Positions 1 through 64,000 of a stretch of DNA of 64,000 nucleotides are shown here, one piece after another. Position 1 is the stretch's first letter; the number at the start of each line of letters is the position of its first letter. The position numbers were made by a program, and so were the translations under genes. The stretch is from a virus, in the IMG/VR virus record IMGVR_UViG_3300036820_000002, positions 62,001 to 126,000 of that record; one strand, given 5' to 3'. The notes beneath the pieces are model-generated. The model saw only the letters and a program-made list of their open reading frames with translations. It was not told the origin of the DNA and made no database searches.

Positions 1-478
1 GATCGTAGGGGCGGAAAGCCTCGATGGCTTCCTCCTGCAGGTCCCCGTCACGGATCGCGGCCTCAGTCGTCGGGCCCAGGTAAGGGTGCGGGGGAACCAC
101 CAGGATCGTGTGGTACCAGGAGCCGCCCGTGTCGGTCCAGTGCAGGAATTTCTTGTTCACGGGCACGATGACGCACCCGAATTCGAGGATGCGGGAGTAT
201 TCCGCGTCATTCCCGGCAATGGCGGTGGCCCGCATCCCTGAATGGGCGGGACGCACGTACATGCTGGACGCCAGGTTCCCCGAGGCGTAGGCCGGCGGGC
301 GTCCCGGGCCCTGCCGGTACCATTCCCCGGGGGCGTGGGAGGACTGGCGCAGCGTGTCTTCCGCAGTCCGCAGCGCGACGTAGCGGGCCATCGCGGTGGC
401 GGCAGCCGGGGCGCCGCCCCGGGTCAGCTGGGCGATGTCCTGCCAGAGGTCAAGGCTCTCCTCGAAGGTGATGCTCAC
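1..478 (-). CDS. HK97 gp10-like tail completion protein (partial)
   Basis: Open from a GTG at 478 to the window edge, so the C-terminus is missing (159 codons seen). The GTG overlaps the upstream glycosyltransferase stop by four bases (GTGA), indicating translational coupling. Visible features are a conserved stretch with NLASSM, then EYSRILEFG, a tryptophan pair and the ending motif PPHPYLGPTTEAA. These are hallmarks of the HK97 gp10 / minor tail protein family that finishes the head-proximal tail end. Family assignment is by motif pattern only. It follows the tail chaperone genes rather than preceding the tail tube, which is a slightly unusual order. Confidence 0.72.
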   Translation of the reverse strand, partial: MSITFEESLDLWQDIAQLTRGGAPAAATAMARYVALRTAEDTLRQSSHAPGEWYRQGPGRPPAYASGNLASSMYVRPAHSGMRATAIAGNDAEYSRILEFGCVIVPVNKKFLHWTDTGGSWYHTILVVPPHPYLGPTTEAAIRDGDLQEEAIEAFRPYD

Positions 479-1632
479 GCTTTCTTTTTCTTCTCCATCC
501 GGTCCAGCAGCTCCTCGATGGCGGGCTTCATGTAGAGCCGCGCGACCAGGTCGGCGTCATAAGACAGAGCGTGGTCGCGGAGGAGGTCGCGCAGCTCGCT
601 GCGGCTGCCGTCACGGCGCTGCTGCCAGGCCTGCTCATAGGCTGCCGTGATCCCCGGTACCGACGGGCGGGTCCACCAGCCCTTGTGCACGCCGTTCCAG
701 AAGGGTTCCCCGGGAACCTGGGTTCCCAGCGGGTTCAGCTCCTCCATCGCCGAGCAGGCGGTGGTGATCACCGGGGTGCCGCAGGCCTGCGCCTCGACGA
801 CAGGCAGCCCGAAGCCCTCTCCGTAGGAGCAGTTGGTCAGCACGTCCAGGGCGCCGTACCAGCCCGCCAGCTCGCCGGGCTGGACCAGGCCGCAGGAGTA
901 GCGGTACTGGTCCACGGCGCGGACCCGGTCGGTGATGCCGAGATTCTCGGCGAGGGCGTCCAGGTCCTGGCCTCCGTCGGTGTGAATGCCGGTATGCAGG
1001 GCCAGCAGCCCTTCGGGGTGGCGCTGCAGGAACTGCGCGAAGGCGAGCATCTGCTCGGGGATGGCCTTGCGGATCGCGTCGTTGTTAGCGGAGTTCATCC
1101 CCACGACGAAATCCCCCGGCTCGATGCCGAGGGCGGCGCGGGCCGCCTCCCGGTCGGCCGGGGGGGTGAAGACGGAGGTGTCGATGCCGTGAGGCACGTA
1201 AAGAGGGCGCAGTCCCGCTGTCGCGAACCGGTCATAGCCGAACCGCGACATCGCGATCAGCTCCGACCCGGCCGCGTCGACGACATGGCGGTCCGCCAGC
1301 GACATCGGGCGGCAGTCCGAGGGCAGCCAGTGTGCCAGCGGCAGCCCCTTGAGCACAGCGGGGTCCAGTACCCAGATGTCACCCAGGGTGATGACCAGGT
1401 CAGGCCTGAGCGCCTGCGCGTGCTGAGCGAGGGACTGGGAGCAATACGAGTGCCCGAACCCTGGCATCACGGTGACGTCCTGCCATCCGGTCGGGGACCC
1501 GGACAGCCCCCAGTAGGAACTTACCGTCACCGAGTGGCCCATCTGCGTCAGCTTGCGCACCCAGACTGCCGTCTGGGTGCCGTAGCCGCTCGCTGCCCAG
1601 GGGGCTGTTGAATGCCAGAGGATAGTGCTCAT
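475..1632 (-). CDS. GT-B fold glycosyltransferase, family 4-like
   Basis: A 385-residue protein with an N-terminal acceptor-binding half (STAPWAASGYGTQT near the start, typical of GT4 glycine-rich loops) and a C-terminal nucleotide-sugar half. The motif EGFGLPVVEAQACGTPVI around residues 270-290 is the classic EX7E donor-binding signature. It probably transfers a sugar from a nucleotide donor to a virion protein, phage DNA or host envelope component. It sits between the tail chaperones and a gp10-like gene and is coupled to the latter. A second, GT-A type, transferase and a nucleotidyltransferase at 7.7-9.1 kb suggest a shared glycosylation route. The acceptor is unknown. Confidence 0.85.
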   Translation of the reverse strand: MSTILWHSTAPWAASGYGTQTAVWVRKLTQMGHSVTVSSYWGLSGSPTGWQDVTVMPGFGHSYCSQSLAQHAQALRPDLVITLGDIWVLDPAVLKGLPLAHWLPSDCRPMSLADRHVVDAAGSELIAMSRFGYDRFATAGLRPLYVPHGIDTSVFTPPADREAARAALGIEPGDFVVGMNSANNDAIRKAIPEQMLAFAQFLQRHPEGLLALHTGIHTDGGQDLDALAENLGITDRVRAVDQYRYSCGLVQPGELAGWYGALDVLTNCSYGEGFGLPVVEAQACGTPVITTACSAMEELNPLGTQVPGEPFWNGVHKGWWTRPSVPGITAAYEQAWQQRRDGSRSELRDLLRDHALSYDADLVARLYMKPAIEELLDRMEKKKKA

Positions 1633-1652
1633 GCGCGGTTCTTCTCCGGGGT

Positions 1653-2254
1653 TCAGTCGTCAGAATGAAGCTCCCGGTAGGTACTGATCGCCTCTGCTTT
1701 CGCGTCGGCCATCACCGGCAGCCAGAACATTTCATCGAGATCGAGCCTGTCGACGGTGCGCGGATCCCAGTGGTGCAGGTCGGCGAACCGGTCATAGGCC
1801 CACATCCGCTCCGGCATCCCGGCTGGCGGACCGGGGGCGAACTGGGGCGGGTATCCCTGGTAGTAATGCAGGTAGACCGAGGTCAGCTGACGTCCTGCTT
1901 TTTTGGGTCCGGTGCCGTGCGCCCCGAGATCTTGTCCATCAGCGGTTGCACGGCTTCCTCTATCAGGGAGTAGTCATCCAGGTCCATGCAGCCGCCGATC
2001 ACCGCGTCAGCGGCTGCCATGGAGTTCTGGCCGGGAACCGGCACCGGGTAGCTCCAGGCGGTGATGATGCGCCCGAGCAGTGCATTGCGCATGTCGTTCT
2101 GCAGCGCCAGGAAGCTGGTACGCTGCTTCCCGTCGCCGGTCTCGACGAGGGCGGCCTCCTGGACCTCGAAACGGTCCTGGGCCATCAGCTTGTCCCGGAA
2201 CTCCACCCAGTGGGGGGTCCCGTCGGGCTGAAGGCTGGCCATGTCAATGCGCAT
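1653..2254 (-). CDS. Tail assembly chaperone gpGT-like, made by -1 frameshift
   Basis: The G-frame (2254 to about 1899) is continued by a -1 frame that stays open to a TGA at 1655-1653. The shift site is A AAA AAG at plus coordinates 1904-1898, in the correct X XXY YYZ register. After the slip the frame reads AGRQLTSVYLHYYQGYPPQ and ends in STYRELHSDD, adding 81 residues rich in aromatics (EMFWLPVMADA). No good independent start precedes the T segment. Siphophage tail chaperones downstream of the tail tube gene are known to be made this way. The sequence and position are seen; the frameshift itself is inferred. Confidence 0.85.
1883..2254 (-). CDS. Tail assembly chaperone gpG-like
   Basis: A 123-residue zero-frame product, ending in PDPKKQDVS with the slippery codons just before the stop. 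It lies immediately after the tail tube gene and before the expected tape measure region, the standard place for the G chaperone that binds tape measure protein during tail assembly. Sequence content (EFRDKLMAQDRFEVQEA, and an acidic DLDDYSLIEEAVQPLMDKI tail) fits the family loosely. The short product should predominate, with a minority frameshifted GT form. Confidence 0.8.
   Translation of the reverse strand: MRIDMASLQPDGTPHWVEFRDKLMAQDRFEVQEAALVETGDGKQRTSFLALQNDMRNALLGRIITAWSYPVPVPGQNSMAAADAVIGGCMDLDDYSLIEEAVQPLMDKISGRTAPDPKKQDVS
1898..1904 (-). promoter_or_regulatory. Programmed -1 frameshift slippery heptamer
   Basis: Minus-strand heptamer A AAA AAG, aligned to zero-frame codons CCA AAA AAG about 12 nt before the gpG stop. 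The -1 frame is open for 82 codons beyond it. This is one of the most efficient bacterial slippery sequences. Confidence 0.85.
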
Positions 2255-2279
2255 CCGCGTCTCCTGGATGTAGGGCGGT

Positions 2280-3578
2280 TCAGTAGGTGGGGGTCGAGTT
2301 GGTCAGCGTGATGGTGCCGGGGCCCAGTCCGCCGGAGCCGCCGACGTCAGTAGCGTTCGCGACACCTTCGAAGCTGTTGCTGTAAGCGATCAGCTGCTTG
2401 CTCCGGTTGATCTTCGACTTGATGTTCGCCGTCTGGGAGGCGGTGAAGACCAGGGTGAACGGGGTACCGGAGTTCGGGATGCCGGTGTTGGTGACAGTGA
2501 CCGTCATCGGGCCCTGCGCGTTCAGCAGCATCATGTCCAGCGGCTGCTCGGTGTTGGTCGGGTCCCAGTCGACCATCCCGGTCAGGTTCAGCGGCCCTCT
2601 CGCGATGACGAACGGTGCCTGGATGCCCTGGACGGTCCAGTAGACCTGAGTTGCCCGCACGAAGCTGAAGCTGAAGTTCCCGATCTGGTTGATGCTGGCG
2701 CCCAGGATGGACATCGTGGTGTTCCAGTTCGGGATGGGCCGGGAGTTGGTGGTCACGTTGGTGACCGCCGAGGTCGCCGGGGTGGACAGCCAGGTTTCCC
2801 CCGCCATCTTGATGCTCAGCAGCTGCTCGGCATTACCGCTGAAATCGATGTTCTTCAGTACCCCGGACGGGTACTGGCGGGCACCGTAAGTGTTGGTGGG
2901 CGCGGTGCCGTAGGTGGCGTTGGTGTAGGTATTTACGATGTTGGTGACATCGGTGAACGTGTGGGTCGGCGGCTGCGCACCGTAGGCGCCGCCGTAGCCC
3001 AGCGCCGAGTTCAGGGCCGCGAATTTATGGGTGTACGGGCCGGTCACCGTGTTGACGGTCTGGCCGGTCGGGTGCGTGAACCGCAGCGGGTTGTTGGCAA
3101 AATTGATCACGTTGCTGGCGGCGGTCGTGGTGATCACCACGACCTCGCTGGTGGAGAGGGTGCCGATCTGGATGACGGCGGTCGCCGTGTACTGAGTCGG
3201 CGGGGTGGTGCCCAGCGTCATCGAGGTCGCGCCGACTGCCAGCGCGCTGTTCGCCGTCGCCGGGTTAGCGGCACCGGTCCCGGTGGTGGACAGGTCCCCG
3301 AACAGGTTGTCCATGAAGTACCCGTGGGAATCCAGGAAGTTGGGGCCGCCGAAGGAGAACGTCGCCGACTCCACGCCCAGAGTCTCGTAGAACAGGTTGG
3401 TCATCGAGCCACGGATCGCGTTGTCCTTCAGGAACTTCGGCGTGTCCTCCGGCTCGAAGGTGTTCTGGTCCAGCGGGTGCGTGATCACCGGGTTGACGCA
3501 GGTGCCTACGGTCAGCTCGCGGGCAACTCCGAGCCACGACAGGACGCCTGGATAGATGTTCGGTCCGCCAAGGGCCAC
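2280..3578 (-). CDS. Major tail tube protein
   Basis: A 432-residue beta-rich protein with GTG start in the recurring CGTGTGGCC context behind GAGGAA. The N-terminus (GPNIYPGVLSWLGVARELTV, a run of FEPEDTPKFLKD and RGSMTNLFYETLGVESA) resembles actinophage tail tube subunits. The middle, about residues 100-200, contains a Thr/Val/Gly-rich segment (AVGATSMTLGTTPPTQ) repeated in style elsewhere in this virion, probably an inserted surface domain. Located directly before the G/GT pair, as expected. No enzymatic role is expected; it polymerises into the tail tube. Confidence 0.8.
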   Translation of the reverse strand: MALGGPNIYPGVLSWLGVARELTVGTCVNPVITHPLDQNTFEPEDTPKFLKDNAIRGSMTNLFYETLGVESATFSFGGPNFLDSHGYFMDNLFGDLSTTGTGAANPATANSALAVGATSMTLGTTPPTQYTATAVIQIGTLSTSEVVVITTTAASNVINFANNPLRFTHPTGQTVNTVTGPYTHKFAALNSALGYGGAYGAQPPTHTFTDVTNIVNTYTNATYGTAPTNTYGARQYPSGVLKNIDFSGNAEQLLSIKMAGETWLSTPATSAVTNVTTNSRPIPNWNTTMSILGASINQIGNFSFSFVRATQVYWTVQGIQAPFVIARGPLNLTGMVDWDPTNTEQPLDMMLLNAQGPMTVTVTNTGIPNSGTPFTLVFTASQTANIKSKINRSKQLIAYSNSFEGVANATDVGGSGGLGPGTITLTNSTPTY

Positions 3579-3581
3579 ACG

Positions 3582-3827
3582 TTATTCCTCTCCGCCCTCA
3601 GGCTGGTCCGCGCTCGGGGCGCTGTTTTTCGCAGCCTTGGTGCTGCTGTCTTTCACTGTCACCGGGGTCACGGTGAAACGGCCGTCGGTGGGAACGTCAG
3701 AGGCCGTTCCCCCGGCCGGGACGATGTCATAGGAACTGCCGGGGACGCAGGTCAGCGTCTTCCCGGTATCCGCATCGAGATACCCCGGGTAGGTCATGAC
3801 CTCATGGCCCGCGTAGGTTACGAGCAC
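3582..3827 (-). CDS. Small hypothetical virion-module protein
   Basis: An 81-residue protein, GTG start with GGAGAGT directly upstream, four bases before the tail tube gene start. It has an N-terminal beta-like half (MLVTYAGHEVMTYPGYLD) and a low-complexity C-terminus ending in QPEGGEE. I do not recognise a family. Its position between the tail terminator-like gene and tail tube suggests a connector, chaperone or decoration role. Confidence 0.65.
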   Translation of the reverse strand: MLVTYAGHEVMTYPGYLDADTGKTLTCVPGSSYDIVPAGGTASDVPTDGRFTVTPVTVKDSSTKAAKNSAPSADQPEGGEE

Positions 3828-3836
3828 ACTCTCCTT

Positions 3837-4352
3837 TTACGCTTGGAAGATTTCCCAGATGGAGACGGTGATCAGCGCGTCATAGCGCTTGCGTCGCTGA
3901 TCGGCGAGGGATTCCACGCCCAGGCGGTAGGTCATGATCTCGCCGGTGTTATACAGCGTTGAGGTCAGTTCCGTATTGGGGTCGGTGATGTACACCGGGT
4001 TCGGCTGGCTGAAGCGCATCGCGAACATGACGGCATCCACCATTCCCGGGAAGATAGGGTCCTGCTGGACTCCCGATCCCCCTGACGTCCAGGTGATGTA
4101 GACGTCGGTGCGGTGCAGGATGCCTTTAGTCCCCGAGGAGGTGCCCACCCCGGTATTACGGGGAATGGTGCCGCCGAGATCGGCGCTGCGGTTCTCCTCA
4201 CCGTCGGCGGGCCATATGTACAGCGCCGGGATCGACGTCTGGATTCTCGGGTCCGGCGGGGTGATGAATGCCCGCGCATCCGGTTGCCCGTAGGGCATCG
4301 GCAGCTGGTCCAGCAGGTTCAGCAAGAATGACTGCGCGACGACAATGCCCAT
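3837..4352 (-). CDS. Tail terminator-like / neck protein
   Basis: 171 residues, ATG start. The layout (a helical start QSFLLNLLDQLPMPYG, a central beta region ALYIWPADGEENR, then RTDVYITWTSGG, and ending ADQRRKRYDALITVSIWEIF) is like minor capsid or tail terminator proteins that cap the tail tube. It lies between the head-tail connector and the tail tube, the normal position. The assignment rests on order and general pattern, not a clear motif. Confidence 0.6.
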   Translation of the reverse strand: MGIVVAQSFLLNLLDQLPMPYGQPDARAFITPPDPRIQTSIPALYIWPADGEENRSADLGGTIPRNTGVGTSSGTKGILHRTDVYITWTSGGSGVQQDPIFPGMVDAVMFAMRFSQPNPVYITDPNTELTSTLYNTGEIMTYRLGVESLADQRRKRYDALITVSIWEIFQA

Positions 4353-4403
4353 GCAGGGGGCCTTTCCGGGATAAAAAAAACCCCTGATGGATTTATACCA
4401 GGT

Positions 4404-4619
4404 TTATGCCCGGCGCGCTTTCTGCGCCTTCTGGGCTTTCTGCGCCTTCGGGGAGCCGACCGGGCCCTCGGACGACGACTCGTATTCCTGGTGCAGGATC
4501 TGCAGCTGCTGCAGGTACTGCTGGCGGGCCATCATCCGCTGCTCGCGGTACAGGGCGCGGGCATTGCGGCGGCGCATGCTCAGCGCCGACATCCTGCGGT
4601 TCACCGGGGTCGATGCCAT
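4404..4619 (-). CDS. Small basic protein of the connector module
   Basis: 71 residues filling the gap between connector and terminator genes on the same strand. It is strongly basic and helical (RRMSALSMRRRNARALYR, MMARQQYLQQLQILHQEY) and ends with a triple AQK repeat followed by ARRA. It could be a nucleic-acid-binding or assembly protein. No family recognised. The next gene starts 51 bases further on, after an A-rich spacer. Confidence 0.6.
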   Translation of the reverse strand: MASTPVNRRMSALSMRRRNARALYREQRMMARQQYLQQLQILHQEYESSSEGPVGSPKAQKAQKAQKARRA

Positions 4620-4629
4620 GAAAATCGCC

Positions 4630-5631
4630 TTAGACCGTGCGCCGGAACGGGTGGCAGAGGAGCTCGGCCTCGGTATTCAGGCCGGTGATGTCACCGCCGG
4701 TCGCCTGCGAATGGCCGCCGATGTCGTGGATGGTGGTGGAGGTGGCGCCGCGTACCAGTGCCTCGGCGGTCGCGAACAGGATGCACGCCTCCTCGATGGA
4801 CGCCGGCAGGGAAGTAATCAGCGTCCCCGCCTCATGGGGGTAGACCAGGGGCGTGGCCAGGGTCAGCGTGCCCGGTCCCGTTTTTACTGATGCCGACGTG
4901 ACGCGGACGGCCTCCTGCTGACCGGAGTCGGGGATCCGCCCGGTAGCCCCGGTGTAGGTCCCGTAGTAATTGGTGACCGCCCAGCCGGTGGTGTCATCGA
5001 CGGTGATGACGCTGTCCCCGGCATCAGCTGAGACCGTGACCTCGCTGTGCGGCCACCCGTTGATGTAGCTCACCTGGACAGCCCACCCGTTACGGCCGTA
5101 AGCCCAGGTGATGTAGCCGGGAGCCAGGATGACGGCCTGGCCTCCCTGGGCGCTGCCGCCGGGGGCGCTGCTGCCGTAGATTCCGATCGGGGGAGTTTCC
5201 GGCTCGAAGTAGCCGGCCGGGACGCTGGTCCAGCTGCGCGGCCACATGTTGTTCGGGCAGGTCTGCACTGCCGTGACTTCCAGCACCGGCCAGCGGGCCA
5301 GGATCAGCCGTGCGTTATATCCCGCTCCGCCCCAGTAGGGGGTCGGGGAGGAGCCGCCGCCGCCGGGCCCGACGGTGACCTTGAAGTCGGGGCCGTGGAG
5401 CAGCTCGTCATCGGCAGTGGCGCGGAGCGTCTGGTTGCAGTAGCCGTCGACCTTGGCTGTCGCGCGGGCGCACATGTTCCAGATCTCGTTCTGGGTCTGC
5501 GCGGGAGTGGCGTCGTCCCAGGGGGTAATCGTCGTCCAGTCGATGCCGGTAAAGTAGGCGCCGATTGCAATGTTACGGGGGAAATGTAAGGAGCTAGCCC
5601 GAAGGGCAATGGCGTTGACATAAGGCATCAC
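4630..5631 (-). CDS. Head-tail connector protein
   Basis: 333 residues. The C-terminal part (LPASIEEACILFATAEAL, ATSTTIHDIGGHSQATGGD) matches the helical pattern of phage head-tail connector/adaptor proteins that bind the portal vertex. A repeated beta segment around residues 200-260 (VTVSADAGDSVITVDDTTGW) is a common inserted domain in actinophage structural proteins. The start at 5631 overlaps the upstream zinc protein by 38 bases; a later start is possible. Confidence 0.72.
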   Translation of the reverse strand: MMPYVNAIALRASSLHFPRNIAIGAYFTGIDWTTITPWDDATPAQTQNEIWNMCARATAKVDGYCNQTLRATADDELLHGPDFKVTVGPGGGGSSPTPYWGGAGYNARLILARWPVLEVTAVQTCPNNMWPRSWTSVPAGYFEPETPPIGIYGSSAPGGSAQGGQAVILAPGYITWAYGRNGWAVQVSYINGWPHSEVTVSADAGDSVITVDDTTGWAVTNYYGTYTGATGRIPDSGQQEAVRVTSASVKTGPGTLTLATPLVYPHEAGTLITSLPASIEEACILFATAEALVRGATSTTIHDIGGHSQATGGDITGLNTEAELLCHPFRRTV

Positions 5632-5836
5632 CTCCCTCCGTGACCTGGTAAGCTACTGAGCCTTTCTTCTGGGCCCGGTCGCATTTAGTGCAGATCCACC
5701 CGTCTTTCCAGACGGAATGCTTTTCGCAGATGTCCTCGCGGCAGCGGTTGCACTGGGCCCAGGGGGCGGCTGTCCGGGCGGCGCGGCCCCGTTTAGGCCC
5801 GCCGCACCTCCTGCACAGCCCCGGGGCCCGTGACAT
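5594..5836 (-). CDS. Small zinc-ribbon protein
   Basis: 80 residues with paired cysteines CRRCGG, CNRC, CEKH and CTKC, enough for two zinc sites. ATG start. It lies between a second zinc-ribbon protein and the connector, overlapping the connector start. The role is unknown; small zinc proteins are frequent in actinophage head modules. Confidence 0.65.
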   Translation of the reverse strand: MSRAPGLCRRCGGPKRGRAARTAAPWAQCNRCREDICEKHSVWKDGWICTKCDRAQKKGSVAYQVTEGGDALCQRHCPSG

Positions 5837-5851
5837 CTAATCTCGCGGTCC

Positions 5852-6484
5852 TCATGCAGCCTCCAGGCGCATGATCATCTCGTCTTTGGTGCCCTTATCG
5901 GGGAGATCCTTCTCCCGGCACATTTTGCGCAGCGTCTGCACGTGGAGCCGGTCTAGCGGGATAACTGCTTCCGGAGCGGCTTCTACCTGTGCACGCGCGT
6001 TCATCGCCGCCCCGCATTCGGCGCAGAACTTGGCCCCGGCGGCATTGTCGTGGCCGTTGACGCACAGCATCGTGCCGTAGAGGATCCCGGCGGGGAGTTC
6101 CTTCTCCAGTAGCCACATCGCCTCGACGGGGACGTTGACCCCGGTAGCGCGGATCGCGGCCAGTGCCTGCAGCATCTGGATCTGCTGGCTGCCGCGCTCG
6201 GCGCGGACGTGGTTGACGGCCGCCTCATCGGGGGTCAGGGGGACGGAATCAGGGGTCGAGGACCACAGCGGATCAGCGTCAGCGACGCGCTCCTGCTTCG
6301 CCGGGATGCCCGCCTTCGGGTCGCCGGGGGTCGTCTTGAGGATGCGCTGCTTGCGATCTCCCTTGAGGTAGCCTTCACAGGAGGGGCAGTCCAGCCGGAA
6401 TGCTTTGTCAGGAGCGCCACGGGTCACCGTCCGGGAATGGGAGGCTCCGCAGCCGCCTGCCGACGCCGGCACGGAAATGTGCAT
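5852..6484 (-). CDS. Zinc-ribbon protein with SAP-like C-terminus
   Basis: 210 residues from the ATG at 6484. A CPSC pair lies about residue 35 and a rubredoxin-like knuckle, CVNGHDNAAGAKFCAECG, near residues 145-165. The last 35 residues (LDRLHVQTLRKMCREK then KGTKDEMIMRLEAA) match the helix-extended-helix SAP/HeH pattern used to bind DNA. The frame is open further upstream, but that extension only mirrors the opposing exonuclease gene. It is likely a DNA-binding virion or packaging accessory protein. Confidence 0.75.
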   Translation of the reverse strand: MHISVPASAGGCGASHSRTVTRGAPDKAFRLDCPSCEGYLKGDRKQRILKTTPGDPKAGIPAKQERVADADPLWSSTPDSVPLTPDEAAVNHVRAERGSQQIQMLQALAAIRATGVNVPVEAMWLLEKELPAGILYGTMLCVNGHDNAAGAKFCAECGAAMNARAQVEAAPEAVIPLDRLHVQTLRKMCREKDLPDKGTKDEMIMRLEAA

Positions 6485-6547
6485 GACATCGGAGCGCGCG
6501 TAAAGGACCAACGGAATCAGTTCCTCTCGGGAGAACGGGAAAAGAAA

Positions 6548-7057
6548 ATGGATACGGACAGGCTTGTCTTCGTCGACTGCGAGGCACGCGGCGCGAGCTC
6601 GTTTTCCGGGGTGATGACGGAATTTGCCGCCGGGTACTACCGGACCCGGGACACTTTCCACGGGCGCCTGCATGAAGGCAGCCCCGACCCGGCTAACCCG
6701 GCCGTTCCGCTCCCGGGGAAGCGCATCGCCTCCGACCTGGAGGTCGCCACCCGTCTCTCCGGGTGGATCGCGCAGCGGCTGGGCGGGGCGCGGCCTGTTT
6801 TCGTCAGCGACAATCCGGCCTATGACTGGCAGTGGGTGGCCGCGATGTATGACAGGGCGGGGATAGCGAACCCGTTCGGGCATTCCGGCCGCCGTATCGG
6901 TGACTTCTGGGCCGGGGTGACCAGGGACTGGCGGAATACGCAGCAATGGAAGCAGTTCCGCGTCACCCGTCATGACCACAATCCGGTTAATGACGTCCTG
7001 GGGAACATGGAGGCGTTCGCCCAGATCCTGGACCGGATGGAAACAGGGATGATCTAG
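6548..7057 (+). CDS. DEDDh-type 3'-5' exonuclease, Rv2179c-like
   Basis: 169 residues from an ATG preceded by a purine-rich GGGAAAAGAAA tract. The three exonuclease motifs are visible: VFVDCEARG (D-x-E) at residues 6-14, SDNPAYDWQW in the middle, and HDHNPVNDVLGNMEAF (H-x-x-x-x-D type) near the end. This fits the small 3'-5' exoribonuclease family typified by Rv2179c that many actinophages carry. It is the only plus-strand gene inside the 26-kb minus-strand late block, and its stop interlocks with the opposing gene in a shared CTAG. Probable role: RNA or DNA turnover during infection. Confidence 0.85.
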   Translation: MDTDRLVFVDCEARGASSFSGVMTEFAAGYYRTRDTFHGRLHEGSPDPANPAVPLPGKRIASDLEVATRLSGWIAQRLGGARPVFVSDNPAYDWQWVAAMYDRAGIANPFGHSGRRIGDFWAGVTRDWRNTQQWKQFRVTRHDHNPVNDVLGNMEAFAQILDRMETGMI

Positions 7058-7377
7058 GGCTGGTACTCGCCGGGGAGGGAATGGTCCATCTCCGGCTCCG
7101 GGACGGTCGGGCCGTGGCCTTTCGGGCACTGCCGGGTCCAGGAATGCCAGAGGGTGTTGCAGGTGCGGCACCACATGCCCGGCGGTGACTTCCGCACGTA
7201 GAATTTCTCCGGCCCGGCGTCGACGAGTCCGGCGTTCGCGTAATCCTGGTTCCTCAGCTTCTTCAGCTGCCGGGGGTCCTCGATGCTCACGAAGCTGCCG
7301 GGGCCTCGCTCGGCCATGAATTTCTGGTTGCCGTCAGCGAACCCGGCGCAGCCGGGAGGAAGCTGGATCCTGGGCAA
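7054..7377 (-). CDS. Small zinc-binding protein
   Basis: 107 residues, TTG start placed six bases after AAAGGA. It contains one zinc knuckle (CRTCNTLW and CPKGH) around residues 70-90 and an N-terminal half that resembles a short virion protein (QKFMAERGPGSFVSI). It ends in the CTAG shared with the exonuclease gene. Family unknown. Confidence 0.65.
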   Translation of the reverse strand: MPRIQLPPGCAGFADGNQKFMAERGPGSFVSIEDPRQLKKLRNQDYANAGLVDAGPEKFYVRKSPPGMWCRTCNTLWHSWTRQCPKGHGPTVPEPEMDHSLPGEYQP

Positions 7378-7387
7378 TGCGCGTCCT

Positions 7388-7678
7388 TTAGAAGTTAGTG
7401 GAGACGATGTACTGGATGGATGTCGCGGACGCGGCGGCCGTGGAGCCGGTGGTCCCGTAGAGCTGCTGGCCCCTGCTCCCGACGAACGCAGTGAAGCTGG
7501 TCGGGAGGGAATGGCACTGCATCCCGTTCGCGGACGTGACAGCCGTGGACGTCCCGATCCATACCGGGACGGCGCTCAGGTTGTAGAAGGTGACGGCGCA
7601 GGAACTGGCCGGCACCGCGAACAGGAATGTCCCGGTCGTCCCGCTCGGGACGGTCGCCTGTCCCATGACAATCGCCAC
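7388..7678 (-). CDS. Small beta-rich virion protein, possible decoration protein
   Basis: 96 residues, GTG start after AGGAG. The composition is Ser/Thr/Ala/Val-rich with alternating beta pattern (SSCAVTFYNLSAVPVWIG, TSIQYIVSTNF). Its layout is similar to the product at 9,636-9,935, which points to a shared decoration/coat-type fold. Function is inferred from context and composition. Confidence 0.6.
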   Translation of the reverse strand: MAIVMGQATVPSGTTGTFLFAVPASSCAVTFYNLSAVPVWIGTSTAVTSANGMQCHSLPTSFTAFVGSRGQQLYGTTGSTAAASATSIQYIVSTNF

Positions 7679-7687
7679 ATGGCTCCT

Positions 7688-8395
7688 CTAGGCGCCGGCG
7701 AGAAGCCAGCGGACATCAGGGTTGAATTTCCGGCGCAGCCGGGCCACGTCGAGGATGAAACCGGTGCTGCGCCATTCCTGGAAGGCCTTCAGGTCGCGGT
7801 CCCCGAACAGCTCCTCAGTCTCGGAATAGAGGGAGTCCTTGTCCGTGGTGTCATCAACGGAGTAATGCCGGTGTTCCACTACCGCTTCGGGGACATACCG
7901 GATCAGCCCGGAATGGACACCCAGGTCGGCGATAATATTGTCACAGTAAAAATGCATTTGCCATGGCGGCGCGAACCAGCCCAGCTCGGTGACCAGGTCG
8001 GAGCTGGCCAGCCAGATCTCCGGGATGTCGGAGCGCCTCTTGTCATCGGGATAGACCCAGCCGGTGCCGCCGAGGTCATCCAGGGCCCGCAGCAGGATCT
8101 CGTCCCAGCCGGGGGTGAGGAAGACGTGGTCGTCGCCGGCGAACATCAGCGTGTCATACAGCGGCGCGTGAGCCAGCGCGGCTGCGTTCAGCTTCCCGCT
8201 AAAGAAGGCGCGCGGGGTGATGACGGTATGCGCCGCATCTCCCCAGTCGGTACCGTCATAGGAGTCGTCGTCGCAGTCCGTCACGACCAGGATCTCGGTG
8301 TCCGGGGACGTCCTGGTCGCACGGAAAGAATCAAGCAGCCGGGCGAGCTGGCCCGGACGGGTCCTGGTCGGGACGATTACCAGCAGGGAAGTCAC
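7688..8395 (-). CDS. GT-A type glycosyltransferase (family 2-like)
   Basis: 235 residues; GTG start overlaps the nucleotidyltransferase stop by four bases. It begins with LLVIVPTRTRPGQLARLLDS, the usual GT2 nucleotide-binding start, followed by EILVVTDCDDDS and an acidic metal motif at MFAGDDHVFLTPGWDE. It would use a nucleotide sugar, plausibly one made by the coupled upstream enzyme, to modify a capsid or tail surface protein. The acceptor cannot be read from sequence. Confidence 0.8.
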   Translation of the reverse strand: MTSLLVIVPTRTRPGQLARLLDSFRATRTSPDTEILVVTDCDDDSYDGTDWGDAAHTVITPRAFFSGKLNAAALAHAPLYDTLMFAGDDHVFLTPGWDEILLRALDDLGGTGWVYPDDKRRSDIPEIWLASSDLVTELGWFAPPWQMHFYCDNIIADLGVHSGLIRYVPEAVVEHRHYSVDDTTDKDSLYSETEELFGDRDLKAFQEWRSTGFILDVARLRRKFNPDVRWLLAGA

Positions 8396-9096
8396 TCACA
8401 CGGTCCTTTGCCGTCACGGGCACGCTGGTAGGAATCCCAGGTGCCGCAGTCGCGGAAGTCATCCAGCCACACCACCGGGGTGCCCTGCAGGGCAGTGACA
8501 GGCCCCCGGACCTGCCGCAGGGTGGAGGCGGTGATCAGGTCCAGCCCAGCCAGCCCGTCCGGGCCGCTGAACCCGAACATGCCCCAGGCACTGTCATAGA
8601 TCCCGGGGACGTCTGGCTTGTCCTCATAGGCCACGACGTGGTCATCGCGGGTGCGCAGCGCCCCGAGGGCGCCCAGTTCCTCTTCGGGCTTAGGTGCCGC
8701 CGCGAAGCAGAAGCCGCTCTCCAGCAGCCGGTCCCCGATCCGGGACAGCACGTCCCCGGTGCAGGAGTAGATGACGTCGGGAAGCATCAGGATGGTAATG
8801 CTCCCCAGCCAGGGTTCCAGGCAGCGGACGGCGTCAGGCATATCCCTGGTGTCGGGGTCCTGCCGGACCCGGGCCAGCGGCGCCCTGGGGAGCCTGCGGC
8901 CGATGTAGGCTGCCGTCTGCTCCCGCATCCCGCCGTCCATCAGCAGGATGCGGACGTCGAGGCCCGTTTCCCGGATCAGGTCCAGGCAGGAGTCGATGAC
9001 GAGCCTGCCCGGCTCCAGCGGGGCCAGTTCCTTGGGGAACGGCAGCCCCAGACGTGATCCCGCCCCGGCGCAGGGGAGGATCACTGTCGCGATCAC
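8392..9096 (-). CDS. Sugar-phosphate nucleotidyltransferase
   Basis: 234 residues, starting VILPCAGAGSRLGLPFPKEL, the glycine-rich loop and lysine of the glucose-1-phosphate thymidylyl/uridylyl-transferase superfamily. Later segments (LMLPDVIY, then CFAAAPKPEEELGALG, and GIYDSAWGMFGFSG) fit the fold. It activates a sugar-1-phosphate to an NDP-sugar. It is translationally coupled to the glycosyltransferase that follows, so the two probably act in sequence. Virion or DNA glycosylation is the likely purpose. Confidence 0.8.
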   Translation of the reverse strand: MIATVILPCAGAGSRLGLPFPKELAPLEPGRLVIDSCLDLIRETGLDVRILLMDGGMREQTAAYIGRRLPRAPLARVRQDPDTRDMPDAVRCLEPWLGSITILMLPDVIYSCTGDVLSRIGDRLLESGFCFAAAPKPEEELGALGALRTRDDHVVAYEDKPDVPGIYDSAWGMFGFSGPDGLAGLDLITASTLRQVRGPVTALQGTPVVWLDDFRDCGTWDSYQRARDGKGPCE

Positions 9097-9621
9097 TTAC
9101 ACGACCCCGGCCGTCACGCGCAGCTGCCCGAAGGTAGGCGTGCACGTGTAGATGACGTCAGAGGTGGCGTGAGGGTACTGCAGGGTGGTCGCCAGCGTCA
9201 GTGACGTGGAAGCCAGCCCGAAGGTGGAGATTGCCACTACTTCCGCGTTCGCGGTGTTCACCGTGTTCGCGATCATGATGGTCCCCCCGGTGAACAGGCT
9301 GCCGGTAGTCGCCGTGACAGCGCAGGTGATCACGGTGACGCCGGGAGCCACCGCCGCGCCGACGGTGCCGATGACCGGCCCCTGGGAGACCGCTGACATC
9401 GCGTACATCGCGACGTTGCCGATGAGCTCCACCGGCCGTGACCTCGGCGTGATCGGGAAGCCCCCGTTGATCCCCATGCCCTGCTGCCCGACGTAGACCG
9501 TGTTCAGGCCTTCATTGCTGAGCCGCAGGTTGGTAGTCGCCGACGTATTCGGGGTGAAGATCCACGTCGGGGTGTAGGTGAGGTTGACATGCTGGTCGAC
9601 CCCGGGCCCGAGGTAGGGCAT
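9097..9621 (-). CDS. Beta-rich virion structural protein
   Basis: 174 residues from the ATG at 9621, preceded by CAGGAGAACCAG. The N-terminus MPYLGPGVDQHVNLTYTP is followed by a Thr/Val/Ala-rich region. The last 80 residues (VTVITCAVTATTGSLF, then LASTSLTLATTLQYPHA) have the same style of inserted beta domain seen in the tail tube and connector proteins. It stops one base before the nucleotidyltransferase start. Probably a minor capsid or decoration protein. Confidence 0.65.
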   Translation of the reverse strand: MPYLGPGVDQHVNLTYTPTWIFTPNTSATTNLRLSNEGLNTVYVGQQGMGINGGFPITPRSRPVELIGNVAMYAMSAVSQGPVIGTVGAAVAPGVTVITCAVTATTGSLFTGGTIMIANTVNTANAEVVAISTFGLASTSLTLATTLQYPHATSDVIYTCTPTFGQLRVTAGVV

Positions 9622-9635
9622 CTGGTTCTCCTGTC

Positions 9636-9935
9636 TCAGACGACCGAGACGACCGACGCCCAGCCGAGGTTGACCGTGGCGGTTCCCGGGCTGTACGCGT
9701 AGATCTTGGCGGACGGCGGCGCCTGTCCCATCAGCACGGTGGTCTGCCCGGCCGGGATCAGGAAGCCGGTGGCGGCAGCGGCACTGGAGGCAGACGTGCC
9801 CATCGTCACGTACAGCAGGGCGGTGCTGCCGTTGTTGATGGCCAGGTCCCGGTAGTAACCGGTGGCCGGGATGGTGTACGGGGTGGTGCTGGACGTGATG
9901 GTCGCCGTGGTGAAGTAGCTGACGGCAAGAGCCAC
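9636..9935 (-). CDS. Small beta-rich coat/decoration-type protein
   Basis: 99 residues from the GTG at 9935, chosen because AAGGAG lies four bases upstream in the context shared by neighbouring late genes; the frame continues upstream without a ribosome site. The protein is Ser/Thr-rich (TTATITSSTTPYTIPATGYY) and immediately follows the capsid gene, a typical place for a decoration protein. Confidence 0.65.
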   Translation of the reverse strand: MALAVSYFTTATITSSTTPYTIPATGYYRDLAINNGSTALLYVTMGTSASSAAAATGFLIPAGQTTVLMGQAPPSAKIYAYSPGTATVNLGWASVVSVV

Positions 9936-10035
9936 ACAACTCCTTTTCCTGTGTGCTGGGTAACGGAAGACGGGCGGCTCTGCGCCGCGATCGCGGTACC
10001 TGCATGACAGTTGCATCACGCAGGTACCGCTCTCA

Positions 10036-11976
10036 TTAGCTGTACGGGGTGGTGTCGGAAACCTGCAGGCCCTGCAGGATCCCCGAATAGAACGGCGCGT
10101 GCGCGATCAGGCTGCCCAGGAGGAAGATCGAGTACCTGAACGTCGCGTCGATGACAGGCCAGGCGACGCTGCAGTAGTCCTGGACGCAGGTCATCTCCCA
10201 CGCATTGTCGATGTGGCTCCAGGTCTGCGGCAGCTGGTAGCTCATCAGCAGGGCGGTGCCCTGGCTCATCCACGGGTGGACGGTGAGCTTGACGGTGCTG
10301 CGGGTGACCGGGTTGACGAACTCGGCGACGGCCGCGCCCGCCCGGATGCCGCTGATCTGGTCCTGGCTGATGTTCAGCAGGTAATTCAGCGCGCTGCCCT
10401 GCAGCAGCATGTCGTTGGCCAGCCGCATCAGGTCGCCGCCGTCCGCGACGATCTCGCTCGGGTCCGCCTTGTAGGCACCCGGGGTGACCTGGTTCATCCC
10501 GTTGTTCTCCCACAGGGCGTCCAGCGCGGTGAAGATCGCGTTGGTGCTCAGGTGGGTGCCGACGGACTGGTTGACGTAACCGCCCTGCCAGACGCCGCCG
10601 GCCTCGAAGCCGACATTGCTGTACGGCCCGGAGCCAGTCGAGGACAGGCCGGACAGGACGGGGATGAGCCCCTCCATCCGGTTGCCGGAACCGGTGCCGG
10701 TGTCGGCGCCGGGGGCGGCCTGCTGGGAGGAGGTGGAGATGGTCCCCTGCAGGGTGACCCGGTAACCGCCGACAGCGGTGGGGGACTGCTTGCCGGAGTA
10801 GGAGACACCGGACTGCACGGTGGTGCCGACCATCAGGTACGGGGTGGAGGCGGTCGCCGCGTAGATGTTGTACTGCTGAGCCCCCGGGACCGGGGAGATC
10901 GCGACATCAGCGACCGAGTTGGCCGCCAGGGTGGCGGTCCCGTTCGCGGAGGCGACCGTCTCGCCGAAGTAGTTCAGCGCGGTCACCGCGACATACAGGG
11001 TGCCTGATGTGGTGCCCAGCGCCGTCTCGTTGGAGCCGGCGGTCCGGACGGTGACCGTGGGGGCGGCCGGGGTCGCCAGCGGCTGCGAGCTGCCGGCGAT
11101 CATCTGGTATTCCTCGCCGAGCATCATCTCCTGCAGCAGGACCAGGTTCGCCAGTGCGCTCAGGTCCTCGAATCCCTGCCCCTCAAACTGGGCAAGCCAC
11201 GACAGTGCTTCGGTCAGCCCGAAGAAGCGGTAGGGGACGTTGAGCTTGTACTCGGTCTGCTTGCCGGTCTGCGGCAGGTTGATCGGCCAGTTCCCCGACC
11301 CGGAGATCGAGTTGTTCGAGGTCTGCACCAGCTCGGGGATCGAGATGTCGATGATCCCCTGGCCGCCGGTCTGGCTGCCGGAGATCCCGAGCAGGCCGTA
11401 GACCTGACGGGAAGCGCCCTGGCCGGCCGGCCTCGGGAACTTGTTCCGGAACAGGGTGTATACGGGATATACGAGCCTGCTCGGCGCAAGGAGGTCGAAG
11501 GGGACCAGGCCGTAGGGCTGGCCGGAGGTGCCCATGTTCGTCGCGGTGAACGACTTGGGCAGGTCCACGCCCATGCTCTTGGCGAGGGAGATGTCCATGC
11601 TCTTGCGGACGCTCGCGTCGTTGGCCAGCCGGTAACCGATGTTCCCTGCCGCCGGGTGGCGCAGGAAGTCGGGACTGAACCGGGCTGCGACGCTGTCGCT
11701 GTCCCAGCGCCCTTCGGCGACGGCCGCGCGGGTGTCCAGGATGGCCTGGTGGCTCTTGGACAGGATCGCGGTGTTATGCTGGGCCTCATTCAGCGGCACG
11801 CCGCCGTTGGTGACATGCCCGACGCCCTTGACCAGGGACTTGCTCAGCGAGGTGAAGGTCGCCTCATAATTACTGCGCCGCGCGGTCCGCGCGGCAGCGG
11901 CACTGGCCGCGCCGGCGCTGGCGCCGCCCATCTGGGGGGCCTCGATGCCCTCCTCGGTGCTGACGATATCCGCCAC
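10036..11976 (-). CDS. Major capsid protein with inserted Ig/Fn3-like domain
   Basis: 646 residues, GTG start in GGAGAGTGTGTGGCG. Residues 40-298 and 413-646 look like an HK97-type shell protein (MLGEEYQMIAGSSQP, then GNRMEGLIPVLSGLSSTG, and VNPVTRSTVKLTVHPW near the P-domain end). Residues about 299-412 form a separate beta sandwich starting LATPAAPTVTVRTAG and containing GTLYVAVTALNYFGET and AQQYNIYAATAS, a fibronectin III / Ig-like pattern, probably displayed on the shell. It follows the protease/scaffold gene directly. Confidence 0.85.
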   Translation of the reverse strand: MADIVSTEEGIEAPQMGGASAGAASAAAARTARRSNYEATFTSLSKSLVKGVGHVTNGGVPLNEAQHNTAILSKSHQAILDTRAAVAEGRWDSDSVAARFSPDFLRHPAAGNIGYRLANDASVRKSMDISLAKSMGVDLPKSFTATNMGTSGQPYGLVPFDLLAPSRLVYPVYTLFRNKFPRPAGQGASRQVYGLLGISGSQTGGQGIIDISIPELVQTSNNSISGSGNWPINLPQTGKQTEYKLNVPYRFFGLTEALSWLAQFEGQGFEDLSALANLVLLQEMMLGEEYQMIAGSSQPLATPAAPTVTVRTAGSNETALGTTSGTLYVAVTALNYFGETVASANGTATLAANSVADVAISPVPGAQQYNIYAATASTPYLMVGTTVQSGVSYSGKQSPTAVGGYRVTLQGTISTSSQQAAPGADTGTGSGNRMEGLIPVLSGLSSTGSGPYSNVGFEAGGVWQGGYVNQSVGTHLSTNAIFTALDALWENNGMNQVTPGAYKADPSEIVADGGDLMRLANDMLLQGSALNYLLNISQDQISGIRAGAAVAEFVNPVTRSTVKLTVHPWMSQGTALLMSYQLPQTWSHIDNAWEMTCVQDYCSVAWPVIDATFRYSIFLLGSLIAHAPFYSGILQGLQVSDTTPYS

Positions 11977-12002
11977 ACACTCTCCGATCTGCGGTAAGGA
12001 AC

Positions 12003-13619
12003 TCAGGACTGGTACTTGTCGAGCTCGGCCCGTGCGGCTTCCCGCTCAAAGGGGTTCTCGCTCGTACGCCAGGTGTGGGTCAGCTGGCGCTGGATCATCT
12101 GCTGAGTACGCTCCGCGTTCTCGGCGATCTGGGTCACGGCCGCCGGCCGGGACTTGCGGACGGGGTTCAGGGCGAGGCCGCTGAAGGCGGCAGTCAGCGG
12201 GTCCGGCTGGTCGGCGATGGCCTCCAGCACCCTCTGCTGCTCATCCAGGCGGTTCTGCTGGGTCTTGATGAGGTCAGCCATCGGGGCGAGCGCCTGCGTG
12301 ATGGCGGACTTGATGAGGTCCGGGTCAGGGTTGGCTGCTTTGAGCGATTCTTGCAGCTCCTGGATCTGCCCGGGGGTGGTGCCGGGGGCGCTCTTCGTGA
12401 CGTCGGGGGCGTTGTCCTTGCGGGACATCGAGTTGCCGACCCGCGCGCGCGCCTCATCCAGGGTGAGCTTGCCGCTCATCACCTTCTTGCCGAGCTTCTT
12501 GAGCATCTTCTTGCGGCTCTTGACCAGCTCCGTGTCCCCGGTCCCGGGATGCTCCGGCTCCTGGCCCTTGCCCTCGAAGGCGGGGACCGGCCGTGCCTGC
12601 CCCTGGGTGTGAGGGTCACGGGCCGTCATCGGGCAGGCCATCGGGAACTCGTGGGCCAGGTGGTCGTGGAGGGTGGCCAGCGCCTGGCGCGCCTTCTCCT
12701 TCTCGATGTAGGCGTAGGACAGGTTCACCGGCACGCCGGTCTCGGCGGGGTACTCCCAGTCGCCCTTCATGTGGCTCGGGCTCGGCGACTGGTGCCCGGC
12801 ACCCAGCGGCGGCCGGTCGAAGGAGTGTGCACTGGGCGCCGAGGAGGCCACCTGCGGGCTGGAATTCGGAGGGCCATAGCCCGGGGACAGGGCCGCCTGC
12901 CCGGCGGTGATCACCGGGCGGCAGAACGTCTGCGGGCTCATCGCGCCGGGGCTGGGATACGTTCCCGGGCCCGGGTTAGCGTCCCGGAATGCCTTGTGCA
13001 GCTCCAGCCGGTAATCGTTGAGCTCGGCCGGGTCGGCGGTCTTGAGGACCTGCACGGCCTTCCAGGCGCCGGTCAGCTCGTAAGCACGCTCCAGCGGGCC
13101 GCAGGCGGCATCCACGGCCTTGCGCATCCACAGGTCAGCGTCAATAGTGCTGGCGAAGCTGGCGTAGGGGTGGTACTTGAGGGTGTCCTGCGGATCATAG
13201 GCAGCGCAGGTAAGGTCGTGGAGGCGGCCCATGTCATGGTCGATGCCGATGGCCTTGAACCGCAGCATCGCGGCATGCTCGGGATCAGCGCTCTTGGTGT
13301 CAGGGGTCTTGCGCCCGGCTGGCATCGGGGATTCCTGCAGCGCGTCCGGGTGCGGGATCGGGTCCATGTCAGCGGCCTCAGCAGCGCCGGATGCCGTCTT
13401 CGGGTCGACCGCGCACTTGTCGGTATGAGCGTGGTCAGCCTTGCAGCTGCTGTCCCCGGAGTCATCGCTGTCACCCTTGCCGTCATTCATCCACGGCGGC
13501 AGCTTCTTGCCCTTCTTCGGCTTCTTCGCCTTCGCCGGCTCCTTAGTGACCTCCGGGGTCGCCTCGGCCGTCAGGGCACTGTCGTCCTTGACGACGTCGG
13601 GGGTAACCTCATCGGTCAC
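12003..13619 (-). CDS. Possible nested scaffold protein from internal start
   Basis: An in-frame GTG at 13619 (residue 320 of the protease) is preceded by GAGAAAGGACAGT, a strong ribosome site, in the same GTGTGAC/GTGTGGC context as true late-gene starts. The product would be 538 residues, starting VTDEVTPDVV and lacking the protease domain. Lambda C/Nu3 and similar phages use such nested starts to make free scaffold. The start signal is seen; its use is inferred. Confidence 0.55.
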   Translation of the reverse strand: MTDEVTPDVVKDDSALTAEATPEVTKEPAKAKKPKKGKKLPPWMNDGKGDSDDSGDSSCKADHAHTDKCAVDPKTASGAAEAADMDPIPHPDALQESPMPAGRKTPDTKSADPEHAAMLRFKAIGIDHDMGRLHDLTCAAYDPQDTLKYHPYASFASTIDADLWMRKAVDAACGPLERAYELTGAWKAVQVLKTADPAELNDYRLELHKAFRDANPGPGTYPSPGAMSPQTFCRPVITAGQAALSPGYGPPNSSPQVASSAPSAHSFDRPPLGAGHQSPSPSHMKGDWEYPAETGVPVNLSYAYIEKEKARQALATLHDHLAHEFPMACPMTARDPHTQGQARPVPAFEGKGQEPEHPGTGDTELVKSRKKMLKKLGKKVMSGKLTLDEARARVGNSMSRKDNAPDVTKSAPGTTPGQIQELQESLKAANPDPDLIKSAITQALAPMADLIKTQQNRLDEQQRVLEAIADQPDPLTAAFSGLALNPVRKSRPAAVTQIAENAERTQQMIQRQLTHTWRTSENPFEREAARAELDKYQS

Positions 13620-14576
13620 ACACTGTCCTTTCTCCGACTCCTCGGAGTCATGGAGGGGGTTGGGAACATCCAGTTCGCGGGCACGGCGCGCGATCAGGCG
13701 CTTGGCGCCGCTGACGTTGCCGTGACCGGACCGGGCCAGCACCGCCGCGTTGTGCAGGTCGTCGGCGTTCTCGATCGGGTAGCTGCCGTCGGGGAGGGCG
13801 CTGCCTTCCCCGGCCAGCCGGCGGCGGGTCGCGGTATCGATGTCGCGCTTGTACACGGCGTACTCGGCGTCGGTGATGGCCTTGGCGGCCAGCTCGTCGT
13901 AATGGCTCTCGACGACCTTGTGCTGCATGATCTTCATCAGGTCGTCGGGGGTGAAGGTGATGGACAGGTCGGGAGCCTTGGGGCGCTCCTGTACCGCGTT
14001 CTGCGATTTGGTCACGGCGTCACCGGAGAGGTACTTCGCGATGACATCCTCGTCGCCGAACACGTCGTTGAGCAGATGGACGGTACCGCCCTCGGACTTG
14101 ACCAGGGCGATGCCGCAGGACTTGTTGGCGGGGCGGTCGACCAGGGAGATTTCCACGATCTGGCCCCCGGTGATGATGCCGCCGCGCGCCTTGCCGGTGA
14201 CGTCGCGCTCGATGACGGGGCGGGCGATCCCGACGCTGTAGGCGGTCAGCACTCCCTTGGCGACCAGCTTCTGGGCTACCGGCTCCACCACCAGTGCCTT
14301 GACCCAGGTGGCGTTGCCGTCATGCTCGACGGCGATGCCCTTCCCGGCCGGGTCGCGCTGCGGGTTGTGCTGGACCCGGACGTTGGCGCCGGTCTCCTGC
14401 CAGGCCTTGATCGCAGCGAAGGCGAAAGCGGGCTGGACGATCTGCTCGTCGGCATCGACGCTGCCGTCGGTTGCCTTCCCGTAGACGACCAGGTCACCGT
14501 CAGCATTCGTCTCCGACTTCTCAATCGGGAAACTGGCGAAAACCAGTTCGTCAGTACCGGTCAGCGTTACCGCCAC
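12003..14576 (-). CDS. Prohead protease-scaffold fusion protein
   Basis: 857 residues, GTG start behind GAGGAG. The first about 160 residues are an HK97-type (S78-like) prohead protease: VQHNP with the probable catalytic His near 70, LTAYSVGIARP with Ser near 114, and VEISLVDRPAN at 141-151. Residues about 255-310 (DGSYPIENADDLHNAAVLA, then RRARELD) are a separate short helical domain seen in actinophage proteases. The rest is charged, Pro/Lys-rich and helical, with a scaffold-like C-terminus (LIKSAITQALAPMADLIKTQ). It matures the prohead by cleaving scaffold and capsid. An internal start may yield scaffold alone. Confidence 0.82.
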   Translation of the reverse strand: MAVTLTGTDELVFASFPIEKSETNADGDLVVYGKATDGSVDADEQIVQPAFAFAAIKAWQETGANVRVQHNPQRDPAGKGIAVEHDGNATWVKALVVEPVAQKLVAKGVLTAYSVGIARPVIERDVTGKARGGIITGGQIVEISLVDRPANKSCGIALVKSEGGTVHLLNDVFGDEDVIAKYLSGDAVTKSQNAVQERPKAPDLSITFTPDDLMKIMQHKVVESHYDELAAKAITDAEYAVYKRDIDTATRRRLAGEGSALPDGSYPIENADDLHNAAVLARSGHGNVSGAKRLIARRARELDVPNPLHDSEESEKGQCVTDEVTPDVVKDDSALTAEATPEVTKEPAKAKKPKKGKKLPPWMNDGKGDSDDSGDSSCKADHAHTDKCAVDPKTASGAAEAADMDPIPHPDALQESPMPAGRKTPDTKSADPEHAAMLRFKAIGIDHDMGRLHDLTCAAYDPQDTLKYHPYASFASTIDADLWMRKAVDAACGPLERAYELTGAWKAVQVLKTADPAELNDYRLELHKAFRDANPGPGTYPSPGAMSPQTFCRPVITAGQAALSPGYGPPNSSPQVASSAPSAHSFDRPPLGAGHQSPSPSHMKGDWEYPAETGVPVNLSYAYIEKEKARQALATLHDHLAHEFPMACPMTARDPHTQGQARPVPAFEGKGQEPEHPGTGDTELVKSRKKMLKKLGKKVMSGKLTLDEARARVGNSMSRKDNAPDVTKSAPGTTPGQIQELQESLKAANPDPDLIKSAITQALAPMADLIKTQQNRLDEQQRVLEAIADQPDPLTAAFSGLALNPVRKSRPAAVTQIAENAERTQQMIQRQLTHTWRTSENPFEREAARAELDKYQS

Positions 14577-14588
14577 ACAGCTCCTCGG

Positions 14589-14774
14589 TTATTTCTTCCT
14601 GAGCGTCCGGGCAACCCAGGCACCGTGGCGGCCGAACGGCACCACGTATCCTGCCTCGGTGTAGATCACTCCGTGTTTCAGCTTCGGGTTGATGCCTGCG
14701 CGCCCGGCAGCGTTGAGCGCGCAGGCCAGGTCATGCAGCAGCAGGGCATTCCTGCGCTTCTTCTTCCTGCTCAC
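14589..14774 (-). CDS. Small basic protein
   Basis: 61 residues from a GTG at 14774 that overlaps the upstream stop as GTGA. It starts SRKKKRRNALLLHDLACAL and ends GAWVARTLRKK, so it is strongly basic with one helix. No family recognised. The tight coupling in the head operon supports it being real. Confidence 0.6.
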   Translation of the reverse strand: MSRKKKRRNALLLHDLACALNAAGRAGINPKLKHGVIYTEAGYVVPFGRHGAWVARTLRKK

Positions 14775-15091
14775 GCCACCGAGGTGAGGACGGCGGTGCC
14801 GGTCCACGGGTTAGACCCGGTGACGGTGTCGCTGGCCAGCGTCCAGGTGCCGGACGGGGTGCGGGTGTCGGTGGCGGCGGCGGTCACCGGGAGCATCGCC
14901 CCGGCGGCGGCCACGGTCAGCGTCCCGCTCTGGCTGGCGCTGGTGCTGGCGTCGGTGACGGTGGCGGTGACGGTGCTCCCCACGTCGGAGGAGGCGGCGT
15001 CGGTGCTGGTGTAGATGACAGTCAGGGTGATGGTGTCACCCGGGTTATAGACCGCCTGGTCGAAGGTCATGCTGGTGATGGCGAGGGACAT
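14771..15091 (-). CDS. Ig-like small virion protein
   Basis: 106 residues with a regular beta pattern: AITSMTFDQAVYNPGDTITL then TVTATVTDAS and GTWTLASDTVTGS, as in Big/Ig-like domains that decorate phage particles. ATG start with AGGAGGAAGC upstream. It lies between portal and protease genes. A decoration or host-adhesion role is inferred. Confidence 0.65.
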   Translation of the reverse strand: MSLAITSMTFDQAVYNPGDTITLTVIYTSTDAASSDVGSTVTATVTDASTSASQSGTLTVAAAGAMLPVTAAATDTRTPSGTWTLASDTVTGSNPWTGTAVLTSVA

Positions 15092-15203
15092 GCTTCCTCC
15101 TGATGCGGATCCGCGCCTTGTGGGACGCGTGAGATTCCTGGTCGCCGATATGGACAGTGACGGTTACGGCCCTGGTTTTCCCCCAGGGCAGCCAGCGGAG
15201 CAT
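15045..15203 (-). CDS. Possible small basic protein
   Basis: 52 residues starting MLRWLPWGKTRAVTVTVHIG and ending in a His/Arg-rich stretch. Its ATG overlaps the upstream stop as TGATG, but its 3' end runs 47 bases into the next gene, which weakens the call. No family recognised. Confidence 0.35.
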   Translation of the reverse strand: MLRWLPWGKTRAVTVTVHIGDQESHASHKARIRIRRKHVPRHHQHDLRPGGL

Positions 15204-15520
15204 CAGTGATGGGTCTCCTTGAGCGCGTCCCATTCCGCCAGGGCATTCCTGGCGGCCTGCCGGACCTCACCGGTCACTGTCTCCTTCCCGCCGAAGGAGG
15301 TACCTGCCGCCCATTCCCGCATAGCGGCTATCGCGGTTGCTATTGCCCGGGACTCATCCATTCCCTGGGTGCGCATGAGCGCTCTCGCGGTATTCTGGAT
15401 ATAAGCGGGGAGCTGCTGGCGCTGCGGGATCTTCCTGCTGGGCGTGCGCCACAGCCCGTGGGTCCCGAGCGGGTGATGAACGGTACTGGCGGCCGGTGTC
15501 CGTGCTGACTTCTTCTTCAC
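15203..15520 (-). CDS. Small helical phage protein
   Basis: 105 residues from a GTG at 15520. The core PAYIQNTARALMRTQGMDES followed by RAIATAIAAMREWA and EVRQAARNALAEWDAL is a short helical domain repeatedly found next to phage portal and protease genes in actinobacteria (often as a fused tail to other proteins). The function is unknown. The frame is open further upstream, but the coding pattern starts here. Confidence 0.65.
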   Translation of the reverse strand: MKKKSARTPAASTVHHPLGTHGLWRTPSRKIPQRQQLPAYIQNTARALMRTQGMDESRAIATAIAAMREWAAGTSFGGKETVTGEVRQAARNALAEWDALKETHH

Positions 15521-15537
15521 TGCCCAGGCTTCCGCGT

Positions 15538-18500
15538 TTACTTGTTCTCTGGTGAATTCCCCTGGTGCAGCTGCGCGGAATGTGTTTCCAGCGCGGCCAT
15601 CCGGTCCTGCGGGCGGATCGTGCCGATATAGGACAGCACATCCTGCTTCAGGTTGTGCCGGGCGATGGCGCGGTGGTGGCCGTCGACAAGGAATCCCTTG
15701 CTGCCGCCGGGTTCCTGGACCAGGATGCTCGGTGCGACATGGCCCTTGTGCGCGGTGATGGCCCGCTCGAATTCCTTTACCTTGCCCGGCTGGTGGGTGG
15801 CCGCCCATTTGCTGATGTCGTCGGTGTCGATGCTATCCCACGGCACTGAGACCGGTCCCTGCCAGGTAGCACGTTTCACCCAGGCGATCTTCTCCGGCGG
15901 GAAGTTCTGCGACATCGCCAGGTAAATGTGCTCCGCCTCGACGGGATTAGGGTCACGGAAGTCCGCTGCCCCTTTACGGGCTCCGGGAATGTCGTGGACG
16001 GTGTTTCCCTCAGGGGTGAGTTCCTCCACGGCCTCGCCGGGATCGAAGGCTTCCGGAGGGACGGCTCGCGGGTTATAGGGCTTCAGGGCCTGCGGTTCAT
16101 AGACCCCGACGACCGGGTGGCCGGAATCGTTCTTCGGGATGCCTGCGGCATCGCCGCCGGGATCACTGCCGATACCCCCGTCTGGCCAGGTTCCTTCTGT
16201 CTCCTGGCCGGGGAAGCGGCTCGCCGGGCGGTTACGGGTCCGGCGGCGGGGAAATGCGTCATCCTCGCTGCCCCGGGGGTAGATGACGGCCCCGGCGGAA
16301 TCGCTGTCCGGGTCGCTTCTGGGCGGTTCTCCCCCGGCGCTGCTTCCCGGTACTGCCCCGGGGCCGGCATCGGGCCATTCAGCACCCTGCGCGTTATGCG
16401 GGTAGGGCCAGCGGGCACCGCCGCCCTGCGCGGAGACGTCCTGGCCGTCCAGGACGATGCGCTCGCCGTTCTCGGTGACCATGTTCTGCAGGAACTTCAG
16501 CGAGTCATCCTTCAGGGTGTCGCTGAGATGGATCTCATCCTCCCAGTCACCCCGGAAGCCGCTGGTGAGATCCAGGCCGCTGACCTGGCTGCGGCGGAAC
16601 CAGGCTGCCCCGGCGCTTTCCTGCGGGGTGGACCCGTTCATCCTCGGGGTGAAGATCTCCGGAGCCTCGCAGAGCCACAGGTAGGAGGTTTTCCCGTCAG
16701 GGTCGGTGTGGGTGAAGTCGCGGATCACCCGCAGCTGCGGGATGTCCCCGATCTCCTCGGTGGTTTCCCGGACCGCCGCGTCCCAGCCGTCCTCGCCGGG
16801 GTGGGCGCTGCCGCCGGGCATGCCCCAGTCGCCGTCATCACGCTGCTGCAGCAGGTAACGCCATTTCCCGTGATCATCACGGGCCCGGATGAGCAGCCAG
16901 GCGACCCGCGCAGGGTCACCGGACTTATGCGCCAGCGGCGGGAGGGCTTCTACCCCTGCGGGCGCGGGAACGCAGCGGCAGCCGGGATGGCACAGCCCCA
17001 GCATCCCGCCGGCGGAGAAGGGAGCATCCAGCGGGATGTCGCCGTCATCGGCGGCGTTCAGGCAGGTATCGCAGGCATCCCCGGTCAGCAGGTGCTTGTA
17101 GGTGACCCCGGCGTCCTTGTAGGCGGCGAGCGCACCAGTATTCATGGCACGTGCCACCTCGGTATGGGCGATCATCTGGCTGCGGGCGGCGGAGTTGCCC
17201 AGACCGGTCCGGGAGACCTGGCTGAGCCAGTGCTGTCCCTCGGTATCCAGGAAGCCCTGTACCGCGTGCGGGTCAGGCTCGCCGTGATGGCCGGCCAGGA
17301 TAGTGCCGGATTCATAGCCCAGCTGCCAGGCGCTTTCCCACATCGGGGTCATCGCATCGAGGAAGATGCCCTTCGTCTGGTCGGCGATGATGTCCAGCAG
17401 CGTGCTCCGGGTGGTCATCAGCACCCCGGCAGCGGCATCCTTGCGAATCCCGGAGCTCTTGATCTCCGCGTCCTGGAACGCCTGCGCGATCACGGCGGTG
17501 TACTTATGGACCAGGGTGAGATCATGCTGCCAGCCGGGGAACCAGGACTCGCCGTGGTGGCGGATATGCGAGGCCTTCTCTTCGCCGAGGAGCTGCCCGG
17601 CTCGCTCGACCGCGACGTCCAGCAGGACGCCCTTGGCGATGTCCTCGGCGATCATGGCCAGGGTGCCGTTGCCGATGTGCTCAGGCTTCCAGGAGGAGAT
17701 CAGCCGGCCCTTGCGCAGGTGGCGGCGCAGCGCGTCCAGCTCTGAGGCCGCCGCCTTCTTCCGCGACCCCGCCACGGAGCTGCGGCTGGTGGTGCCGCCG
17801 GTCCTCGGGGTCGGGGACTGGACGGCGCCCTGGGCTGCCGCATGCCCGGGGGTGATGCCGCCTTCGCGGTGCGGGGCCAGCGGTGCCGGGTGACTGCCGT
17901 TGGGCTTGGTCTGCCCCGCCTGCCGGACGCTGGGCTGGCTGGTCCGGCTCCTGGTGGAGGAGGTGCGTTGCCCGGAGTTGGTGCCCTGCCCGGCCTGGGC
18001 CGCCGCGATGAGCTGCGGGGCCATGCTGAACGGGATCGGGCCTTGCGCGGTGAACACGACCGGCTCGCTGGTCTCCTGCAGGTTCCACGGCGGCAGGTCC
18101 AGCCGGTCGCGGACCTCATCGATGGAGGCGATGCCGTTCTGCACCTGCTGGACGCCCAGCTCAGTGATGGCCTGCTTGTCCTCGTCGTCGACGAGCCCCT
18201 CGAACTGGAACTGCATGTCCGGCATCTGGCAGATGTCCTGCAGGATGTGGTTGAAGATGTCGCAGAGGAACAGCAGCAGGGGCATCGTCGACTTGCGGGA
18301 CTTGATGTCACGGGACTGCTGCCCGGCGAACCGGACCCCGGACGCGCTCGGGCCGGTAGAGGTGCCGCCGATGTCGGGGATGATGCCCAGCTCCTGCGGC
18401 TGCACGTCGAAGGCCATGCAGACCTGGTTCATGACCAGGTAGTCGAAGGAGTCGGAGAGGTCCACCGGCCGCTGCGGCTCCACTTTCGAGCCCGGCGGCA

Positions 18501-19632
18501 GCACGACCACTTTCAGGTGGTAGGCGGGGTCGCCGGCAAGGGCGTTGAGGGCATTCTGCAGCTCCCCGATCTGGGTCGGGGTGATGTTCGGGTCGCCGGG
18601 AGAGATGTAGACCGCCGGGACAGTCCCCTCGGTGAAGTAGTCGAGCTGGAATTCCTGTTTCTGCAGCCCGGAGATGATCGGCAGCAGCGCCCGTTCCACC
18701 GGCGGGAAGCCGTAGGGGGATTCCCGTTGCGGCCAGTACGGGGCATACAGCATGATGTCGGTGCTGAACTTGTTGACCTCGGCCCCGGCCAGCCCGGCGT
18801 CATCGATGTCGGCACCGGTCGCGATCGTCATGTAGTCGCTGCGCGGCACCCCGTAGAGGAACTGCTGGTAGGCAGGCGCCGGGGGGGGCGGGTGCTCGCC
18901 GTGGATCCCGATCAGCGGCCGGATGGTGGGGCCGGAGACCAGCCGCAGGCTGTCCAGGTCGCTGCCGAGGAGGCCGCGCCCGCCCATCCCAAAGGAGGCG
19001 CCGTATTTCGGGCGGAAGATGACGGTCAGCGCGTCATACACGAAGATCTCTTCGAGAAGCGCGTTCAGGAAGCTCTGGAAGGTCCAGAAATCCGGGTCCG
19101 GGTGGCGGAAGAACCGCACCGCCTTGGCTTTGCGCTCGCCGAAGTCGCGCATCGCCTTCGCGTCACCCTGGTAGGCCTTGGCGGCGTCAGTGGTCAAGGT
19201 GATGTCCCAGCGCAGCCCCCGGATCTCCTGCTGGCGCAGGTCGATGGATGCCCTGGCGACAGAGTACTTCTGGGCCAGCGTGCGGAGCTGGTCGAAGGAG
19301 GCGAGCTTGAGGCCCTCGGTGCCGGGAGGGGTGGGCAGGTTCCAGCCGGTGCGGTACTGCCACAGCCGTGGGTCCGGGTAGAGGCCGCCGGACGGCGGCT
19401 CGTCGACGGGGACCGGCTGAATCGGGGACATCGGGGCGAATGCGCCGTCGGTGAAGACGCGGCTCGGGCGGGGCAGGAAGGGCCCGTAGGTGTTTGCATA
19501 GGGGTCCTGGAACCAGGCATTCGCCTGTACCGGGCTGATCTGGCCCATGCCGCCGGACTGGGGGGCGGGTGTGTAGCGGGCCCCGCCCGGGATTGCCTTC
19601 ATCGCGGCGACCAGCGCACCGGGACGCGCCAT
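15538..19632 (-). CDS. Portal protein fused to MuF, Nudix and ParB-like nuclease domains
   Basis: 1,364 residues from the ATG at 19632 (AGAAAGG upstream); numbering here is from that start. Residues about 80-530 are a portal (LYAPYWPQRESPYGFPP, FDVQPQELGIIPD). About 640-895 is an SPP1 gp7/MuF head morphogenesis domain (RSQMIAHTEVARAMNTGALA, then TGDACDTC and GLCHPGCRCVP). About 905-1035 is a Nudix hydrolase with a complete box (GGSAHPGEDGWDAAVRETTE then EIGD). After a Pro/Gly linker, about 1228-1340 carries a ParB/Srx-type nuclease core (GFLVDGHHRAIARHNLKQD). Portal-MuF fusions are known; the extra two enzyme domains suggest co-packaged effectors delivered with DNA. Confidence 0.85.
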   Translation of the reverse strand: MARPGALVAAMKAIPGGARYTPAPQSGGMGQISPVQANAWFQDPYANTYGPFLPRPSRVFTDGAFAPMSPIQPVPVDEPPSGGLYPDPRLWQYRTGWNLPTPPGTEGLKLASFDQLRTLAQKYSVARASIDLRQQEIRGLRWDITLTTDAAKAYQGDAKAMRDFGERKAKAVRFFRHPDPDFWTFQSFLNALLEEIFVYDALTVIFRPKYGASFGMGGRGLLGSDLDSLRLVSGPTIRPLIGIHGEHPPPPAPAYQQFLYGVPRSDYMTIATGADIDDAGLAGAEVNKFSTDIMLYAPYWPQRESPYGFPPVERALLPIISGLQKQEFQLDYFTEGTVPAVYISPGDPNITPTQIGELQNALNALAGDPAYHLKVVVLPPGSKVEPQRPVDLSDSFDYLVMNQVCMAFDVQPQELGIIPDIGGTSTGPSASGVRFAGQQSRDIKSRKSTMPLLLFLCDIFNHILQDICQMPDMQFQFEGLVDDEDKQAITELGVQQVQNGIASIDEVRDRLDLPPWNLQETSEPVVFTAQGPIPFSMAPQLIAAAQAGQGTNSGQRTSSTRSRTSQPSVRQAGQTKPNGSHPAPLAPHREGGITPGHAAAQGAVQSPTPRTGGTTSRSSVAGSRKKAAASELDALRRHLRKGRLISSWKPEHIGNGTLAMIAEDIAKGVLLDVAVERAGQLLGEEKASHIRHHGESWFPGWQHDLTLVHKYTAVIAQAFQDAEIKSSGIRKDAAAGVLMTTRSTLLDIIADQTKGIFLDAMTPMWESAWQLGYESGTILAGHHGEPDPHAVQGFLDTEGQHWLSQVSRTGLGNSAARSQMIAHTEVARAMNTGALAAYKDAGVTYKHLLTGDACDTCLNAADDGDIPLDAPFSAGGMLGLCHPGCRCVPAPAGVEALPPLAHKSGDPARVAWLLIRARDDHGKWRYLLQQRDDGDWGMPGGSAHPGEDGWDAAVRETTEEIGDIPQLRVIRDFTHTDPDGKTSYLWLCEAPEIFTPRMNGSTPQESAGAAWFRRSQVSGLDLTSGFRGDWEDEIHLSDTLKDDSLKFLQNMVTENGERIVLDGQDVSAQGGGARWPYPHNAQGAEWPDAGPGAVPGSSAGGEPPRSDPDSDSAGAVIYPRGSEDDAFPRRRTRNRPASRFPGQETEGTWPDGGIGSDPGGDAAGIPKNDSGHPVVGVYEPQALKPYNPRAVPPEAFDPGEAVEELTPEGNTVHDIPGARKGAADFRDPNPVEAEHIYLAMSQNFPPEKIAWVKRATWQGPVSVPWDSIDTDDISKWAATHQPGKVKEFERAITAHKGHVAPSILVQEPGGSKGFLVDGHHRAIARHNLKQDVLSYIGTIRPQDRMAALETHSAQLHQGNSPENK

Positions 19633-19642
19633 CCGTGCCTTT

Positions 19643-21607
19643 CTAGGAAATGGCCAGCTGGCCGGCAATGAGAACCGGGATCTCCGGGTCGTCGGTAATT
19701 TTCAGGTAGATGATGTAGGTGCCGATTCCCGGGTTCGCGGTTCCTGAAGGGCCGATCAGTGCCTGCGCCGAGTAGGGATACAGGACGTTGGAGGGCACCG
19801 AGATCCAGCTGCCGTTCACCCAGTCACCGGATTGCGGAACCTGGGTCGCAGTGGGCATGAAGGCGAACTGGACGGCATCCCCGGTCGGGTTATAGGCACT
19901 GCCGTTTTTCGCGGCCGTGACGGGAACGGAGATGTACTGGGTGGACAGCTGGGAGATGCCCAGCATCGAGTAACTGCCCACGACCCACTCCGCCTGCCCG
20001 GTTCCGGTGTCCCACAGGCTGCCGGGCGAGCCGGTGAGGAAGATGACGATTCCCGATGACGGGATCTGCCCGGTCGCATGGAATTGCGGGATGATACCCA
20101 GCAGTGCTGACCGGTAGTTCCCGTGCCTGCGCAGGGCCGTAAATCCTGGGTGGATGACCAGGGCCCCGGACCGCGCGTTGCCGTGAGAGCGGTATGCGGT
20201 GAATGCCGGGATGAGATCCAGGGATGCGGTGCGGTACTGCCCGTGGGCTCGCTGGGTGGTCAGTCCGGGAGTTACCGCGAGGGAGGCGGTCCGGTACTTC
20301 CCGTGGATCCTGGCAGCGGTAAACGCGGGGGTCACGGTCGTGGACGCGGTCCGGTACTTTCCTCGCGTCCGCACTGCGGTGAACGACGGGGTGACCGCGA
20401 GGGTGCTGGCCCGGTATTTTCCCCGGGTCCTGCTCGCGGTGAAGGACGGGGTGAGAGCCAGCGAGGCGGTCGCGGTATGCGCGATGCCCCCGGCCGGGGT
20501 GACTTCGACATCGACCCAGTAGTTCTCGCTGCCGGTAGTGAGCCCGGGGTACACCCAGGTGGTCTGGTAGGACCCCTGCCCGGGGCTGCCGCCGGCGTTA
20601 TCGGGAGCGGAGATGATGCCGTTGGTGATCCCGGCGCTGCCGGGCCCGGTCGACCAGTAGGCGCCGGTTACCGACATCCACTCCGACCCGGAGGCGTGGT
20701 ACGTCGAGACCTTGTAGTTCACCGACGCGGAGAGGCTGACTCCCGCTGAGGAGTAGTTGCAGTAGACCCAGCCTCCGCCGGCGGAGGCTGCCCCGCCGGC
20801 GGGGAGCAGCCAGCTCGGGGAGCTGTTGTCAGTCCCGGCGACCTCGGTGGTCGCTGAGACGTTCCACAGAGCGCACCGGGTAGGCAGGGATGCTGCCCCT
20901 GAGGGGGAGTAGTGCCAGATCTTATCCAGTGAGGAGGCCTGCGTGAGGCTGAACTCCGAGGCCAGGATGTAGCCGGTGACGTCGGAGCTGACCCCGGTGA
21001 GGTTATCCGGTAGCGAGGGCCAGAGCCGGTAGGTGGCACCGGACGGCGCGGTGGTGGTGATCTGGATGTCCAGCCAGCAGTTCCAGCCGGCGTCCGCGTC
21101 GGCGGCGAAGACGGACGTCGGGTCGGTGCTGGAGGGCTGGTAGACGCACTGGCTGTTGCCGTAAGGATCGGGATTGCTGCCGGTGCTGTCAGAGAAGGCG
21201 GTCAGCGGGCCGCTGACGATTCCTGCCGCGTAGGCGCCGCCGCTGGCGAATTCGGAATCTGTCAGCGGGAAAGGACCGGAGAATGCCGTCTGCGCCTGGT
21301 AGGTGGCGCCGGCGCTGAGCGGGACCGGCGTGGTGTAGGCAACGTAATTCCAGCCCGCGCTGAGCGTTCCTGACGTGACCTCGGTCCCGGGGACCAGGAT
21401 CCCGGCGGCACTGCCGTAGACCTGCCAGAGGCAGAATGGCTGCGCGGAGGTGCTCTGCCCGCCGGTACTGCAGACCCACCACCAGAAGCCGGCCAGGTAA
21501 AGGCCGCCGGAGGTGACCGTGAACTTGATGCCTGGCCCGAATGGCCCGGTAAAGTTCGTGGCAGCAGCCGGGCCGTTTGTCGAGGGCCACAGCCGGTAGG
21601 TGGTCAT
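19643..21607 (-). CDS. Fibre-like virion protein with DUF4082-like domains and tandem repeats
   Basis: 654 residues. Two related N-terminal domains each start YRLWPS (residues about 4 and 195) and contain the GWNYVAYTTPVPLSAGATY type pattern of DUF4082 beta domains. Residues about 375-510 are seven imperfect 20-residue repeats, consensus LAVTPSFTAxRxxGKYRTAS (60 bp in DNA). A C-terminal domain of about 140 residues follows. It sits between the portal and a tail-fibre-like gene rather than in the tail module. A head fibre or adhesin role is inferred. Confidence 0.7.
   Translation of the reverse strand: MTTYRLWPSTNGPAAATNFTGPFGPGIKFTVTSGGLYLAGFWWWVCSTGGQSTSAQPFCLWQVYGSAAGILVPGTEVTSGTLSAGWNYVAYTTPVPLSAGATYQAQTAFSGPFPLTDSEFASGGAYAAGIVSGPLTAFSDSTGSNPDPYGNSQCVYQPSSTDPTSVFAADADAGWNCWLDIQITTTAPSGATYRLWPSLPDNLTGVSSDVTGYILASEFSLTQASSLDKIWHYSPSGAASLPTRCALWNVSATTEVAGTDNSSPSWLLPAGGAASAGGGWVYCNYSSAGVSLSASVNYKVSTYHASGSEWMSVTGAYWSTGPGSAGITNGIISAPDNAGGSPGQGSYQTTWVYPGLTTGSENYWVDVEVTPAGGIAHTATASLALTPSFTASRTRGKYRASTLAVTPSFTAVRTRGKYRTASTTVTPAFTAARIHGKYRTASLAVTPGLTTQRAHGQYRTASLDLIPAFTAYRSHGNARSGALVIHPGFTALRRHGNYRSALLGIIPQFHATGQIPSSGIVIFLTGSPGSLWDTGTGQAEWVVGSYSMLGISQLSTQYISVPVTAAKNGSAYNPTGDAVQFAFMPTATQVPQSGDWVNGSWISVPSNVLYPYSAQALIGPSGTANPGIGTYIIYLKITDDPEIPVLIAGQLAIS
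20110..20475 (-). repeat. 60-bp tandem coding repeats
   Basis: About six to seven direct repeats with a 60-bp period inside the fibre-like gene, seen as recurring GGTCCGGTACTTTCC and GCGGTGAACG units on the plus strand. They encode the R-x-x-GKYRTAS units. Copies differ at roughly a third of codons, so they are not recent duplicates. Confidence 0.75.
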
Positions 21608-21655
21608 CAGACTCCCCCGGCGTTATTTTTGCTTTTCTTTTTACTCTTTTTTTTT

Positions 21656-22027
21656 TTACGAGGCTGTCGGCAGGGTAATAGTAATGCTGGTCAGGGTCAG
21701 GCTGTCGCCGGTATCCATGGTGACGCTGGAGCTCAGCGTCATGCTCAGCCCGAATGCCCCTGATGAGCTCAGCGACCAGAAGGAGATGTCGGTATCCATC
21801 TCGGCGTTAGTCCCGGCCCAGGATGTCCATTCCGGCTGATTGCTCGCGGCAATACTGCCGGCGGACGCCGACCCCCATGTCACCGCCTCGCGGGTCGTCA
21901 CCGAGGAGACGTTGGCAGTCCCTGCGCTGCCCGGGGCGCCGGTATGCAGCTGGACATAGGCGGCATCGGTGCCGGTGATGGTACCCAGTGCCGCGTCGGC
22001 GACTGCTACGGAAAGCCCGTCAGCCAT
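21656..22027 (-). CDS. Phage tail fibre-like / virion surface protein
   Basis: 123 residues starting MADGLSVAVADAALGTITG and continuing YVQLHTGAPGSAGTANVSSV and REAVTWG. This opening is characteristic of a small actinophage protein family annotated as tail fibre. It begins eight bases inside the end of the preceding zinc protein. The 48-base A-rich spacer between it and the next gene (a run of twelve T on the plus strand) is unusual for this GC-rich genome. Confidence 0.7.
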   Translation of the reverse strand: MADGLSVAVADAALGTITGTDAAYVQLHTGAPGSAGTANVSSVTTREAVTWGSASAGSIAASNQPEWTSWAGTNAEMDTDISFWSLSSSGAFGLSMTLSSSVTMDTGDSLTLTSITITLPTAS

Positions 22028-22205
22028 GGAAGATCACCTGCTCCGGGACGGCGGAGAGAATACGCTCGCAGGCATTCCCGCACTGGCGGCAGAAATAGGT
22101 TCCCGCATTATTTCCGGGAGCCAGCTTTGCGGCACAGCAGGCCGATGATGCGCGTCTGACCTCCCCGTTCGCGGTCATGACGGGAGTAATTGAAAGGGCA
22201 GCCAC
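22020..22205 (-). CDS. Small zinc-finger protein
   Basis: 61 residues, GTG start in TGGAGGTGTGTGGCT. It contains CCAAK and CRQCGNACERIL, a single zinc knuckle motif. It overlaps the fibre-like gene by eight bases. Family unknown. Confidence 0.6.
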   Translation of the reverse strand: MAALSITPVMTANGEVRRASSACCAAKLAPGNNAGTYFCRQCGNACERILSAVPEQVIFHG

Positions 22206-22296
22206 ACACCTCCAGCAGGCCGGGGAAAGCGCGCGGGCATGATCATTCCCCAGCCACTTATATCACAGGTAAATGCAGGATGCAATAATTGAAGGA

Positions 22297-22503
22297 TCAT
22301 TCCCCGGGAACATCGGGCTGCGGAGGATTCTGCGGCGCCTGCTGGACGGCATTCAAGATAAGCGCTACGGTGACCCGGCAGGTGATCTCCAGGGCATAGG
22401 CTTCCGCCATCCCGGCATTCACCTGCCCGGCGAACAGGGCGTTGACGGCACGTCCCAGCCTGGCGAAGTCAACGGGCACGAACGGGTCTTCAGGCATCGT
22501 CAT
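22297..22503 (-). CDS. Small helical hypothetical protein
   Basis: 68 residues from MTMPEDPFVPVDFARLGRAV; mostly one or two helices and a Pro-rich tail (QQAPQNPPQPDVPGE). It begins inside the last codons of the preceding gene. An upstream in-frame extension is open but lacks coding character. Function unknown. Confidence 0.55.
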   Translation of the reverse strand: MTMPEDPFVPVDFARLGRAVNALFAGQVNAGMAEAYALEITCRVTVALILNAVQQAPQNPPQPDVPGE

Positions 22504-22723
22504 CCCACACCTCTTCCGGCCATACGATCTCTGAGTCATCATAATGGCGCCAGTATTCCACTTCCGTGCGGACAGTCCCGTTCTGGCTCCATGCCTGCCG
22601 CCGGATGCGCGGGCAGGCCCGCCAGTGAACGCCGCCGCAGTCACCGCAGGGTGCAGCCGGGCGGACCGGGAAGAGCTCGCGGAGAAGTGCCTTCTCCTCC
22701 AGGGTCGGCGCCCTTGCAGTCAT
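22490..22723 (-). CDS. Small cysteine-containing hypothetical protein
   Basis: 77 residues from the ATG at 22723, with GGAGAG three bases upstream. It contains CGDCGGVHWRACPRIRR, a motif common in short actinophage proteins located by the terminase, and an acidic tail (IVWPEEVWDDDA). Zinc binding is possible. The 119 bases between it and the terminase stop hold no convincing gene. Confidence 0.65.
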   Translation of the reverse strand: MTARAPTLEEKALLRELFPVRPAAPCGDCGGVHWRACPRIRRQAWSQNGTVRTEVEYWRHYDDSEIVWPEEVWDDDA

Positions 22724-22842
22724 GATCTCTCCAGGTCCAGGAAAATGCCGCATCATAATGGATAATTCCCGGGTGCGGTTCCAGCGTGCACCAGATTAGC
22801 ATGCAGCCGCATTCCAGGATGATTCTCGCGGAGGCACCGCAT

Positions 22843-24525
22843 TCAGCGGCGCCGCCAGTCCTTGCCTGCATAGACGTGGGCTCCGGTACTGCTCCCGGTG
22901 AATGCCGCCAGCTGCTTCAGGTAGAACGAAGGGTCGGTATTGCATTCCGGGCAGCTGGGCATGTTCATCGGGCGCACATGATTGTTCTCGCAGGTGCGGG
23001 AGTAAGCCATATGCCAGCGGTTAGCACGGTCCCTGACCCTCTCCTTCTCCTGCGGCGCGATTCCTGCCCCGCAGTGCCGGCACATCTTGTCCAGCAGCTG
23101 GTTGACGTTCTCCCCGCACTCCGTGCAAGGGTAGAAGCTGTACATCTCCATGTAGCTGGCGCCACTGCGGCGGGACAGCTCGATCAGCGCCCAGATCGCG
23201 GCATCCGCGCGGTCATCGTGCTGGCGGGAGCGCTCGATCTCCGGGATCATCGCGGTCAGCTGCTTCTCCATCATCTCGAACTCGCCGACCATGTGCAGCC
23301 GTCCGGCCGCTGCCAGATGAGAGATGGATTCCGCGCGGATGTACTTGCCCTTCATCGCCGCGACGCTCTTGTAGGGGATGTTCGGGTCTTCCTTGGACAG
23401 CAGCTCCGGCATGTAGTCGCCGACGGTGTTCTCGCCGACGACCAGGTCTGCCTCCCAGCGGTGGAAGGCGCTGGCGACTACCTCCATGCACCGCTTGGGG
23501 GTACCGCGCAGGGAGAGGTCCTCCAGGATGTAGAAGTGATGATCACCGCTTTCGGCGGCCACGACGATCCCGGTCTCGTCGGAGGACTCGGAGGAGGTGG
23601 ACGCCGGGTCGATGGCCACCACGATGCGGCGCCATTCCGGTACGTCCTCGGGGTAGATGCGGTACTCACAGAAGTTCTCGGCGGAGAACAAGGCGCCGTC
23701 GGAGCCCTGCACCAGCTTGCCTTCCAGCTCCTGCTGTTCCAGGTAGGTGCCCTTGTACTGGCGGCGCAGGTCCGCCAGGGCGCCCTCGGCGAAGTAGGGG
23801 TTCTCACTGGAGGAGGCGGTGGTGATGTGGAAGCGGCGCGGGTCGGCGTTCGCCATCTCCACCAGGTCGCGGATCAGCCGCAGCTTGCTGGGGGTGGTGG
23901 TGATCATCAGCCGGGGGTCGTTGTTCTTCGGCTTGATCCGCAGCGCCGGCTTGAGGCCGTAGTCGAAGAAGCGGACGTACTTGATCATGGCCAGCTCGTC
24001 GAACCAGCAGTAGCTCAGGTTGGCGCCACGGACGGAGTCGACGTTCTCGGCGGAGAACCCCTGGATGATACTGCCGTTGCGCATCGTGATGGACAGGTTG
24101 TTCTTGTTGACTTCCCGGATCTCCCCGGGCTGCGCGTTCGCCACGATGCCGGACTGTAGGTCTTCGAAGCACGTCTTGCGCACGTGGATGTAGGTGGGGG
24201 CACAGACCCCGACGTAGATCTCCGGCTCCGACAGGGCCATCGCGATCGCCCACTCGGCGCCGGCCCGGGTCTTGCCGGTACCTCGTCCGGCCAGGCAGAT
24301 CCAGGTGGTCCAGTCCCTGGTCGGGCCGTCGCAGCCGCAGGAGTAGGTGACGCCCGTCTTGGGGTGGGTCCAGGGCAGGTGGTGGCGGGGATGATCGGGA
24401 GGCAGCTGCTTGTTCCGGGCCGCCAGCTCCCAGGGGCGCGGCTCGCTGGCGGCCCGCACGGCATGAAGCCAGCGGGCTATCTCCGCGTGGGTTTCCGGGG
24501 AGAGCTTCTTCGGGTCTTTAGGCAC
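22843..24525 (-). CDS. terL: Terminase large subunit with C-terminal zinc ribbons
   Basis: 560 residues from a GTG at 24525 (GGAGTGTGTGCC); six extra codons are open upstream. Walker A is AGRGTGKTRAGAEWA (residues 79-93) and Walker B is YCWFDELA (172-179). The nuclease part has VVAIDPASTSSESSDETG and ends with the metal-binding RQHDDRADAAIWAL. Residues 461-560 add three Cys pairs (CTECGEN, CRHCG, CPECN), a zinc-ribbon extension not usual in this family. It cuts and translocates DNA through the portal. Its probable small subunit is encoded 35 kb away. Confidence 0.92.
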   Translation of the reverse strand: MPKDPKKLSPETHAEIARWLHAVRAASEPRPWELAARNKQLPPDHPRHHLPWTHPKTGVTYSCGCDGPTRDWTTWICLAGRGTGKTRAGAEWAIAMALSEPEIYVGVCAPTYIHVRKTCFEDLQSGIVANAQPGEIREVNKNNLSITMRNGSIIQGFSAENVDSVRGANLSYCWFDELAMIKYVRFFDYGLKPALRIKPKNNDPRLMITTTPSKLRLIRDLVEMANADPRRFHITTASSSENPYFAEGALADLRRQYKGTYLEQQELEGKLVQGSDGALFSAENFCEYRIYPEDVPEWRRIVVAIDPASTSSESSDETGIVVAAESGDHHFYILEDLSLRGTPKRCMEVVASAFHRWEADLVVGENTVGDYMPELLSKEDPNIPYKSVAAMKGKYIRAESISHLAAAGRLHMVGEFEMMEKQLTAMIPEIERSRQHDDRADAAIWALIELSRRSGASYMEMYSFYPCTECGENVNQLLDKMCRHCGAGIAPQEKERVRDRANRWHMAYSRTCENNHVRPMNMPSCPECNTDPSFYLKQLAAFTGSSTGAHVYAGKDWRRR

Positions 24526-24540
24526 ACACTCCAGACATGG

Positions 24541-24574
24541 CAAGACCCCCGGGGGAAGGTTTCCGGGGGTCTTG
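24541..24574. terminator. 12-bp GC-rich stem-loop between lysin and terminase genes
   Basis: CAAGACCCCCGG pairs perfectly with CCGGGGGTCTTG across a 10-base loop. There is no U-run, so it may be an actinobacterial-type terminator, or an mRNA-processing or stability element. Confidence 0.6.
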
Positions 24575-24596
24575 CGGGGTTACGGACCCTACGGCG

Positions 24597-25262
24597 TCAG
24601 CAGCCGTCGTAGGGTCTCCACGGGGAGGTGCCGTCGAGGGCGTACGCCTTTTCGAAGGCGGCATCCTGCTCGGCGGGTGAGTAGTCGCGGGCCGGGCCGG
24701 GGAGGCCGGTGATCGCGGTCCAGGTGGTGTCCAGGAAGCCGTAGAGGCCGCTGGCCGTGGAATACGGATTCTGGGCGTCAGGATTGCCTCCCGACTCGCG
24801 GGAGATGACGCACTGCTGGAATGAGCTCATTCCTTCCGTGGGGATGGCGGCGGTACTGGCCAGGGTGGCCGCAGGGCGGTGCTGCCGTTCCTGCGGCAGC
24901 GGCCCCCGGGCGCAGCGGATGACCAGGACCTCGCCGGGGATGATGATGTTGTCGTTGTTGCCGATGACGCCCCTGTTCGCGTCGTAGAGGCCGGGCCAGT
25001 CGGCGGGGGTGCCGCAGTGGCGCGCGGCCAGCACCGACAGGGTATCCCCCGGGCGGACGGTGACGCTCTCCTGGACGGCACTCGCCACGTCGTAGCTGGC
25101 GGTGAAGCCCGCACGGGGGATGGCGGCAGCGGCGGCTGCGGGGGAATGGGACACGGCGGCAGCTCCTGCTGCCACCGCGCCGGCGGCCACGGTGGTCCTG
25201 GCGGCCCTGATGACTGGTGCTGCCTTGCCGGGACGGCGGTGCCGTCCGATGCGTGACACCAT
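24597..25262 (-). CDS. LysM-transglycosylase cell-wall lysin, Rpf-like
   Basis: 221 residues from the ATG at 25262 (CAGGAG upstream). A basic start and Ala-rich stretch (TTVAAGAVAAGAAAVSHSPA) form a signal peptide or anchor. A LysM follows at about 70-120 (VTVRPGDTLSVLAARHCG, IIIPGEVLVIR). The C-terminal 80 residues are a transglycosylase/resuscitation-factor-like domain (FQQCVISRESGGNPDAQNPY with the catalytic Glu in SRESGG, then ASGLYGFLDTTW). It likely degrades peptidoglycan for release or entry. It is followed by terminase and preceded by a small membrane gene. Confidence 0.85.
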   Translation of the reverse strand: MVSRIGRHRRPGKAAPVIRAARTTVAAGAVAAGAAAVSHSPAAAAAAIPRAGFTASYDVASAVQESVTVRPGDTLSVLAARHCGTPADWPGLYDANRGVIGNNDNIIIPGEVLVIRCARGPLPQERQHRPAATLASTAAIPTEGMSSFQQCVISRESGGNPDAQNPYSTASGLYGFLDTTWTAITGLPGPARDYSPAEQDAAFEKAYALDGTSPWRPYDGC

Positions 25263-25385
25263 ACGGGTGGAGCTCCTGATGGCAGGGTGCCCGCGCAGGC
25301 GGCGTGCGCCTGCTGCATTCCCGGGGTCACGGGGAACGGACGGGCCTGGTATCATGGCCCGTGAGGCATAGGTCCCCTGGGACAA

Positions 25386-25414
25386 GATTTACCCAGAATG
25401 ACAGCTCCCGTCAA
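25386..25414 (-). promoter_or_regulatory. Possible late promoter upstream of lysin
   Basis: TTGACG (25414-25409), a 17-bp spacer, then TAAATC (25391-25386), reading on the minus strand. The -35 is a good match and the -10 moderate. It would drive the lysin-terminase genes. A palindrome GGGCC/GGCCC lies about 35 bases downstream. Confidence 0.4.
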
Positions 25415-25437
25415 ACCTGTCACGCGTTTCCGGGAAT

Positions 25438-25695
25438 TCATCCGGTTCCCAGCGCCTCTTTCAGTGCGATCAGCGCCTCGCTGATGAGGATCAGCTGAGC
25501 CCTGGAGTAGGCCCGGGGCTGGCGTCCCTGCCGGGAGAATGACGACATCCGGATCACTCCCGACGGCTGCAGCCTGGTGATCCTGACCAGCTCGCGGAGG
25601 TCTTTCTCCGGCATGTCCAGCAGCTGCGCGGCGATGTCCAGGGGCAGGTCATCGCCGGTGATGTCGGTGAACTGGTAGCCGGCCCAGCCGGTCAT
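25438..25695 (-). CDS. Small hypothetical protein of the lysis region
   Basis: 85 residues from an ATG that overlaps the upstream stop as ATGA. The sequence MTGWAGYQFTDITGDDLPLD then AAQLLDMPEKDLRELVRITR suggests a helical domain with an HTH-like pattern (DIAAQLLDMPEKDLRELV) and a central segment GVIRMSSFSRQGRQPRAYSR. It could be a small DNA-binding regulator. No family recognised with confidence. Confidence 0.6.
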   Translation of the reverse strand: MTGWAGYQFTDITGDDLPLDIAAQLLDMPEKDLRELVRITRLQPSGVIRMSSFSRQGRQPRAYSRAQLILISEALIALKEALGTG

Positions 25696-25949
25696 CGCCA
25701 CATCCCGAAAATCAGGTGGAAGAACAGCCAGGTGAGCCCGGCCGCGAAGATACTTGCCAGAGTGTAATGCAGCCAGGTCCAGTCGGCGAAGTCGAAGGGG
25801 TTGGCCAGGCTGATCTTCTCGATGCCCCAGAACTGGTCCGAGAGGGTGTTGCGGGCGTTCACCGCGAGCCAGTAGGCTTCCGGGCCGCCGAACCCGAGGA
25901 TGAACCAGGCCAGCCAGTACCAGCCCCAGCCGCTGACACGGGGGCTCAC
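25692..25949 (-). CDS. Trp-rich two-helix membrane protein, holin candidate
   Basis: 85 residues, GTG start overlapping the upstream stop. Two hydrophobic segments (GWGWYWLAWFILGFGGPEAY; WLHYTLASIFAAGLTWLFFH) are joined by a charged loop. Size, topology and position beside the lysin fit a holin, although holins have no reliable signature. It is also coupled by ATGA to the next gene. Confidence 0.6.
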   Translation of the reverse strand: MSPRVSGWGWYWLAWFILGFGGPEAYWLAVNARNTLSDQFWGIEKISLANPFDFADWTWLHYTLASIFAAGLTWLFFHLIFGMWR

Positions 25950-26569
25950 GCTGCGGTGGGGACGCCGGGGATCCCGTCCTGCCAGACCAGCACCCAGCCG
26001 CTGAGGTGGCCGGAGTACTCCATGTGCGCGACCGGCTTGCGGCCCTGGTCATCAGTGCAGTCGCCGATGCACTGGATCAGCCCTTCCAGCGGCCTGATCC
26101 GGAGCGTGTGGCAGCGGCAGAAAGGGCAGACCGGTTCCGGCTGCCCGGGGGTGCGGGGCAGCCGGCGGGGCATCTCGGTGATGTCGAGGGCGATCTTGGC
26201 CCGGCGGGTCCAGGAGGACAGCGACCTCACCGCGATGCGCACAGAATCGTCGCAGACGGCATGAGCGAGCTGGCACAGGTTATTCACCGCTGCGGTGCTG
26301 TTCGCCCCGCTACCGCCCCGGTGGCGCACCGGGAGGCCCGCTTCCCGTTGCATCGAGGCTTCCAGCTGGCGGATCTCGGCGTGGAGATCGAGGACGGCGT
26401 CAGCGGCAGTGGCATTCCACGGCGGCTGGCTGAAGTCGAGCTTGCCTCGCCGGTGCTCGCCACCTGACGGACGGATCCCGATCACCGCTTCGAGGAGGTC
26501 CCCGAACCGGATGACGCCGTCGGCGAGAGTCCTGAGTTCTTCACGGAGCGGGATGCCGTCAGGTTTCAC
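25946..26569 (-). CDS. Actinophage hypothetical protein with zinc knuckle
   Basis: 207 residues. An N-terminal helical region (TLADGVIRFGDLLEAVIG, then WNATAADAVLDLHAEIRQLE) is followed by a C-terminal CPFCRCHTLR and a Cys pair CIGDC, probably one zinc site. This arrangement recurs in actinobacteriophage genomes beside head or lysis genes. No function is known to me. It is the first gene of a four-gene coupled set. Confidence 0.65.
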   Translation of the reverse strand: MKPDGIPLREELRTLADGVIRFGDLLEAVIGIRPSGGEHRRGKLDFSQPPWNATAADAVLDLHAEIRQLEASMQREAGLPVRHRGGSGANSTAAVNNLCQLAHAVCDDSVRIAVRSLSSWTRRAKIALDITEMPRRLPRTPGQPEPVCPFCRCHTLRIRPLEGLIQCIGDCTDDQGRKPVAHMEYSGHLSGWVLVWQDGIPGVPTAA

Positions 26570-26587
26570 CTCATGAGGATAACATTT

Positions 26588-26947
26588 TCATCCCAGGCCG
26601 TCACCGCGCAGGTTCCTCACGATGGCGACAGCCTGGGTATCTTTCCGCTGCTGGTCCGGCGGCAGTTCCCGCCACGGCCGCAGGCACGGGTGCGTCCTGG
26701 GCGTGGCACACGGGTCCTTGACCTCACCCAGGACCCAGCCCAGGGCGGTCATCTCATCCGCCCACACCTCGTGGATGGCCTCGGGACCGTATCCCTGCTC
26801 GATGAGCGCGACCCGGCGGATGACCTGCTGCCGGTGCGCCCCGGAGAGGGTCTCCCAGGGGCCGTCGGGGGCGGGATCGGCGAGTGCGATATTGAGGGCG
26901 CAGTGGGCTGCATGGACGACTTGCGCGGTCTGCTCGGCAGTCAGCAT
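26588..26947 (-). CDS. RyR-domain protein
   Basis: 119 residues, ATG start. Residues about 55-110 show the ryanodine-receptor repeat pattern: IHEVWADEMTALGWVLGEVK, then HPCLRPWRELPPDQQRKD. RyR domains are found in many phages and mobile elements and are thought to bind nucleotide-type ligands or proteins, but their job in phages is unknown. It is divergent from the metallophosphoesterase gene, with only 46 bases between starts. Confidence 0.75.
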   Translation of the reverse strand: MLTAEQTAQVVHAAHCALNIALADPAPDGPWETLSGAHRQQVIRRVALIEQGYGPEAIHEVWADEMTALGWVLGEVKDPCATPRTHPCLRPWRELPPDQQRKDTQAVAIVRNLRGDGLG

Positions 26948-26979
26948 CAGGTTCTCCGTCTCTACGCTTCTGCGGGCAG

Positions 26980-26985
26980 TATATT
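26980..26985 (+). promoter_or_regulatory. -10 element for a probable leaderless transcript
   Basis: TATATT lies eight bases before the ATG of the metallophosphoesterase gene and no ribosome site intervenes. Transcription would start at about the A of the ATG, the arrangement of actinobacterial leaderless mRNAs. Confidence 0.5.
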
Positions 26986-26993
26986 CTCAGTTC

Positions 26994-27908
26994 ATGAACG
27001 ATGCGGACCGGATAGGGATAGCAGGGGACTGGCACGGCCACGCGCAGTGGGCGGTGATCGCCATCCACGCGATGGCGGCGCTGCTGGGGGAGCACCCGCT
27101 GATCCTGCAGCTCGGTGATCTCGGGGTCTACCCCGATGACGGGCGGCGGGAGTGGATGGGGCGGACCTGGACGGAGCAGACCTTCCTGGAGGCGGTCAGC
27201 GAGGCGCTGGAGGCCTGTGACGGGGAGCTCGTGTTCATTGAGGGCAACCATGAGGACCATGAGCTACTGAAGGGGAGGGAGGCGGCCTGGCGTGATGCCT
27301 GCGACGCGTTCATGGACTGCCCGTGCGGCAGCGGTGACTATGACAGCTGCCAGGACTGCACGGCCGTATACTGCACCCGTCACGGGGACGGGCAGCTGCC
27401 CCGGCCGGTGATCATCGCGCCCAGGATCACCTGGCTGCCCCGGGGGTACCGGTGGCAGTGGCATGACCGGACCTGGCTGGCCTGCGGCGGGGCGGTGTCG
27501 GTGGACAAGCTGCTGCGCACCGAGGGCACTGACTGGTTCGCGGGGGAAGAGATCACCGATGAGGAGGAGGCGATGATCATCGCCGGCGGTCATGCCGACG
27601 TGGTGGTCAGCCATGATGCCCCTCGCTGCGTGGGATTGCAGCTGATGAGCCCTCCGCCCAGGATGTGGGAGGCGATGATCCCGGCGGCGGAGGCGCACCG
27701 GGAGAGGATGCAGCGGATCGGGGAGGGAGTGACTCCTTCCTGGTGGTTCCACGGGCATTACCACCAGACCCACTGCACTGGGGTGCGGATCGGGGAGCGG
27801 GGGGGCTGGTGCGAGGTGCGCGGTCTCCACATGAACGGGTGCGACGGGAACTGGGGCATCCTGGATCTTTCCTCGATGACCTGGCTGGAACCGGGGGAGC
27901 CTGCGTGA
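26994..27908 (+). CDS. Calcineurin-like metallophosphoesterase
   Basis: 304 residues. All metal-binding motifs are present: GDWHGH near residue 10 (D-x-H), LGDLGVY at about 40, GNHEDHE at about 83, VSHDAP at about 200 and GHYHQTH at about 255. A Cys-rich insert (CPCGSGDYDSCQDC, then CTRHGDG) at about 103-125 probably binds zinc. It hydrolyses a phosphoester, possibly a nucleic acid end or cyclic nucleotide. It is the first plus-strand gene and is coupled by GTGA to the antirepressor gene. Confidence 0.87.
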   Translation: MNDADRIGIAGDWHGHAQWAVIAIHAMAALLGEHPLILQLGDLGVYPDDGRREWMGRTWTEQTFLEAVSEALEACDGELVFIEGNHEDHELLKGREAAWRDACDAFMDCPCGSGDYDSCQDCTAVYCTRHGDGQLPRPVIIAPRITWLPRGYRWQWHDRTWLACGGAVSVDKLLRTEGTDWFAGEEITDEEEAMIIAGGHADVVVSHDAPRCVGLQLMSPPPRMWEAMIPAAEAHRERMQRIGEGVTPSWWFHGHYHQTHCTGVRIGERGGWCEVRGLHMNGCDGNWGILDLSSMTWLEPGEPA

Positions 27909-28702
27909 CCGGCGTCGTGGAGTGCGGTGAATCCTACGTTTTCCCGGTGACCGGGCAGCCGGTCCGAACCGTCACCATCGACGGCGAGCCGTGGTTCGTG
28001 GGGCGAGATGTCGCCGGAGCGCTCGGGTATACCAATCCGCGCAAAGCCGTGAGGGATCACGTTCCCGCAGGTCACCATAGGGGGAACGAATCGTTCCCCC
28101 TATCTGACCTGGGCTTTCAGGCGCAGACGGTACTGATTGATGAGCCCGGCATGTACCGGCTGATCATGCGCGCCAGCACCGCGCTTGCCGAGCGGTTCCA
28201 GGAGTGGGTGACCGCTGAGGTACTGCCCGCTATCCGCACGACGGGCAACTACAGCGTTCGGTCCGTGCAGCCGCATGTGGCGGACCTCACCACGCCTGAA
28301 GGCGTGATGGTGCTGGCCGGCCTTTACCAGGACGCCGCTCGCCGGCTTGTTGATGCTACCCGGCGAGTGGCGGAGCTGGAGCCGCGAGCGGAGGCCTGGG
28401 ATTCACTGGGAAGCGGTACTGACAGCTGGTCTCTCCGTGATGCTGCCGGCATTCTTAATCAGGACTGGCAGATAGATACCGGCCAGAATAGGCTGCTGGC
28501 CTACCTGAAGGCGCAGGGGATGATTGACCGTAACGATATCCCCTATGCCCGTTACTCACGGTATCTGACGGGATGCCCCAAGGAGTACACCTCCCCTAGC
28601 GGCAAGACGGTGACACGTCGTCAGATCAGGATCACCCATGACGGGCTTGGCTACCTGCGCCGCCGTCTTGCCGGACCTGTGCAGCTGCGGCTGCTGTCCT
28701 AG
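27905..28702 (+). CDS. Phage antirepressor, Bro-N plus KilAC-type
   Basis: 265 residues from a GTG at 27905 overlapping the previous stop. The Bro-N half shows GEPWFVGRDVAGALGYTNPR and a C-terminal ERFQEWVTAEVLPAIRTTG; the second half (SLRDAAGILN, LLAYLKAQGMI, KTVTRRQIRITHDGLGYLRR) is the KilAC/ANT DNA-binding domain. It probably counteracts a repressor or binds operator DNA. It lies 0.5 kb from the palindrome array, which is a plausible, untested target. Its stop shares a CTAG with the opposing membrane gene. Confidence 0.87.
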   Translation: MTGVVECGESYVFPVTGQPVRTVTIDGEPWFVGRDVAGALGYTNPRKAVRDHVPAGHHRGNESFPLSDLGFQAQTVLIDEPGMYRLIMRASTALAERFQEWVTAEVLPAIRTTGNYSVRSVQPHVADLTTPEGVMVLAGLYQDAARRLVDATRRVAELEPRAEAWDSLGSGTDSWSLRDAAGILNQDWQIDTGQNRLLAYLKAQGMIDRNDIPYARYSRYLTGCPKEYTSPSGKTVTRRQIRITHDGLGYLRRRLAGPVQLRLLS

Positions 28703-28881
28703 AACCGGCGGTACCTGTTCCGGCGGTACTGCCGGTTCCGGCGGGCGGTGTCTTCCGCAGATGTCGCGGCCAGGAAGATGAACGCGATGAGCAGGCAGGC
28801 CCCGGCGGGACCCCACTGGCCCATGCAGGCGCTGACGAGGGCACAGAGGAAAAGCAGTGCCGCTACTCCACCTATGAACAT
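28699..28881 (-). CDS. Small two-helix membrane protein
   Basis: 60 residues, ATG with AAAGGA nine bases upstream. Two hydrophobic stretches (GGVAALLFLCALVSACM and GACLLIAFIFLAATSA) are followed by an Arg-rich cytoplasmic tail (RRNRQYRRNRYRRF). It is convergent with the antirepressor gene. Could be a second holin or an exclusion-type membrane protein. Confidence 0.65.
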   Translation of the reverse strand: MFIGGVAALLFLCALVSACMGQWGPAGACLLIAFIFLAATSAEDTARRNRQYRRNRYRRF

Positions 28882-29009
28882 GTTGATATCCTTTCTTTTC
28901 TACGGGTAGTACAACATACCAGGGCAGCGGGATGTTCCCTGATCCCCGGTGATTGACGCCAGTCTAACCCTCTACGCGTGGAAGAGCTTTTTTTCCCTGA
29001 AATATCAAG

Positions 29010-29041
29010 CAGCCCTCTACACACGAGGGCTGTTTTTTTTT
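29010..29041 (+). terminator. Rho-independent terminator
   Basis: CAGCCCTC pairs with GAGGGCTG across TACACAC, followed by nine T residues. It ends plus-strand transcription coming from the antirepressor gene or reads as a boundary before the palindrome array. Confidence 0.85.
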
Positions 29042-29142
29042 AACAAACTGCGGCCATGCTCCTGCTGAAACTCTCCTGCAAGCGGTTGCGCGGTTTCCGC
29101 TGATTTCCTTTTCATATCCGAGGGGGCCTGACGGCATTCCCG

Positions 29143-29197
29143 GTTAACTGCGTTAACTACAGGTGAATCATCCTAACCCCAAGTTAACCGCATTAGC
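29143..29197. repeat. Two outlying copies of the 15-bp palindrome
   Basis: GTTAACTGCGTTAAC (29143-29157) and GTTAACCGCATTAGC (29183-29197) follow the same GTTAR-N5-YTAAC plan as the main array. A third copy, GTTAACGCCGTTAAC, is at 31396-31410, on the far side of the gene-free region. Confidence 0.7.
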
Positions 29198-29200
29198 TGA

Positions 29201-29239
29201 TAATTCGAACAAATGTGCGTAGAGTACATATTCGAATTA
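29201..29239. repeat. Long inverted repeat next to the palindrome array
   Basis: TAATTCGAA (29201-29209) and its exact complement TTCGAATTA (29231-29239) are separated by 21 bases. Each arm contains the palindrome TTCGAA. It sits 13 bases before the first array unit in the most AT-rich part of the window. Confidence 0.7.
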
Positions 29240-29251
29240 TTACAGCACATC

Positions 29252-29422
29252 GTTAGCAAGACTAACCTTATTCGTTAGCAAGGCTAAGAGTAATGGTTAG
29301 TGGTGCTAAGAGTAATGGTTAGTGCTGCTAACCGTTATTGTTAGCGGTGCTAAGGGGAAGTAGTTAGCAGCACTAACCTTATTTGTTAGTTATGCTAACC
29401 ATTATCCGTTAGTATAACTAAC
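29252..29422. repeat. Array of eight 15-bp palindromes, GTTAG-N5-CTAAS
   Basis: Units start at 29252, 29274, 29296, 29318, 29340, 29363, 29385 and 29408, with periods 22, 22, 22, 22, 23, 22 and 23 bp. Arms are nearly invariant (GTTAG left; CTAAC in five, CTAAG in three) while the five central bases vary. Spacing of about two helical turns puts all sites on one face of the DNA. This is the layout of a cooperative protein-binding array: iterons of an origin, a centromere-like site or multiple operators. Confidence 0.85.
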
Positions 29423-30112
29423 CTTTACCCCTGAGCGATGCTCACCGTTGACCGTGACCGCCGGAGGCGCTTGAGCTTCAAGCTCGTCACCCGTCAGTGA
29501 CTGCCCCTGACTGCCCCTGTGCGCCCCGCTGCCGGTCCGGGGTACCCGTCCTACGCCCTTCACCTCCCGAACCCGTCTGCGTGGCTGCCAGCCGCTTGCA
29601 GGGGGTACTGGGGTACTGCCCATCTCCCAGCTACGGCCGGGTTCCGCTCTCACCCGTCGGGCGTTCCTCTATTCGAGAAAACGCCCTCTGACGGTGGTCG
29701 CTCCGCTCCCCGTTTCTCTTTCTCCCCGTAACCTGAAGGTACACCGAGCCTATTGTAGACTCGTTTTTCTGCATTGACACGTAATTGCAGGTCAGCCGGC
29801 GTGTCGCGGTGTTCTGACTACCTACGTCCTCCCCTCCACGTGGTCCGCTTCCCCCACGCACTTGCGTATGGCCCTGAGAGCCTCTGTGGCGGGTCTACAT
29901 AGGGGGGCCAGTGTCATCACATCACCGAACCCCCGGTCGTCATTCTCCCTGCTCAGCAGCGTTGTGCAGGGGCACTCACGCACCACTACCCCGAGGTGGA
30001 GCTCTCCTAGTGACCGGAGTATGTACTCACGGTGATGTCAACCCCCTCTCTTTGTTACATTCCCTGGTGAGCATGTGGTGTTTCCGCAGCTCAAATATGC
30101 TGACAAGCGTAG

Positions 30113-30128
30113 TGTGACCTAGATCACA
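30113..30128. promoter_or_regulatory. CRP-type palindrome TGTGA-N6-TCACA
   Basis: TGTGACCTAGATCACA matches the CRP-family consensus exactly at both half sites. Actinobacterial CRP/GlxR regulators bind this motif. No gene starts close by, so chance occurrence or an unknown transcript must be considered. Confidence 0.45.
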
Positions 30129-31548
30129 GGGAAAGCTTTACAACCTCCTCCCACCTGGTCTTTCTTCTCATCGGTGCTGGTAGTGGACGTGGAGTACCCG
30201 GAGAGCATGTGTTACGTTTCGGGGAGTTTCACAGCACGGTCCGCCGGTTCGGGGGCCGCTTCACTCGCACGACGTAGGTTGGTGGTCCCCCGTCGGGGGC
30301 CGGACGGAAACAGCAGCGACGGCTGACAACTTCATGACGGAAAACCTAGCGGGATGCGTGGATGTGGTCGCATCGTGGTGAGCTAGGGTCACTGATCCCC
30401 CGAGAACTACGGCAACGGTCCCCTGAGAATGGCGGAACCTAGCTCCATAAATGGGTAGCGATCACGGATCTTTGCAAGTGACCCAATACGGCGTAACACG
30501 CGGGAGTAACCCCCGTAACCCTGATGTCATGGGGTTCTTGCAGGTCAAAGTCACTGTTCTGTCCGGTAGCACATGTGCAAATGTGCGCAGTACCGGATTG
30601 CTGGTGACGCACCGATACGTTAGGTAGGGATCACGTGATCCCCGGGACAGGTCGTACCTGTTCCATGCGGACCGTAAACCGGACCGGTAGGTATTCACGC
30701 TGCCGGGAGGTGACTTGTCACCTCGGAACCAATAAGGCCGGACAATCGGGTAGCACAGTCCGTCATATGCCCATTGACATGTCCAGTACGACATGCGGAT
30801 GGGGTTCTCATGAGGTGATGCTGTCTTGGCGGTAGCCAGGCACAACGGAAGGGCCGCAGCTATGCCCTTGATTCTCCCTTGTGCCTCGGCGTGAACAGAC
30901 GGAGCGGTAGGTCCCGCTCCCCCGGTAAAGCACCAGGCAGTGATACAACCACCCGACATCACACGCAGCGGGCAGGACAGTTGACAGATGCCCTGTGCCG
31001 CGTGCAACCACTCCAAGGCAGTCCGCTTACGGGACACGCCGCACGACGGAGTGGCGTTACCCGTCGCCCTGGTCAGCAGAGATTCAGGTCCCATTGTCCT
31101 TACCCGATGGGCCGGTAAAGAGTGAACATTACTCTTCCGGTTACCACTTATGACATTGCGGCTTCTTCGCTGACCAGGGACCTTCGACGGCAGTTTTCAG
31201 AGTCGCCTTACGTTCATGGTGGCTCACGGCGGCTAAGCGTTCACGCTCCCCTTCCGCATGCCGGCAGCCTTCAGTGGCTAGCGGGTGCATGCTTGCGGGC
31301 GGCTCACTGAATGCGGATTCACCGTGAGCGGCTATGTCGGCAGGGAGACTTACCGACAGCACATACACCAGCCAGCGATCATTTACGGGTCGTTGGTTAA
31401 CGCCGTTAACCGCATCCAACGACGCAGATACCACGCGGGAACGTGGTTTGGCTCACTCCTTGAACAGGTCATGACACCCTTTACGGGTGACAGGGAATGC
31501 CTGCCCGGACAGTCCAGAGTATCCACGCGGTTACGGAAAGTCACTCAG

Positions 31549-31740
31549 ATGAGAAAGGTCATCGTGCCAATTTCTTCTTCGCCGAGAGCCCGGCGTGTCG
31601 CGGTGCTGGTCATCATCACCCTGGTGATGGTAACGGGCATCGCTATCGGTCACGTCACTACGTCGCGCACCGTCACGATCGTGTGCACCCAGACCGTTTC
31701 TCACGGTCAGAGCTACCTGAATAACTGTTTTTACCGGTAA
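31549..31740 (+). CDS. Small single-pass membrane protein
   Basis: 63 residues from the ATG at 31549 (GGAAAG ten bases upstream). A basic N-terminus (SSSPRARR) precedes one hydrophobic segment (VAVLVIITLVMVTGIAIGHV), then a short periplasmic/extracellular tail with two Cys. The frame is open further upstream without coding character. It is the first gene of the long plus-strand accessory block. Confidence 0.6.
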   Translation: MRKVIVPISSSPRARRVAVLVIITLVMVTGIAIGHVTTSRTVTIVCTQTVSHGQSYLNNCFYR

Positions 31741-31760
31741 GACCACGGAAAGGAACGTGA

Positions 31761-31991
31761 ATGGTCTACCTGTTCCTGCACCGCACGGAAAGCGGCGGTA
31801 TCTGGATGCCCCGGCGTGTTGCATGGTTCATCATGCGGCACGTCCAAGGACTGGATTACATTCCTCGCACGTGCCTCGCGTACTATTCCATCGCCGATTC
31901 CCACGACGGTGCGTGCTGCTACGCGTCGTACAAGCGCGGCGACGGCACCACCATGTCAGGTCGTCAGTGGTTCCGGGGGGCCCGTGACTAA
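31761..31991 (+). CDS. Hypothetical protein
   Basis: 76 residues, ATG preceded by GGAAAGGAACGTGA. It has an aromatic-rich start (MVYLFLHRTESGGIWMPRRV) and CLAYYSIADSHDGACCYASY. No family recognised. It overlaps the next gene start by eight bases. Confidence 0.65.
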   Translation: MVYLFLHRTESGGIWMPRRVAWFIMRHVQGLDYIPRTCLAYYSIADSHDGACCYASYKRGDGTTMSGRQWFRGARD

Positions 31992-32172
31992 CCTTCAGCG
32001 CTACTCCTCGCGGGAACTACGCGCCGTGTATTACGGCGGCAACGGCTACATCGTCCGCCGTGACACCTACCCCCGCCACCGACGTCAGGTCGTCTCGGTG
32101 TCCGTAGGCGTCCGGCAGGGACTTGCCGCCCCGTCCGGATTCACCGTCTTTACCTACCGGCGGCCGGCATGA
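31984..32172 (+). CDS. Hypothetical small basic protein
   Basis: 62 residues from a GTG inside the end of the previous gene; starts TNLQRYSSRELRAVYYGGNG and is strongly basic. Coupled to the next gene by an ATGA overlap. Family unknown. Confidence 0.6.
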   Translation: MTNLQRYSSRELRAVYYGGNGYIVRRDTYPRHRRQVVSVSVGVRQGLAAPSGFTVFTYRRPA

Positions 32173-32396
32173 ACGACGCCACCGACGTCATCCTAGAGCA
32201 GGCTAGTTACCGCAACGCGGTGAACAACAGCCGCGACGGTGCTGTTACCGAGATACCCGCATGGGTGGTGATGGTCCCCGGCAGTTTTTCCGGCATTGTC
32301 TATGACCCGTCGGTGCTGCTGGACAAGCTGAGTACCCCCGGCGCCACGGCCACGCGGGTCAGGCGCTACCGGCCCGTTAACCGGAAGACGATATGA
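32169..32396 (+). CDS. Hypothetical protein
   Basis: 75 residues, ATG overlapping the previous stop and its own stop overlapping the next start, so it lies in a fully coupled run. Sequence is unremarkable (VTEIPAWVVMVPGSFSGIVY). Family unknown. Confidence 0.62.
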   Translation: MNDATDVILEQASYRNAVNNSRDGAVTEIPAWVVMVPGSFSGIVYDPSVLLDKLSTPGATATRVRRYRPVNRKTI

Positions 32397-32641
32397 CGTA
32401 TGTCAAGATCGGTGATCATAAGTGCACCGACGAAACTGTTAGCCGTGCACTAGATCATCACCAGGACACGCGGCTTATACGCGGCTGGGTATGCATCGAC
32501 GGCGTGCGGATTATCACGCTGGCCGGCGGCGAGGTGCTGCGCTTGCACACCTTGCGCGACGCCGCGTTGCTTGTTCACGGACTTGGCAGCGCGGACCATG
32601 CAATCAGGTCTGGTAAGGCGAATATCACGTCGGGAAAGTGA
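32393..32641 (+). CDS. Hypothetical protein
   Basis: 82 residues, ATGA overlap with the previous gene. Starts MTYVKIGDHKCTDETVSRAL and contains a compact beta region RGWVCIDGVRIITLAGGEVL. Family unknown; coupling supports that it is expressed. Confidence 0.62.
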   Translation: MTYVKIGDHKCTDETVSRALDHHQDTRLIRGWVCIDGVRIITLAGGEVLRLHTLRDAALLVHGLGSADHAIRSGKANITSGK

Positions 32642-32766
32642 GGAGATCATTGGACCGAGACGGACCGACGCCGCTCGCTGAGCTTCTGGAGCTAGCCTGC
32701 CCCATGGAACTTCTTGAGGCTGGCGTCATCACGTGCGGCGAATTCGCCGCGATTACCTGCCGTTAA
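32638..32766 (+). CDS. Hypothetical 38-42 residue protein
   Basis: Two starts are possible: a GTG at 32638 overlapping the previous stop, or a TTG at 32650 five bases after AGGAG. The product reads LDRDGPTPLAELLELACPME then LLEAGVITCGEFAAITCR. It is acidic and Leu/Glu-rich, with two Cys near its end. Confidence 0.5.
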   Translation: MRRSLDRDGPTPLAELLELACPMELLEAGVITCGEFAAITCR

Positions 32767-33063
32767 GCAGGAGGGCAGCCTCTGGCATGAGGAGCGGGAA
32801 ATACCCGCGTGACCGTTCAATCCGGTCACTGTCCGCCCGGCCACGCCAGAACGCGCTTGAATGCGCCGTAGGCGTGGCCGTACCACCTCTGAACAGAACT
32901 GCAAGGCTCACCCGCCCTGTTCGCCGGCAAGCGCGACGCTGTCCGGTTCATACAAGCCCACGAGTGCATCGCATTCGGTGCCGCCGACAATCCGCAACGC
33001 CAGAGAGAGCTATTCGGGCGTGTCATATTCCCCTCCGTCACCTGAAAGGACACTGACAGAGAA

Positions 33064-33450
33064 ATGACCTACACCTATTCAGAGGCTCGTGCGGCTGCTG
33101 AAGCCTACGCATGGGCACGCCACGACGCCGACCAGACGCTTACGTGCGCAAAAAACGGGCTGCGAGGTGACGGTAGCGGCTATGATTTCAGCCTGGCTTA
33201 CGCCGACGCCTGGAACGCATGGAATGCAAACACGCGTTCGTCAGTCTCTCCCCCCGGGCGGGCATGGGAGAACTGGCAGGCATCTCACGGCACGACCATC
33301 GACGCTACCCGCATCGTGATAATGAGCGTGGTGCTCACCGTCGCCTCTGGCAAGACCAACGATGAGATCGCCGATTCTGTCCGGCGTGAACTTGTCAGCC
33401 CGACTACCGGAGTGTTGTGGACGGTCAATGACGTGAGCGTGGTGACATGA
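33064..33450 (+). CDS. Hypothetical protein
   Basis: 128 residues, ATG start. N-terminus is Ala/Tyr-rich and helical (YSEARAAAEAYAWARHDADQ), later SGKTNDEIADSVRRELVSPT, a helical segment with a loop. Family unknown. The 297 bases upstream contain only an open segment (32894-33045, ending QRQRELFGRVIFPSVT) that reads like protein but has no usable start, possibly a gene remnant. Confidence 0.62.
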   Translation: MTYTYSEARAAAEAYAWARHDADQTLTCAKNGLRGDGSGYDFSLAYADAWNAWNANTRSSVSPPGRAWENWQASHGTTIDATRIVIMSVVLTVASGKTNDEIADSVRRELVSPTTGVLWTVNDVSVVT

Positions 33451-33629
33451 CCGCATACGGGTACATCGCTCTGTACGGTGAACGCCGTACGGAGCTTTAC
33501 GCGGCTAGCTTGCATGAGGCTAAGCAAAAAGCTCTAGCGCATTTCAAGCCGCCAAAGAGCAAGCGCCACCTAGTCAGCGTGCATCTGGCAGAAATTGACG
33601 GCGAGACTGTCACGCAAACCACCAATTGA
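33447..33629 (+). CDS. Small hypothetical protein
   Basis: 60 residues, ATGA overlap with the previous gene. Starts MTAYGYIALYGERRTELYAA, then SLHEAKQKALAHFKPPKSKR, a helix-rich pattern seen in many short phage proteins. It is followed by a G/C hairpin at 33648-33665. Confidence 0.65.
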   Translation: MTAYGYIALYGERRTELYAASLHEAKQKALAHFKPPKSKRHLVSVHLAEIDGETVTQTTN

Positions 33630-33647
33630 GACATCGTTAACCGCACG

Positions 33648-33668
33648 GGGGGGCATTGTCCCCCCTTT
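33648..33668 (+). terminator. Short terminator-like hairpin
   Basis: GGGGGG pairs with CCCCCC across CATTGT and is followed by TTT. It separates the small-gene run from the oxidoreductase gene. Confidence 0.5.
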
Positions 33669-33741
33669 GCCATGGGGACACGCGGTGCGTGCCTCCATGG
33701 TGAAGAGAAAAGAAGAGATACGGAAGAAAGGACTTACGTCT

Positions 33742-35085
33742 ATGGAGCCCTCACGGATAGTGGCGTCCGCCATCGATGACATCTCTGACCGCACCTTCAG
33801 CTACGGCATGGAGATGATGGCGGAACGCCGGGGGGAATTCCCCGATGACCTGGCTATGAAACTGGCCGGAATCGCCATGGTGCCCGCTGCCAGGCAGGCA
33901 TTCGATGACTACCTGTCCGCCTACTGGACCGGCCGCCAGCTCCCCGGGTTCACCGACTACGCCAAGTCGGAGGTGGTCATCGGTGACGGTCTGCACGCGG
34001 CTATCTACTGCGCGGCCCGTGCGGCGATGGGCTATTCCAAACCGTACGTGCTGGGTAAGAGCCTGGCTGAGAACACCGGCGGCGCTTTCGCGGTCGGCGG
34101 GGGCAAGCCGGTGTTCTGGCTCAACTCCCGCAGCCGCGCCGGCGGGCAAGGCTCCCCGGACCAGGGGGTGAGCCTGAACTACCTCCCCGGCGCCCCCGTG
34201 CAGCCGGACCAGATCACTCCCGGTGAGTACAGCACCAACGCTGACGTGCGGTTCGCTGTCCGTGCCGCACTCGCCCAGCACGCCATGGTGATCCCCGGCT
34301 CGGAGGTCACCGACCTGAATCAGAGTAGCAGCGCTCCCACGTGCTGGGATGTCACGTTCGGTGACCGGACGGAGACGTTCGGGCGGGTGCTAGATATGCG
34401 CGGTATCGGCACTCCGGTCTTTGACGGGTCCAACGGCAGCACCGTGATCACGTTCGCGGAATTCATGACCCGGATGGCGGGGACCTTCCCGCTGCGCGGC
34501 CTACAGCGGGTCGCGGTCATCGGCGGGGGAGACAGCGCCAAGTGCGCGGCTGAATCCCTCCTCGGGATCGCCCCGGCCACCCACATGTCAGCGACCGCGC
34601 TGGACTACGTCGGCAAAGTGGACTGGTACGCCGGCGATGACGTGATCACTACCGGCGGGTGCATGTCCTGGCGGGACGGCCGTGGCCGCTACATCCGGCT
34701 CGGGCAGTACCTGCCGGGCAACGTGTCGCAGCCGTCGCCACGTCTTCAGATGTTCACTCAGCGGGTCACCCCGACGCCCCTGGCCGGAGGGACGGTGCTG
34801 ATCGGCGAACGCAGCTACGACCTTGCTGTGGTGTGCACGGGGTCCGTGCTGCCGCCACTCGGCGGTTACGGCACGGGCAGCTTCACCCCCTACCGGGTGA
34901 ACGGGGCGGCCATTGCTCGCAGTCTCAGCGAGTTTGAGGTCTACCGGGCAGGCCCGGCGGCTGCTCTCGGTTTCAGCAGTGCCGAAATTGATTCCGGTGT
35001 GGCCAGCAACCCGGCGAACTCGGTGGCCATCTTCCGGAATGCGCCGCGCACCTACGCGCTGGGTTCGGTTCTCCCGTCCCTGTAA
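33742..35085 (+). CDS. Two-Rossmann FAD/NAD(P)-dependent oxidoreductase-like protein
   Basis: 447 residues from the ATG at 33742 (GAAAGGA upstream; an earlier ATG at 33697 is possible). A first dinucleotide fold is seen at VVIGDGLHAAIYCAARAA, about residue 75, and a second at RVAVIGGGDSAKCAAESLLG, about 255. The order (FAD fold, intermediate domain, NAD(P) fold, return DLAVVCTGSVLPPLGG) is that of flavin-dependent monooxygenases and pyridine nucleotide-disulphide-type reductases. No Cys-x-x-Cys redox pair is obvious. Substrate unknown; it could modify a nucleotide, metabolite or antibiotic of the host. Unusual cargo for a phage. Confidence 0.75.
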   Translation: MEPSRIVASAIDDISDRTFSYGMEMMAERRGEFPDDLAMKLAGIAMVPAARQAFDDYLSAYWTGRQLPGFTDYAKSEVVIGDGLHAAIYCAARAAMGYSKPYVLGKSLAENTGGAFAVGGGKPVFWLNSRSRAGGQGSPDQGVSLNYLPGAPVQPDQITPGEYSTNADVRFAVRAALAQHAMVIPGSEVTDLNQSSSAPTCWDVTFGDRTETFGRVLDMRGIGTPVFDGSNGSTVITFAEFMTRMAGTFPLRGLQRVAVIGGGDSAKCAAESLLGIAPATHMSATALDYVGKVDWYAGDDVITTGGCMSWRDGRGRYIRLGQYLPGNVSQPSPRLQMFTQRVTPTPLAGGTVLIGERSYDLAVVCTGSVLPPLGGYGTGSFTPYRVNGAAIARSLSEFEVYRAGPAAALGFSSAEIDSGVASNPANSVAIFRNAPRTYALGSVLPSL

Positions 35086-35140
35086 GACCCATCTCTCTAC
35101 GGGTGCCCAGTCACAGCTCATTCACTGAAAGGAAACCAGC

Positions 35141-35632
35141 ATGGCTATCACCACCGACAACACCACCATTAACAGCAGCGACGTGATCGCGCGGATAGAG
35201 GAACTGGAAGAGGAAACCGGGATTGAGTATGAGGTCTACCGGACCCGCAACGATGAGGTCATCGCGAGCTTCGATGTTCTCAATGAGGCAGAGAGTTACA
35301 TCAGCGAGGAGGATTACAACCCCGACCGCGTCAAGGTCCGCGAGACGGACAAGGGCGATGAGGAGGACCGCGACGAACTACGGTCGCTGCGTGATTTCGA
35401 CTCAGACGGCCGCTCCACGTTCGGCACCTTCACCTGGCAGGACGGCATTACCCTCATCAACGAGAATGGGATAGGCCAAGAATATGCCAGGGAACGCGCG
35501 GAGAGCGAGAACCCGCGCGTTGACTGGGACACGTGGCCGTTTAATCTCATCGACTGGGATTACGCCGCCACTGAACTAACAGAGGGTAACGACTACGCCG
35601 ACCTGAGCGGTGTCTCCTACTACTACCTGTAA
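35141..35632 (+). CDS. Acidic phage hypothetical protein
   Basis: 163 residues, very acidic, ATG after GAAAGGAAACCAGC. It contains SDVIARIEELEEETG and DELRSLRDFDSDGRSTFG, then LINENGIGQEYARERAESEN, ending in WPFNLIDWDYAATEL. This pattern is shared by a known actinophage family of unknown role; strong acidity may mean DNA mimicry, but that is speculation. Confidence 0.65.
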   Translation: MAITTDNTTINSSDVIARIEELEEETGIEYEVYRTRNDEVIASFDVLNEAESYISEEDYNPDRVKVRETDKGDEEDRDELRSLRDFDSDGRSTFGTFTWQDGITLINENGIGQEYARERAESENPRVDWDTWPFNLIDWDYAATELTEGNDYADLSGVSYYYL

Positions 35633-35706
35633 CGGGTCGCCTGGCCGCGCGCACCGTGAGTGACCACGGTGCGCGCCCCTGGATACCCGCGACGGAAAGG
35701 AAAGGA

Positions 35707-35907
35707 ATGAAAGACCCCCGCGCCGTCAACCGTGACGCGCAGCTAGGCCGCGCCGTCATCGACAGCCACGGCATGGTCCCCTATATCGAGATCGGCGGCG
35801 TACGCATCTACGCCCGCATCGAGAATGGCGATCTGGCTGTCATCATCGAGATGGAGCATGCCGACCGTGACGCCTTCAGTGGCGCCATCACATTCCGTCA
35901 CGGATAA
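35707..35907 (+). CDS. Hypothetical protein
   Basis: 66 residues from the ATG at 35707, preceded by GGAAAGGAAAGGA. Compact beta pattern: MVPYIEIGGVRIYARIENGD then LAVIIEMEHAD. Family unknown. Confidence 0.65.
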   Translation: MKDPRAVNRDAQLGRAVIDSHGMVPYIEIGGVRIYARIENGDLAVIIEMEHADRDAFSGAITFRHG

Positions 35908-35945
35908 TTCAGTCAGGCAGAACGGTAACAGAAAGGAAAACGTTA

Positions 35946-36245
35946 ATGATCCCTGAAAGACGGCCGGAGCTGGGGGCAATCACCCTTGACCGGCTGATAC
36001 CCGGCTGGTACTGGCAGGTAAATATCGTGACGCTGGAAATGCGTTGCGGTGACCGCTGCATTCTCGGGCAGCTCTACGGCAGTTTCCTTCGCGGAGCGTA
36101 CCAGATTCACCTTCGATGGCCACGTGAAAAGGCACTGCTCACCCTCGGGTTCTCACTGCCCTACGACGTGCCGGACGGCGAGTGGGACCTGCTCCGTGCG
36201 GCATGGGTCGCGCTGATCCTCGCAAGGAGGAACGGACATGGCTGA
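35946..36245 (+). CDS. GQLYGSY-family protein, copy 1
   Basis: 99 residues. It carries the family landmarks LDRLIPGWYWQVN, TLEMRCGDRCILGQLYGSFL, a GF dipeptide and an ending DLLRAAWVALILARR. The same plan recurs at 36238, 36714, 46290 and 55747. Such proteins are frequent in actinobacterial phages and mobile elements but have no assigned function. It overlaps the next copy by eight bases. Confidence 0.72.
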   Translation: MIPERRPELGAITLDRLIPGWYWQVNIVTLEMRCGDRCILGQLYGSFLRGAYQIHLRWPREKALLTLGFSLPYDVPDGEWDLLRAAWVALILARRNGHG

Positions 36246-36717
36246 CCCGCGTGATGTCACGCCCGCCGAACGCGGCGCGGCACTGCTTGATGAGAAGAAG
36301 CCAGGATGGGAACAGCTTATCGACCGTGACCGGCTGGACATGTCCTCCACGAACACGGACGTGCTCGGACAGCTTTACGGCAGCTACGGTGCTGGTCTTA
36401 GCCAGCTAGGCGGATCTTTGGGCGCCTACGGATTCGGCGCTGGTGGCGGTACATACCCGGAACTCACCAGGGAATGGCGGCAGCTCATCACCGCTCGCCT
36501 TGAAGGACGCCCGGACAGTTCCGCCGGGCGGCGTAGTACTCCCAAGCCGCCTAAGCAGCGTCCGCGTGAGGTCTGCCTTGACGATGACGAGCTAGCCACG
36601 GCTGTAGCCAGAGTGTGCAGGATCGGCGCCTCCGAGCCCCTGACAGAGAGCATGCGGCCCATTCTCCTCGCCGAGATCATCGCCGCCATGAAAGCAGAGA
36701 AAGGACAGCGGTCATGA
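36238..36717 (+). CDS. GQLYGSY-family protein, copy 2, with C-terminal extension
   Basis: 159 residues. Residues 1-85 carry GAALLDEKKPGWEQLID, RLDMSSTNTDVLGQLYGSYG and EWRQLITARL. A Pro/Lys linker leads to a helical tail (DDDELATAVARVCRIGASEP, LLAEIIAAMKAEK). Overlaps copy 1 and is ATGA-coupled to copy 3, so three paralogues lie in tandem. Confidence 0.72.
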   Translation: MADPRDVTPAERGAALLDEKKPGWEQLIDRDRLDMSSTNTDVLGQLYGSYGAGLSQLGGSLGAYGFGAGGGTYPELTREWRQLITARLEGRPDSSAGRRSTPKPPKQRPREVCLDDDELATAVARVCRIGASEPLTESMRPILLAEIIAAMKAEKGQRS

Positions 36718-37220
36718 CCGTGCAGACCGTACTGACATACAAAAGCGCCATCGGCACCGTCACTGATGAATATCCTGACGGCAAGCCCCCTGGCACCTAC
36801 CTCGCCATGATCGAGACGGCTATGCGGAGCGTAGGGCTTACCGGCCTGACCATGACGATCGTTCCCGAAGTGATACCGGAGGCACCCGAACCTGACCCTT
36901 ACGCCGTTCTTGCGCTGCGGGCGAAGACAGGTGCTGCACTGCTGGACTTGAAGCGGCCCGGCTGGGCTGATGAGGCAGCCGACCGTAACCTGTCGTCACT
37001 GAACATGGCATCAATCTCCAATGACATCCTTGCCCGGGTTTACGGAGATTACTACACCGGCAAAATCGCGCTCGGGCTGTCCGAGGGGGCCCAGGAGTCC
37101 GATGCGGCTGCTTTCGGCTTTTATATCCGTGACGGCAGCGTTCCGGATGTGAATAAGGGCTACCGGCTGCTCGGCGATGAGTGGCGCATTCAGGTCACCT
37201 CCCGGACGGAAGGTAGCTGA
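36714..37220 (+). CDS. GQLYGSY-family protein, divergent copy 3
   Basis: 168 residues. An N-terminal 65-residue extension precedes the family domain, which is divergent: GAALLDLKRPGWADEAADR, then SNDILARVYGDYYTGKIALG in place of GQLYGSY, and LLGDEWRIQVTSR. Loss of the core motif suggests changed specificity. Confidence 0.7.
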   Translation: MTVQTVLTYKSAIGTVTDEYPDGKPPGTYLAMIETAMRSVGLTGLTMTIVPEVIPEAPEPDPYAVLALRAKTGAALLDLKRPGWADEAADRNLSSLNMASISNDILARVYGDYYTGKIALGLSEGAQESDAAAFGFYIRDGSVPDVNKGYRLLGDEWRIQVTSRTEGS

Positions 37221-37221
37221 C

Positions 37222-37662
37222 GTGCCGCGCAAGAAGGACCTGACTGCCTCCCTTGATGACGCTACCGGGGAAGTCACCGAATACCGGCAGCTCTATGAGA
37301 ACGAGCAGAAGCTGAGACGGTCCGCCGAAAAAAAGCGTGGCGAGATAGAGCGGGAACTGCGCTATACCCAGCGTCTGCTGCATGCCCAGCGGGACAAGAC
37401 CCCTGACCGGCTGTCCGGCGCTGACAGCATGCGCGACGGGTCCGCTGTCTGTAACATCCTGGCTGTCCTGGCATCGATGCCTGCCTACCGCTACGTATTC
37501 GGGGCCCTGGCTGACACGCTGGCTGTCCGGGAGGTCGTAGCGGCTACTGCGGAGTTCCCGCAGAGCGTGCGGGACAGCAACGCGCCCGGCTCAAGGATGA
37601 GCAGGCAGGCATTCATCGCGGCTGTCAAGGGCTCCCTTAAGACCCCTGGAAATGAGGAGTGA
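37222..37662 (+). CDS. Coiled-coil hypothetical protein
   Basis: 146 residues from a GTG one base after the previous stop. Residues 20-70 form a charged coiled coil (YRQLYENEQKLRRSAEKKRG, EIERELRYTQRLLHAQRDK), followed by a small C-terminal domain. Family unknown. Confidence 0.65.
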   Translation: MPRKKDLTASLDDATGEVTEYRQLYENEQKLRRSAEKKRGEIERELRYTQRLLHAQRDKTPDRLSGADSMRDGSAVCNILAVLASMPAYRYVFGALADTLAVREVVAATAEFPQSVRDSNAPGSRMSRQAFIAAVKGSLKTPGNEE

Positions 37663-38048
37663 TGTACCTGAGTGAGCGCATAGAACGGGAGAAAATCACT
37701 ATCCGCTGCGTGAAACTGCCCGATGATCCCGCGTTCCCCAACTCCTACCGAGTCACCGTCCAGCGGGCCACGGGCGGCACCAAGGTGACCATTCCCCGGT
37801 TCGTAATGGGATCGTATAACTTCCGTGAGCCGTTCGTCACTGAAGTCATTAACGTCCTGTATCCCGATATCACCGACGCCGCGAATTATCCTGTCTTCGA
37901 GGACTGGGCGCAGAACTACGGCTATGACCCCGATTCTCGCAAGGCTTACCAGATCCATAAAGACCTGCTGCGCCGTGCCCGGCAGGTGAAGAAATTCCTC
38001 GGGACGGCTTATGAGACATGGCTCAATGACACCGACAACGATACATGA
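37659..38048 (+). CDS. Phage hypothetical protein
   Basis: 129 residues; GTG at 37659 overlaps the previous stop, with an ATG as second codon. Contains FPNSYRVTVQRATGGTKVTI and EDWAQNYGYDPDSRKAYQIH. The ending of this kind (NYGYDPDSRKA) is shared by many actinophage small proteins of unknown role. Confidence 0.68.
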   Translation: MMYLSERIEREKITIRCVKLPDDPAFPNSYRVTVQRATGGTKVTIPRFVMGSYNFREPFVTEVINVLYPDITDAANYPVFEDWAQNYGYDPDSRKAYQIHKDLLRRARQVKKFLGTAYETWLNDTDNDT

Positions 38049-38070
38049 TGACGAAGCAAAAGGACAAGAT

Positions 38071-38274
38071 ATGACCATGAGATCACAGATCTACGTCGAT
38101 AACAGCCTCTCCTATCGGCCTATTGATATTGATACCGTGCTGCTCGTCCGCACGGACACTGATGGCGCTAACTTCTGGGAGACCTTCGGCGAGATGAATG
38201 AGCTGCTAGACGCCATCCGCGCCCACGTGAACACGCCCGGCGTCTCCCGGCTCGAAGTGGTGATGGGACCATGA
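38071..38274 (+). CDS. Hypothetical protein
   Basis: 67 residues, ATG after AAAAGGACAAGAT. Starts MTMRSQIYVDNSLSYRPIDI. Its stop overlaps the next start as ATGA. Family unknown. Confidence 0.62.
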   Translation: MTMRSQIYVDNSLSYRPIDIDTVLLVRTDTDGANFWETFGEMNELLDAIRAHVNTPGVSRLEVVMGP

Positions 38275-38636
38275 CCGCAAGTAACAAGATTCTCGTGGAA
38301 CAGGGCATGATCGTCGTCAATGACGTGGCCATCCAAGAGGAACGTGACGGGTTCATGGTGCTGGAAGCTGACATGCACAGCAAGTACGCAGAGGTAGGGG
38401 CTATCGGCGGGTGGGACGTTGACGGGACCGGCGTCCCAGCGGTCTTCCTTACCGCCACCGAGCACACCCTGAAAACAAATACCAGCTCGGACGCCATGAC
38501 AATGATCACGCTGCCCGCCCGCTGCAAGGGCTGGGAGGTTTTTGCCCAGACGGCACGGTACACGGTGCGCATCATCGCGTGGCGTGCCGACCCTGACCGC
38601 GAACCGGATGTCATCTGGCTGGGTGAGCGGCTGTGA
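38271..38636 (+). CDS. Hypothetical protein
   Basis: 121 residues, beta-rich (GMIVVNDVAIQEERDGFMVL; GWEVFAQTARYTVRIIAWRA). ATGA coupled on both sides. Family unknown. Confidence 0.62.
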   Translation: MTASNKILVEQGMIVVNDVAIQEERDGFMVLEADMHSKYAEVGAIGGWDVDGTGVPAVFLTATEHTLKTNTSSDAMTMITLPARCKGWEVFAQTARYTVRIIAWRADPDREPDVIWLGERL

Positions 38637-39247
38637 ACGCCGTGAACGCGCCCGCCCCGCAGATAGGGGTGCTGAAAGCAAAGCTTCGCTTTCGGGGGCT
38701 CGTGAACCTGTTCCGCCCCTACCTGCTCGCTGGCGGCGGACGGCAGGAGCTGCCCCGCGACGTGATGAGCCGGCGGGCGGTGAGCCGCTGGGTGACTCAG
38801 TACCAGCACGATGAGTGGAATGCCTTCATGGCCGCGCACAGCGATGACGGGCAGTGGCCGCCTGGCCCGGCTGGCATCTGCCTGCCCTGGCTGGTCCACA
38901 CCGACATCGACAAGTATCACCGCTGCCCCGTGTGCCACACCATGGCGGGGATCAGGGCTCAGATGGAAGCGACCGGCGGCTACATCAGGAACCGTCACGT
39001 CTATACCTGCTCGGAGTTCCACCACGATGACAACGGGGAGATTATCCCCGACTGGTACCCGTGCGGGCAGCGTTTCTCGCGCCGCTGGTACCTCCCGGGC
39101 TACCCCTCCAACGGTGACGGCTTCCGGAACCGGCTGCGGGTGCTGTGGTTCCGCAGGTACCAGCTCAATCCGCAGAACAGGCTGTGGTACTGGCACACGC
39201 GGGCAAGGATAAGGAAAGCACTCACGCACAGAAAAGAAAGAAAATGA
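38633..39247 (+). CDS. Hypothetical zinc-binding protein
   Basis: 204 residues, GTG start. A probable zinc site combines CPVCHTM, YTCSEFHH and a later Cys (WYPCGQRF), spread over residues 98-145. Basic, Trp/Arg-rich C-terminus (LRVLWFRRYQLNP). It may bind nucleic acid. ATGA coupled to the next gene. Confidence 0.65.
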   Translation: MNAVNAPAPQIGVLKAKLRFRGLVNLFRPYLLAGGGRQELPRDVMSRRAVSRWVTQYQHDEWNAFMAAHSDDGQWPPGPAGICLPWLVHTDIDKYHRCPVCHTMAGIRAQMEATGGYIRNRHVYTCSEFHHDDNGEIIPDWYPCGQRFSRRWYLPGYPSNGDGFRNRLRVLWFRRYQLNPQNRLWYWHTRARIRKALTHRKERK

Positions 39248-39858
39248 CACCGGAAATTAACAGGCGGGCCGCAATGACTGCGCAACTCCACCTTACGCAC
39301 CGTAAGCAGTACCTGCGCGGTATCGCCCAGGGCGGCGGCGATGAGAAGGCCGGCCGTGACTACCGTCCGCAGGATTGCGCTACGGGCACTCCTGACGAGC
39401 GTCACGCCTTCACCCTGGGCTACTGCGACGGATGGTCGGAGAGTGCGGATAGCAGGACTAGCAACGGAAGGGACACGTTCGGGATTACCTCTGATGAGGA
39501 GATCACCAGCCGTTTCCGTAATGTCTGGGATGAGGATATCAGCGATGACCTGAACGCAGTGCTTACACTCAATGAGGCATTCGCCGGGGAATGGAATGAG
39601 GCATTCGCCGGGGAATGGCAGGTCGTAATGATCCCCGAAGGCTGGGATATCGCCGCTGACCTGATCGCGTCCACTACTGACGGCTTCTATGACGGCTATG
39701 AGGTCAAGATCAGGGCGCCGCACGCTGACTTCTGGCTATGCGCGGAAATCCAGACCGTCACCGATACCGATCCCATCCCGCCGGCACACCTGGTCACCAT
39801 GGCCGTCGATACCGCTAACGACCTGCTGGCCGCCTGGCGCGACCACGGAAACGGATAG
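39244..39858 (+). CDS. Hypothetical protein with in-frame 8-residue duplication
   Basis: 204 residues from ATG overlapping the prior stop. An exact 24-bp tandem duplication (39571-39594 and 39595-39618) encodes NEAFAGEW twice. N-terminus YLRGIAQGGGDEKAGRDYRP; central FTLGYCDGWSESAD. Family unknown. Confidence 0.65.
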   Translation: MTPEINRRAAMTAQLHLTHRKQYLRGIAQGGGDEKAGRDYRPQDCATGTPDERHAFTLGYCDGWSESADSRTSNGRDTFGITSDEEITSRFRNVWDEDISDDLNAVLTLNEAFAGEWNEAFAGEWQVVMIPEGWDIAADLIASTTDGFYDGYEVKIRAPHADFWLCAEIQTVTDTDPIPPAHLVTMAVDTANDLLAAWRDHGNG

Positions 39859-39861
39859 AGA

Positions 39862-40554
39862 ATGAGAATCGTCCCGCTAGACCGGAACGGCCACCTGATC
39901 TCTGATATCGCCACCGCGACAGTCGGGGTATCGGCCAGTGACCCGCCGTTCGTGATGGGGAATGAGCTGTACTCCGCTTGCGCGATGTGCGGCGCCTCCC
40001 GCTATGAGCTGGAGATCACCGCTGAAGGGGCGCGGATGCCGCAGCCCTGCCCCGTCCCGGACGGCATCACCACCTCGGTGACGCTGCAGGTCCCGTCGGG
40101 GAAGATCGTCGTGGCTGATGACCTGCGCCGCGTCTACTCCGTCGATAAGAGCGAGATGGCGTCGTATAACAGCACGCTCGGGCAGGCTCAGGTCACCGAG
40201 GCGATGGCCGCCGCCGGCTGCGCCTACGGGCCGGTGGGCAACACCTGCCCCGGCCTGTACCGCACCGGGCCGGGCAGCTACGTGATCGCCAACCCCGCTT
40301 ATGACGAAGAGGGAGAAGGCACCCTCACCCCGCAAGGCTGGGAGTACCTCGGCGGGATCGTCACCGACCTGTGGGCCTACTGCATCGCCGACTACGGCGA
40401 TTTCATCAGCAAGGCGGGTGCTCCCCGTCCGTATGAGCAGGTGGTAGACATCCCCGCCGGCACCTACACCGTCCGCCACCATACCGGCGAGAAGGGGTTC
40501 AACCGGGATGCTCCCGGTTGTGTTATCTTCGCGCACATCGACAGGAACGGCTAA
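39862..40554 (+). CDS. Hypothetical protein
   Basis: 230 residues with a Cys pair CAMCGASRYELEI near residue 40 and a C-terminal beta domain (VVDIPAGTYTVRHHTGEKGF). Gly/Pro-rich central part. The C-terminal segment resembles small beta-sandwich modules of actinobacterial proteins; no firm family. Confidence 0.62.
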   Translation: MRIVPLDRNGHLISDIATATVGVSASDPPFVMGNELYSACAMCGASRYELEITAEGARMPQPCPVPDGITTSVTLQVPSGKIVVADDLRRVYSVDKSEMASYNSTLGQAQVTEAMAAAGCAYGPVGNTCPGLYRTGPGSYVIANPAYDEEGEGTLTPQGWEYLGGIVTDLWAYCIADYGDFISKAGAPRPYEQVVDIPAGTYTVRHHTGEKGFNRDAPGCVIFAHIDRNG

Positions 40555-40557
40555 GAC

Positions 40558-40938
40558 ATGGCACGTATCTACCTCCGCACGACCAACAGCCGGGGCAATG
40601 AGGTATCAGCGGCTGAGCCCGGCTTCTGCCATATCGGCGGCTGGAACGCCGGCGTCCGGGTCCGGGTGGGGCGCCGCGATAACCGCGACACCTTCACGGT
40701 GGAGATGACCAGCGGCAGCTACGGCGGCGAAACAGTCACTCTCGGAGTGGTCACGGATACCGGCGACGGTCCCCGCTGGGAACCCGCCTCCCCCGCCGAT
40801 GAAGCCGTGCGTCCCCGTGAGCCCGGCAGCATCATCAGGATCGACGGGGAGGACCACAGGACGGCCTGCGGCCATTCGTTCGTCACCTGCCACGCAAACC
40901 GCTGCTTCCGGCAGCATGACGTCCCCGATGAGGACTAG
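40558..40938 (+). CDS. Hypothetical protein
   Basis: 126 residues, starts MARIYLRTTNSRGNEVSAAE, includes GGWNAGVRVRVGRRDNRD and a C-terminal Cys/His set (TACGHSFVTCHANRCFRQHD) that could bind zinc. The N-terminal half looks like a compact beta fold seen in other mobile-element proteins. Function unknown. Confidence 0.62.
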   Translation: MARIYLRTTNSRGNEVSAAEPGFCHIGGWNAGVRVRVGRRDNRDTFTVEMTSGSYGGETVTLGVVTDTGDGPRWEPASPADEAVRPREPGSIIRIDGEDHRTACGHSFVTCHANRCFRQHDVPDED

Positions 40939-40992
40939 CCAGGAATACCCACGACGTTGTAGAGTGTTCTGCAATGGAAGAGAAGAGAAAAG

Positions 40993-41394
40993 ATGACCGA
41001 CCTGATCAGCGGCAGTGCTCTCGCGAGGGAGCTGGGCTGCGCCCGTTCCGCCGTAACCAACTGGGTCACCCGCGATATCCTCCCCGACCACCTCAAGCCC
41101 GTCAACCGGGTTGACCGCAATAATCCCGCTGTCAGGGGCAGGCCGGTCTGGGACCGGGCACAGCTCCCCGCCTTCCGCGAGTGGCGCGCGTCCCATGCTC
41201 CCCGTTTCTCCCTCCGCAACACCCCCACCCGGAAGTTCTTCCTGGTCACCGTGGATGCCCCGGAGGAATTCACCGCCAGGGTCATCCAGGCAGCGCTCAT
41301 CACCGCGCTGGATGCACCGGATAACTACCCGCTGGATGTCAGCGAGTGGGATGTCATCGTCGAAGACCTGCACCGGAAAGAAGAGAAGCCATGA
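40993..41394 (+). CDS. HTH DNA-binding protein (MerR/excisionase-like)
   Basis: 133 residues, ATG after GAAGAGAAGAGAAAAG. Residues 5-35 (SGSALARELGCARSAVTNWV, then TRDILPDHL) form a helix-turn-helix followed by a wing. The C-terminal part (KFFLVTVDAPEEFTARVIQA) is a separate small fold. Likely a regulator or accessory recombination protein. Possible -10 hexamer TAGAGT at 40961-40966. Confidence 0.68.
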   Translation: MTDLISGSALARELGCARSAVTNWVTRDILPDHLKPVNRVDRNNPAVRGRPVWDRAQLPAFREWRASHAPRFSLRNTPTRKFFLVTVDAPEEFTARVIQAALITALDAPDNYPLDVSEWDVIVEDLHRKEEKP

Positions 41395-41525
41395 GGATGG
41401 CCCTGCTGCTCTGGCGCCTGCGCTCCCGGTATTCCGATGAAGACTGGGCGGATCTCAGCCGTTCCTGTGAAGCGATGACCTGGGAGGAATACGGAGAGTA
41501 CGATCCGGACCAGGTCAGGCACTGA
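41391..41525 (+). CDS. Small acidic protein
   Basis: 44 residues, ATGA overlap with the HTH gene. Reads MRMALLLWRLRSRYSDEDWA then an acidic EEYGEYDPDQVRH tail. Too short for family assignment. Confidence 0.55.
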   Translation: MRMALLLWRLRSRYSDEDWADLSRSCEAMTWEEYGEYDPDQVRH

Positions 41526-41590
41526 CCGCTGGCCATGGTGCGCGTCTGACGTCTATCAGAATACAACCTGAAAGGAGAAGTGATAAAGAC

Positions 41591-42034
41591 ATGACCGTGA
41601 AGAAAGGCGACCGGGTCGCCTATACCGTCACCATCCGGGAAGCCCCGCATTTCCTGAATACCATCCGCGTCACCCGTTACGGCACCGTCACCGCTACCTG
41701 GGAGACCGGCCGCGAGCAGGGACCGAAAGTCAGGATCGCGGTGGAGAACTGGCAGGAGGGCTCCAGCAAGTACGCAGAGCGCTTCTCCAGGGACGTGGCA
41801 CCTGCCCATGCTGCTTATGACGGAGTGGAGTTCCGGACGTTCAGGGACGCTCAGGTGCGCATCTACGACCAGACTCTCGATGACGCCAGCGACATGTACA
41901 TCATGGAGGTCCTCGGGGTCACTGTCCGGGTGTACCGGCGGGCCGACGGCAGCCTGGTGCTGGGGGCTGAAACTGACAGCTACCCGCTGGACACCGACAT
42001 CTGCGGCACGCAGACAACCTACGGAGAGACATGA
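41591..42034 (+). CDS. Hypothetical beta-rich protein
   Basis: 147 residues. N-terminus MTVKKGDRVAYTVTIREAPH and VTRYGTVTATWETGREQGPK resemble SH3-like beta barrels. ATGA coupled to the next gene. Function unknown. Confidence 0.63.
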   Translation: MTVKKGDRVAYTVTIREAPHFLNTIRVTRYGTVTATWETGREQGPKVRIAVENWQEGSSKYAERFSRDVAPAHAAYDGVEFRTFRDAQVRIYDQTLDDASDMYIMEVLGVTVRVYRRADGSLVLGAETDSYPLDTDICGTQTTYGET

Positions 42035-42198
42035 GCACCGTCATCAGCATCACGTTCAGTGAGGACGTGCTCACAGCAGACCAGATGGCCGCCGTCATGC
42101 ACGCCGCCAGAGCTGCCGGTGCTCTCTGCTCGCAGATACAGAGCAGCATCGCACCCGGCCTCATCTACACCGAAGATCACCAGGAGGAGGAGCCATGA
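42031..42198 (+). CDS. Small hypothetical protein
   Basis: 55 residues, ATGA coupled at both ends. Starts MSTVISITFSEDVLTADQMA and is helical. Family unknown. Confidence 0.58.
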   Translation: MSTVISITFSEDVLTADQMAAVMHAARAAGALCSQIQSSIAPGLIYTEDHQEEEP

Positions 42199-42380
42199 TC
42201 CCGGTCCCCGGCAGCCACGTCCCCGAGGTCATCTATTTCGATGAATGGCATGTGAGCATCCCGGCCGAAGTGTGCCGGGCCTGCTCTGACTACAAGGCGG
42301 GATACTGGGTGCCCGCTTCTTTCTGCCCCCTCGCGAAAGCCGCGATGGGGCCGTGGCCCCAGGCAACCTACGGAGAATAG
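42195..42380 (+). CDS. Small hypothetical protein with Cys
   Basis: 61 residues, ATG just after GGAGGAGGAGCC and overlapping the prior stop. Contains EVCRACSDYKAGYWVPASFC. Family unknown. Confidence 0.6.
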   Translation: MIPVPGSHVPEVIYFDEWHVSIPAEVCRACSDYKAGYWVPASFCPLAKAAMGPWPQATYGE

Positions 42381-42381
42381 C

Positions 42382-42513
42382 ATGACGTTTGAGATCAGCG
42401 AAGAGCAGCAGCAGGACCACCACCACCACCACCACGACAAGCTAAGAGCTATCGACCCGGATCACGATCAGATCAGCTGCATGTGCTGCTGCACAGACTG
42501 CGGTGAAGGCTGA
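42382..42513 (+). CDS. Metal-binding micro-protein with natural six-His tract
   Basis: 43 residues. The N-terminus MTFEISEEQQQD is followed by six consecutive His, and the C-terminus has a Cys cluster SCMCCCTDCGEG. The ATG is one base after the previous stop, and an AAAGGAGG site for the next gene overlaps its end. The His and Cys runs point to a Ni/Zn/Cu-binding peptide, though the small size leaves some chance of a spurious frame. Confidence 0.6.
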   Translation: MTFEISEEQQQDHHHHHHDKLRAIDPDHDQISCMCCCTDCGEG

Positions 42514-42524
42514 AAGGAGGAACC

Positions 42525-43142
42525 ATGATCCCGGTCACCGCTGATGACGAGCTGCTGGCCAGCTACGTCGCGAACATCACCATCGCCTGGCACGCGGCGT
42601 CCCCGGACCAGCAGCAGCAAGGGCGCTCCTGGTACCGGACGGCCCAGGATCTTGCCTACGTCATCGGCGACGGCGACATACGGATGGGGGCCGGGCTGAT
42701 TGCGGCCCTGTCCGCCAACAAACGCTGGGAGCTGAATCTCACGCTGGCTAAGGATGCCGCTCAGGGTGATGTCCACGGCCACACCAAGGCCACCCTGGAC
42801 AAGGTCCGTGCCATCCTCTGCGGGGCCGATCCCGCAGGCATCCTCCCGCTGGACAAGAAGACCGGCGCCTTCTACCGGTGCATCCTGAACCCCGGTGATC
42901 CCGACCCGGTAGTGATCGACCGGCACGCCCACGATATCGCCGTGGGTTCTGTCTACGGCAACCAGGATCGCGGCCTGTCCAGCCTCGCCCGGTACGCCAC
43001 CCTCTCTCACGCCTACCGGGTGGCAGCGAGGGCGATCGGCGAGATACCCAGCATCGTGCAGGCCGCCACCTGGGTGGCTCACGTGGACATGCTCTCCGGG
43101 ACCGGAACCCGGGGATACAGGAACGGAAGGGATAACGGGTGA
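42525..43142 (+). CDS. DUF7178-like phage protein
   Basis: 205 residues, ATG after AAAGGAGGAACC. Shows WYRTAQDLAYVIGDGDIRMG, then GLIAALSANKRWELNLTLAK, RAFY-like TGAFYRCIL, VIDRHAHDIAVGS and VQAATWVAHVD. This order is shared by a widespread actinophage family (DUF7178 by memory), whose fold resembles DNA glycosylase-like helical proteins; enzyme activity is unproven. Confidence 0.72.
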   Translation: MIPVTADDELLASYVANITIAWHAASPDQQQQGRSWYRTAQDLAYVIGDGDIRMGAGLIAALSANKRWELNLTLAKDAAQGDVHGHTKATLDKVRAILCGADPAGILPLDKKTGAFYRCILNPGDPDPVVIDRHAHDIAVGSVYGNQDRGLSSLARYATLSHAYRVAARAIGEIPSIVQAATWVAHVDMLSGTGTRGYRNGRDNG

Positions 43143-43285
43143 CCGGTAACGACCGGCTGGACGCCGACATCGAGGACATGACCAAACTGGAACTCAAGCT
43201 CACCATCCGGCAGCTCATCAAGGACCCCAGGGTTCCTGATGACGCCGTCACCGACGCCGTGAGGACCGTCCTCACCGCTAGCTAG
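43139..43285 (+). CDS. Small hypothetical protein
   Basis: 48 residues, GTGA coupled to the previous gene. DRLDADIEDMTKLELKLTIR then QLIKDPRVPDDAVTDAVRTV; helical. Family unknown. Confidence 0.58.
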   Translation: MTGNDRLDADIEDMTKLELKLTIRQLIKDPRVPDDAVTDAVRTVLTAS

Positions 43286-43320
43286 AAGAGATAGGCCCCG
43301 AAAAGAAGAGAAGGAAGCAA

Positions 43321-44637
43321 ATGATCCTCGACGCGCGCAACGCCGACCTGGAAACCATCTACGACATCCTGACCCGGCAGCGGGCACGGCGCCTCGACCT
43401 GGTCGTGGGCAGCGGGCTGATCTCAGCCCATGACGCCAGCATCGTGATCGCCGACACCCCCGCCACCCAGGTGGTCGGCGAGGACGGGGTGACCCGTTCA
43501 GCCGGGCTGTACCGGCCCACGCCGATCGCCGATGAGGGGCTGGGCATGAAGCTGTCCATTCCGCCGGCGTACCTCAAGCAGCTCCGCGTCAGCCGGCCCG
43601 ATCTTTATGACGCGAACGTGAACGGGATGCTGCAAGGCCTGAAGGACTACGGCTGGCCCGGTCCGGACGGGATCAGCCCGGAGCCGGAGGAGATCTACCC
43701 GCCGTTCGGCAAGAACCTGCTGCTGCGGCTGCTGCGCGGCGATGACAGCGAGGAAGGCGTGCTGCGGGCCGTCCTCAGCCCGAAGTACAAGGTCATCGAT
43801 AACCTGGACGTGCTGCTGGCGGTAATGGCAGGGATGCAGGAAGCCGGGGTCAACGCTGTCCCGGGAACCTGCGACCTGTCGGACCGGCGGATGTTCGCCC
43901 GGTTCGACGTACCGGAGGTCGCCGCGCTGGCCCCGCAGCTGCTGGCGGGCTACCGCAGCCCCTTCGACGGCCCCGGCGGAGCGGAGCGGGCGGGCCAGGA
44001 CCAGCCCGGCTACCGGTTCCGCGCGGAGCGGGGCAGCTGGAGCCCGGAGGCAGCCCTGCGGGCAGCTCATGCTGAAGGGCAGGGCTATGAGCCGGGCACG
44101 GAGCCGGTCGTGTGGGCCGGGCTGGTGGTCAGCAACTCCGACACCGGCGGCGGGGCACGCACCATCGCGCCGCAGATCCGGGTCCGCGTCTGCAAGAACG
44201 GCCTCACCCTGCTGGCGGAGGCGGACAAGCGCATCCACCTCGGGTCCGCGCAGGAAGAGGGAGTCATCGAGTGGTCGGCGGAAACCCAGGAGCAGGAGCT
44301 GGCGCTGATCACCGCCCAGACCAAGGACGCGGTCCGCACCTTCCTGAGCCCGGACTGGTTCGGTGCCCAGGTCGCCGCCATCGAGGCGAAGGCGGGGGTC
44401 GTGATCAGGGAGCCGGAGCCGGTGGTCCGCGAGGTCGCCAGGGCGGCCGGATTCACCAAGGCCGAGGCTGAGGGCATCCTGCAGCACTTCTTCCGGGGCG
44501 GCGGCGGCACTGCCGGGATGGTGGCCAACGCGGTCACCAGCTTCAGCCAGACGCTGCCGAGTCCGGAGCGGGCCGCTGAGATGGATGCCAGGGCGGTGAC
44601 CGTGATGAACCACGCGGCCCGGATCGCCGTCCGGTAA
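43321..44637 (+). CDS. DUF932-like phage/plasmid protein
   Basis: 438 residues. Contains LRAVLSPKYKVIDNLDVLLA around 160, DLSDRRMFARFDVPEV, GLVVSNSDTGGGARTIAPQI and VRVCKNGLTLLAEADK, which are the landmarks of DUF932 (phage/plasmid-like protein). Such proteins occur near replication and recombination genes and may be DNA-annealing-related, which is an inference from neighbourhoods in other genomes. It is the largest protein of its coupled run. Confidence 0.8.
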   Translation: MILDARNADLETIYDILTRQRARRLDLVVGSGLISAHDASIVIADTPATQVVGEDGVTRSAGLYRPTPIADEGLGMKLSIPPAYLKQLRVSRPDLYDANVNGMLQGLKDYGWPGPDGISPEPEEIYPPFGKNLLLRLLRGDDSEEGVLRAVLSPKYKVIDNLDVLLAVMAGMQEAGVNAVPGTCDLSDRRMFARFDVPEVAALAPQLLAGYRSPFDGPGGAERAGQDQPGYRFRAERGSWSPEAALRAAHAEGQGYEPGTEPVVWAGLVVSNSDTGGGARTIAPQIRVRVCKNGLTLLAEADKRIHLGSAQEEGVIEWSAETQEQELALITAQTKDAVRTFLSPDWFGAQVAAIEAKAGVVIREPEPVVREVARAAGFTKAEAEGILQHFFRGGGGTAGMVANAVTSFSQTLPSPERAAEMDARAVTVMNHAARIAVR

Positions 44638-44643
44638 GAAGCC

Positions 44644-44705
44644 GGTGACCTCCGGCGGCCACTACGACCTCGTCGCCCGATGACGCGTCGCTGCCGGGGG
44701 TCACC
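44644..44705. repeat. 16-bp imperfect stem-loop after the DUF932 gene
   Basis: GGTGACCTCCGGCGGC pairs with GCTGCCGGGGGTCACC with two wobble pairs and a 30-base loop. No U-run. Possible terminator or mRNA stability element. Confidence 0.5.
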
Positions 44706-44726
44706 ACAGCAGAGGGAGAAACCAGC

Positions 44727-45038
44727 ATGATCGAGGTATTCCGGACGGAAAACCCGCCGTTCCAGGGGGAGGTCTTCTACACGATCATCTCCGAGGATAC
44801 CGGGAGCATCGTCATCGATACCGAGGCAGGCACGATCGACCTCAGCCGGGTCGCCGGGATCTTCGGCTCCGGTGAGGTAGCAGGAATCGTCGGCGGGGGT
44901 GACTTCCCCCGCACCGCCATGGTCACGGTGATGCCTCATGACATAGGACGCCGCCTGTACCGCATGCGGGCTGGCGGCAGCTACATATGGCAGGCAGAGA
45001 GCGACCCGGACCGCGCAGCGAGGATCGCTGCCGGGTAA
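44727..45038 (+). CDS. EVFR-VFYTI family protein, copy A
   Basis: 103 residues. Its landmarks EVFRTENPP, GEVFYTIISEDTGS, AGTIDLSRVAGI and DIGRRLYRMRAGGSYIWQAE are shared with the protein at 45167, so the two are tandem paralogues. ATG after AGAGGGAGAAACCAGC. Unknown family. Confidence 0.65.
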   Translation: MIEVFRTENPPFQGEVFYTIISEDTGSIVIDTEAGTIDLSRVAGIFGSGEVAGIVGGGDFPRTAMVTVMPHDIGRRLYRMRAGGSYIWQAESDPDRAARIAAG

Positions 45039-45046
45039 CAGTAACC

Positions 45047-45094
45047 CCCGGCGGCCATCTCACCCCCGTCACCCATCGAGTATGCGCCGCCGGG
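45047..45094. repeat. 9-bp GC stem-loop between paralogues
   Basis: CCCGGCGGC pairs with GCCGCCGGG, 30-base loop. A similar hairpin follows the DUF932 gene, using the same GGCGGCC core. Confidence 0.5.
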
Positions 45095-45116
45095 AATTAC
45101 CCCAGAGGAGAAACCA

Positions 45117-45170
45117 TTGGATTACCGGATCACCATCAAGAAGCTGGACGGCTTCGGGAGGACCACGTGA
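45117..45170 (+). CDS. 17-codon coupling mini-gene
   Basis: TTG start eight bases after AGAGGAG, reading LDYRITIKKLDGFGRTT, and ending in a stop that overlaps the next GTG start as GTGA. It may serve to deliver ribosomes to the downstream gene. Confidence 0.4.
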   Translation: MDYRITIKKLDGFGRTT

Positions 45171-45625
45171 AAGAAGTATTCAGGGACACCGACCCGCGCA
45201 GTGACCGCACAGTCTTCCATGACGGTGATGTATTCTACACCATCATGAAGGAAGATACCGGTGCGGAGAGCATTCCCACTCAGGTAGGCACGATCAATGC
45301 CTGGCAGGTGATCGGGTGGAAATTCCCTGCTGTCGTATCCTCAGATACGGGCCGCCGTCTCTATCGCCGCAGTGACAGTGATGGCCATTATTTCTGGCGT
45401 ACGGAAACAGGTCTGGAATACCGGAGCAGGCTCTGCGAGCAGGAAGCGGATAAGAAGAAGCGCCCCCCTATCGAGGAGGAGCGCTCACGGCTGCTCGCGG
45501 AGGAAGTCGCTCATCATGAGGCTAATATGCGCGCCGAGATGAAGCGGTTCAGCCGCGAGATGCAGCGCATCCAGGATCTTTACCGGCTGCGCACGGAGAC
45601 CCCGAGTGATCCTGCTCTCGGCTGA
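45167..45625 (+). CDS. EVFR-VFYTI family protein, copy B, with coiled-coil tail
   Basis: 152 residues from a GTG five bases after GGGAGG. The N-terminal 85 residues match copy A (KEVFRDTDPR, DVFYTIMKEDTGAES, VGTINAWQVIG, DTGRRLYRRSDSDGHYFWRT). A C-terminal 60-residue coiled coil (EEERSRLLAEEVAHHEANMR) is added. Confidence 0.65.
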   Translation: MKEVFRDTDPRSDRTVFHDGDVFYTIMKEDTGAESIPTQVGTINAWQVIGWKFPAVVSSDTGRRLYRRSDSDGHYFWRTETGLEYRSRLCEQEADKKKRPPIEEERSRLLAEEVAHHEANMRAEMKRFSREMQRIQDLYRLRTETPSDPALG

Positions 45626-45686
45626 GGGTGGCCCGCTCGTCGGCCATCTCCAAGCGGAACGCACCGCATGTCACTACCATTGGCGG

Positions 45687-45692
45687 TATACT
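45687..45692 (+). promoter_or_regulatory. Candidate -10 hexamer TATACT upstream of the RHH gene
   Basis: TATACT lies 33 bases before the RHH gene in GGCGGTATACTACC. An RHH protein often represses itself at such a site. No clear -35. Confidence 0.35.
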
Positions 45693-45724
45693 ACCATGTT
45701 TACCACCAAACGAAAGGGCTTCGC

Positions 45725-46333
45725 ATGGCGAAGACATCCATATATCTGCCTGACGACCTGGCCGAGCAGGTCCGCGCTTACGGCATCCCGGTATCCGAGG
45801 TTGCCCAGACCGCGCTGCGCCAGGCCGTCAAAGACGCCGAGATCAAGGGGAGCATCATGACAAACATCCAGGCCGTGGCCGACCGAATGAAGGGGATCAT
45901 CGCCGCAGAGACCGAGACCAAGGGAGCGGAGATTCGCAAGCTCGGCACTAAGTGGGCTCGTGAGAGCGCCACGGCGGGCGAGCTTGAATACCTGGCGACC
46001 TACGACAAGGCGGATGGCTTCAACGCGCCGATAAGCCTGGTCATGTACCTAGATACGGGTGCTCCCTTCGGACCGAGCAGGCCGTATTGGGCAGAATTCC
46101 AAAACGGCGCCCGCGAGGTCTGGGGTGCCGTCCAGCCTCTCCTAACGGAAATGGATAATCACGGGTTTACGGTCCCGGTTGGGTCTGGCGGCTATTCGGG
46201 GACAGTCACCCCGGAGTACCAGCTGTGGCTGCTGCGCGAACCGGCGCCAGATGCCCCGCTCGCCGAACATGAAAGGAAAGGAAAAGTACATGGATTACAC
46301 CACCTGCGCCCCGCGCGGGGCGCAGCTCCTTGA
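45725..46333 (+). CDS. Ribbon-helix-helix protein fused to an unknown domain
   Basis: 202 residues, ATG after GAAAGG. Residues 1-45 are an RHH domain (MAKTSIYLPDDLAEQVRAYG then IPVSEVAQTALRQAVKD), as in CcdA/CopG antitoxins and regulators. A linker with MKGIIAAETETKGAEIRKLG follows, then a C-terminal domain (LEYLATYDKADGFNAPISLV, YWAEFQNGAREVWGAVQPL) I do not recognise. No partner toxin gene is adjacent. The 3' end overlaps the next gene by 44 bases. Confidence 0.7.
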   Translation: MAKTSIYLPDDLAEQVRAYGIPVSEVAQTALRQAVKDAEIKGSIMTNIQAVADRMKGIIAAETETKGAEIRKLGTKWARESATAGELEYLATYDKADGFNAPISLVMYLDTGAPFGPSRPYWAEFQNGAREVWGAVQPLLTEMDNHGFTVPVGSGGYSGTVTPEYQLWLLREPAPDAPLAEHERKGKVHGLHHLRPARGAAP

Positions 46334-46790
46334 CGGCAGGAACCCGCAGTGGCCGTTCAGGATCCGGCTGGATACCCTCGACATGTCTGACCCGGAGAAC
46401 TGCATCATCGGGCAGCTCTACGACGGGATGAGCTATGACCATGGCCTGGAGACCCTGCTAGGCATTGATCCGGCCCAGGCACGCACCTACGGCTTCGATC
46501 TGCCGCATGAGCTGAGAAACGGCCAGGAGATCGTCGACGGCTACAAGCGGCTCAACAGCGAGTGGACGGAGCTGATCCGGACCCGCCGTGAGGCAATGGC
46601 CCGTACCGTGATCACCCTCACCGGCCCCGACGACAAACGGCTGGCAAGGCAGGCGTTCCGTTCGCTAGCTGCGGACCTGCGCGACCACGTCAAGCGGAAG
46701 GCATTTGCCGGAGATTCCTGCAAGGATTACTGCAAGCGCATGCGTGCCGATGCCGCCCGGCTGGAGAGACTTGCAGAGGAACTCGGGTGA
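46290..46790 (+). CDS. GQLYGSY-family protein, copy 4
   Basis: 166 residues from ATG after GAAAGGAAAGGAAAAGTAC. Family landmarks: GAQLLDGRNPQWPFRI, LDTLDMSDPENCIIGQLYDG, RTYGFDLP, YKRLNSEWTELIRTRRE. The C-terminal 70 residues are a basic helical extension (LRDHVKRKAFAGDSCKDYCK). It overlaps the RHH gene and is 10 kb from copies 1-3. Confidence 0.72.
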   Translation: MDYTTCAPRGAQLLDGRNPQWPFRIRLDTLDMSDPENCIIGQLYDGMSYDHGLETLLGIDPAQARTYGFDLPHELRNGQEIVDGYKRLNSEWTELIRTRREAMARTVITLTGPDDKRLARQAFRSLAADLRDHVKRKAFAGDSCKDYCKRMRADAARLERLAEELG

Positions 46791-46948
46791 GCGGCTACTG
46801 GAGCGACCTCCGCGACTCCATCGGCGCTATCGTGGACTACCTCTGGGACGCGGAAGAAGCCGATTACCGGGAGCAGGAAAGGCTCGGCGACACGGGCAAT
46901 CACATCTTCACGGACTTGCAGAGGGTCAGGGAATGGCTAGAACCATGA
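46787..46948 (+). CDS. Small acidic hypothetical protein
   Basis: 53 residues, GTGA coupled. SGYWSDLRDSIGAIVDYLWD then AEEADYREQERLGDTG; helical. Overlaps the next ATG by four bases. Confidence 0.57.
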   Translation: MSGYWSDLRDSIGAIVDYLWDAEEADYREQERLGDTGNHIFTDLQRVREWLEP

Positions 46949-47238
46949 CAGAGAAGGAAGCCGTGGATATCACCGGGATGAGCAACGGGGAGCTGATGCG
47001 CCTCCAGATTCAGTACAGGCGGGAACACCCGAACCCGTACACCGTGGAACTTCACGAGCGAGCCGCCCGACTGGCGGCGGAACGTGTTACCGAGCGCAAG
47101 ATAGCTGAAGCCGGCTGGGAGCTGGAGAAGGACACAGCCGGAGCGCAGGCTACCGGGCTCAGCCTAGATAAGTACCGCGAGGTCAAGGCCGTCGTCATTC
47201 CTGACTACGAAGAGAAAATAAGCCTGTTCAGGTTCTGA
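46945..47238 (+). CDS. Hypothetical protein
   Basis: 97 residues from the ATG at 46945 (another ATG at 46933 is in frame). Charged and helical (ITGMSNGELMRLQIQYRREH; LAAERVTERKIAEAGWELEK). Family unknown. Confidence 0.6.
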   Translation: MTEKEAVDITGMSNGELMRLQIQYRREHPNPYTVELHERAARLAAERVTERKIAEAGWELEKDTAGAQATGLSLDKYREVKAVVIPDYEEKISLFRF

Positions 47239-47285
47239 TCCCTTACCTGCATTATACCGGAAAAGAAAAGAAAGGTACCAGGACA

Positions 47286-47747
47286 ATGAGAGATTACCCG
47301 CCGCCGCGTCCGGTCGATCCCGCCGACGTGGCCCGCATCATCCGACTGAACCCCGAGCGCCACTACCAGGGGGGATGGATCACCAATCCGTCCAGCGTCC
47401 GGGAGACACTGGTGGAGGAAGCGCGCCCCTACGCCAGCCGGCCGTACCCGGCCCTCCCTAAGGACCCGCGCCACCCGGTCTGCCAGACCAGGGCGTGCGT
47501 CGGCGGCTGGGCGGCCATCCTGGGCGCTCCTGACGGCACCCTTATCACCTTCGGCGGCGGCCTGGAGTTCCCCGACGGCAGCCGTGCCGCCGTGAGCAGC
47601 TATGCCCGCGACGCGATGGGCATCACCATCGACGCCGCCATACTGCTCTTCGACGGGAATAACACCCGCAATCAGGTGCTGGAAGCTCTCGACGAGCTGG
47701 CGCTGGACCGGGACGCGGACATCTCGTGGATCTTCATCGAGGACTAG
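47286..47747 (+). CDS. Phage hypothetical protein with Cys motif
   Basis: 153 residues, preceded by GGAAAAGAAAAGAAAGGTACC. Contains RLNPERHYQGGWIT, then CQTRACVGGWAAILGAPDG, and ARDAMGITIDAAILLFDGNN. The CxTxACVGGWA pattern recurs in actinophage and other proteins of unknown function. Confidence 0.68.
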   Translation: MRDYPPPRPVDPADVARIIRLNPERHYQGGWITNPSSVRETLVEEARPYASRPYPALPKDPRHPVCQTRACVGGWAAILGAPDGTLITFGGGLEFPDGSRAAVSSYARDAMGITIDAAILLFDGNNTRNQVLEALDELALDRDADISWIFIED

Positions 47748-47752
47748 GGCAG

Positions 47753-47780
47753 TTGACATGCTCATGGAGCATGCTAAGCT
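47753..47780 (+). promoter_or_regulatory. Promoter with a palindrome filling its spacer
   Basis: TTGACA (47753-47758) and TAAGCT (47775-47780) are separated by 16 bp. CATGCTC-ATG-GAGCATG (47757-47773) is an inverted repeat between them, ideally placed for a repressor. It drives the gene at 47817. Confidence 0.7.
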
Positions 47781-47816
47781 CGCATCCGGATTGTCCCCCG
47801 AAAAGAAAGAACAGGC

Positions 47817-48455
47817 ATGACACAGACCGCGATCCCCCGGCTCAGCCTCGGCGAGCCCGTCACTGCTGAGCAATTCGCCGCCGCGATGACCGCCGGCTAC
47901 ACGGAGCTGGAAAGGCTGGCCAGTCATCACGGCTGGTGCGGCGGCTGGCGGCAGTACGCCGCCAGGCTGACCCCCGCCTACCAGGACGTCTACGGGGTCA
48001 GCTCCGTCCGGCCGGTCACCTTCCAGTGGCCGGTGCCGCCAGAGGACCTCACCGAGCAGGCCCGCGCCCGCTACGCCGGGCTGGAGAATGACTTCTACCG
48101 CCAGGAACTGGCCACCTTCCGCCGCCGTGGCCTCGGGATGGTCGCGCAGAATCGGCTCAGCCTTGCTGACGCCAACCGCGTCCTGGTCGCCATGGGCCTC
48201 CCGTCCTATGAAACCCCGGACGCAGGCTGCGCCTACAACGCCTACCCGGCAGGATTCGTCCTGGATGTCCCGGCCGACTACGACGACACTGCTGTCAAGG
48301 CGGCTATCCAGGGTGCTTACCAGGCCTGGCTGTCCGCACTGCCGGAGGGCTTCACCGCCTACAGCGGCAACGCGGAGAAGATTGCCGGACGTTCGGTACA
48401 GCTGGAGGCCCGCAACGCCCCGGTAGTGGCACCTGCCGACTGCGACCAGGTGTAA
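47817..48455 (+). CDS. VTxEQFA-family protein, copy A
   Basis: 212 residues. It shares with the next gene VTAEQFAAAMTAGYTELERL, a Trp-containing helix (HHGWCGGWRQYAARL), FQWPVPPEDLTEQARARYAG, FRRRGLGMVAQNRLSLADAN, MGLPSYETPD and a C-terminal ALPEGFTAYSG. Tandem paralogue of the protein at 48532; unknown family. It has its own promoter and is followed by a strong stem-loop. Confidence 0.7.
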   Translation: MTQTAIPRLSLGEPVTAEQFAAAMTAGYTELERLASHHGWCGGWRQYAARLTPAYQDVYGVSSVRPVTFQWPVPPEDLTEQARARYAGLENDFYRQELATFRRRGLGMVAQNRLSLADANRVLVAMGLPSYETPDAGCAYNAYPAGFVLDVPADYDDTAVKAAIQGAYQAWLSALPEGFTAYSGNAEKIAGRSVQLEARNAPVVAPADCDQV

Positions 48456-48460
48456 CCCTC

Positions 48461-48501
48461 ACGGGGGTGCCCGCATCACAGAGGCATGCGGGCACCCCCG
48501 T
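48461..48501. terminator. Perfect 16-bp stem-loop between the paralogues
   Basis: ACGGGGGTGCCCGCAT pairs exactly with ATGCGGGCACCCCCGT across a 9-base loop. No U-run. Probable actinobacterial-type terminator or mRNA end stabiliser. Confidence 0.65.
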
Positions 48502-48531
48502 CCGGATCAGGAAAAGAAAAGGAATCATCGC

Positions 48532-49167
48532 ATGGCTATCACGAAGAGCAGCAAGGTAACCCCCCTCAACCTCAGCGGGCCTGTCACTCGCGAGCAGTTC
48601 GCGACGGCCATCACCCTGGCCTGGCCCGAGCTGAAGCAGCTGGCCGTCAGCAAGCGCTGGTGCCGGGGCTGGCTGGACACCCTCCGGAAGATCTCCCCGG
48701 TCTTCCCGCACCCCGGCGAGCAGGAGCCCGACCTGAGCCGGGCCAGCTACACCTGGCCGGTACCCCGCGAAGACCTGACCAGCGCCGCGCAGGCCCGCTA
48801 TGAGGCGGAGGAGCTGGCGTTCTACGCAACCGCGCTCACCCAGTTCCGGCGCCGGGCGCTGTACTTCGCCCAGAAGGGGACCGTCACCCTGGCGGAGGTC
48901 AACACCGTCTTCGCCGCGATGGGACTGCCGCAGTACGATGCGCCGGACCTGCCTGCCCAGTACTACATGTACACCGGCTCGACGCGGATCTCGGTGGCAC
49001 CCGGCTTCCAGGGCAATGTCCAGGAGGTCCTCCGCGAGGCACTCGCGAACGCCCTCCCCGAGGGCATCACCATCACCGATGGCTGGAACCCCCTGTCCGC
49101 CGACCTGGAAATCGCCAGGACCCCGCAGGTCGCTGACAGTGACTTCGAGCCCGTCCGCGAGGACTGA
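48532..49167 (+). CDS. VTxEQFA-family protein, copy B
   Basis: 211 residues, ATG after GGAAAAGAAAAGGAATCATCGC. Matches copy A through VTREQFATAITLAWPELKQL, RWCRGWLDTL, YTWPVPREDLTSAAQARYEA, FRRRALYFAQKGTVTLAEVN, MGLPQYDAPD and ALPEGITITDG. Duplication is old, as identity is modest. Function unknown. Confidence 0.7.
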   Translation: MAITKSSKVTPLNLSGPVTREQFATAITLAWPELKQLAVSKRWCRGWLDTLRKISPVFPHPGEQEPDLSRASYTWPVPREDLTSAAQARYEAEELAFYATALTQFRRRALYFAQKGTVTLAEVNTVFAAMGLPQYDAPDLPAQYYMYTGSTRISVAPGFQGNVQEVLREALANALPEGITITDGWNPLSADLEIARTPQVADSDFEPVRED

Positions 49168-49212
49168 CCGCCCTCGCGCTGAGAAGCACAGGTCACCACC
49201 CGGGCGGGGTGC

Positions 49213-49243
49213 GAGCACCAGGGCAGCGATGACCCTGGTGCTC
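49213..49243. terminator. Perfect 11-bp stem-loop after paralogue B
   Basis: GAGCACCAGGG pairs with CCCTGGTGCTC across a 9-base loop, followed by TTCCC. Same design as the preceding intergenic stem-loop. Confidence 0.6.
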
Positions 49244-49264
49244 TTCCCGCAGAGAGGAGCATGC

Positions 49265-49768
49265 ATGCACGCCGATATCACGTCGCAATCCATTCTCTGC
49301 TCAGAGACTATCACCAGGGCGCCGGGTGCAGGGGCTGCTGGAGTCCGGGACGCCGTCGCCGACGTCAAGCAGGTTATCGTCATCCGCAGGGACCTCGGGA
49401 TGCGGAGAGGAAAAGAAATCGCCCAGGGAGCGCATGCCAGCATCGCCTGGCTGACGGAGAGATGTACTCAGAAGGTTTGCGCCGAAGGGTACGGTGACAA
49501 CTGGGGTATAAATTTCATCGGAAGATTCACGCACGCTGAGTGGCAGTGGGTGGAAGGGAATGTCCGTAAAGTGACCCTGCAGGTCTCCTCTGAAGAGGAG
49601 CTGTTCCGGATCTATGAGGCAGCTCGGGAAGCCGGGCTGGAAGTGCACCTCATTACCGACTCGGGGCTCACTGAATTCAGCGGCATACCGACGGCCACCT
49701 GCCTGGCAATCGGGCCTGATTTCGATGAGAAAATCAACCCGGTCACTAGTGATCTCATCCTCTACTGA
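49265..49768 (+). CDS. Pth2-type peptidyl-tRNA hydrolase
   Basis: 167 residues, ATG after GAGGAGCATGC. From about residue 36 it reads KQVIVIRRDLGMRRGKEIAQ then GAHASIAWL, WVEGNVRKVTLQVSSEEELF, AGLEVHLITDSGLTEFSGIP and TATCLAIGPDFDEKIN, a full Pth2 domain (archaeal/eukaryotic-type peptidyl-tRNA hydrolase). It would release stalled peptidyl-tRNA. The first 35 residues are extra and include a 41-bp segment found again at 59051 in another gene and another frame. Pth2 homologues occur in some actinophages. Confidence 0.82.
   Translation: MHADITSQSILCSETITRAPGAGAAGVRDAVADVKQVIVIRRDLGMRRGKEIAQGAHASIAWLTERCTQKVCAEGYGDNWGINFIGRFTHAEWQWVEGNVRKVTLQVSSEEELFRIYEAAREAGLEVHLITDSGLTEFSGIPTATCLAIGPDFDEKINPVTSDLILY
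49321..49361 (+). repeat. 41-bp exact direct repeat, copy 1
   Basis: Starts GCCGGGTGCAGGGGCTGCTG and is identical to 59051-59091. Here it encodes part of the N-terminal extension of Pth2 (PGAGAAGVRDAVA). Confidence 0.9.
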
Positions 49769-49786
49769 AAAAGAAAGGAGATAGTA

Positions 49787-50206
49787 ATGATCACCCCGGA
49801 GATGTTCGCAAGAGAACTACGCGCGCTGGCACTGGCAGAAAGCGGCAGCGAGACGGCGGATGCCATTGGGAAGAAGATAACCCAGCTGGAAGACTTCACC
49901 GATGAGCTGGGGAACGCCTGGGACGACCTGGAGAATGCCCGTAGCGCTGCTGGTGACCTCACCGCGATGACAGAAAGCCGGTTCAACCCGCTGATCAACG
50001 TCCGCGCCATCGGCCTGGCAGCCCGCGCCTTCCTCCATGCCACTCCCGGCGGGAATAACATCCTGGACCAGGTCAGCGACCTCCGGGCCATCTGGGAGTT
50101 CTACTGCGATGTCATCGAAGACATCACTGAGGACCGCGATGACGCCTGGCAGGACCTGAGCGCCGCGCTGGTCACGGTCGCGGACACCATCAGCCGCGCG
50201 CCCTAG
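49787..50206 (+). CDS. Acidic helical hypothetical protein
   Basis: 139 residues, ATG after GAAAAAGAAAGGAGATAGTA. Acidic and helical throughout (ELRALALAESGSETADAIGK; LRAIWEFYCDVIEDITEDRD). Family unknown. Confidence 0.62.
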   Translation: MITPEMFARELRALALAESGSETADAIGKKITQLEDFTDELGNAWDDLENARSAAGDLTAMTESRFNPLINVRAIGLAARAFLHATPGGNNILDQVSDLRAIWEFYCDVIEDITEDRDDAWQDLSAALVTVADTISRAP

Positions 50207-50237
50207 AGTACGCTACAATGCGCTGGAAGGAGGTATC

Positions 50238-50579
50238 ATGCAGCTCTACGACTGGGACACCCTGTTCAACGGGGACGTCCACGTCCTGCACCCCGACCGC
50301 CGGGTGACCCTGACTACGTTCACGGCCAGCCGCGAGTCGTTCCGGTCCTCCGCCCAGCAGGCAGCAGCCCGGCGCGGGCTGCGGCTGGAGACACGCAAGG
50401 CCGGCGACGGCCTCACCCTCCAGGTCACCGGCCACAGCGCCGTCTTTCACCTGAACGCGGCCGTGCGGGAGCTGAAGGAGGCCTACCGCATCCTCGGCGA
50501 CAAGGAAGGGGCCGGGCTGCTGTTCCTGGCCACCCAGGTCAGGGAGCTGTCCGCCGGGATCGGGGGGGAGCAGCGATGA
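50238..50579 (+). CDS. Hypothetical protein
   Basis: 113 residues, ATG after GGAAGGAGGTATC, with TACAAT (50214-50219) as a possible -10 in front. Contains HPDRRVTLTTFTASRESFRS and VTGHSAVFHLNAAVRELKEA. ATGA coupled to the next gene. Family unknown. Confidence 0.62.
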   Translation: MQLYDWDTLFNGDVHVLHPDRRVTLTTFTASRESFRSSAQQAAARRGLRLETRKAGDGLTLQVTGHSAVFHLNAAVRELKEAYRILGDKEGAGLLFLATQVRELSAGIGGEQR

Positions 50580-50824
50580 CGCAGTGCCCTGACTGCCCGC
50601 CGGGCGCCCACGCGCAGTACGTCCGCGACCTGCTGGCCGACCGGGAGGAGGATGCCCGGATCACCGCCGCCCGGCTGGATGAGCTCCAGGACGCCCTCAT
50701 CGACACCCTTCTCAATGAGGATCTCCCGGTGGTCTGCGATAACGGCTGCCCGCTGGGAATGCTCGGCATGCACAAGTTCTCCTGCCTCAGCGAACAGCTG
50801 GTCATCAGCATGCGGGCCACATAG
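50576..50824 (+). CDS. Hypothetical Cys-containing protein
   Basis: 82 residues. CPDCPPGAHAQYV at the start, a helix (ITAARLDELQDALIDTLLNE) and a second pair (CDNGCPLGMLGMHKFSC). One zinc site is possible. Confidence 0.6.
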   Translation: MTQCPDCPPGAHAQYVRDLLADREEDARITAARLDELQDALIDTLLNEDLPVVCDNGCPLGMLGMHKFSCLSEQLVISMRAT

Positions 50825-50865
50825 AGAAAAAAATCCGGCAGCACCTTCTGAATGGCTGATGAGAT

Positions 50866-51618
50866 ATGGAACACGGAGAGCGCACCACCGCGATCTTCCG
50901 GAAGCTGACCGCTCACCCGGAAGGAATGTCCACCCCGGCCCTGGCCATGGCCATCGACGGCCGCCGGGACCAGCACATGCTGTCCAGTTACGGGCAGATC
51001 CTGCGCCGTCATGAGGCATCCGGGCGGGTGAGCGGCGACCGGTGGACCCGGGACCCCCGCTGGGGGCAGCCCGCTGCCCGCATCTGGGTAATCACCCCGG
51101 CCGGCGAGGAGTGGCTGCAAGACCGGACGCTCCCCCGTCCCCTGGCGAAGAGGAAGCCGCCTCCTGACCAGGGCCGTCATGAGCTGCTGGCTACCGCCCG
51201 CGAGCTCTACGGTCCCGGTACCCCCCGCGAGATCCGCCAGCCGCTGGCCGCCGAGCTGCGCCGGGCCGGCTGCCGGCTCCACGAGATCGCGGCCGTCTTC
51301 GACGTCAGCCCCGAGACGGTGCGGCTGGACGTGGAACGGGCCGGTATCGCCAGGGGGGACCACCAGGTGACCGTCCAGCGGGTCTTCGAGGTGAAGTGCA
51401 CCAGCTGCCCGATGAAGGCACTAGCCCGGTCCGGCCGGGAAGCCGGCGCCATCCGGCGGGCTCACCTGGCCCGGCCCGATACAGCGGTCACAGCACCCGC
51501 AGTCACTGCTCCCGCCGTGGCTGTCATCCCCGAGGCCCCGCAGGACGAGCTGGCCCGGCTGCTCCGCGAGCAGTCCGGCCTGGATGCGCGCATCGCCAGG
51601 CTGCTGGGAATGACATAG
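50866..51618 (+). CDS. DNA-binding regulator with winged-helix and second HTH
   Basis: 250 residues. N-terminal 80 residues show a winged-helix pattern (RTTAIFRKLTAHPEGMSTPA; LSSYGQILRRHEASGRVSGD, then IWVITPAGEEWLQ). Around 125-160 a second HTH is clear: LRRAGCRLHEIAAVFDVSPE then TVRLDVERAGI. The C-terminus has CTSCPMKAL and two TAPAV repeats. Probable transcription regulator of the accessory block. Confidence 0.7.
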   Translation: MEHGERTTAIFRKLTAHPEGMSTPALAMAIDGRRDQHMLSSYGQILRRHEASGRVSGDRWTRDPRWGQPAARIWVITPAGEEWLQDRTLPRPLAKRKPPPDQGRHELLATARELYGPGTPREIRQPLAAELRRAGCRLHEIAAVFDVSPETVRLDVERAGIARGDHQVTVQRVFEVKCTSCPMKALARSGREAGAIRRAHLARPDTAVTAPAVTAPAVAVIPEAPQDELARLLREQSGLDARIARLLGMT

Positions 51619-51642
51619 AGAGAAGAAACGGATAGGACGGAT

Positions 51643-52044
51643 ATGCCGTCGGTAACCTGCTCACAATGTCCTTTCACCAGCTATAACCCGCATAATATCC
51701 GTGACGGCTACTGCGGGAACTGCCACGACTGGACCGGTGTCCCGGCCGGGGCCATCACGCCGGGGATGCAGGCTGTCATAGACATCGAGGAACGGCTGCT
51801 CTATCCTGCCTGGTACGACCGGCTGCGGTTCACCCCGGTCAGGTATCCCGGGGTCGGGTTCGTGGTCATCGGGTCAGAGTCAGGGGTGTGCATCCGCATC
51901 TACGCCGCGAGCGGCGAGTCATCCGCCCGCTGCCAGCGGACCGCCGCCCGCTTCCATAGGATCCTGGCGAACGCCGGGTACCAGGTGGAGCACCGGCAGC
52001 TGGACCTGCTCGTCACCGGCAAGGGAGAAAAGCGCTATGCCTGA
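51643..52044 (+). CDS. Actinophage zinc-finger protein
   Basis: 133 residues. The N-terminal CSQCPFTSYNPHNIRDGYCG followed by NCHDW is a zinc motif very common at the N-terminus of actinobacteriophage proteins. A beta domain follows. Function unknown. It overlaps the next gene by eight bases. Confidence 0.7.
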   Translation: MPSVTCSQCPFTSYNPHNIRDGYCGNCHDWTGVPAGAITPGMQAVIDIEERLLYPAWYDRLRFTPVRYPGVGFVVIGSESGVCIRIYAASGESSARCQRTAARFHRILANAGYQVEHRQLDLLVTGKGEKRYA

Positions 52045-52309
52045 GTTCAGCGACCTCGCGAATACCGCAAAGTACGACCCTGATCACCTTGACCCCCGTG
52101 CGGTCCGCAGCGCCCTGCTGCGGGCCGTGGAGATCGAGGACGCCCTCCAGTGCCTCACCCGCTGCGGCACGCTCAGCGTCGCGCGCAAGGGTGAGGAGAC
52201 AGAGCTGTCGTTCGCTCTCCGGCTGGACAGCGAGACCGCTGACGCGCTACTGGTGGTACTGCTGGACCTCGGCGGGTTCACTCCCCTGATAGAGCGGGAA
52301 GAGTCATGA
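52037..52309 (+). CDS. Hypothetical protein
   Basis: 90 residues. Beta pattern with GTLSVARKGEETELSFALRL and ETADALLVVLLDLGGF. ATGA coupled. Family unknown. Confidence 0.6.
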   Translation: MPEFSDLANTAKYDPDHLDPRAVRSALLRAVEIEDALQCLTRCGTLSVARKGEETELSFALRLDSETADALLVVLLDLGGFTPLIEREES

Positions 52310-52419
52310 GCGGCTCGCACCGGAAGCGGGATGTACGGCGGCACCGGATAGCAGAGGAGAAAAGCAATGGCCAGGATGCTGGCAGCGGCCCACGGGAAGA
52401 ACCAGGCGGAGCGCCCTGA
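52306..52419 (+). CDS. Small basic protein
   Basis: 37 residues from an ATG overlapping the previous stop: GSHRKRDVRRHRIAEEKSNG then Gly/Pro-rich. It overlaps the next gene, which has its own ribosome site (CAGAGGAGAAAAGC) within it. May be only a coupling frame. Confidence 0.4.
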   Translation: MSGSHRKRDVRRHRIAEEKSNGQDAGSGPREEPGGAP

Positions 52420-52570
52420 CTGCTGCCGTGGCGATGACAAGTTCCGCGCACCTAGCGCCAAGCGCGTCCGCAAGGCTATCCAGCGGGCGCGGGAAAAGAG
52501 GGAATGGAAGGAGAAAGGCGTTGACCGGGGAAAGGAGACCGGCAATGACCAGGATGGCGGAGCGCCCTAA
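52367..52570 (+). CDS. Small basic phage protein
   Basis: 67 residues. GKNQAERPDCCRGDDKFRAP then KRVRKAIQRAREKREWKEKG. This basic helix with CC pair recurs in small actinophage proteins near endonuclease genes; a nucleic-acid-binding role is plausible. Confidence 0.6.
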   Translation: MARMLAAAHGKNQAERPDCCRGDDKFRAPSAKRVRKAIQRAREKREWKEKGVDRGKETGNDQDGGAP

Positions 52571-52949
52571 GGAAGCTGCATGGGAATTCAAGGACACCGA
52601 TCATATCGGGGATCCCACCAGGCTGTCGTGGACGTCATTCCTCAGCCGTGCTTTCGAGCTGGGATACCTTACTCCCGAGGAATACGCCCGGCGGCTGGAG
52701 ATAATCGCCGGAGCAGTCACCAAGAGCGATATCGAGGAAGCTACCAGGAACCTGCCCTGCCGGCGGGAGTGGGGAATCAGCTGGAACGAGGCCAGGAAGA
52801 AGGGACTGCAGCCCCGGTGGGAGATTACCCCGCAGGCGTCCCGGCGCCGCCACCGTGACTGCGTCCGCCTGTTCGTGATAATCGCGATCATCACCGCCAT
52901 CATCGAGATGACCGTCTTCATCGGGCTGATCGTCAACATCCTGGTATGA
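52545..52949 (+). CDS. DUF1707-like membrane protein
   Basis: 134 residues, ATG after GAAAGGAGACCGGC. Residues 20-67 (IGDPTRLSWTSFLSRAFELG, YLTPEEYARRLEIIAGAVTK, DIEEATRNLP) match the SHOCT/DUF1707 plan of actinobacterial proteins. A C-terminal hydrophobic helix (LFVIIAIITAIIEMTVFIGL) anchors it in the membrane. DUF1707 is usually a host family, so this may be an acquired gene. Function unknown. Confidence 0.68.
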   Translation: MTRMAERPKEAAWEFKDTDHIGDPTRLSWTSFLSRAFELGYLTPEEYARRLEIIAGAVTKSDIEEATRNLPCRREWGISWNEARKKGLQPRWEITPQASRRRHRDCVRLFVIIAIITAIIEMTVFIGLIVNILV

Positions 52950-53027
52950 AACATATGGAATGAAACAGTCCAGGTAAGCGTTACGCATACTGCGCGGTAA
53001 CTCCCGAAAAGAAAATGAAGGAAGACC

Positions 53028-54254
53028 ATGACCACCTCCCGACAGCGCACCCGGGTCCGCCAGCCCGCCAGCCCCTCCGTCCTCGGCGGGGCCGCCATCC
53101 TCGGCGACATCCGCACCTTTACCGGCAGCATGCTCTACGCCGCCGATGAGATGCTGGACGCCCTCACCCTGGCCTGCGCGGCCACCCACACCATCGCCAG
53201 TTTCACCACCGTCCCCCGCCTGCTGGCCACCTCCGAGGAGGCGGAAAGCGGCAAGACTACCGTCCTGGACATCATCACCATGCTGGGCAGCCACGCCTGG
53301 GAAGGGGAGAGCAGCCAGCCGGCGCTGCGAGCCGCCTTCCAGCGGCCGGAGCGGCCCGTGGTCGTCATCGACGAGATCTCCCAGGTCTTCGGCAAGGGCG
53401 GTAACCGGGGCAACGGCACCGAGCTGGCCAAGATCCTGCTCAAGGGATACCGGTGCACCTCCACCTTCAGCCTCCAGGTCGACGGGGCCGATGATGAGAT
53501 CAGCTCCTTCTGCTTCGCCGCGTTCGGCGGGCTGAAGAACGCCGTCCCGAAAGACATCCGCAGCCGCTGCATCGTGTGGAACATGCACCCGGCCCCGGAG
53601 AACATCCGGCTCCGCGACACTCTCGACGAGGACACCCTCGCGCTGGCGGAGATCCAGCGGACCCGGCTGCATCAGTGGGCCCGCACCCACGAGTCCGAGA
53701 TCAAGGATGCCTTCCGCAACATGCGGGCGCCGCACCGCAAGTTCCGCTCCCGCCGCCGCCAGATCTGGGGCGCCCTGTTCGCCGTGGCCCAGGTCGCGGG
53801 CGGCGCCTGGCCGCAGAAGTGCCTGGCTGCCTTCAAGATGATGGGGCTGGACGCCTCCGACGCGGTCGTGCTGAGCGCCGAGCAGCGGGTCATCCGGGAC
53901 GCGGCAGCCTGCTTCGAGCGGTCCGGTGCCGGGCAGATGCTGGGCGCCGACCTCCGCGAGCAGCTGCTGGAACTCCCTGACGCGAAGCTGTACCGGGCGC
54001 TGTCGGAGAACGGGTTCGCCCAGCTGATGTCAGCGGCGCTGGGGTCCAACCAGGCCATGACCGTCGGGAACCGGCGGGCCAGGGGATGGCACGCAGCCCG
54101 CGTGCTCACCCTCTGGGATGAGCTGGAGGAGCAGCTGGAGGCCGTCCAGGCACCCGGCGGCGACGACAACCCCTACGAGGGCTTCTTCGACGTGGAGTAC
54201 ATCACGGAAGTCACGCATGTCACAGCGCATCAGAATGGAACGATAGCAGCATGA
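53028..54254 (+). CDS. DUF3631-like P-loop ATPase
   Basis: 408 residues. A divergent Walker A lies at ATSEEAESGKTTVLDII (about residues 67-83) and Walker B at RPVVVIDEI (about 107-115), with a sensor-like region around SSFCFAAFGGLKNAVPKDIR. This is the DUF3631 pattern, usually a helicase-like ATPase of mobile elements, often linked to a primase or bifunctional DNA polymerase. No primase is visible in the window. It may load at the phage origin. Confidence 0.75.
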   Translation: MTTSRQRTRVRQPASPSVLGGAAILGDIRTFTGSMLYAADEMLDALTLACAATHTIASFTTVPRLLATSEEAESGKTTVLDIITMLGSHAWEGESSQPALRAAFQRPERPVVVIDEISQVFGKGGNRGNGTELAKILLKGYRCTSTFSLQVDGADDEISSFCFAAFGGLKNAVPKDIRSRCIVWNMHPAPENIRLRDTLDEDTLALAEIQRTRLHQWARTHESEIKDAFRNMRAPHRKFRSRRRQIWGALFAVAQVAGGAWPQKCLAAFKMMGLDASDAVVLSAEQRVIRDAAACFERSGAGQMLGADLREQLLELPDAKLYRALSENGFAQLMSAALGSNQAMTVGNRRARGWHAARVLTLWDELEEQLEAVQAPGGDDNPYEGFFDVEYITEVTHVTAHQNGTIAA

Positions 54255-54376
54255 ATGCACGGATATCACGTACCGACGATCGGTTCCCAGAGAGCCAGAG
54301 GATATCACGTGTGCCGGACCACCCCGGTAGATTGTGCAATTCCGGCTCCTGCAGCAGCCGCGTGAGGTTACCATAC

Positions 54377-54440
54377 GTCAGGGACAGCAGCACCAGACGA
54401 GGCCCGTCAGCCATGCATCCCGCCTGCTGCTGTCCCTGAC
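54377..54440. terminator. Perfect 16-bp stem-loop
   Basis: GTCAGGGACAGCAGCA pairs exactly with TGCTGCTGTCCCTGAC around a 32-base loop. It lies in the 204-base gap after the ATPase gene, which also carries two direct GGATATCACGT repeats (about 54260 and 54300). Confidence 0.6.
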
Positions 54441-54458
54441 CTGAAACGGATAGAGGAT

Positions 54459-54818
54459 ATGAGCACCGGCATTCTCCGCCATGACGGCATCTACTTCCGC
54501 CGCTGGATGTGGTGGGCGCCCTGGGGCATCACGGACCCCTGGCGGCCCCGCCTCCTGCGCGGCGGCGATGAGTGGTGCAACGACTCGGTCGCGGCCGGGC
54601 TGCCGTTCACCGGCCTCCTGGCTATCTCCTGGCGCAGGCGGCTGCGCGCGCTCCCCTGCCGGGACTGCTGGAGGCTGACCCCGGACTGGCAGCAGGCTGA
54701 CTACGCGCCCTGCGGCTGGCTCCACGACGGCCGTCTCCGCGACGATGCTCACCACCACGTAGACGGCATCTGCGATGACGCCCGGGGATGGCTTGCAGGG
54801 GAGCGGGATGGACAGTGA
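54459..54818 (+). CDS. Hypothetical protein with Cys/His residues
   Basis: 119 residues. Trp-rich start (GIYFRRWMWWAPWGITDPWR), then LPCRDCWRLTPDW and a His run DDAHHHVDGICDD. Likely zinc-binding. Overlaps the HNH start. Confidence 0.62.
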   Translation: MSTGILRHDGIYFRRWMWWAPWGITDPWRPRLLRGGDEWCNDSVAAGLPFTGLLAISWRRRLRALPCRDCWRLTPDWQQADYAPCGWLHDGRLRDDAHHHVDGICDDARGWLAGERDGQ

Positions 54819-55260
54819 AGACCGCCTCTGCACTCGCTGCGAGGCTCCGCTTCCCGGCACCCGCACCCTCTACTGCTCCACGACCTGCAAGAGGGCGGTG
54901 CAGCACTGGCGCGCGGCAGTCCGCAACGGCTGGCGCCGCACCGGGCTCAGCACCCATACCCCCCGAAAGCGCCGCATGCTGCTCATCCGGCAGGACGGGC
55001 GCTGCGGCATCTGCGGCCAGCCGGTCAGCTGGAACAGCGAACTCAACTGGGACCACATCATCCCCCGCTCCCACGGCGGGATTAATGCCCTCATCAACCT
55101 GCAGCTGGTACACCCCGCGTGCAACCAGCTCAAGGCAGACCGCTGCCCGTACTGCGAAGGAAGAGATAATGCCCCCGAGACCGGAAAAGAAGACCGTGAT
55201 CACCCTGGAAGTCCAGTCCCGGGATCCCGGTGGCGGACCCTGGCGGACCTGGGTCAATGA
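54808..55260 (+). CDS. HNH endonuclease
   Basis: 150 residues from the ATG at 54808. N-terminal zinc knuckle (CTRCEAPLPGTRTLYCSTTC), then the HNH core: RCGICGQPVS, WDHIIPRSHGGINALINLQL and VHPACNQLKAD, complete. A nicking or homing-type nuclease, also found as packaging-associated in phages, though here it lies far from terminase. Its 3' end overlaps the next gene by 92 bases. Confidence 0.85.
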   Translation: MDSEDRLCTRCEAPLPGTRTLYCSTTCKRAVQHWRAAVRNGWRRTGLSTHTPRKRRMLLIRQDGRCGICGQPVSWNSELNWDHIIPRSHGGINALINLQLVHPACNQLKADRCPYCEGRDNAPETGKEDRDHPGSPVPGSRWRTLADLGQ

Positions 55261-55423
55261 GGGCCCGGAAGGAGATTCCACCGAGCAGGAGGCGCGCTTC
55301 GACGCGCAGCTTGCCATGGGCGGCACCCCGCACCTGGAGTACCGGATCGTCCGGATCATCGCGCGGCTGACCATCGAGACCCTGCCGCTGACGGAGGCTG
55401 CCAGTGAGCCTGCGCCGGTTTGA
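55169..55423 (+). CDS. Hypothetical beta-rich protein
   Basis: 84 residues, ATG after GAAGGAAGAGATA. RPEKKTVITLEVQSRDPGGG then PHLEYRIVRIIARLTIETLP. It overlaps the HNH gene in another frame by 92 bases, unusually long for this genome; the HNH tail may be the extra part. Confidence 0.6.
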   Translation: MPPRPEKKTVITLEVQSRDPGGGPWRTWVNEGPEGDSTEQEARFDAQLAMGGTPHLEYRIVRIIARLTIETLPLTEAASEPAPV

Positions 55424-55577
55424 CATCGAGACGATCCCGCTGGAGAAGGACGGGGACCGGATGTACTTCTGCACCCAGCCTGAGCTCCACACGGCCATCG
55501 AGGCCCTGCTCAACGGCGAGGGCCTGATCATCTACCGCACTGACAAGGACGCAAGAGAAGGGGCTGAGTACCGGTGA
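55404..55577 (+). CDS. Small hypothetical protein
   Basis: 57 residues, GTG start. SLRRFDIETIPLEKDGDRMY then PELHTAIEALLNGEGLIIYR. GTGA coupled to the next gene. Family unknown. Confidence 0.58.
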   Translation: MSLRRFDIETIPLEKDGDRMYFCTQPELHTAIEALLNGEGLIIYRTDKDAREGAEYR

Positions 55578-55750
55578 AATACGTGAAAAGCTGGACCTTC
55601 CACGCCATCGGCGACAAGATCCAGGTCATCTTCGAAAACAATACCCAGCAGAAGGACATCACCATGACGCCCGCGCAGCTGGAGCGGTTCGCCGATGAGG
55701 CGCTGAACCGGGCGCTGGCCGCCCAGGGACGGGAAGGGAGCAGGTCATGA
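55574..55750 (+). CDS. Small hypothetical protein
   Basis: 58 residues, GTGA coupled. KYVKSWTFHAIGDKIQVIFE then TPAQLERFADEALNRAL. Coupled by ATGA to a GQLYGSY-family gene. Confidence 0.6.
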   Translation: MKYVKSWTFHAIGDKIQVIFENNTQQKDITMTPAQLERFADEALNRALAAQGREGSRS

Positions 55751-56085
55751 TAACACGGAGGAGGCACACGGGCACCTCCCCCGCTCAGCGCGGGGCAGCC
55801 CTCCTCGACGAGGTGCGCCCTGGCTGGCGGGAGAACCTCACCCGGCCGGTCAACGTCACCAGTATCCGGGACTGCCCGCTCGGGCAGCTTTACGGCAGCT
55901 ACGGCGAAGGAATGGTGACCTTGCGAAACCGTCACCACCGGGAAGACGCCCACTTCAGTGACTCCTGCGGGTTCACCACCGACCGGTCCTGGTACAAGAG
56001 CGCAGGTGCGCTGAACCGGGAATGGGCCGGCATCATCAGCGGGCGCCGGTCACTGTGGCAACGGCTGGCCGGGCGGGCGGCATGA
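55747..56085 (+). CDS. GQLYGSY-family protein, copy 5
   Basis: 112 residues. Family landmarks: QRGAALLDEVRPGWRENL, VTSIRDCPLGQLYGSYGEGM, a CGF motif and ALNREWAGIISGRRSLW. Closest to the consensus apart from the missing LDM. ATGA coupled to the next gene. Confidence 0.72.
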   Translation: MITRRRHTGTSPAQRGAALLDEVRPGWRENLTRPVNVTSIRDCPLGQLYGSYGEGMVTLRNRHHREDAHFSDSCGFTTDRSWYKSAGALNREWAGIISGRRSLWQRLAGRAA

Positions 56086-56405
56086 CCCCGCTGGCGGCGA
56101 TGGCCGCGAAGATCAGCTACAAGCCCGGCTGGCAATTCTGGATTGATGACGGCGGCCGGCGTCCCCGGCTGGTCATCAAGGCATCCGTCCTCCACTCGCG
56201 GACACTGGAGCCGATCGCTTTCGAGGTGCGGCGGCTGATCCCGGGTATCGCCCAGGGTAACGCCGCCGTCTTCGCCAGCTGGGTGAAGGATGTCGTGGAG
56301 GAAACGGAGATCCACGAGCTAAGGGAGTTCTTCCGTTATAACGGCGAGCTGGCGGATGACCCGCATGCCGTTATAAGACAGGATGAAACAGGAGGACAGC
56401 CATGA
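56082..56405 (+). CDS. Common actinophage hypothetical protein (KxxYKPGW family)
   Basis: 107 residues. MTPLAAMAAKISYKPGWQFW, then RPRLVIKASVLHSRTLEPIA, AVFASWVKDVVEETEIHELR and EFFRYNGELADDPHA. This family recurs in actinobacterial phage and mobile-element genomes, always as a short protein of unknown function. Confidence 0.75.
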   Translation: MTPLAAMAAKISYKPGWQFWIDDGGRRPRLVIKASVLHSRTLEPIAFEVRRLIPGIAQGNAAVFASWVKDVVEETEIHELREFFRYNGELADDPHAVIRQDETGGQP

Positions 56406-56440
56406 CCCCCGCCGGGAAGCTGGCAGGACAAGATGGCTAG
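56402..56440 (+). CDS. 12-codon mini-gene
   Basis: ATG overlapping the previous stop, reading MTPAGKLAGQDG, ending across the next ATG. Possibly only a translational bridge. Confidence 0.3.
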   Translation: MTPAGKLAGQDG

Positions 56441-56639
56441 GCAGCCGCCGGTACTGGTGAACGTCACCCGGGCCCCGGGAGCGCCTTTCCAGGGCACCCT
56501 GGGATACTGGTGGTACGTTACTCCCGCCGGGTACATCAAGCGCTGGCGGCACCCGGGGCCTCAGCTGAAGCCTCTCCCCGCTGGCGGCCATAAGTATCAT
56601 CGGCGCTGTAAGGCACGGAAAAGAAGGAGCAGGACATGA
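56433..56639 (+). CDS. Small basic hypothetical protein
   Basis: 68 residues. VNVTRAPGAPFQGTLGYWWY then a basic end (HKYHRRCKARKRRSRT). ATGA coupled to the secreted lectin-like gene. Confidence 0.58.
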   Translation: MARQPPVLVNVTRAPGAPFQGTLGYWWYVTPAGYIKRWRHPGPQLKPLPAGGHKYHRRCKARKRRSRT

Positions 56640-57124
56640 TGAAGAGAATGCTGGCAGCCGCACTAACCCTCGGAGGGTGCCTGCTGAGCACCACCGCAGC
56701 TCAAGCCGCTTTTCCAGGGTACGTCCTGGCATCCACCGGGAGCGTGGTCCTGGCAGGTGCTCACGCGAAGCCCCTCCTCTGCCTGGCCACACCGGATATC
56801 ACGAGCGCTGCCGTGACCGTGCGGCCCTGCAGTGACGTTACTGAACAGCAATGGATCCTGGTCCGGAACTGGGGGCTGGCTGTCCCGAAAATTCACCTGG
56901 ACCGTGCGCATCTCGGCATCTGGTACGGGCGCATCATGCTGCTGCCGGGACGCATCGGGGCGGTGTCCTTCACCCAATACCACGGTAATCAGTGGCTGAT
57001 TAAGCTCGGCGGCCTGTGCCTGAGCGTTCCTCCGGCCACCAGGTCAGTACTCTGGGAGCGCTGCGGAATCCCTGGCGCGAAGCAAATCTGGATAATACGG
57101 CCCTGGGAGCTGGTAAAGCTGTGA
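56636..57124 (+). CDS. Secreted beta-trefoil (ricin-type) lectin-like protein
   Basis: 162 residues. A clear signal peptide (MMKRMLAAALTLGGCLLSTT, cut near AQAA). The rest has PLLCLATPD, VTEQQWILVRNW, LGGLCLSVPPAT and AKQIWII, repeated LCL and Q-x-W patterns of ricin-type lectins. It probably binds surface sugars outside the cell. A phage-borne secreted lectin could block superinfection or bind cell wall polymers; that is inference. Confidence 0.65.
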   Translation: MMKRMLAAALTLGGCLLSTTAAQAAFPGYVLASTGSVVLAGAHAKPLLCLATPDITSAAVTVRPCSDVTEQQWILVRNWGLAVPKIHLDRAHLGIWYGRIMLLPGRIGAVSFTQYHGNQWLIKLGGLCLSVPPATRSVLWERCGIPGAKQIWIIRPWELVKL

Positions 57125-57360
57125 GCGAGTCCGTGAAGCGGCGGCTGCGTGCCGTCAGCGACCAGGACAAGGAACAGGTCATCATGCAGCTGCTGACCAT
57201 CTGGCAGGAGTATCCCTCCCTGCGGCTCGGGCAGCTGATCGCGAACGCCTTCCCGCCGGACATCAGCGAGCCCCTTGCTTACATCGAGGACTCCGTCCTG
57301 ATCGCGGGGCTGCAGAGGGTCTACCCGAGGAAGCGGGATTACCCGGAGGGAGCGGAGTAA
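57121..57360 (+). CDS. Phage hypothetical protein
   Basis: 79 residues, GTG overlapping the previous stop. WQEYPSLRLGQLIANAFPPD then PLAYIEDSVLIAGLQRVY. The LRLGQLI..IEDxxL pattern recurs in diverse phage proteins of unknown role. Confidence 0.65.
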   Translation: MSESVKRRLRAVSDQDKEQVIMQLLTIWQEYPSLRLGQLIANAFPPDISEPLAYIEDSVLIAGLQRVYPRKRDYPEGAE

Positions 57361-57362
57361 CC

Positions 57363-57659
57363 GTGGATTACCTGGTGACCACCGAGGATGAAAGCGCCGG
57401 GCCGCTGGTATTCTCTACCGACGAGGAGCTGGCTGAGGTGCTGCAGAACTACGTGGAGCAGTATCTCCAGCCGGGATGGACAGGACCCGCGATCACCGGG
57501 ATCTGGGCTACCGGGGACTCTGGTATGCGCACCGAGCTGGAGCTCGCCGAGATTACCAGGATTCCCGAGATCGAGCAGATCGAGGTGATCTATGCTTTGC
57601 GCAGCAAGGGCAGTATGCTCTGCGAGTATTTCTGGTTCTCCGTGTGGGTGAACCGGTAG
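57363..57659 (+). CDS. Hypothetical protein
   Basis: 98 residues, GTG start. Acidic; LAEVLQNYVEQYLQPGWTGP, TRIPEIEQIEVIYALRSKGS, FWFSVWVNR. Family unknown. Followed by 307 bases of structured intergenic sequence. Confidence 0.62.
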   Translation: MDYLVTTEDESAGPLVFSTDEELAEVLQNYVEQYLQPGWTGPAITGIWATGDSGMRTELELAEITRIPEIEQIEVIYALRSKGSMLCEYFWFSVWVNR

Positions 57660-57966
57660 GATGTACCCGGCCGGACAATAGCAACACTATGCCCATTGTT
57701 GCGGCCCCGGCCGGGTATCCAGTAAAGGAAAAGATATGAGACAGCTGTTCGTCTGGACCGGGCAGGATTAAGCTGACCTCCCCGGCTGGCCAAGGAGGCG
57801 TCATCACCCCGCACACTCTCGCCGACCGGGGTCGGTCCTGCTGAGCTAACTGCCGGGCCGGCCAAAGCGGATACGCCGCCCAGGTCATGATCGCCGGCCC
57901 GGGCAGTTACCTGAAAAGACCCCGGGACAGCACCAAGGCTGTCCCGGATCCTGAAAGGAATGATAA
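57660..57966. other. Structured leader region before the VWA gene
   Basis: Contains three strong hairpins and an 11-residue mini-gene. Hairpin 1: TACCCGGCCGG (57664-57674) with CCGGCCGGGTA (57707-57717), enclosing GCAACA/TGTTGC. Hairpin 2: 57848-57862 with 57893-57908, 15 bp with a bulge. Hairpin 3: CCGGGACAGC (57922-57931) with GCTGTCCCGG (57938-57947). A GGCTGGCC/GGCCGGCC pair allows an alternative fold. May be a terminator set, an attenuator or a stable mRNA end. Confidence 0.55.
57736..57771 (+). CDS. Possible 11-residue leader peptide
   Basis: ATG after GTAAAGGAAAAGAT, reading MRQLFVWTGQD. It sits between hairpins 1 and 2, upstream of the VWA gene. Leader-peptide attenuation is possible, but a chance frame cannot be excluded. 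Confidence 0.35.
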   Translation: MRQLFVWTGQD

Positions 57967-58704
57967 GTGACTGCACCAGAACGCACTGAGACCGGGGGCC
58001 CGTCGAGGACCCCGCGCAGTGAGATCACCGCCGTCGTCTCAGCGAACCGCACGAAAGAGCCGGTGGCCCTGCTGGACCTGTCCACCTCGATGGACTGGGA
58101 AGCAGAACAGGGCGGACCGGAATGGGACGGCACCAGCGGGGGCAGGCGCGGCCTGGTCATCGCGGCGCTCCACGGACTGGTCGCCTCTCTTGAAAACGAG
58201 GACAGCGAGGCCGCTGGCGAGCAGGCCGGCGGCAGTGACGACCGGGGGGGCCTGATGGCCCACGGCTTCGCCAGCGGCCACGTGGAGATCGGTGACCTGA
58301 ACTCCTCCAACCTGGAGCGGCGGCTGAGTGCCATCCCGTGGGGCGGCACCACCCATATCATGCCTGCGTGGAAGGCGGCGCTAGCGGACTACGACGAGGA
58401 GTTCGGCGACCGCGAGCCTGGTGAGCAGCCGGTAATGCTGGTGCTGGTCATTACCGACGGGGAGGCCGACGACTGGGCCGAGTTCGGGCCGGTGCTGGAG
58501 ACCGCGAACGCCCGCCGCGTCTTCACGGTAGCCGTCGTCGGGCACAGCGACCACCACGATGCCACCGTCCGCGCCTACCAGCAGGCGGCAGCGCGGAACA
58601 CCGCGCAGGACGCGTTCGGCAAGACCCACGTCCATGTCGTCAGCTTCGACTCGGTGACGGACCCGGCGGAGATCGCCGAGGACCTGATCACCTTGATGGG
58701 ATAA
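57967..58704 (+). CDS. VWA-domain protein
   Basis: 245 residues, GTG after GAAAGGAATGATAA. MIDAS motif DLSTSMDWEAE around residue 37, GGTTHIMPAW around 125 and ITDGEADDW around 158 give a complete metal-binding VWA fold (TerY-like). Adjacent MoxR-type ATPase partners are absent. Some phages encode similar proteins; a stress or tail-associated role is speculative. Confidence 0.8.
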   Translation: MTAPERTETGGPSRTPRSEITAVVSANRTKEPVALLDLSTSMDWEAEQGGPEWDGTSGGRRGLVIAALHGLVASLENEDSEAAGEQAGGSDDRGGLMAHGFASGHVEIGDLNSSNLERRLSAIPWGGTTHIMPAWKAALADYDEEFGDREPGEQPVMLVLVITDGEADDWAEFGPVLETANARRVFTVAVVGHSDHHDATVRAYQQAAARNTAQDAFGKTHVHVVSFDSVTDPAEIAEDLITLMG

Positions 58705-58707
58705 CAG

Positions 58708-59157
58708 GTGAAGCTGACCAGGACGCAAGCCCAGAGCATGCTCCGAGGCGACGGGACCGTGACGGGCCTGTCTCTCGAAGCCGACCGGCAGACCGGCTCC
58801 GGTCGGTGGGAGAGCATCCACCAGTTGGTGCTCCGGGACAGCCAGGAGCATTACTGGGCGGCCCGCTACACCCGGGGCCTCACCGAGTACCAGGACCAGG
58901 AGCCGTTCGAGGGCCAGGAAGAGGTGGAGTTCGCCCGGGTGCAGAAGGTACCCGCAGCAGGCTTCGACTACACCCCGGAACCCGACGGCAAGGACTGCCG
59001 GGTGAACCAGCTGATGACCCTGTCAGCAGCTAAACTCGCCGCCGAGATCAGCCGGGTGCAGGGGCTGCTGGAGTCCGGGACGCCGTCGCCGGACTACCAG
59101 GCCTTCCTGGTCCACGACCTGGCCGACCTGACGCACCTGCTGATAACGGGGAGGTAG
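58708..59157 (+). CDS. Hypothetical protein
   Basis: 149 residues, GTG start. LTRTQAQSMLRGDGTVTGLS, FARVQKVPAAGFDYTPEPDG, AAKLAAEISRVQGLLESGTP, ending in VHDLADLTHLLITGR. A 41-bp stretch of its 3' part is repeated exactly in the Pth2 gene. Helical C-terminus. Family unknown. Confidence 0.62.
   Translation: MKLTRTQAQSMLRGDGTVTGLSLEADRQTGSGRWESIHQLVLRDSQEHYWAARYTRGLTEYQDQEPFEGQEEVEFARVQKVPAAGFDYTPEPDGKDCRVNQLMTLSAAKLAAEISRVQGLLESGTPSPDYQAFLVHDLADLTHLLITGR
59051..59091 (+). repeat. 41-bp exact direct repeat, copy 2
   Basis: Identical to 49321-49361. Here it encodes RVQGLLESGTPSP in a natural helical context, suggesting this is the original copy. Confidence 0.9.
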
Positions 59158-59518
59158 ATGATACTCCCGGCTAGCCACGCCTGCCAGCCGGGCCTGACTG
59201 CCCCGTCACCGGAGAGGTCACGGTACCCAAAAGGATGTCGTGGCGGGGCACCGTCTCTCCCGGGCAGCCGCCTGGCCGGCCATCCACGGTCCCGCACTCC
59301 CAGTGACGGCTCACCAGCCAGGTACAGCCCGCCTCCCGGCGGCCAAATGGATCGCGTCGTCCACGATGAGCTCGCCGCCGGGAGGCGTGACCAGCCCCCC
59401 TTATTCCCGCAGGCCATCTCGTTTCCGGCCCCCATGAGGAGCTTGCCTGCGGGATCCACGGATCCCCCCTTGCGGTCAAGCTACGCTCACTGCCCATAGG
59501 TGCGCCGCCGCAAGGGGG
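59158..59518. other. 361-bp stretch without a convincing gene
   Basis: Two very short minus-strand frames, one ending in VDDAIHLAAGRRAVPGW and a coupled one starting VSRHWECGTVDGRPGGC, look weakly protein-like but lack ribosome sites. An 11-bp inverted repeat CCCCCTTGCGG (59465-59475) / CCGCAAGGGGG (59508-59518) abuts the terminase small subunit stop, and GGATCC-AC-GGATCC lies just before it. Position beside terS makes this a candidate packaging site. Confidence 0.45.
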
Positions 59519-60070
59519 TCAGTCCTCGCCGACGACCTCGGCATCCACGATGTCGGGGTTGCCCTCCAGCATCCTGGTCAGCTCCGCGTTCCTGTTGATC
59601 AGGTCAGCCACGTAGGCCTGCCATTCCAGCATCTCCCTGGTCTCATCCACCACCTTGGGCTTGCGGATGTGCAGCCCGTAGAGGGCGCTCACCTCATGGA
59701 TCACCGAGGTCACCGCCTTCGCCGCCTCGATGGTGACGGTGTCATCCAGCACCGGCCGGGAGAAGTCGGGGCGGCCGTTAGCATCGAGCTCGTAGACGGG
59801 CTTGCCGCTGGGGGAGACGCGGACCTGGCGCGGCTGGGTCATCAGGAACAGCAGCTTCTCATCAAGCACGTATTCGAGCTTGGCCGCCATCTGCTCGCGC
59901 TTCTCGTCGTCAGGGATGGAGTCGCGCTGAGCGTGGTTGATCTGGCTGACCCGGGCAACGGTGATGCCGTAGGTGTCGGCGATGTCGGCGAGCCGGTCAC
60001 CGCGCGCGATCCGGGCGGTGATCTCCAGGTCCCTGCGGATCAGGGAGATATCTCTCGAACGTCCGCCCAC
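59519..60070 (-). CDS. Terminase small subunit-like HTH protein
   Basis: 183 residues, GTG start in AGGAGTGTGTGGG, the late-gene start context. N-terminal HTH: LEITARIARGDRLADIADTY then GITVARVSQINHAQRD. A helical middle (EQMAAKLEYVLDEKLLFLMT) and a C-terminal part KAVTSVIHEVSALYGLH followed by EMLEWQAYVADLINRNAEL fit oligomeric terminase small subunits. The distance from terL (35 kb) is unusual, but the start context and strand tie it to the late genes. Alternative: another HTH regulator. Confidence 0.7.
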   Translation of the reverse strand: MGGRSRDISLIRRDLEITARIARGDRLADIADTYGITVARVSQINHAQRDSIPDDEKREQMAAKLEYVLDEKLLFLMTQPRQVRVSPSGKPVYELDANGRPDFSRPVLDDTVTIEAAKAVTSVIHEVSALYGLHIRKPKVVDETREMLEWQAYVADLINRNAELTRMLEGNPDIVDAEVVGED

Positions 60071-60182
60071 ACACTCCTAGAACATTTAGCCGGAATAAGC
60101 CACCTAAAGGCTATCACGGGGAAAACTGATGATCATCATGCGCCAGCGCGCCGCGTGTGTCAGGATTAATCCGGATCACCCC

Positions 60183-60211
60183 TTGACGGGGTACGAACCA
60201 TGGGGTACGTT
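60183..60211 (+). promoter_or_regulatory. Promoter with repeated GGGGTACG operator-like elements
   Basis: TTGACG (60183-60188), 17-bp spacer, TACGTT (60206-60211). GGGGTACG occurs twice, 15 bp apart, one copy after the -35 and one across the -10. Reads toward the gene at 60255; the divergent terminase small subunit gene starts 113 bases away. Confidence 0.6.
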
Positions 60212-60254
60212 TCAGTCCATACGCGAAGAGAATGCTCCGCCGGAAGGGAACCCG

Positions 60255-60770
60255 ATGACCGCCAGCACTGACACCGGAGCTGACACTGAGGTGTTCAGCC
60301 TCAATCACCTGCTCCGCGAGGTATGGGATGAGCTCGGCGGCGCCGACTACCACATCCTGGCCCACGAGGTGCTGCACCGGCTCGACCCTGCGCACTACGA
60401 GGCCGCCCTCGGGCAGGCCCTGGCCGTCTACACCTCCCGGTTCGTGGGCAGCAAGCGGATGCGCACCCCGCACCAGGCAGGCCAGCAGAACTCGGGGCGC
60501 TCGGCCAAGGTACGGGGCATCCGGACCGCCTCCGCGCAGCTGCGCACCATCTGGTACGCCACCCCCGATGGCCAGAAGGCGCTCGGCGACTGCACCCTCT
60601 CCGACGTCTTCTACATCGTCGGCGGGCTGGAGCGGCAGGCCCGCCAGCACATGGACAAGGCACGGTGGCTGCGCGGCCTCGCGGAGGCGATGACCACCCA
60701 CCCGGTCCGCCGCGTGCAGGACCTCCCCGCCGGTATCATCAGCGGCTTCTTCACCGGGGCCGAGCAGTGA
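60255..60770 (+). CDS. Common actinophage hypothetical protein
   Basis: 171 residues from the ATG at 60255 (GGAAGGGAACCCG upstream). Key parts: HILAHEVLHRLDPAHYEAAL, IRTASAQLRTIWYATPDGQK, ALGDCTLSDVFYIVGGLERQ and ARWLRGLAEAMTTHPVRRVQ. The ATPDGQKALGDC segment defines a family widespread in actinobacteriophages and mobile elements, of unknown role. Confidence 0.75.
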   Translation: MTASTDTGADTEVFSLNHLLREVWDELGGADYHILAHEVLHRLDPAHYEAALGQALAVYTSRFVGSKRMRTPHQAGQQNSGRSAKVRGIRTASAQLRTIWYATPDGQKALGDCTLSDVFYIVGGLERQARQHMDKARWLRGLAEAMTTHPVRRVQDLPAGIISGFFTGAEQ

Positions 60771-61576
60771 CCGCCCGGCCGGGCGGGGCATTCATCCTGC
60801 GGGCCAGCGCCTGTTCGCCACTCATCCCGCCTGCGCCCGCAGGCTCCGCTGTTCCCGGCGGCCAGGCTGTTCCCGGCGGCCAGAGGTGCCACGGCGCTCA
60901 TGATAGCACCGTCGCCGGGGCTCCCGTCCTGCAGGCCACTGCCTGTCCGCCACTCATCCCCGGCGCGCTTGCAGGGCTCATCATTCCCGGCAGCCAGATG
61001 CCATCCGGCACCCATGCTCCGCCCGCTGCCGGGGGACTCTTCCCGCTTGCGGGGATCTCCTCTTCCGGTGGCCAGCGCCCGCGCGTCAGCCGTGCCTCCT
61101 CCGCCACCGGAAGCCCCATCATCTCGCAGGTCATCTGCCTCACGTCAGCCAGGCGTTCCTCGCCTGCGGGAACCTTCCGCCCTCGCAGCCAGTCTGCCGC
61201 TGAGGTCCTCCCCCGCCCGCAGGCCGATCATTACTCGCCGCCCATCAGTGAGCCGCCTGCGGGCCTTCATCCAGACCGCAGCCATCCCCCGGCCGCCGCT
61301 CATATAGCCGTCGCTGCGGTTCCCTCACCCCCGCAGGCCGATCCTGACGCGTTCTCCATCCGTGTCGCCGGCCGGGACCACGCCTTCCCGCAGGTCATGC
61401 ACTCGTGGCTGCCATCAGGAGCTCTGCTCCCCATTTGCGGCTCGCAGCTGCAGGCCGTCATCCCGGCGGCCACTGACGTGGCCGCCGTTCATCCAGCCAG
61501 TGCTGCCGGGGACCGCCGGCCATCACGCTCCCGTCTCCCGAGATGGCTGCGCCGGAAAGGGAAAAAAGGAACTACC
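60767..61576 (+). other. Repetitive, GCAGG-rich stretch of uncertain coding status
   Basis: Open in the frame of the following gene from a coupled GTG at 60767, so a Pro/Gly-rich N-terminal domain is possible (PLIPPAPAGS, PGGQAVPGGQ). However, codon use is atypical and the DNA shows many degenerate GCAGG/CCTGC motifs with nearby CCGGCGGCCA, two copies of CCCGCAGGCCGATC (61227 and 61326) and two near-identical GCCACTCATCCC segments about 130 bp apart. I cannot decide between a low-complexity domain and non-coding repeats. Confidence 0.5.
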
Positions 61577-62974
61577 ATGATCACCGCCGAGACTCTCCCC
61601 GGGACCCAGCAACCTGGCGTCACCCATAACTATGCCGGTCCCGGGGAGCCGGCAGCCAGTCCTAGCGCGCCTTCCATGACAGCCCCGCTGCTGGCCAACC
61701 CCGCCCTCGCGCTGGCCGCTGACGTGGTCTCTGACCTAGAGAAGGTCAGGATCGCCAACCAGAACCGGCTGCGCCAGATGATCCGCTCCGTTGAGGACTC
61801 CGACGGGGAGGAACGCGGCCTCGGGCTGCTGCCCCCCGGCTTCAGCAAGGACAGCAGGACCCTGGTCGATGACATCCAGGACGCGGCGATCGCGATCACG
61901 GCCGCCGCTGACAGCCTGCGCCAGCGGCCCCGCTGCCCCGAGGGGTGGGTCCCTGACGTGTGGAACCTCACCCTGATCATCGTGATGATGGTAACGGCGG
62001 AGAAGGACGCGATCCGCAACCTGGAGCGGATCATGAAGCAGCACCCGCTCGGGCCCTGGGCCGCGCAGCAGAAGGGCGTCGGGAACAAGCAGCTGGCCCG
62101 GCTGCTGGCCGCGACCGGCGACCCCTACATCCGGCCCGAGATCACCCTCGCCGACGGCACCGTGGACCCCTCCCGCCCCCGGCGCGGCCCCGCCGAGCTG
62201 TGGGCCTACTGCGGCTACCACGTGCTGACTGCCGTCGTCGGCGGCACCGAGGTAGGCGTGGCCCCCCGCCGCAAGCGCGGCGAGCACGCCAACTGGTCCG
62301 CCGACGCGAAGATGCGCGCCTACCTGGTGGCAGAATCCTGCATCAAGCAGAAGGGCACCCCTTACCGGGATCTCTACGATATGACCAGGATCAAGCACGC
62401 AGACGCGCTGCACAGGGCGGAGTGCCTGCGCTGCGGGCCCAAGGGGAGCCCGGCCCAGCCGGGAAGCCCCCTCTCCGACGGTCACAAGCACGCACGCGGG
62501 CTCCGCGCCGTGGCCAAGGAGGTGCTGAAGGAACTGTGGCGCGAAGCACGCCGCCTGCACCACGGCGGCACCGACCCTGACGGCCCCCGGGATTCCCTGC
62601 CGCCCCTTCTTCCCGCATCATCCATGGCACGGTCGGCGGCAGGGAACGGCCCGGCCAAGCAGGTTACGTCCCCCACTGGGTCCCCGCCGGCCAGAGATAC
62701 CACCTCACCCACGATCACCTCGCCGACCATAAAGGTCACCTCACCCATGATTACTTCGTCGGCCAGAGACACCCCGTCACCCATGAATCCTCCGCCGGGC
62801 CTGCCGGACTTCCTCGCCGACCTGGACACCTTCCTCGGCAGCCTGCCTCCTCTCTCCGCCGGAGACGACCGCAGCCATGTATCCTCCGTCCCCCAGAATG
62901 AAGGCGCTGCGGATGACCCCTCCCCCGGACATGGCGACACCGGTACCCCTATGGCTGGCCCCGGGGGAGAATGA
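61577..62974 (+). CDS. IS110/IS116-type transposase C-terminal-domain protein
   Basis: 465 residues from ATG after AAAAAAGGAACTACC (a longer product from 60767 is possible). N-terminal helical part (ADVVSDLEKVRIANQNRLRQ; MVTAEKDAIRNLERIMKQ), then a Transposase_20-like HhH domain: GPWAAQQKGVGNKQLARLLA, ELWAYCGYH, KRGEHANWSADAKMRAYLVA, and PAQPGSPLSDGHKHARGLRA. The RuvC-like DEDD half of IS110 is absent and the usual catalytic Ser context is not obvious, so it is probably a domesticated DNA-binding phage protein. The C-terminus is Ser/Thr/Pro-rich with TSPTIT-like repeats. Confidence 0.72.
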   Translation: MITAETLPGTQQPGVTHNYAGPGEPAASPSAPSMTAPLLANPALALAADVVSDLEKVRIANQNRLRQMIRSVEDSDGEERGLGLLPPGFSKDSRTLVDDIQDAAIAITAAADSLRQRPRCPEGWVPDVWNLTLIIVMMVTAEKDAIRNLERIMKQHPLGPWAAQQKGVGNKQLARLLAATGDPYIRPEITLADGTVDPSRPRRGPAELWAYCGYHVLTAVVGGTEVGVAPRRKRGEHANWSADAKMRAYLVAESCIKQKGTPYRDLYDMTRIKHADALHRAECLRCGPKGSPAQPGSPLSDGHKHARGLRAVAKEVLKELWREARRLHHGGTDPDGPRDSLPPLLPASSMARSAAGNGPAKQVTSPTGSPPARDTTSPTITSPTIKVTSPMITSSARDTPSPMNPPPGLPDFLADLDTFLGSLPPLSAGDDRSHVSSVPQNEGAADDPSPGHGDTGTPMAGPGGE

Positions 62975-63045
62975 CCAGGTCCCCGCAGGTTCAGGGAGAT
63001 GATGCCACCCAAACTCAGTCCGCCTGCGGGGACCTCTACGCGTAA
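62971..63045 (+). CDS. Possible 24-residue coupled peptide
   Basis: ATG overlapping the previous stop (ATGA), reading TRSPQVQGDDATQTQSACGD. It lies over a 13-bp stem-loop, so it may be incidental. Confidence 0.3.
   Translation: MTRSPQVQGDDATQTQSACGDLYA
62977..63035. repeat. 13-bp perfect stem-loop
   Basis: AGGTCCCCGCAGG pairs with CCTGCGGGGACCT over a 33-base loop. It repeats the GCAGG/CCTGC theme of the region upstream of the IS110-like gene, which it therefore flanks on the other side. Confidence 0.6.
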
Positions 63046-63091
63046 GGGAAATGCCCCCAGCGGGGGAAACCGGATTGAAGAGGAGAAAACC

Positions 63092-63319
63092 GTGAGCTGC
63101 CCGATGTGCCCGCACTGCACGGGCGCCCCCGAGAACCTGCTGTCCGCCGGGGATGTCGCCACCTTGTTCCGGGTGGACCCCAAGACGGTCACCCGGTGGG
63201 CGAATGAGGGGTGGCTGGCCTGCACTCGCACCCTCGGCGGCCACCGCCGCTACTCCCGTGACGAGGTGGACGCGATCATCGCCACCGGGAGGCGGCCCGG
63301 CCGCCGGGACGCGGCGTGA
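63092..63319 (+). CDS. BldC/MerR-like small HTH protein
   Basis: 75 residues from a GTG after AGAGGAGAAAACC. Zinc-like CPMCPHC start, then LSAGDVATLFRVDPKTVTRW followed by ANEGWLACTRTLGGHRRYSR, the classic BldC / excisionase winged helix. Possibly a regulator or recombination directionality factor. Confidence 0.85.
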   Translation: MSCPMCPHCTGAPENLLSAGDVATLFRVDPKTVTRWANEGWLACTRTLGGHRRYSRDEVDAIIATGRRPGRRDAA

Positions 63320-63609
63320 GCGTGCGGTCCGCCGGGACGGCCGTGAGCAGGCGGGCCGGGCTCAACCTGCGTGCCGAGCGGCTCGCGGCGGGGCTGCGCC
63401 CGGACCAGCTGTCCGCGATGATCACCCTGTCCGGGAGCCGCGTCTCCGCCAAGCTGATCGAGCTGATCGAGCACGGCATCCCGGACCGCAGGCGGGGACG
63501 GCGGGTCAGGGTCATGTCCGTCGACGAGGCGTGGATCTTCGCCGGGGTGCTCGGCATCCCGGTCACCCGGCTGCTGGAGGAAAGGAGCGATGATGGTCAG
63601 GATTCTTGA
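63316..63609 (+). CDS. XRE-type HTH protein
   Basis: 97 residues, GTG overlapping the previous stop. LNLRAERLAAGLRPDQLSAM then SGSRVSAKLIELIEHGIPDR and DEAWIFAGVLGIPVTRLLEE form a compact Cro/CI-like fold. Likely regulates early genes together with the BldC-like protein. Confidence 0.75.
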   Translation: MSVRSAGTAVSRRAGLNLRAERLAAGLRPDQLSAMITLSGSRVSAKLIELIEHGIPDRRRGRRVRVMSVDEAWIFAGVLGIPVTRLLEERSDDGQDS

Positions 63610-63826
63610 CGGGGAGCTGCCCCCGGTGCAGGTGCCGGGGGTCCCGCTGCCGCTGTACGTCGGCATGAGCCTGCAGGGACCCTGCGTCTTGGCCGACGGC
63701 GAGAAGGCAGCCAGGTGGCTGCTGCAGGACCCGCATGCCCGGCGGCTGTGGATCCTGCCCGGACCCGCCACCGAGCTGACCATCATGCCGGCGATCGCGG
63801 CCCGGCTGATCCCGAAGGAGTCCTGA
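63590..63826 (+). CDS. Small hypothetical protein
   Basis: 78 residues; ATG at 63590, with a second ATG directly after. Overlaps the HTH gene by 20 bases. Compact beta pattern (VPLPLYVGMSLQGPCVLADG; RRLWILPGPATELTIMPAIA). Family unknown. Confidence 0.6.
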   Translation: MMVRILDGELPPVQVPGVPLPLYVGMSLQGPCVLADGEKAARWLLQDPHARRLWILPGPATELTIMPAIAARLIPKES

Positions 63827-64000
63827 TGGGCAACCACTCCGATACCCTGGCCCGCAGCTCGTTCGCGCTGTCCTCAGCGCCGGGCAGGCATGCGGTAATA
63901 AAACCGCCCCGGCTCCCGCACAAGGGGAAGCTGCCGCGCTGGTGCCCGACCTGGAAGCACGCCGCTGCCGGGTACATCGCCACCGCCGGGATCACGCTGG
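63826..64000 (+). CDS. Hypothetical protein (partial)
   Basis: ATG overlaps the previous stop as TGATG. 58 codons are seen before the window ends: a basic segment (VIKPPRLPHKGKLPRWCPTW) leading into a hydrophobic stretch (AAAGYIATAGITL). Possibly a membrane protein. Confidence 0.55.
   Translation, partial: MGNHSDTLARSSFALSSAPGRHAVIKPPRLPHKGKLPRWCPTWKHAAAGYIATAGITL

Follow-up and report, generated by a model that had tools for sequence, protein, structure and literature searches.

Regular spacing at about two helical turns characterises the P1-type iteron arrays of plasmid and phage origins, whereas bacterial operators of the TetR/MarR type with the form GTTAG-N5-CTAAC consist of two sites. 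GOLLD and ROOL are long structured noncoding RNAs of phages, and one study (PMC12286853) records many GOLLD members of more than 800 nt, leaves the function of GOLLD open and counts few long structured phage noncoding RNAs as known. RNA-based origins are reported for the cluster A mycobacteriophages RedRock, Alma and LadyBird, in which, according to one study (PMC7157519), a noncoding RNA region lies beside repeats in the genome interior and the origin measures ~400-600 bp next to parABS.

Here we describe a gene-free locus of ~2.7 kb (the hub) within a window of 64,000 nt that corresponds to bases 62001-126000 of the 130,268-base virus record G000. The hub carries an array spaced like P1-type iterons, but its sites are palindromic and no initiator gene was recognised nearby; half-site and spacer are those of the TetR/MarR-type operators, but the array has eight sites and no such regulator gene was identified by the hub. 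Compared to the RedRock, Alma and LadyBird origins the hub is longer and has no ParA. The putative RNA of its right part resembles GOLLD and ROOL as a long structured phage RNA, and the window's phage is also rich in tRNA genes (42, with 23 in L055, record 20001-40000, and 19 in L056, record 40001-60000). However, GOLLD and ROOL often lie near tRNA islands, whereas the hub RNA would sit at a divergent gene switch, next to the array and separated by tens of kb from the phage's tRNA clusters (hub at ~90.9-93.5 kb of G000, tRNA genes at ~32.7-44.4 kb). A search of the literature, with subscription journals mostly outside its coverage, returned no description of the hub. With confidence slightly better than even, we interpret it as a two-part locus in which an operator-like array governing divergent transcripts is combined with a long structured noncoding RNA.

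The hub is a gene-free stretch at a switch in gene direction

The window had no match in a DNA similarity search against 50,697 phage records. Positions 28882..31544 (2,663 nt) are free of gene calls, the next largest gap in the window being 625 nt, and after retraining on the whole record (130,268 bases) with tRNAs counted as genes no gap exceeds that of the hub (2,720 nt), the second longest measuring 1,595 nt. Codon log-odds per codon, scored for 11 hub ORFs of at least 62 aa, range from -0.173 to -0.433, whereas the 74 called genes score +0.272 on average (sd 0.074). A 210-aa ORF (30462-31094, minus strand) is among the negatively scoring ones, and the ORF whose possible ATG start codon at 31551 coincides with the right end of the stretch also scores badly (-0.246). 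With a gap empty in gene calls and scored ORFs devoid of gene-like codon use, the original prediction that the stretch holds no credible coding frame is upheld; conservation, which might have revealed genes here, was examined and disclosed no real ones. A tRNA/tmRNA search of the hub was likewise negative.

The hub separates a leftward block (28699-28881 and the structural genes) from a rightward block, with the terminase gene ~4-6 kb away. Near its left end, a hairpin followed by a T run (29007..29041, plus strand), detected by a terminator scan and in the sequence, resembles an intrinsic terminator and would end a short rightward unit (26994-28702) encoding a metallophosphatase and a Bro-N/KilAC antirepressor; since the scan found 3 such elements versus 2.4 expected, this assignment is no more than suggestive. 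An antirepressor gene adjoining the hub fits a regulatory setting. Within that gene, 28026-28175 folds strongly on both strands (z -5.8 and -5.6) and contains the inverted repeat GGGGGAACGAATCGTTCCCCC.

A helically phased array of dyad sites in the left part

The array (29252..29422) comprises eight dyad sites of the form GTTAG-N5-CTAA(C/G) that start at 29252, 29274, 29296, 29318, 29340, 29363, 29385 and 29408, that is, at spacings of 22, 22, 22, 22, 23, 22 and 23 nt. The pattern GTTAGN5CTAA yields 13 strand-matches versus 0.06 expected, a count reached by none of 100 shuffles, bearing out the array that had been claimed. The array motif is moreover confined to the hub, as all seven GTTAN7TAAC sites of the 130-kb record fall within window positions 29143-31410 and the reversed-pattern control gave none. 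Two outlying palindromic sites, GTTAACTGCGTTAAC (29143..29157) and GTTAACGCCGTTAAC (31396..31410), were found by both the palindrome and the GTTAN7TAAC scans.

AT-rich DNA with two TTCGAA palindromes (29204..29236) adjoins the array. TTCGAA occurs 12 times in the hub of G013, four times in that of G012, three times in that of G001 and twice each in the window, G032 and G006; the hubs of G005, G044 and G045 have none. Farther right, the 9-mer GCAGGTCAG (29787..29795, plus strand), with a near copy GCAGGTCAA at 30540, is present in all six hubs compared, and CTGACCTGC is the sole 9-mer found in six of six (window, G012, G013, G006, G001 and G005), with a 16-fold enrichment over the rest. The left part thus has three recurring motifs, GTTAG-N5-CTAAC, TTCGAA and CTGACCTGC, all of which are covered by 112 nt common to G012 and G032 (73% identity, E 1.7e-16). 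Judged from these sequence patterns, the left part is likely a protein-binding region.

In our model, the left part (~28.9-29.8 kb) would serve as a DNA platform for a dimeric protein, probably encoded by the phage. Copies of this protein would occupy the eight palindromic 15-bp sites next to one another and, given the spacing of two helical turns, on the same helix face. The bound array may then switch the divergent promoters of the leftward block, the rightward block and the RNA.

Other features that had been singled out in the hub are less distinctive. The "multiple perfect palindromes" amount to five with arms of at least 7, where equally long stretches have 3.3 on average (sd 1.8), and are therefore unremarkable, while the CRP-type site TGTGACCTAGATCACA at 30113 is exact, yet has a one-mismatch expectation of 0.97, and 62 of 100 shuffles contain at least one. 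As main features of the locus, perfect palindromes and the CRP site were set aside as not exceeding chance expectation. The hairpins, too, are not confirmed as claimed: beyond the array, 150-nt pieces fold strongly at just a few positions. Strong folding of 29151-29525 on both strands is expected from palindromic DNA and so provides no evidence for RNA there.

The hub recurs at the same place in uncultivated relatives

Relatives were collected with the window's terminase protein (L050-L053), with a six-terminase alignment (32 loci) and by a motif scan of viral contigs (23 loci), in which arrays with 22-nt spacing were followed in L079 (G005) and L081 (G006), seven loci were searched whole with a looser motif, and AT-rich loci whose pairs or arrays had 21-nt spacing, L063, L070 and L076 among them, were dropped. 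An unsupervised search of 49 sequences for dyad arrays with 5-nt arms recovered GTTAG-N5-CTAAC in G005 (L082), G006 (L111 and L120), G013 (L122) and G014 (L123), and otherwise reported only L054, which belongs to the record of the window and has a different motif, and L119, with three copies of GCGCG. Copy numbers vary widely, from eight in the window and ~7 in G005, through three exact copies plus weaker ones in each of G006 and G013, to a single copy in G012 and a single variant in G032; the hubs of G001, G044 and G045 contain none. The motif scan of GTDB genomes returned 24 loci with no long array (22 with two matches, L087 and L095 with three), and the 47 loci obtained by an antirepressor protein search all lack the array. 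The metallophosphatase gave no loci as a single-protein query and nine as an alignment.

The relative G013 (135,079 bases, 35 tRNA genes) shares many proteins with the window's phage, the structural ones mostly at 40-83% identity. Its hub is split between the contig ends (1,327 nt plus 942-1,353 nt) and would measure ~2.3-2.7 kb if the record is circular; leftward genes occupy 76,640-131,120 on one side of it and rightward genes 1,354-30,888 on the other. The same switch from minus- to plus-strand genes is found in G044 (36,727-37,957) and G005, such that the place between leftward structural and rightward blocks is kept in all three; the G032 gap (98,713-100,941) likewise has minus-strand genes on one side and plus-strand genes on the other, and in G045 the core element described below lies on the minus strand ahead of minus-strand genes. 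Contigs end within the hub in G001, G006, G013 and G014 and just beyond it in G012. Because the break points differ between two nearly identical phages, the DNA at these contig ends is likely hypervariable or difficult to assemble. The two-part arrangement of the hub is conserved in uncultivated relatives, with divergent gene blocks on either side, and in this family of large phages (~115-135 kb) the centre without genes is a conserved feature rather than filler.

A putative long structured RNA in the right part

The right part contains a putative long structured noncoding RNA (30190..31549, both ends approximate, plus strand favoured). Short words occur in the same order and on the same strand in window 29441-31551, L149 18901-19821 and L148 1-1354, with 8-mer chain scores of 59.3, 75.9 and 60.7 among the pairs window-G012, window-G013 and G012-G013, none of which was reached in 300 dinucleotide shuffles each. 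Across the 21 pairs of seven hubs, the best chain z is that of L155 and L156 (23.1); the window attains 6.1 with G013, 3.6 with G005, 3.5 with G012 and 2.2 with L155, and its values with G032 (0.8) and L156 (0.6) are not significant. When gaps of at least 600 nt were compared in eight records, the hub ranked first in all five with a recognised hub (G000, G013, G032, G044 and G045). This comparison counts 39 of 40 controls, one value (5257.7) having been dropped because the random segment overlapped its own query, and as one non-hub gap reached z 5.5 and one control segment z 4.5, the window's chain z of 3.5-6.1 is not decisive alone.

Further support comes from two hairpins with compensating changes. 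Hairpin Ha (30972..30996, plus strand; loop GTTGACAGA) has a loop of the form GTTGA(C/G)AGA and a stem that differs yet pairs in relatives. The pattern GTTGANAGA with a stem of at least 6 pairs occurs three times in 2,002,558 strand-bases of 10 records, once per hub and always on the plus strand: in G000 (window 30980), G013 (857) and G012 (L149 19694). Four other hubs, those of G032, G044, G045 and G005, have no Ha. In the 25-nt alignment of the three sequences, 87.5% of the 24 cells pair, compared to 17-42% when the partner is slid by 1-3 columns, and four of the eight pairs have changed on both sides; the covariation score was reached by 5 and the count of double-change pairs by 23 of 500 shuffles. 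On inspection of the alignment by eye, Ha pairs about equally well on the opposite strand.

The second hairpin, a core element GGGCTATGCGCGGGACGGTCCCGTGACC enclosed by differing but pairing stems, was found by a pattern scan at four loci, of which L155 (in G044) and L156 (in G045) had not been among the relatives collected before. All 40 cells pair in the four records, and double changes affect two of the ten pairs; cells paired and covariation score were reached by 22 of 500 shuffles and the count of double-change pairs by 100 of 500, so that with four sequences the latter evidence is modest. Among 38 records, the core model R1 gives E values of 1e-16 or better in these four alone, the strongest hit elsewhere having E 0.0027, and it has no hit at E <=0.3 in the G032 hub. 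The window's best hit on the same strand (30339-30394; rank 2 of 22, 9.9 bits, E 0.045) is not significant alone. An unfiltered model search delimits it as a weak core candidate, CCTAGC / GGGATGCG ... TGGTGA / GCTAGG (30345..30387, plus strand), the closing stem of which (CCTAGC/GCTAGG) is fully paired.

Folding of the full-length right parts (z for plus/minus strand, 30 shuffles) is strongest in G013 (-11.6/-9.6), followed by values of -3.7/-4.3 in the window, -3.9/-2.9 in G012, -4.5/-3.9 in L155 and -3.3/-3.9 in L156. Control segments gave -0.9/-1.9 (window), +0.2/-0.6 (G013) and -4.0/-3.4 (L156), and the window's value is therefore equalled by one control segment (-4.0). In the fold predicted for G013, a helix connects the two ends, and two long helices comprise 29 and 31 pairs. 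MAFFT alignments over longer stretches of the RNA were too poor for covariation. Counts of G-U versus A-C (64:53, background 685:580) do not settle the strand. We favour the plus strand because the genes run in this direction and because all four cores retain a G-U pair that would be A-C on the other strand.

The structured noncoding RNA of the original prediction therefore gains support from collinear words, compensating hairpin changes and a constant place upstream of the rightward block; the core falls short of significance in the window. Double changes of paired positions, as covariance across homologous phages would predict, are seen in Ha and to a modest extent in the core. Searches of the hubs with Rfam 15, including a permissive cmscan, retrieved no credible family. 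The GOLLD model RF02032 has no hit at E<=10 in the 10 records, while its control gave signals in 5 of 14 genomes, all of them below the cut-off; the ROOL model RF03087 is also silent in all 10, as is the ROOL control itself, and the cmscan with all of Rfam likewise scored none. On the basis of sequence comparison, we consider the right part a probable long noncoding RNA of phages whose family is new and absent from Rfam 15.

Right of the array, transcription of ~30.2-31.5 kb would run the same way as the rightward genes and yield this RNA. A bolder proposal, possible though doubtful, is that it represents a new class of giant structured RNAs of ~1.3 kb, exceeding typical GOLLD, whose production would be switched by the helically phased array with a repressor or initiator and which would be central to replication or takeover. 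With a new RNA family located consistently next to a defined array, the locus would be experimentally tractable, as the array is a means to fish out its regulator and the RNA can be deleted.

Alternative explanations

The main rival, which we regard as unlikely, takes the hub for a replication origin, with the array as initiator iterons and a structured transcript that primes or regulates initiation. Eight sites repeated every 22-23 nt next to AT-rich TTCGAA DNA, a central position between the genome arms, the phage's own clamp, SSB and annealing protein and the absence of a Phage_integrase match in G000 are compatible with this idea, as is the noncoding RNA region reported to be needed for prophage replication in cluster A mycobacteriophages (PMC7157519). 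However, the published RNA origins described there (PMC7157519) are shorter and lie beside parABS, the hub has no DnaA box (TTGTCCACA or TTATCCACA) with up to one mismatch, and the protein scans made recognised no RepA-like or other initiator protein. GC skew was discarded as evidence for an origin since the records disagree, with a maximum near the hub of G000, a minimum near those of G013 and G045 and neither in G032. The same study describes repeat clusters beside noncoding RNA in parABS mycobacteriophages (PMC7157519), reminiscent of an array that acts as a parS-like centromere and partitions an extrachromosomal prophage; yet no ParA-type ATPase (PF13614) exceeds the cut-off in any of the eight records (controls detected in 14 of 14 genomes) and no ParA-type Walker motif occurs in the called genes of six records, which speaks against ParABS, disfavours the "partition locus" that had been suggested and leaves a centromere very improbable.

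It is quite improbable that the right half acts as DNA, forming hairpins from single-stranded or supercoiled DNA for packaging, recombination or processing of genome ends. The relatives' contigs that end in or just beyond the hub, the nearby terminase gene and a G-U/A-C test that gives RNA no advantage would agree with such a function, but the record of the window has the hub in its interior, the core's constant G-U pair would be A-C on the other strand, and the different break points of the near-identical G013 and G014 indicate that there is no fixed end. An ordinary long regulatory spacer, in which the array provides operators, the remainder is relaxed DNA and the likeness to relatives has been overread, is improbable: the window's own fold z is modest and pairs of the same motif lie beside genes reading as TetR- or MarR-like in bacteria (L106 and L110), but a spacer does not account for an Ha restricted to three hubs in 2.0 million strand-bases with paired changes, nor for same-strand chains in the window, G012 and G013. 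The two-part hub of operator-like array and structured RNA is the reading we retain. The bacterial dyad pairs are 21 nt apart (L106 2795-2830, L110 6443-6478).

Other features of the phage record

The record contains several other features outside the hub. In L055 (3325-5034, minus strand), a Hint/intein domain interrupts the single-strand-annealing protein, and the phage's proteins also include a tRNA nucleotidyltransferase, an RNA-repair-type nucleotidyltransferase, PTH2 and an RF-1-type protein. In L054 (12089-13970), a 510-aa gene adjoins a dyad repeated every 72 nt (13616-13904), and the Cas12f-like TNB and transposase families match the protein set of the L054 part, probably through this gene. 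A protein encoded at window positions 61577-62974 matches a PHROG 'transposase' family (1e-78), with a perfect 18-nt tandem repeat upstream of its gene (60848-60883), and a perfect 24-bp tandem duplication lies within a predicted gene at window positions 39571-39618.

Follow-up and report, generated by a model that had tools for sequence, protein, structure and literature searches.

A tandem array of GTTAGY palindromes at the core of a conserved non-coding locus in large high-GC phages: a possible replication origin

Genomic setting of the locus

The window analysed here is a 64,000-bp stretch of viral DNA, corresponding to bases 62001-126000 of a 130,268-bp virus record (G000). Late genes, including those for the terminase (22843-24543) and a portal fusion (15538-19668), run leftward and small early genes run rightward, and a long non-coding locus lies at their divergence (Table 1). 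The lowest GC of the 130-kb record falls inside this locus in both 250-bp and 2-kb windows. No tRNA or Rfam RNA was found in the locus, and a search for the DnaA box TTRTCCACA gave no match there. The portal gene reads as a single 1376-aa frame in which a NUDIX-like stretch, recognized by eye, follows the portal region; the C-terminus of the fusion carries a ParB/Srx-like "DGHHR" motif that is also present in the related records G013 and G017.

Table 1. Features in and beside the non-coding locus (positions in the window)
Feature	Position	Strand	Remark
Bro-N/KilAC antirepressor gene, array neighbour	27941..28702	+	unlikely binder
Non-coding locus between leftward and rightward gene blocks	28882..31551	.	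~2.6 kb, no convincing ORF
Intrinsic terminator, left side of locus	29007..29046 (29007-29035)	+	–
Flanking variant site GTTAACTGCGTTAAC	29143..29157	.	GTTAAC arms
Flanking variant site GTTAACCGCATTAGC, imperfect	29183..29197	.	GTTAAC arms
Inverted repeat ATAATTCGAA ... TTCGAATTAT	29200..29240 (arms 29200-29209 / 29231-29240)	.	directly before array
Core array, eight GTTAGY-N3-RCTAA(C/G) palindromes	29252..29422	.	22/23-bp steps; 7-8-bp linkers, mostly AT-rich; GC 0.39
GCAGGTCA element, first copy	29787..29794	+	recurs in array loci of eight phages
Crp-type palindrome TGTGACCTAGATCACA	30113..30128	.	sole one in window
GCAGGTCA element, second copy	30540..30547	+	–
Flanking site GTTAACGCCGTTAAC, right edge of locus	31396..31410	.	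13-bp core repeated at matching place in G013
Possible first gene of rightward early block, 62-aa membrane protein	31552..31740	+	–

The first-pass annotation had described, around a set of eight palindromes, three relaxed copies as well as an adjoining inverted repeat, AT-rich tract, and terminator. All of these are present, and the GTTAAC arms of the relaxed copies represent a related but distinct motif, with GTTAAC-N3-GTTAAC occurring in the window at 29143 and 31396 only. The 31396 palindrome is nested in a larger dyad (TCGTTGG...CCAACGA). The nearest relative, G013, matches G000 in having CTGACGGCATT before its array and, at the matching locus edge after it, the TAACGCCGTTAAC of the 31396 site.

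The palindrome array

The eight palindromes start at 29252, 29274, 29296, 29318, 29340, 29363, 29385, and 29408, in successive steps of 22, 22, 22, 22, 23, 22, and 23 bp. These coordinates bear out the number and spacing first reported, and in an order-2 simulation of the non-coding region no trial among 2000 contained more than one such site, compared to the eight observed. The mean step of 22.3 bp matches an 11-bp rather than a 10.5-bp helical repeat. A search of the whole record, proposed to reveal whether the motif is scattered genome-wide, found GTTAGN5CTAA nowhere in the 130,268 bp outside the array.

The left arm is GTTAG in every copy, and the right arm is CTAAC in five and CTAAG in three. 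The arms are nearly invariant, as had been noticed, while the variability ascribed to the centres is confined to the middle three bases, since base 6 is always C or T and base 10 always A or G; the half-sites are separated by this N3 spacer in all copies. Across the centre, bases 6 and 10 face each other as C-A in two copies and as T-G in three, which is no consistent pairing. This points to a dimeric protein that recognizes the duplex, and a hairpin of single-stranded DNA or RNA was rejected as unlikely because of the C-A combination in two copies.

Distribution among related phages

Relatives were found by scans of viral contigs followed by cluster analysis and whole-record searches. Single arrays of the same motif were also found in other high-GC records of phages, at least seven in all, which comprise two lineages and a 39-kb phage. 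One array per genome was found in G000, G013, G017, G008, G001, G006, G002, and G003, the last a 20-kb fragment only, with few sites of comparable quality elsewhere. In the first lineage, G003, G013/G018, and G017 have late genes in common with G000. The second consists of G001, G006, and G008, together with L297, which has degenerate sites only. The 39-kb phage, G002, carries six perfect copies at 22-bp steps and a degenerate seventh, and G005 has an array with 24-bp steps at a contig end. GC content is at its lowest in the array region (in 250-bp windows, 2-kb windows, or both) in G000, G013, G003, G006, G017, G002, and G008, but not in G001.

The helical phasing originally suggested, seen in the regular 22/23-bp spacing of G000, does not extend in strict form to all relatives. 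Steps are 22/22/34 in G003 and 21/34-35 in G006, alternate between 22 and 16 in G001, and are irregular in G017 and in G008 (30, 26, 34, and 16). Strict phasing is not required, because the steps of the relatives vary in this way.

The hosts are probably actinobacteria, as indicated by GC content and gene character. The locus had no blastn match among isolated phages, and the array had none among plasmids. A 21-bp match between the edge of the G002 array and phiC31 DNA downstream of int was found at a single place with an E-value of 0.6 and was dismissed as chance. In a pattern scan of genome contigs, the matches listed were mostly scattered sites. Also set aside were several viral contigs of low GC in which GTTAGC-type repeats recur every 15 bp, as these look like in-frame coding repeats and not such arrays. 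To the left of the array in G001 (48-66 kb, L061) and G006 (120-137 kb, L068), an FtsK/TraB-like gene and its companions resemble, by eye, actinobacterial conjugation genes; these two records are listed as viruses and may represent phage-plasmids or conjugative elements.

Several other signals are common to the array loci. First, GCAGGTCA occurs 20 times across the non-coding loci of the array phages compared to 2.8 expected. Second, TTCGAA occurs 28 times compared to 1.4 expected, with sites recurring in the array loci of G001, G003, G006, G013, G017, and L297. Third, TGTGAN6TCACA is found in the loci of G001, G006, and L297 as well, so that Crp-type sites are present in four loci including that of G000. 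The simplest reading of these combined signals is a control region that serves several proteins.

Candidate binding proteins

In our judgement, which is not a computed value, it is quite probable that the array is a set of duplex palindromes bound by a phage protein. The Crp-type sites show that host factors may act at the locus, and the array could in principle capture a host transcription factor for the phage. Of 395 actinobacterial genomes, only 2 have a comparable pair of sites, and the four genomes checked for perfect single sites contain 0-3 of them, which makes capture of a host factor extremely improbable. The factor is probably phage-encoded, since such site pairs are hardly ever seen in the chromosomes of actinobacteria. 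The cooperative protein-DNA complex envisaged in the first-pass annotation is supported as far as tandem duplex palindromes at one locus, in related and unrelated phages, are concerned; the cooperativity itself is what we infer from this arrangement.

The search for a DNA-binding protein family common to all array phages found none, and a number of candidates were rejected. The KilA-type antirepressor, earlier put forward for binding tests, is an unlikely binder because it is missing from array-bearing relatives: no homologue of the KilA/Bro-N protein was found in G013, G017, G001, G006, G008, or G002, nor in the G003 fragment. PadR is present only in G001 and G006. HTH133 (window 40993-41394) has weak matches only, to its HTH part in G002 and to its C-terminal part in G006. 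The half-sites of the iron box recognized by DtxR/IdeR are one base apart compared to five here, and that reading was rejected.

A binder of the ParB/KorB type is the candidate that we take most seriously, although our judgement, again not computed, stops a little short of calling it probable. G000 encodes a 376-aa protein with a candidate ParB fold outside the window (record 26017-27147). The first 20 structures in its list of PDB matches all belong to the ParB family, with a probability of up to 1.00 for a low-confidence model (mean pLDDT 49.5), while Pfam ParB_N reached an E-value of 0.02 only. A homologue is present in G013, and none was found in the other array records searched. In the second lineage (G001/G006/G008/L297), the locus is followed directly by a gene for an HTH protein that is helical almost throughout and has a long C-terminal helix. 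The best structural matches of this protein, weak ones with E-values of 1.5 and above, are KorB-operator and ParB complexes. Profile comparison of the G000 protein with this downstream protein gave no sequence link.

The KorB operator OB of plasmid RK2, TTTAGCGGCTAAA, consists of TTAGC half-sites arranged as a palindrome, to which a dimer of the ParB family binds (PMC11790492). The array has the TTAGC half-site in common with OB, the half-site in G000 being TTAGC or TTAGT, but the spacer is one base in OB and three in every G000 copy. Furthermore, the KorB sites of RK2 are dispersed whereas those of G000 stand in tandem, and the ParB/KorB-type binder is here a candidate. The half-site of a plasmid ParB-family repressor may serve phage proteins too, which would link plasmid and phage control circuits.

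Possible functions of the locus

In the best reading, the array forms the core of a non-coding control locus that is conserved among large high-GC phages. The first-pass annotation had offered an origin, a centromere, or an operator cluster. An origin is favoured among these, because of the AT-rich minimum, the divergent position, the multi-signal make-up, and the iteron-like spacing; a centromere dependent on ParA is weakened, and an operator cluster is possible. That the array locus forms part of a phage replication origin is our tentative view of its role, plausible and still below what we would call probable. Phage-encoded DNA-binding dimers would occupy each palindrome through the half-site GTTAGY, one dimer for about every two helical turns, and would stack side by side into a nucleoprotein complex where the genome is richest in AT. 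Such a complex could aid DNA opening and the loading of replication proteins, and may also control the two divergent gene blocks via the GTTAAC sites on either side. A protein with a ParB/KorB-type helix-turn-helix would be the likeliest kind of binder.

Lambda O sites and the iterons of RK2 and R6K are tandem initiator sites about 19-22 bp apart beside AT-rich DNA, and plasmid iterons are mostly non-palindromic. The G000 locus resembles these lambda-type and plasmid origins in its eight regularly spaced sites (22/23 bp) and in the adjacent AT-rich region, which is the GC minimum of the genome. It differs in that its sites are 15-bp palindromes in a long non-coding locus, and no initiator gene was recognized in or beside that locus in G000; an HTH protein adjoins the locus only in the G001/G006/G008/L297 lineage. 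A GC skew check, earlier suggested for mapping the origin and here corrected for gene direction, is if anything against it, showing a break at the array in G000 only, of polarity opposite to that of a usual origin, and none in four relatives. Strand composition did not confirm the origin, and the lack of DnaA boxes in the locus also counts against it.

In a limited literature search, the only replication starts found for large actinobacterial phages were those of mycobacteriophage prophages. Extrachromosomal prophages of this kind have RNA-based and RepA origins beside parABS, and the authors report that no repeated motifs were identified (PMC7157519). These are likewise replication regions of actinobacterial phages, some of them non-coding. 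Compared to the G000 locus, they differ in the adjoining parABS, and the RNA structure of 29430-30400 in G000 is not significant (z -1.25).

Other functions would also account for parts of the evidence. KorB, which uses the same half-site, represses over long distances, the gene blocks diverge, variant sites lie near both edges (one of them conserved in G013), and G006 has a lone site 40 bp ahead of its leftward PadR gene. All this is consistent with a hub for transcriptional silencing or switching, at which a KorB-like phage repressor would load on the array and shut the divergent early and late blocks, with the flanking GTTAAC sites as promoter operators. However, 2.6 kb of non-coding DNA with genome-minimum GC exceeds the needs of a promoter region, and consensus sigma-70 promoters, the one type covered by the scan, were not above chance in the locus. 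We consider such a hub unlikely.

The parS/parC centromeres likewise consist of repeats clustered in one place and bound in a cooperative complex, as would be expected here, and the tandem palindromes resemble such arrays. The array would then be the partition site of a plasmid-like prophage, in line with a genome in which a ParB-fold protein is encoded and no tyrosine integrase was found. In contrast to those systems, a ParA-type ATPase (PF13614) was absent from the 18 records searched, and the KilA-type gene is the only evidence of lysogeny, so that a centromere appears quite improbable.

It is very improbable that the array is a packaging site (pac/cos) recognized by a helix-turn-helix protein of the small terminase kind. 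A conserved HTH-like protein of 83-95 aa is encoded near the large terminase gene in G000, G003, G013, and G017, and numerous contigs end close to the array. However, no homologue of this protein was found in G001, G006, G008, or G002, and contig ends could be explained by tandem repeats breaking the assembly. Moreover, the locus is spanned by the G000 assembly, which has a permuted order compared to G013. The two therefore do not both have a fixed end at the locus.

If the locus is an origin, the array would supply a sequence signature for the replication start of large actinobacterial phages, along with a small number of phages and candidate proteins for testing. A wider generalization, which we regard as doubtful, is that GTTAGY arrays with TTCGAA, GCAGGTCA, and Crp-type sites make up a common type of replication or control locus in large uncultured high-GC phages, organized by phage proteins of the ParB/KorB fold that have no ParA partner and, in one lineage, lack the ParB CTPase domain.

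Other features of the genome

Outside the window, record G000:C1:12062-14500 (L056) encodes a 519-aa protein with a Cas12f1-like/TnpB nuclease domain, a homologue of which is encoded by G006. Directly after this gene lie about 13 GTGATAGTCTCTGATCAGAGAATGAATTGCGAC repeats with a 72-bp period and differing spacers, and the nuclease and repeats together look like a miniature type V CRISPR system carried by the phage. At G000:C1:23325-25034 (L057), a probable intein with Hint and splicing domains interrupts a possible recombination or annealing protein. Small secreted proteins that resemble, by eye, ricin-type lectins are encoded near 14663, 35466, 37678, 41300, and 129366 of record G000:C1.
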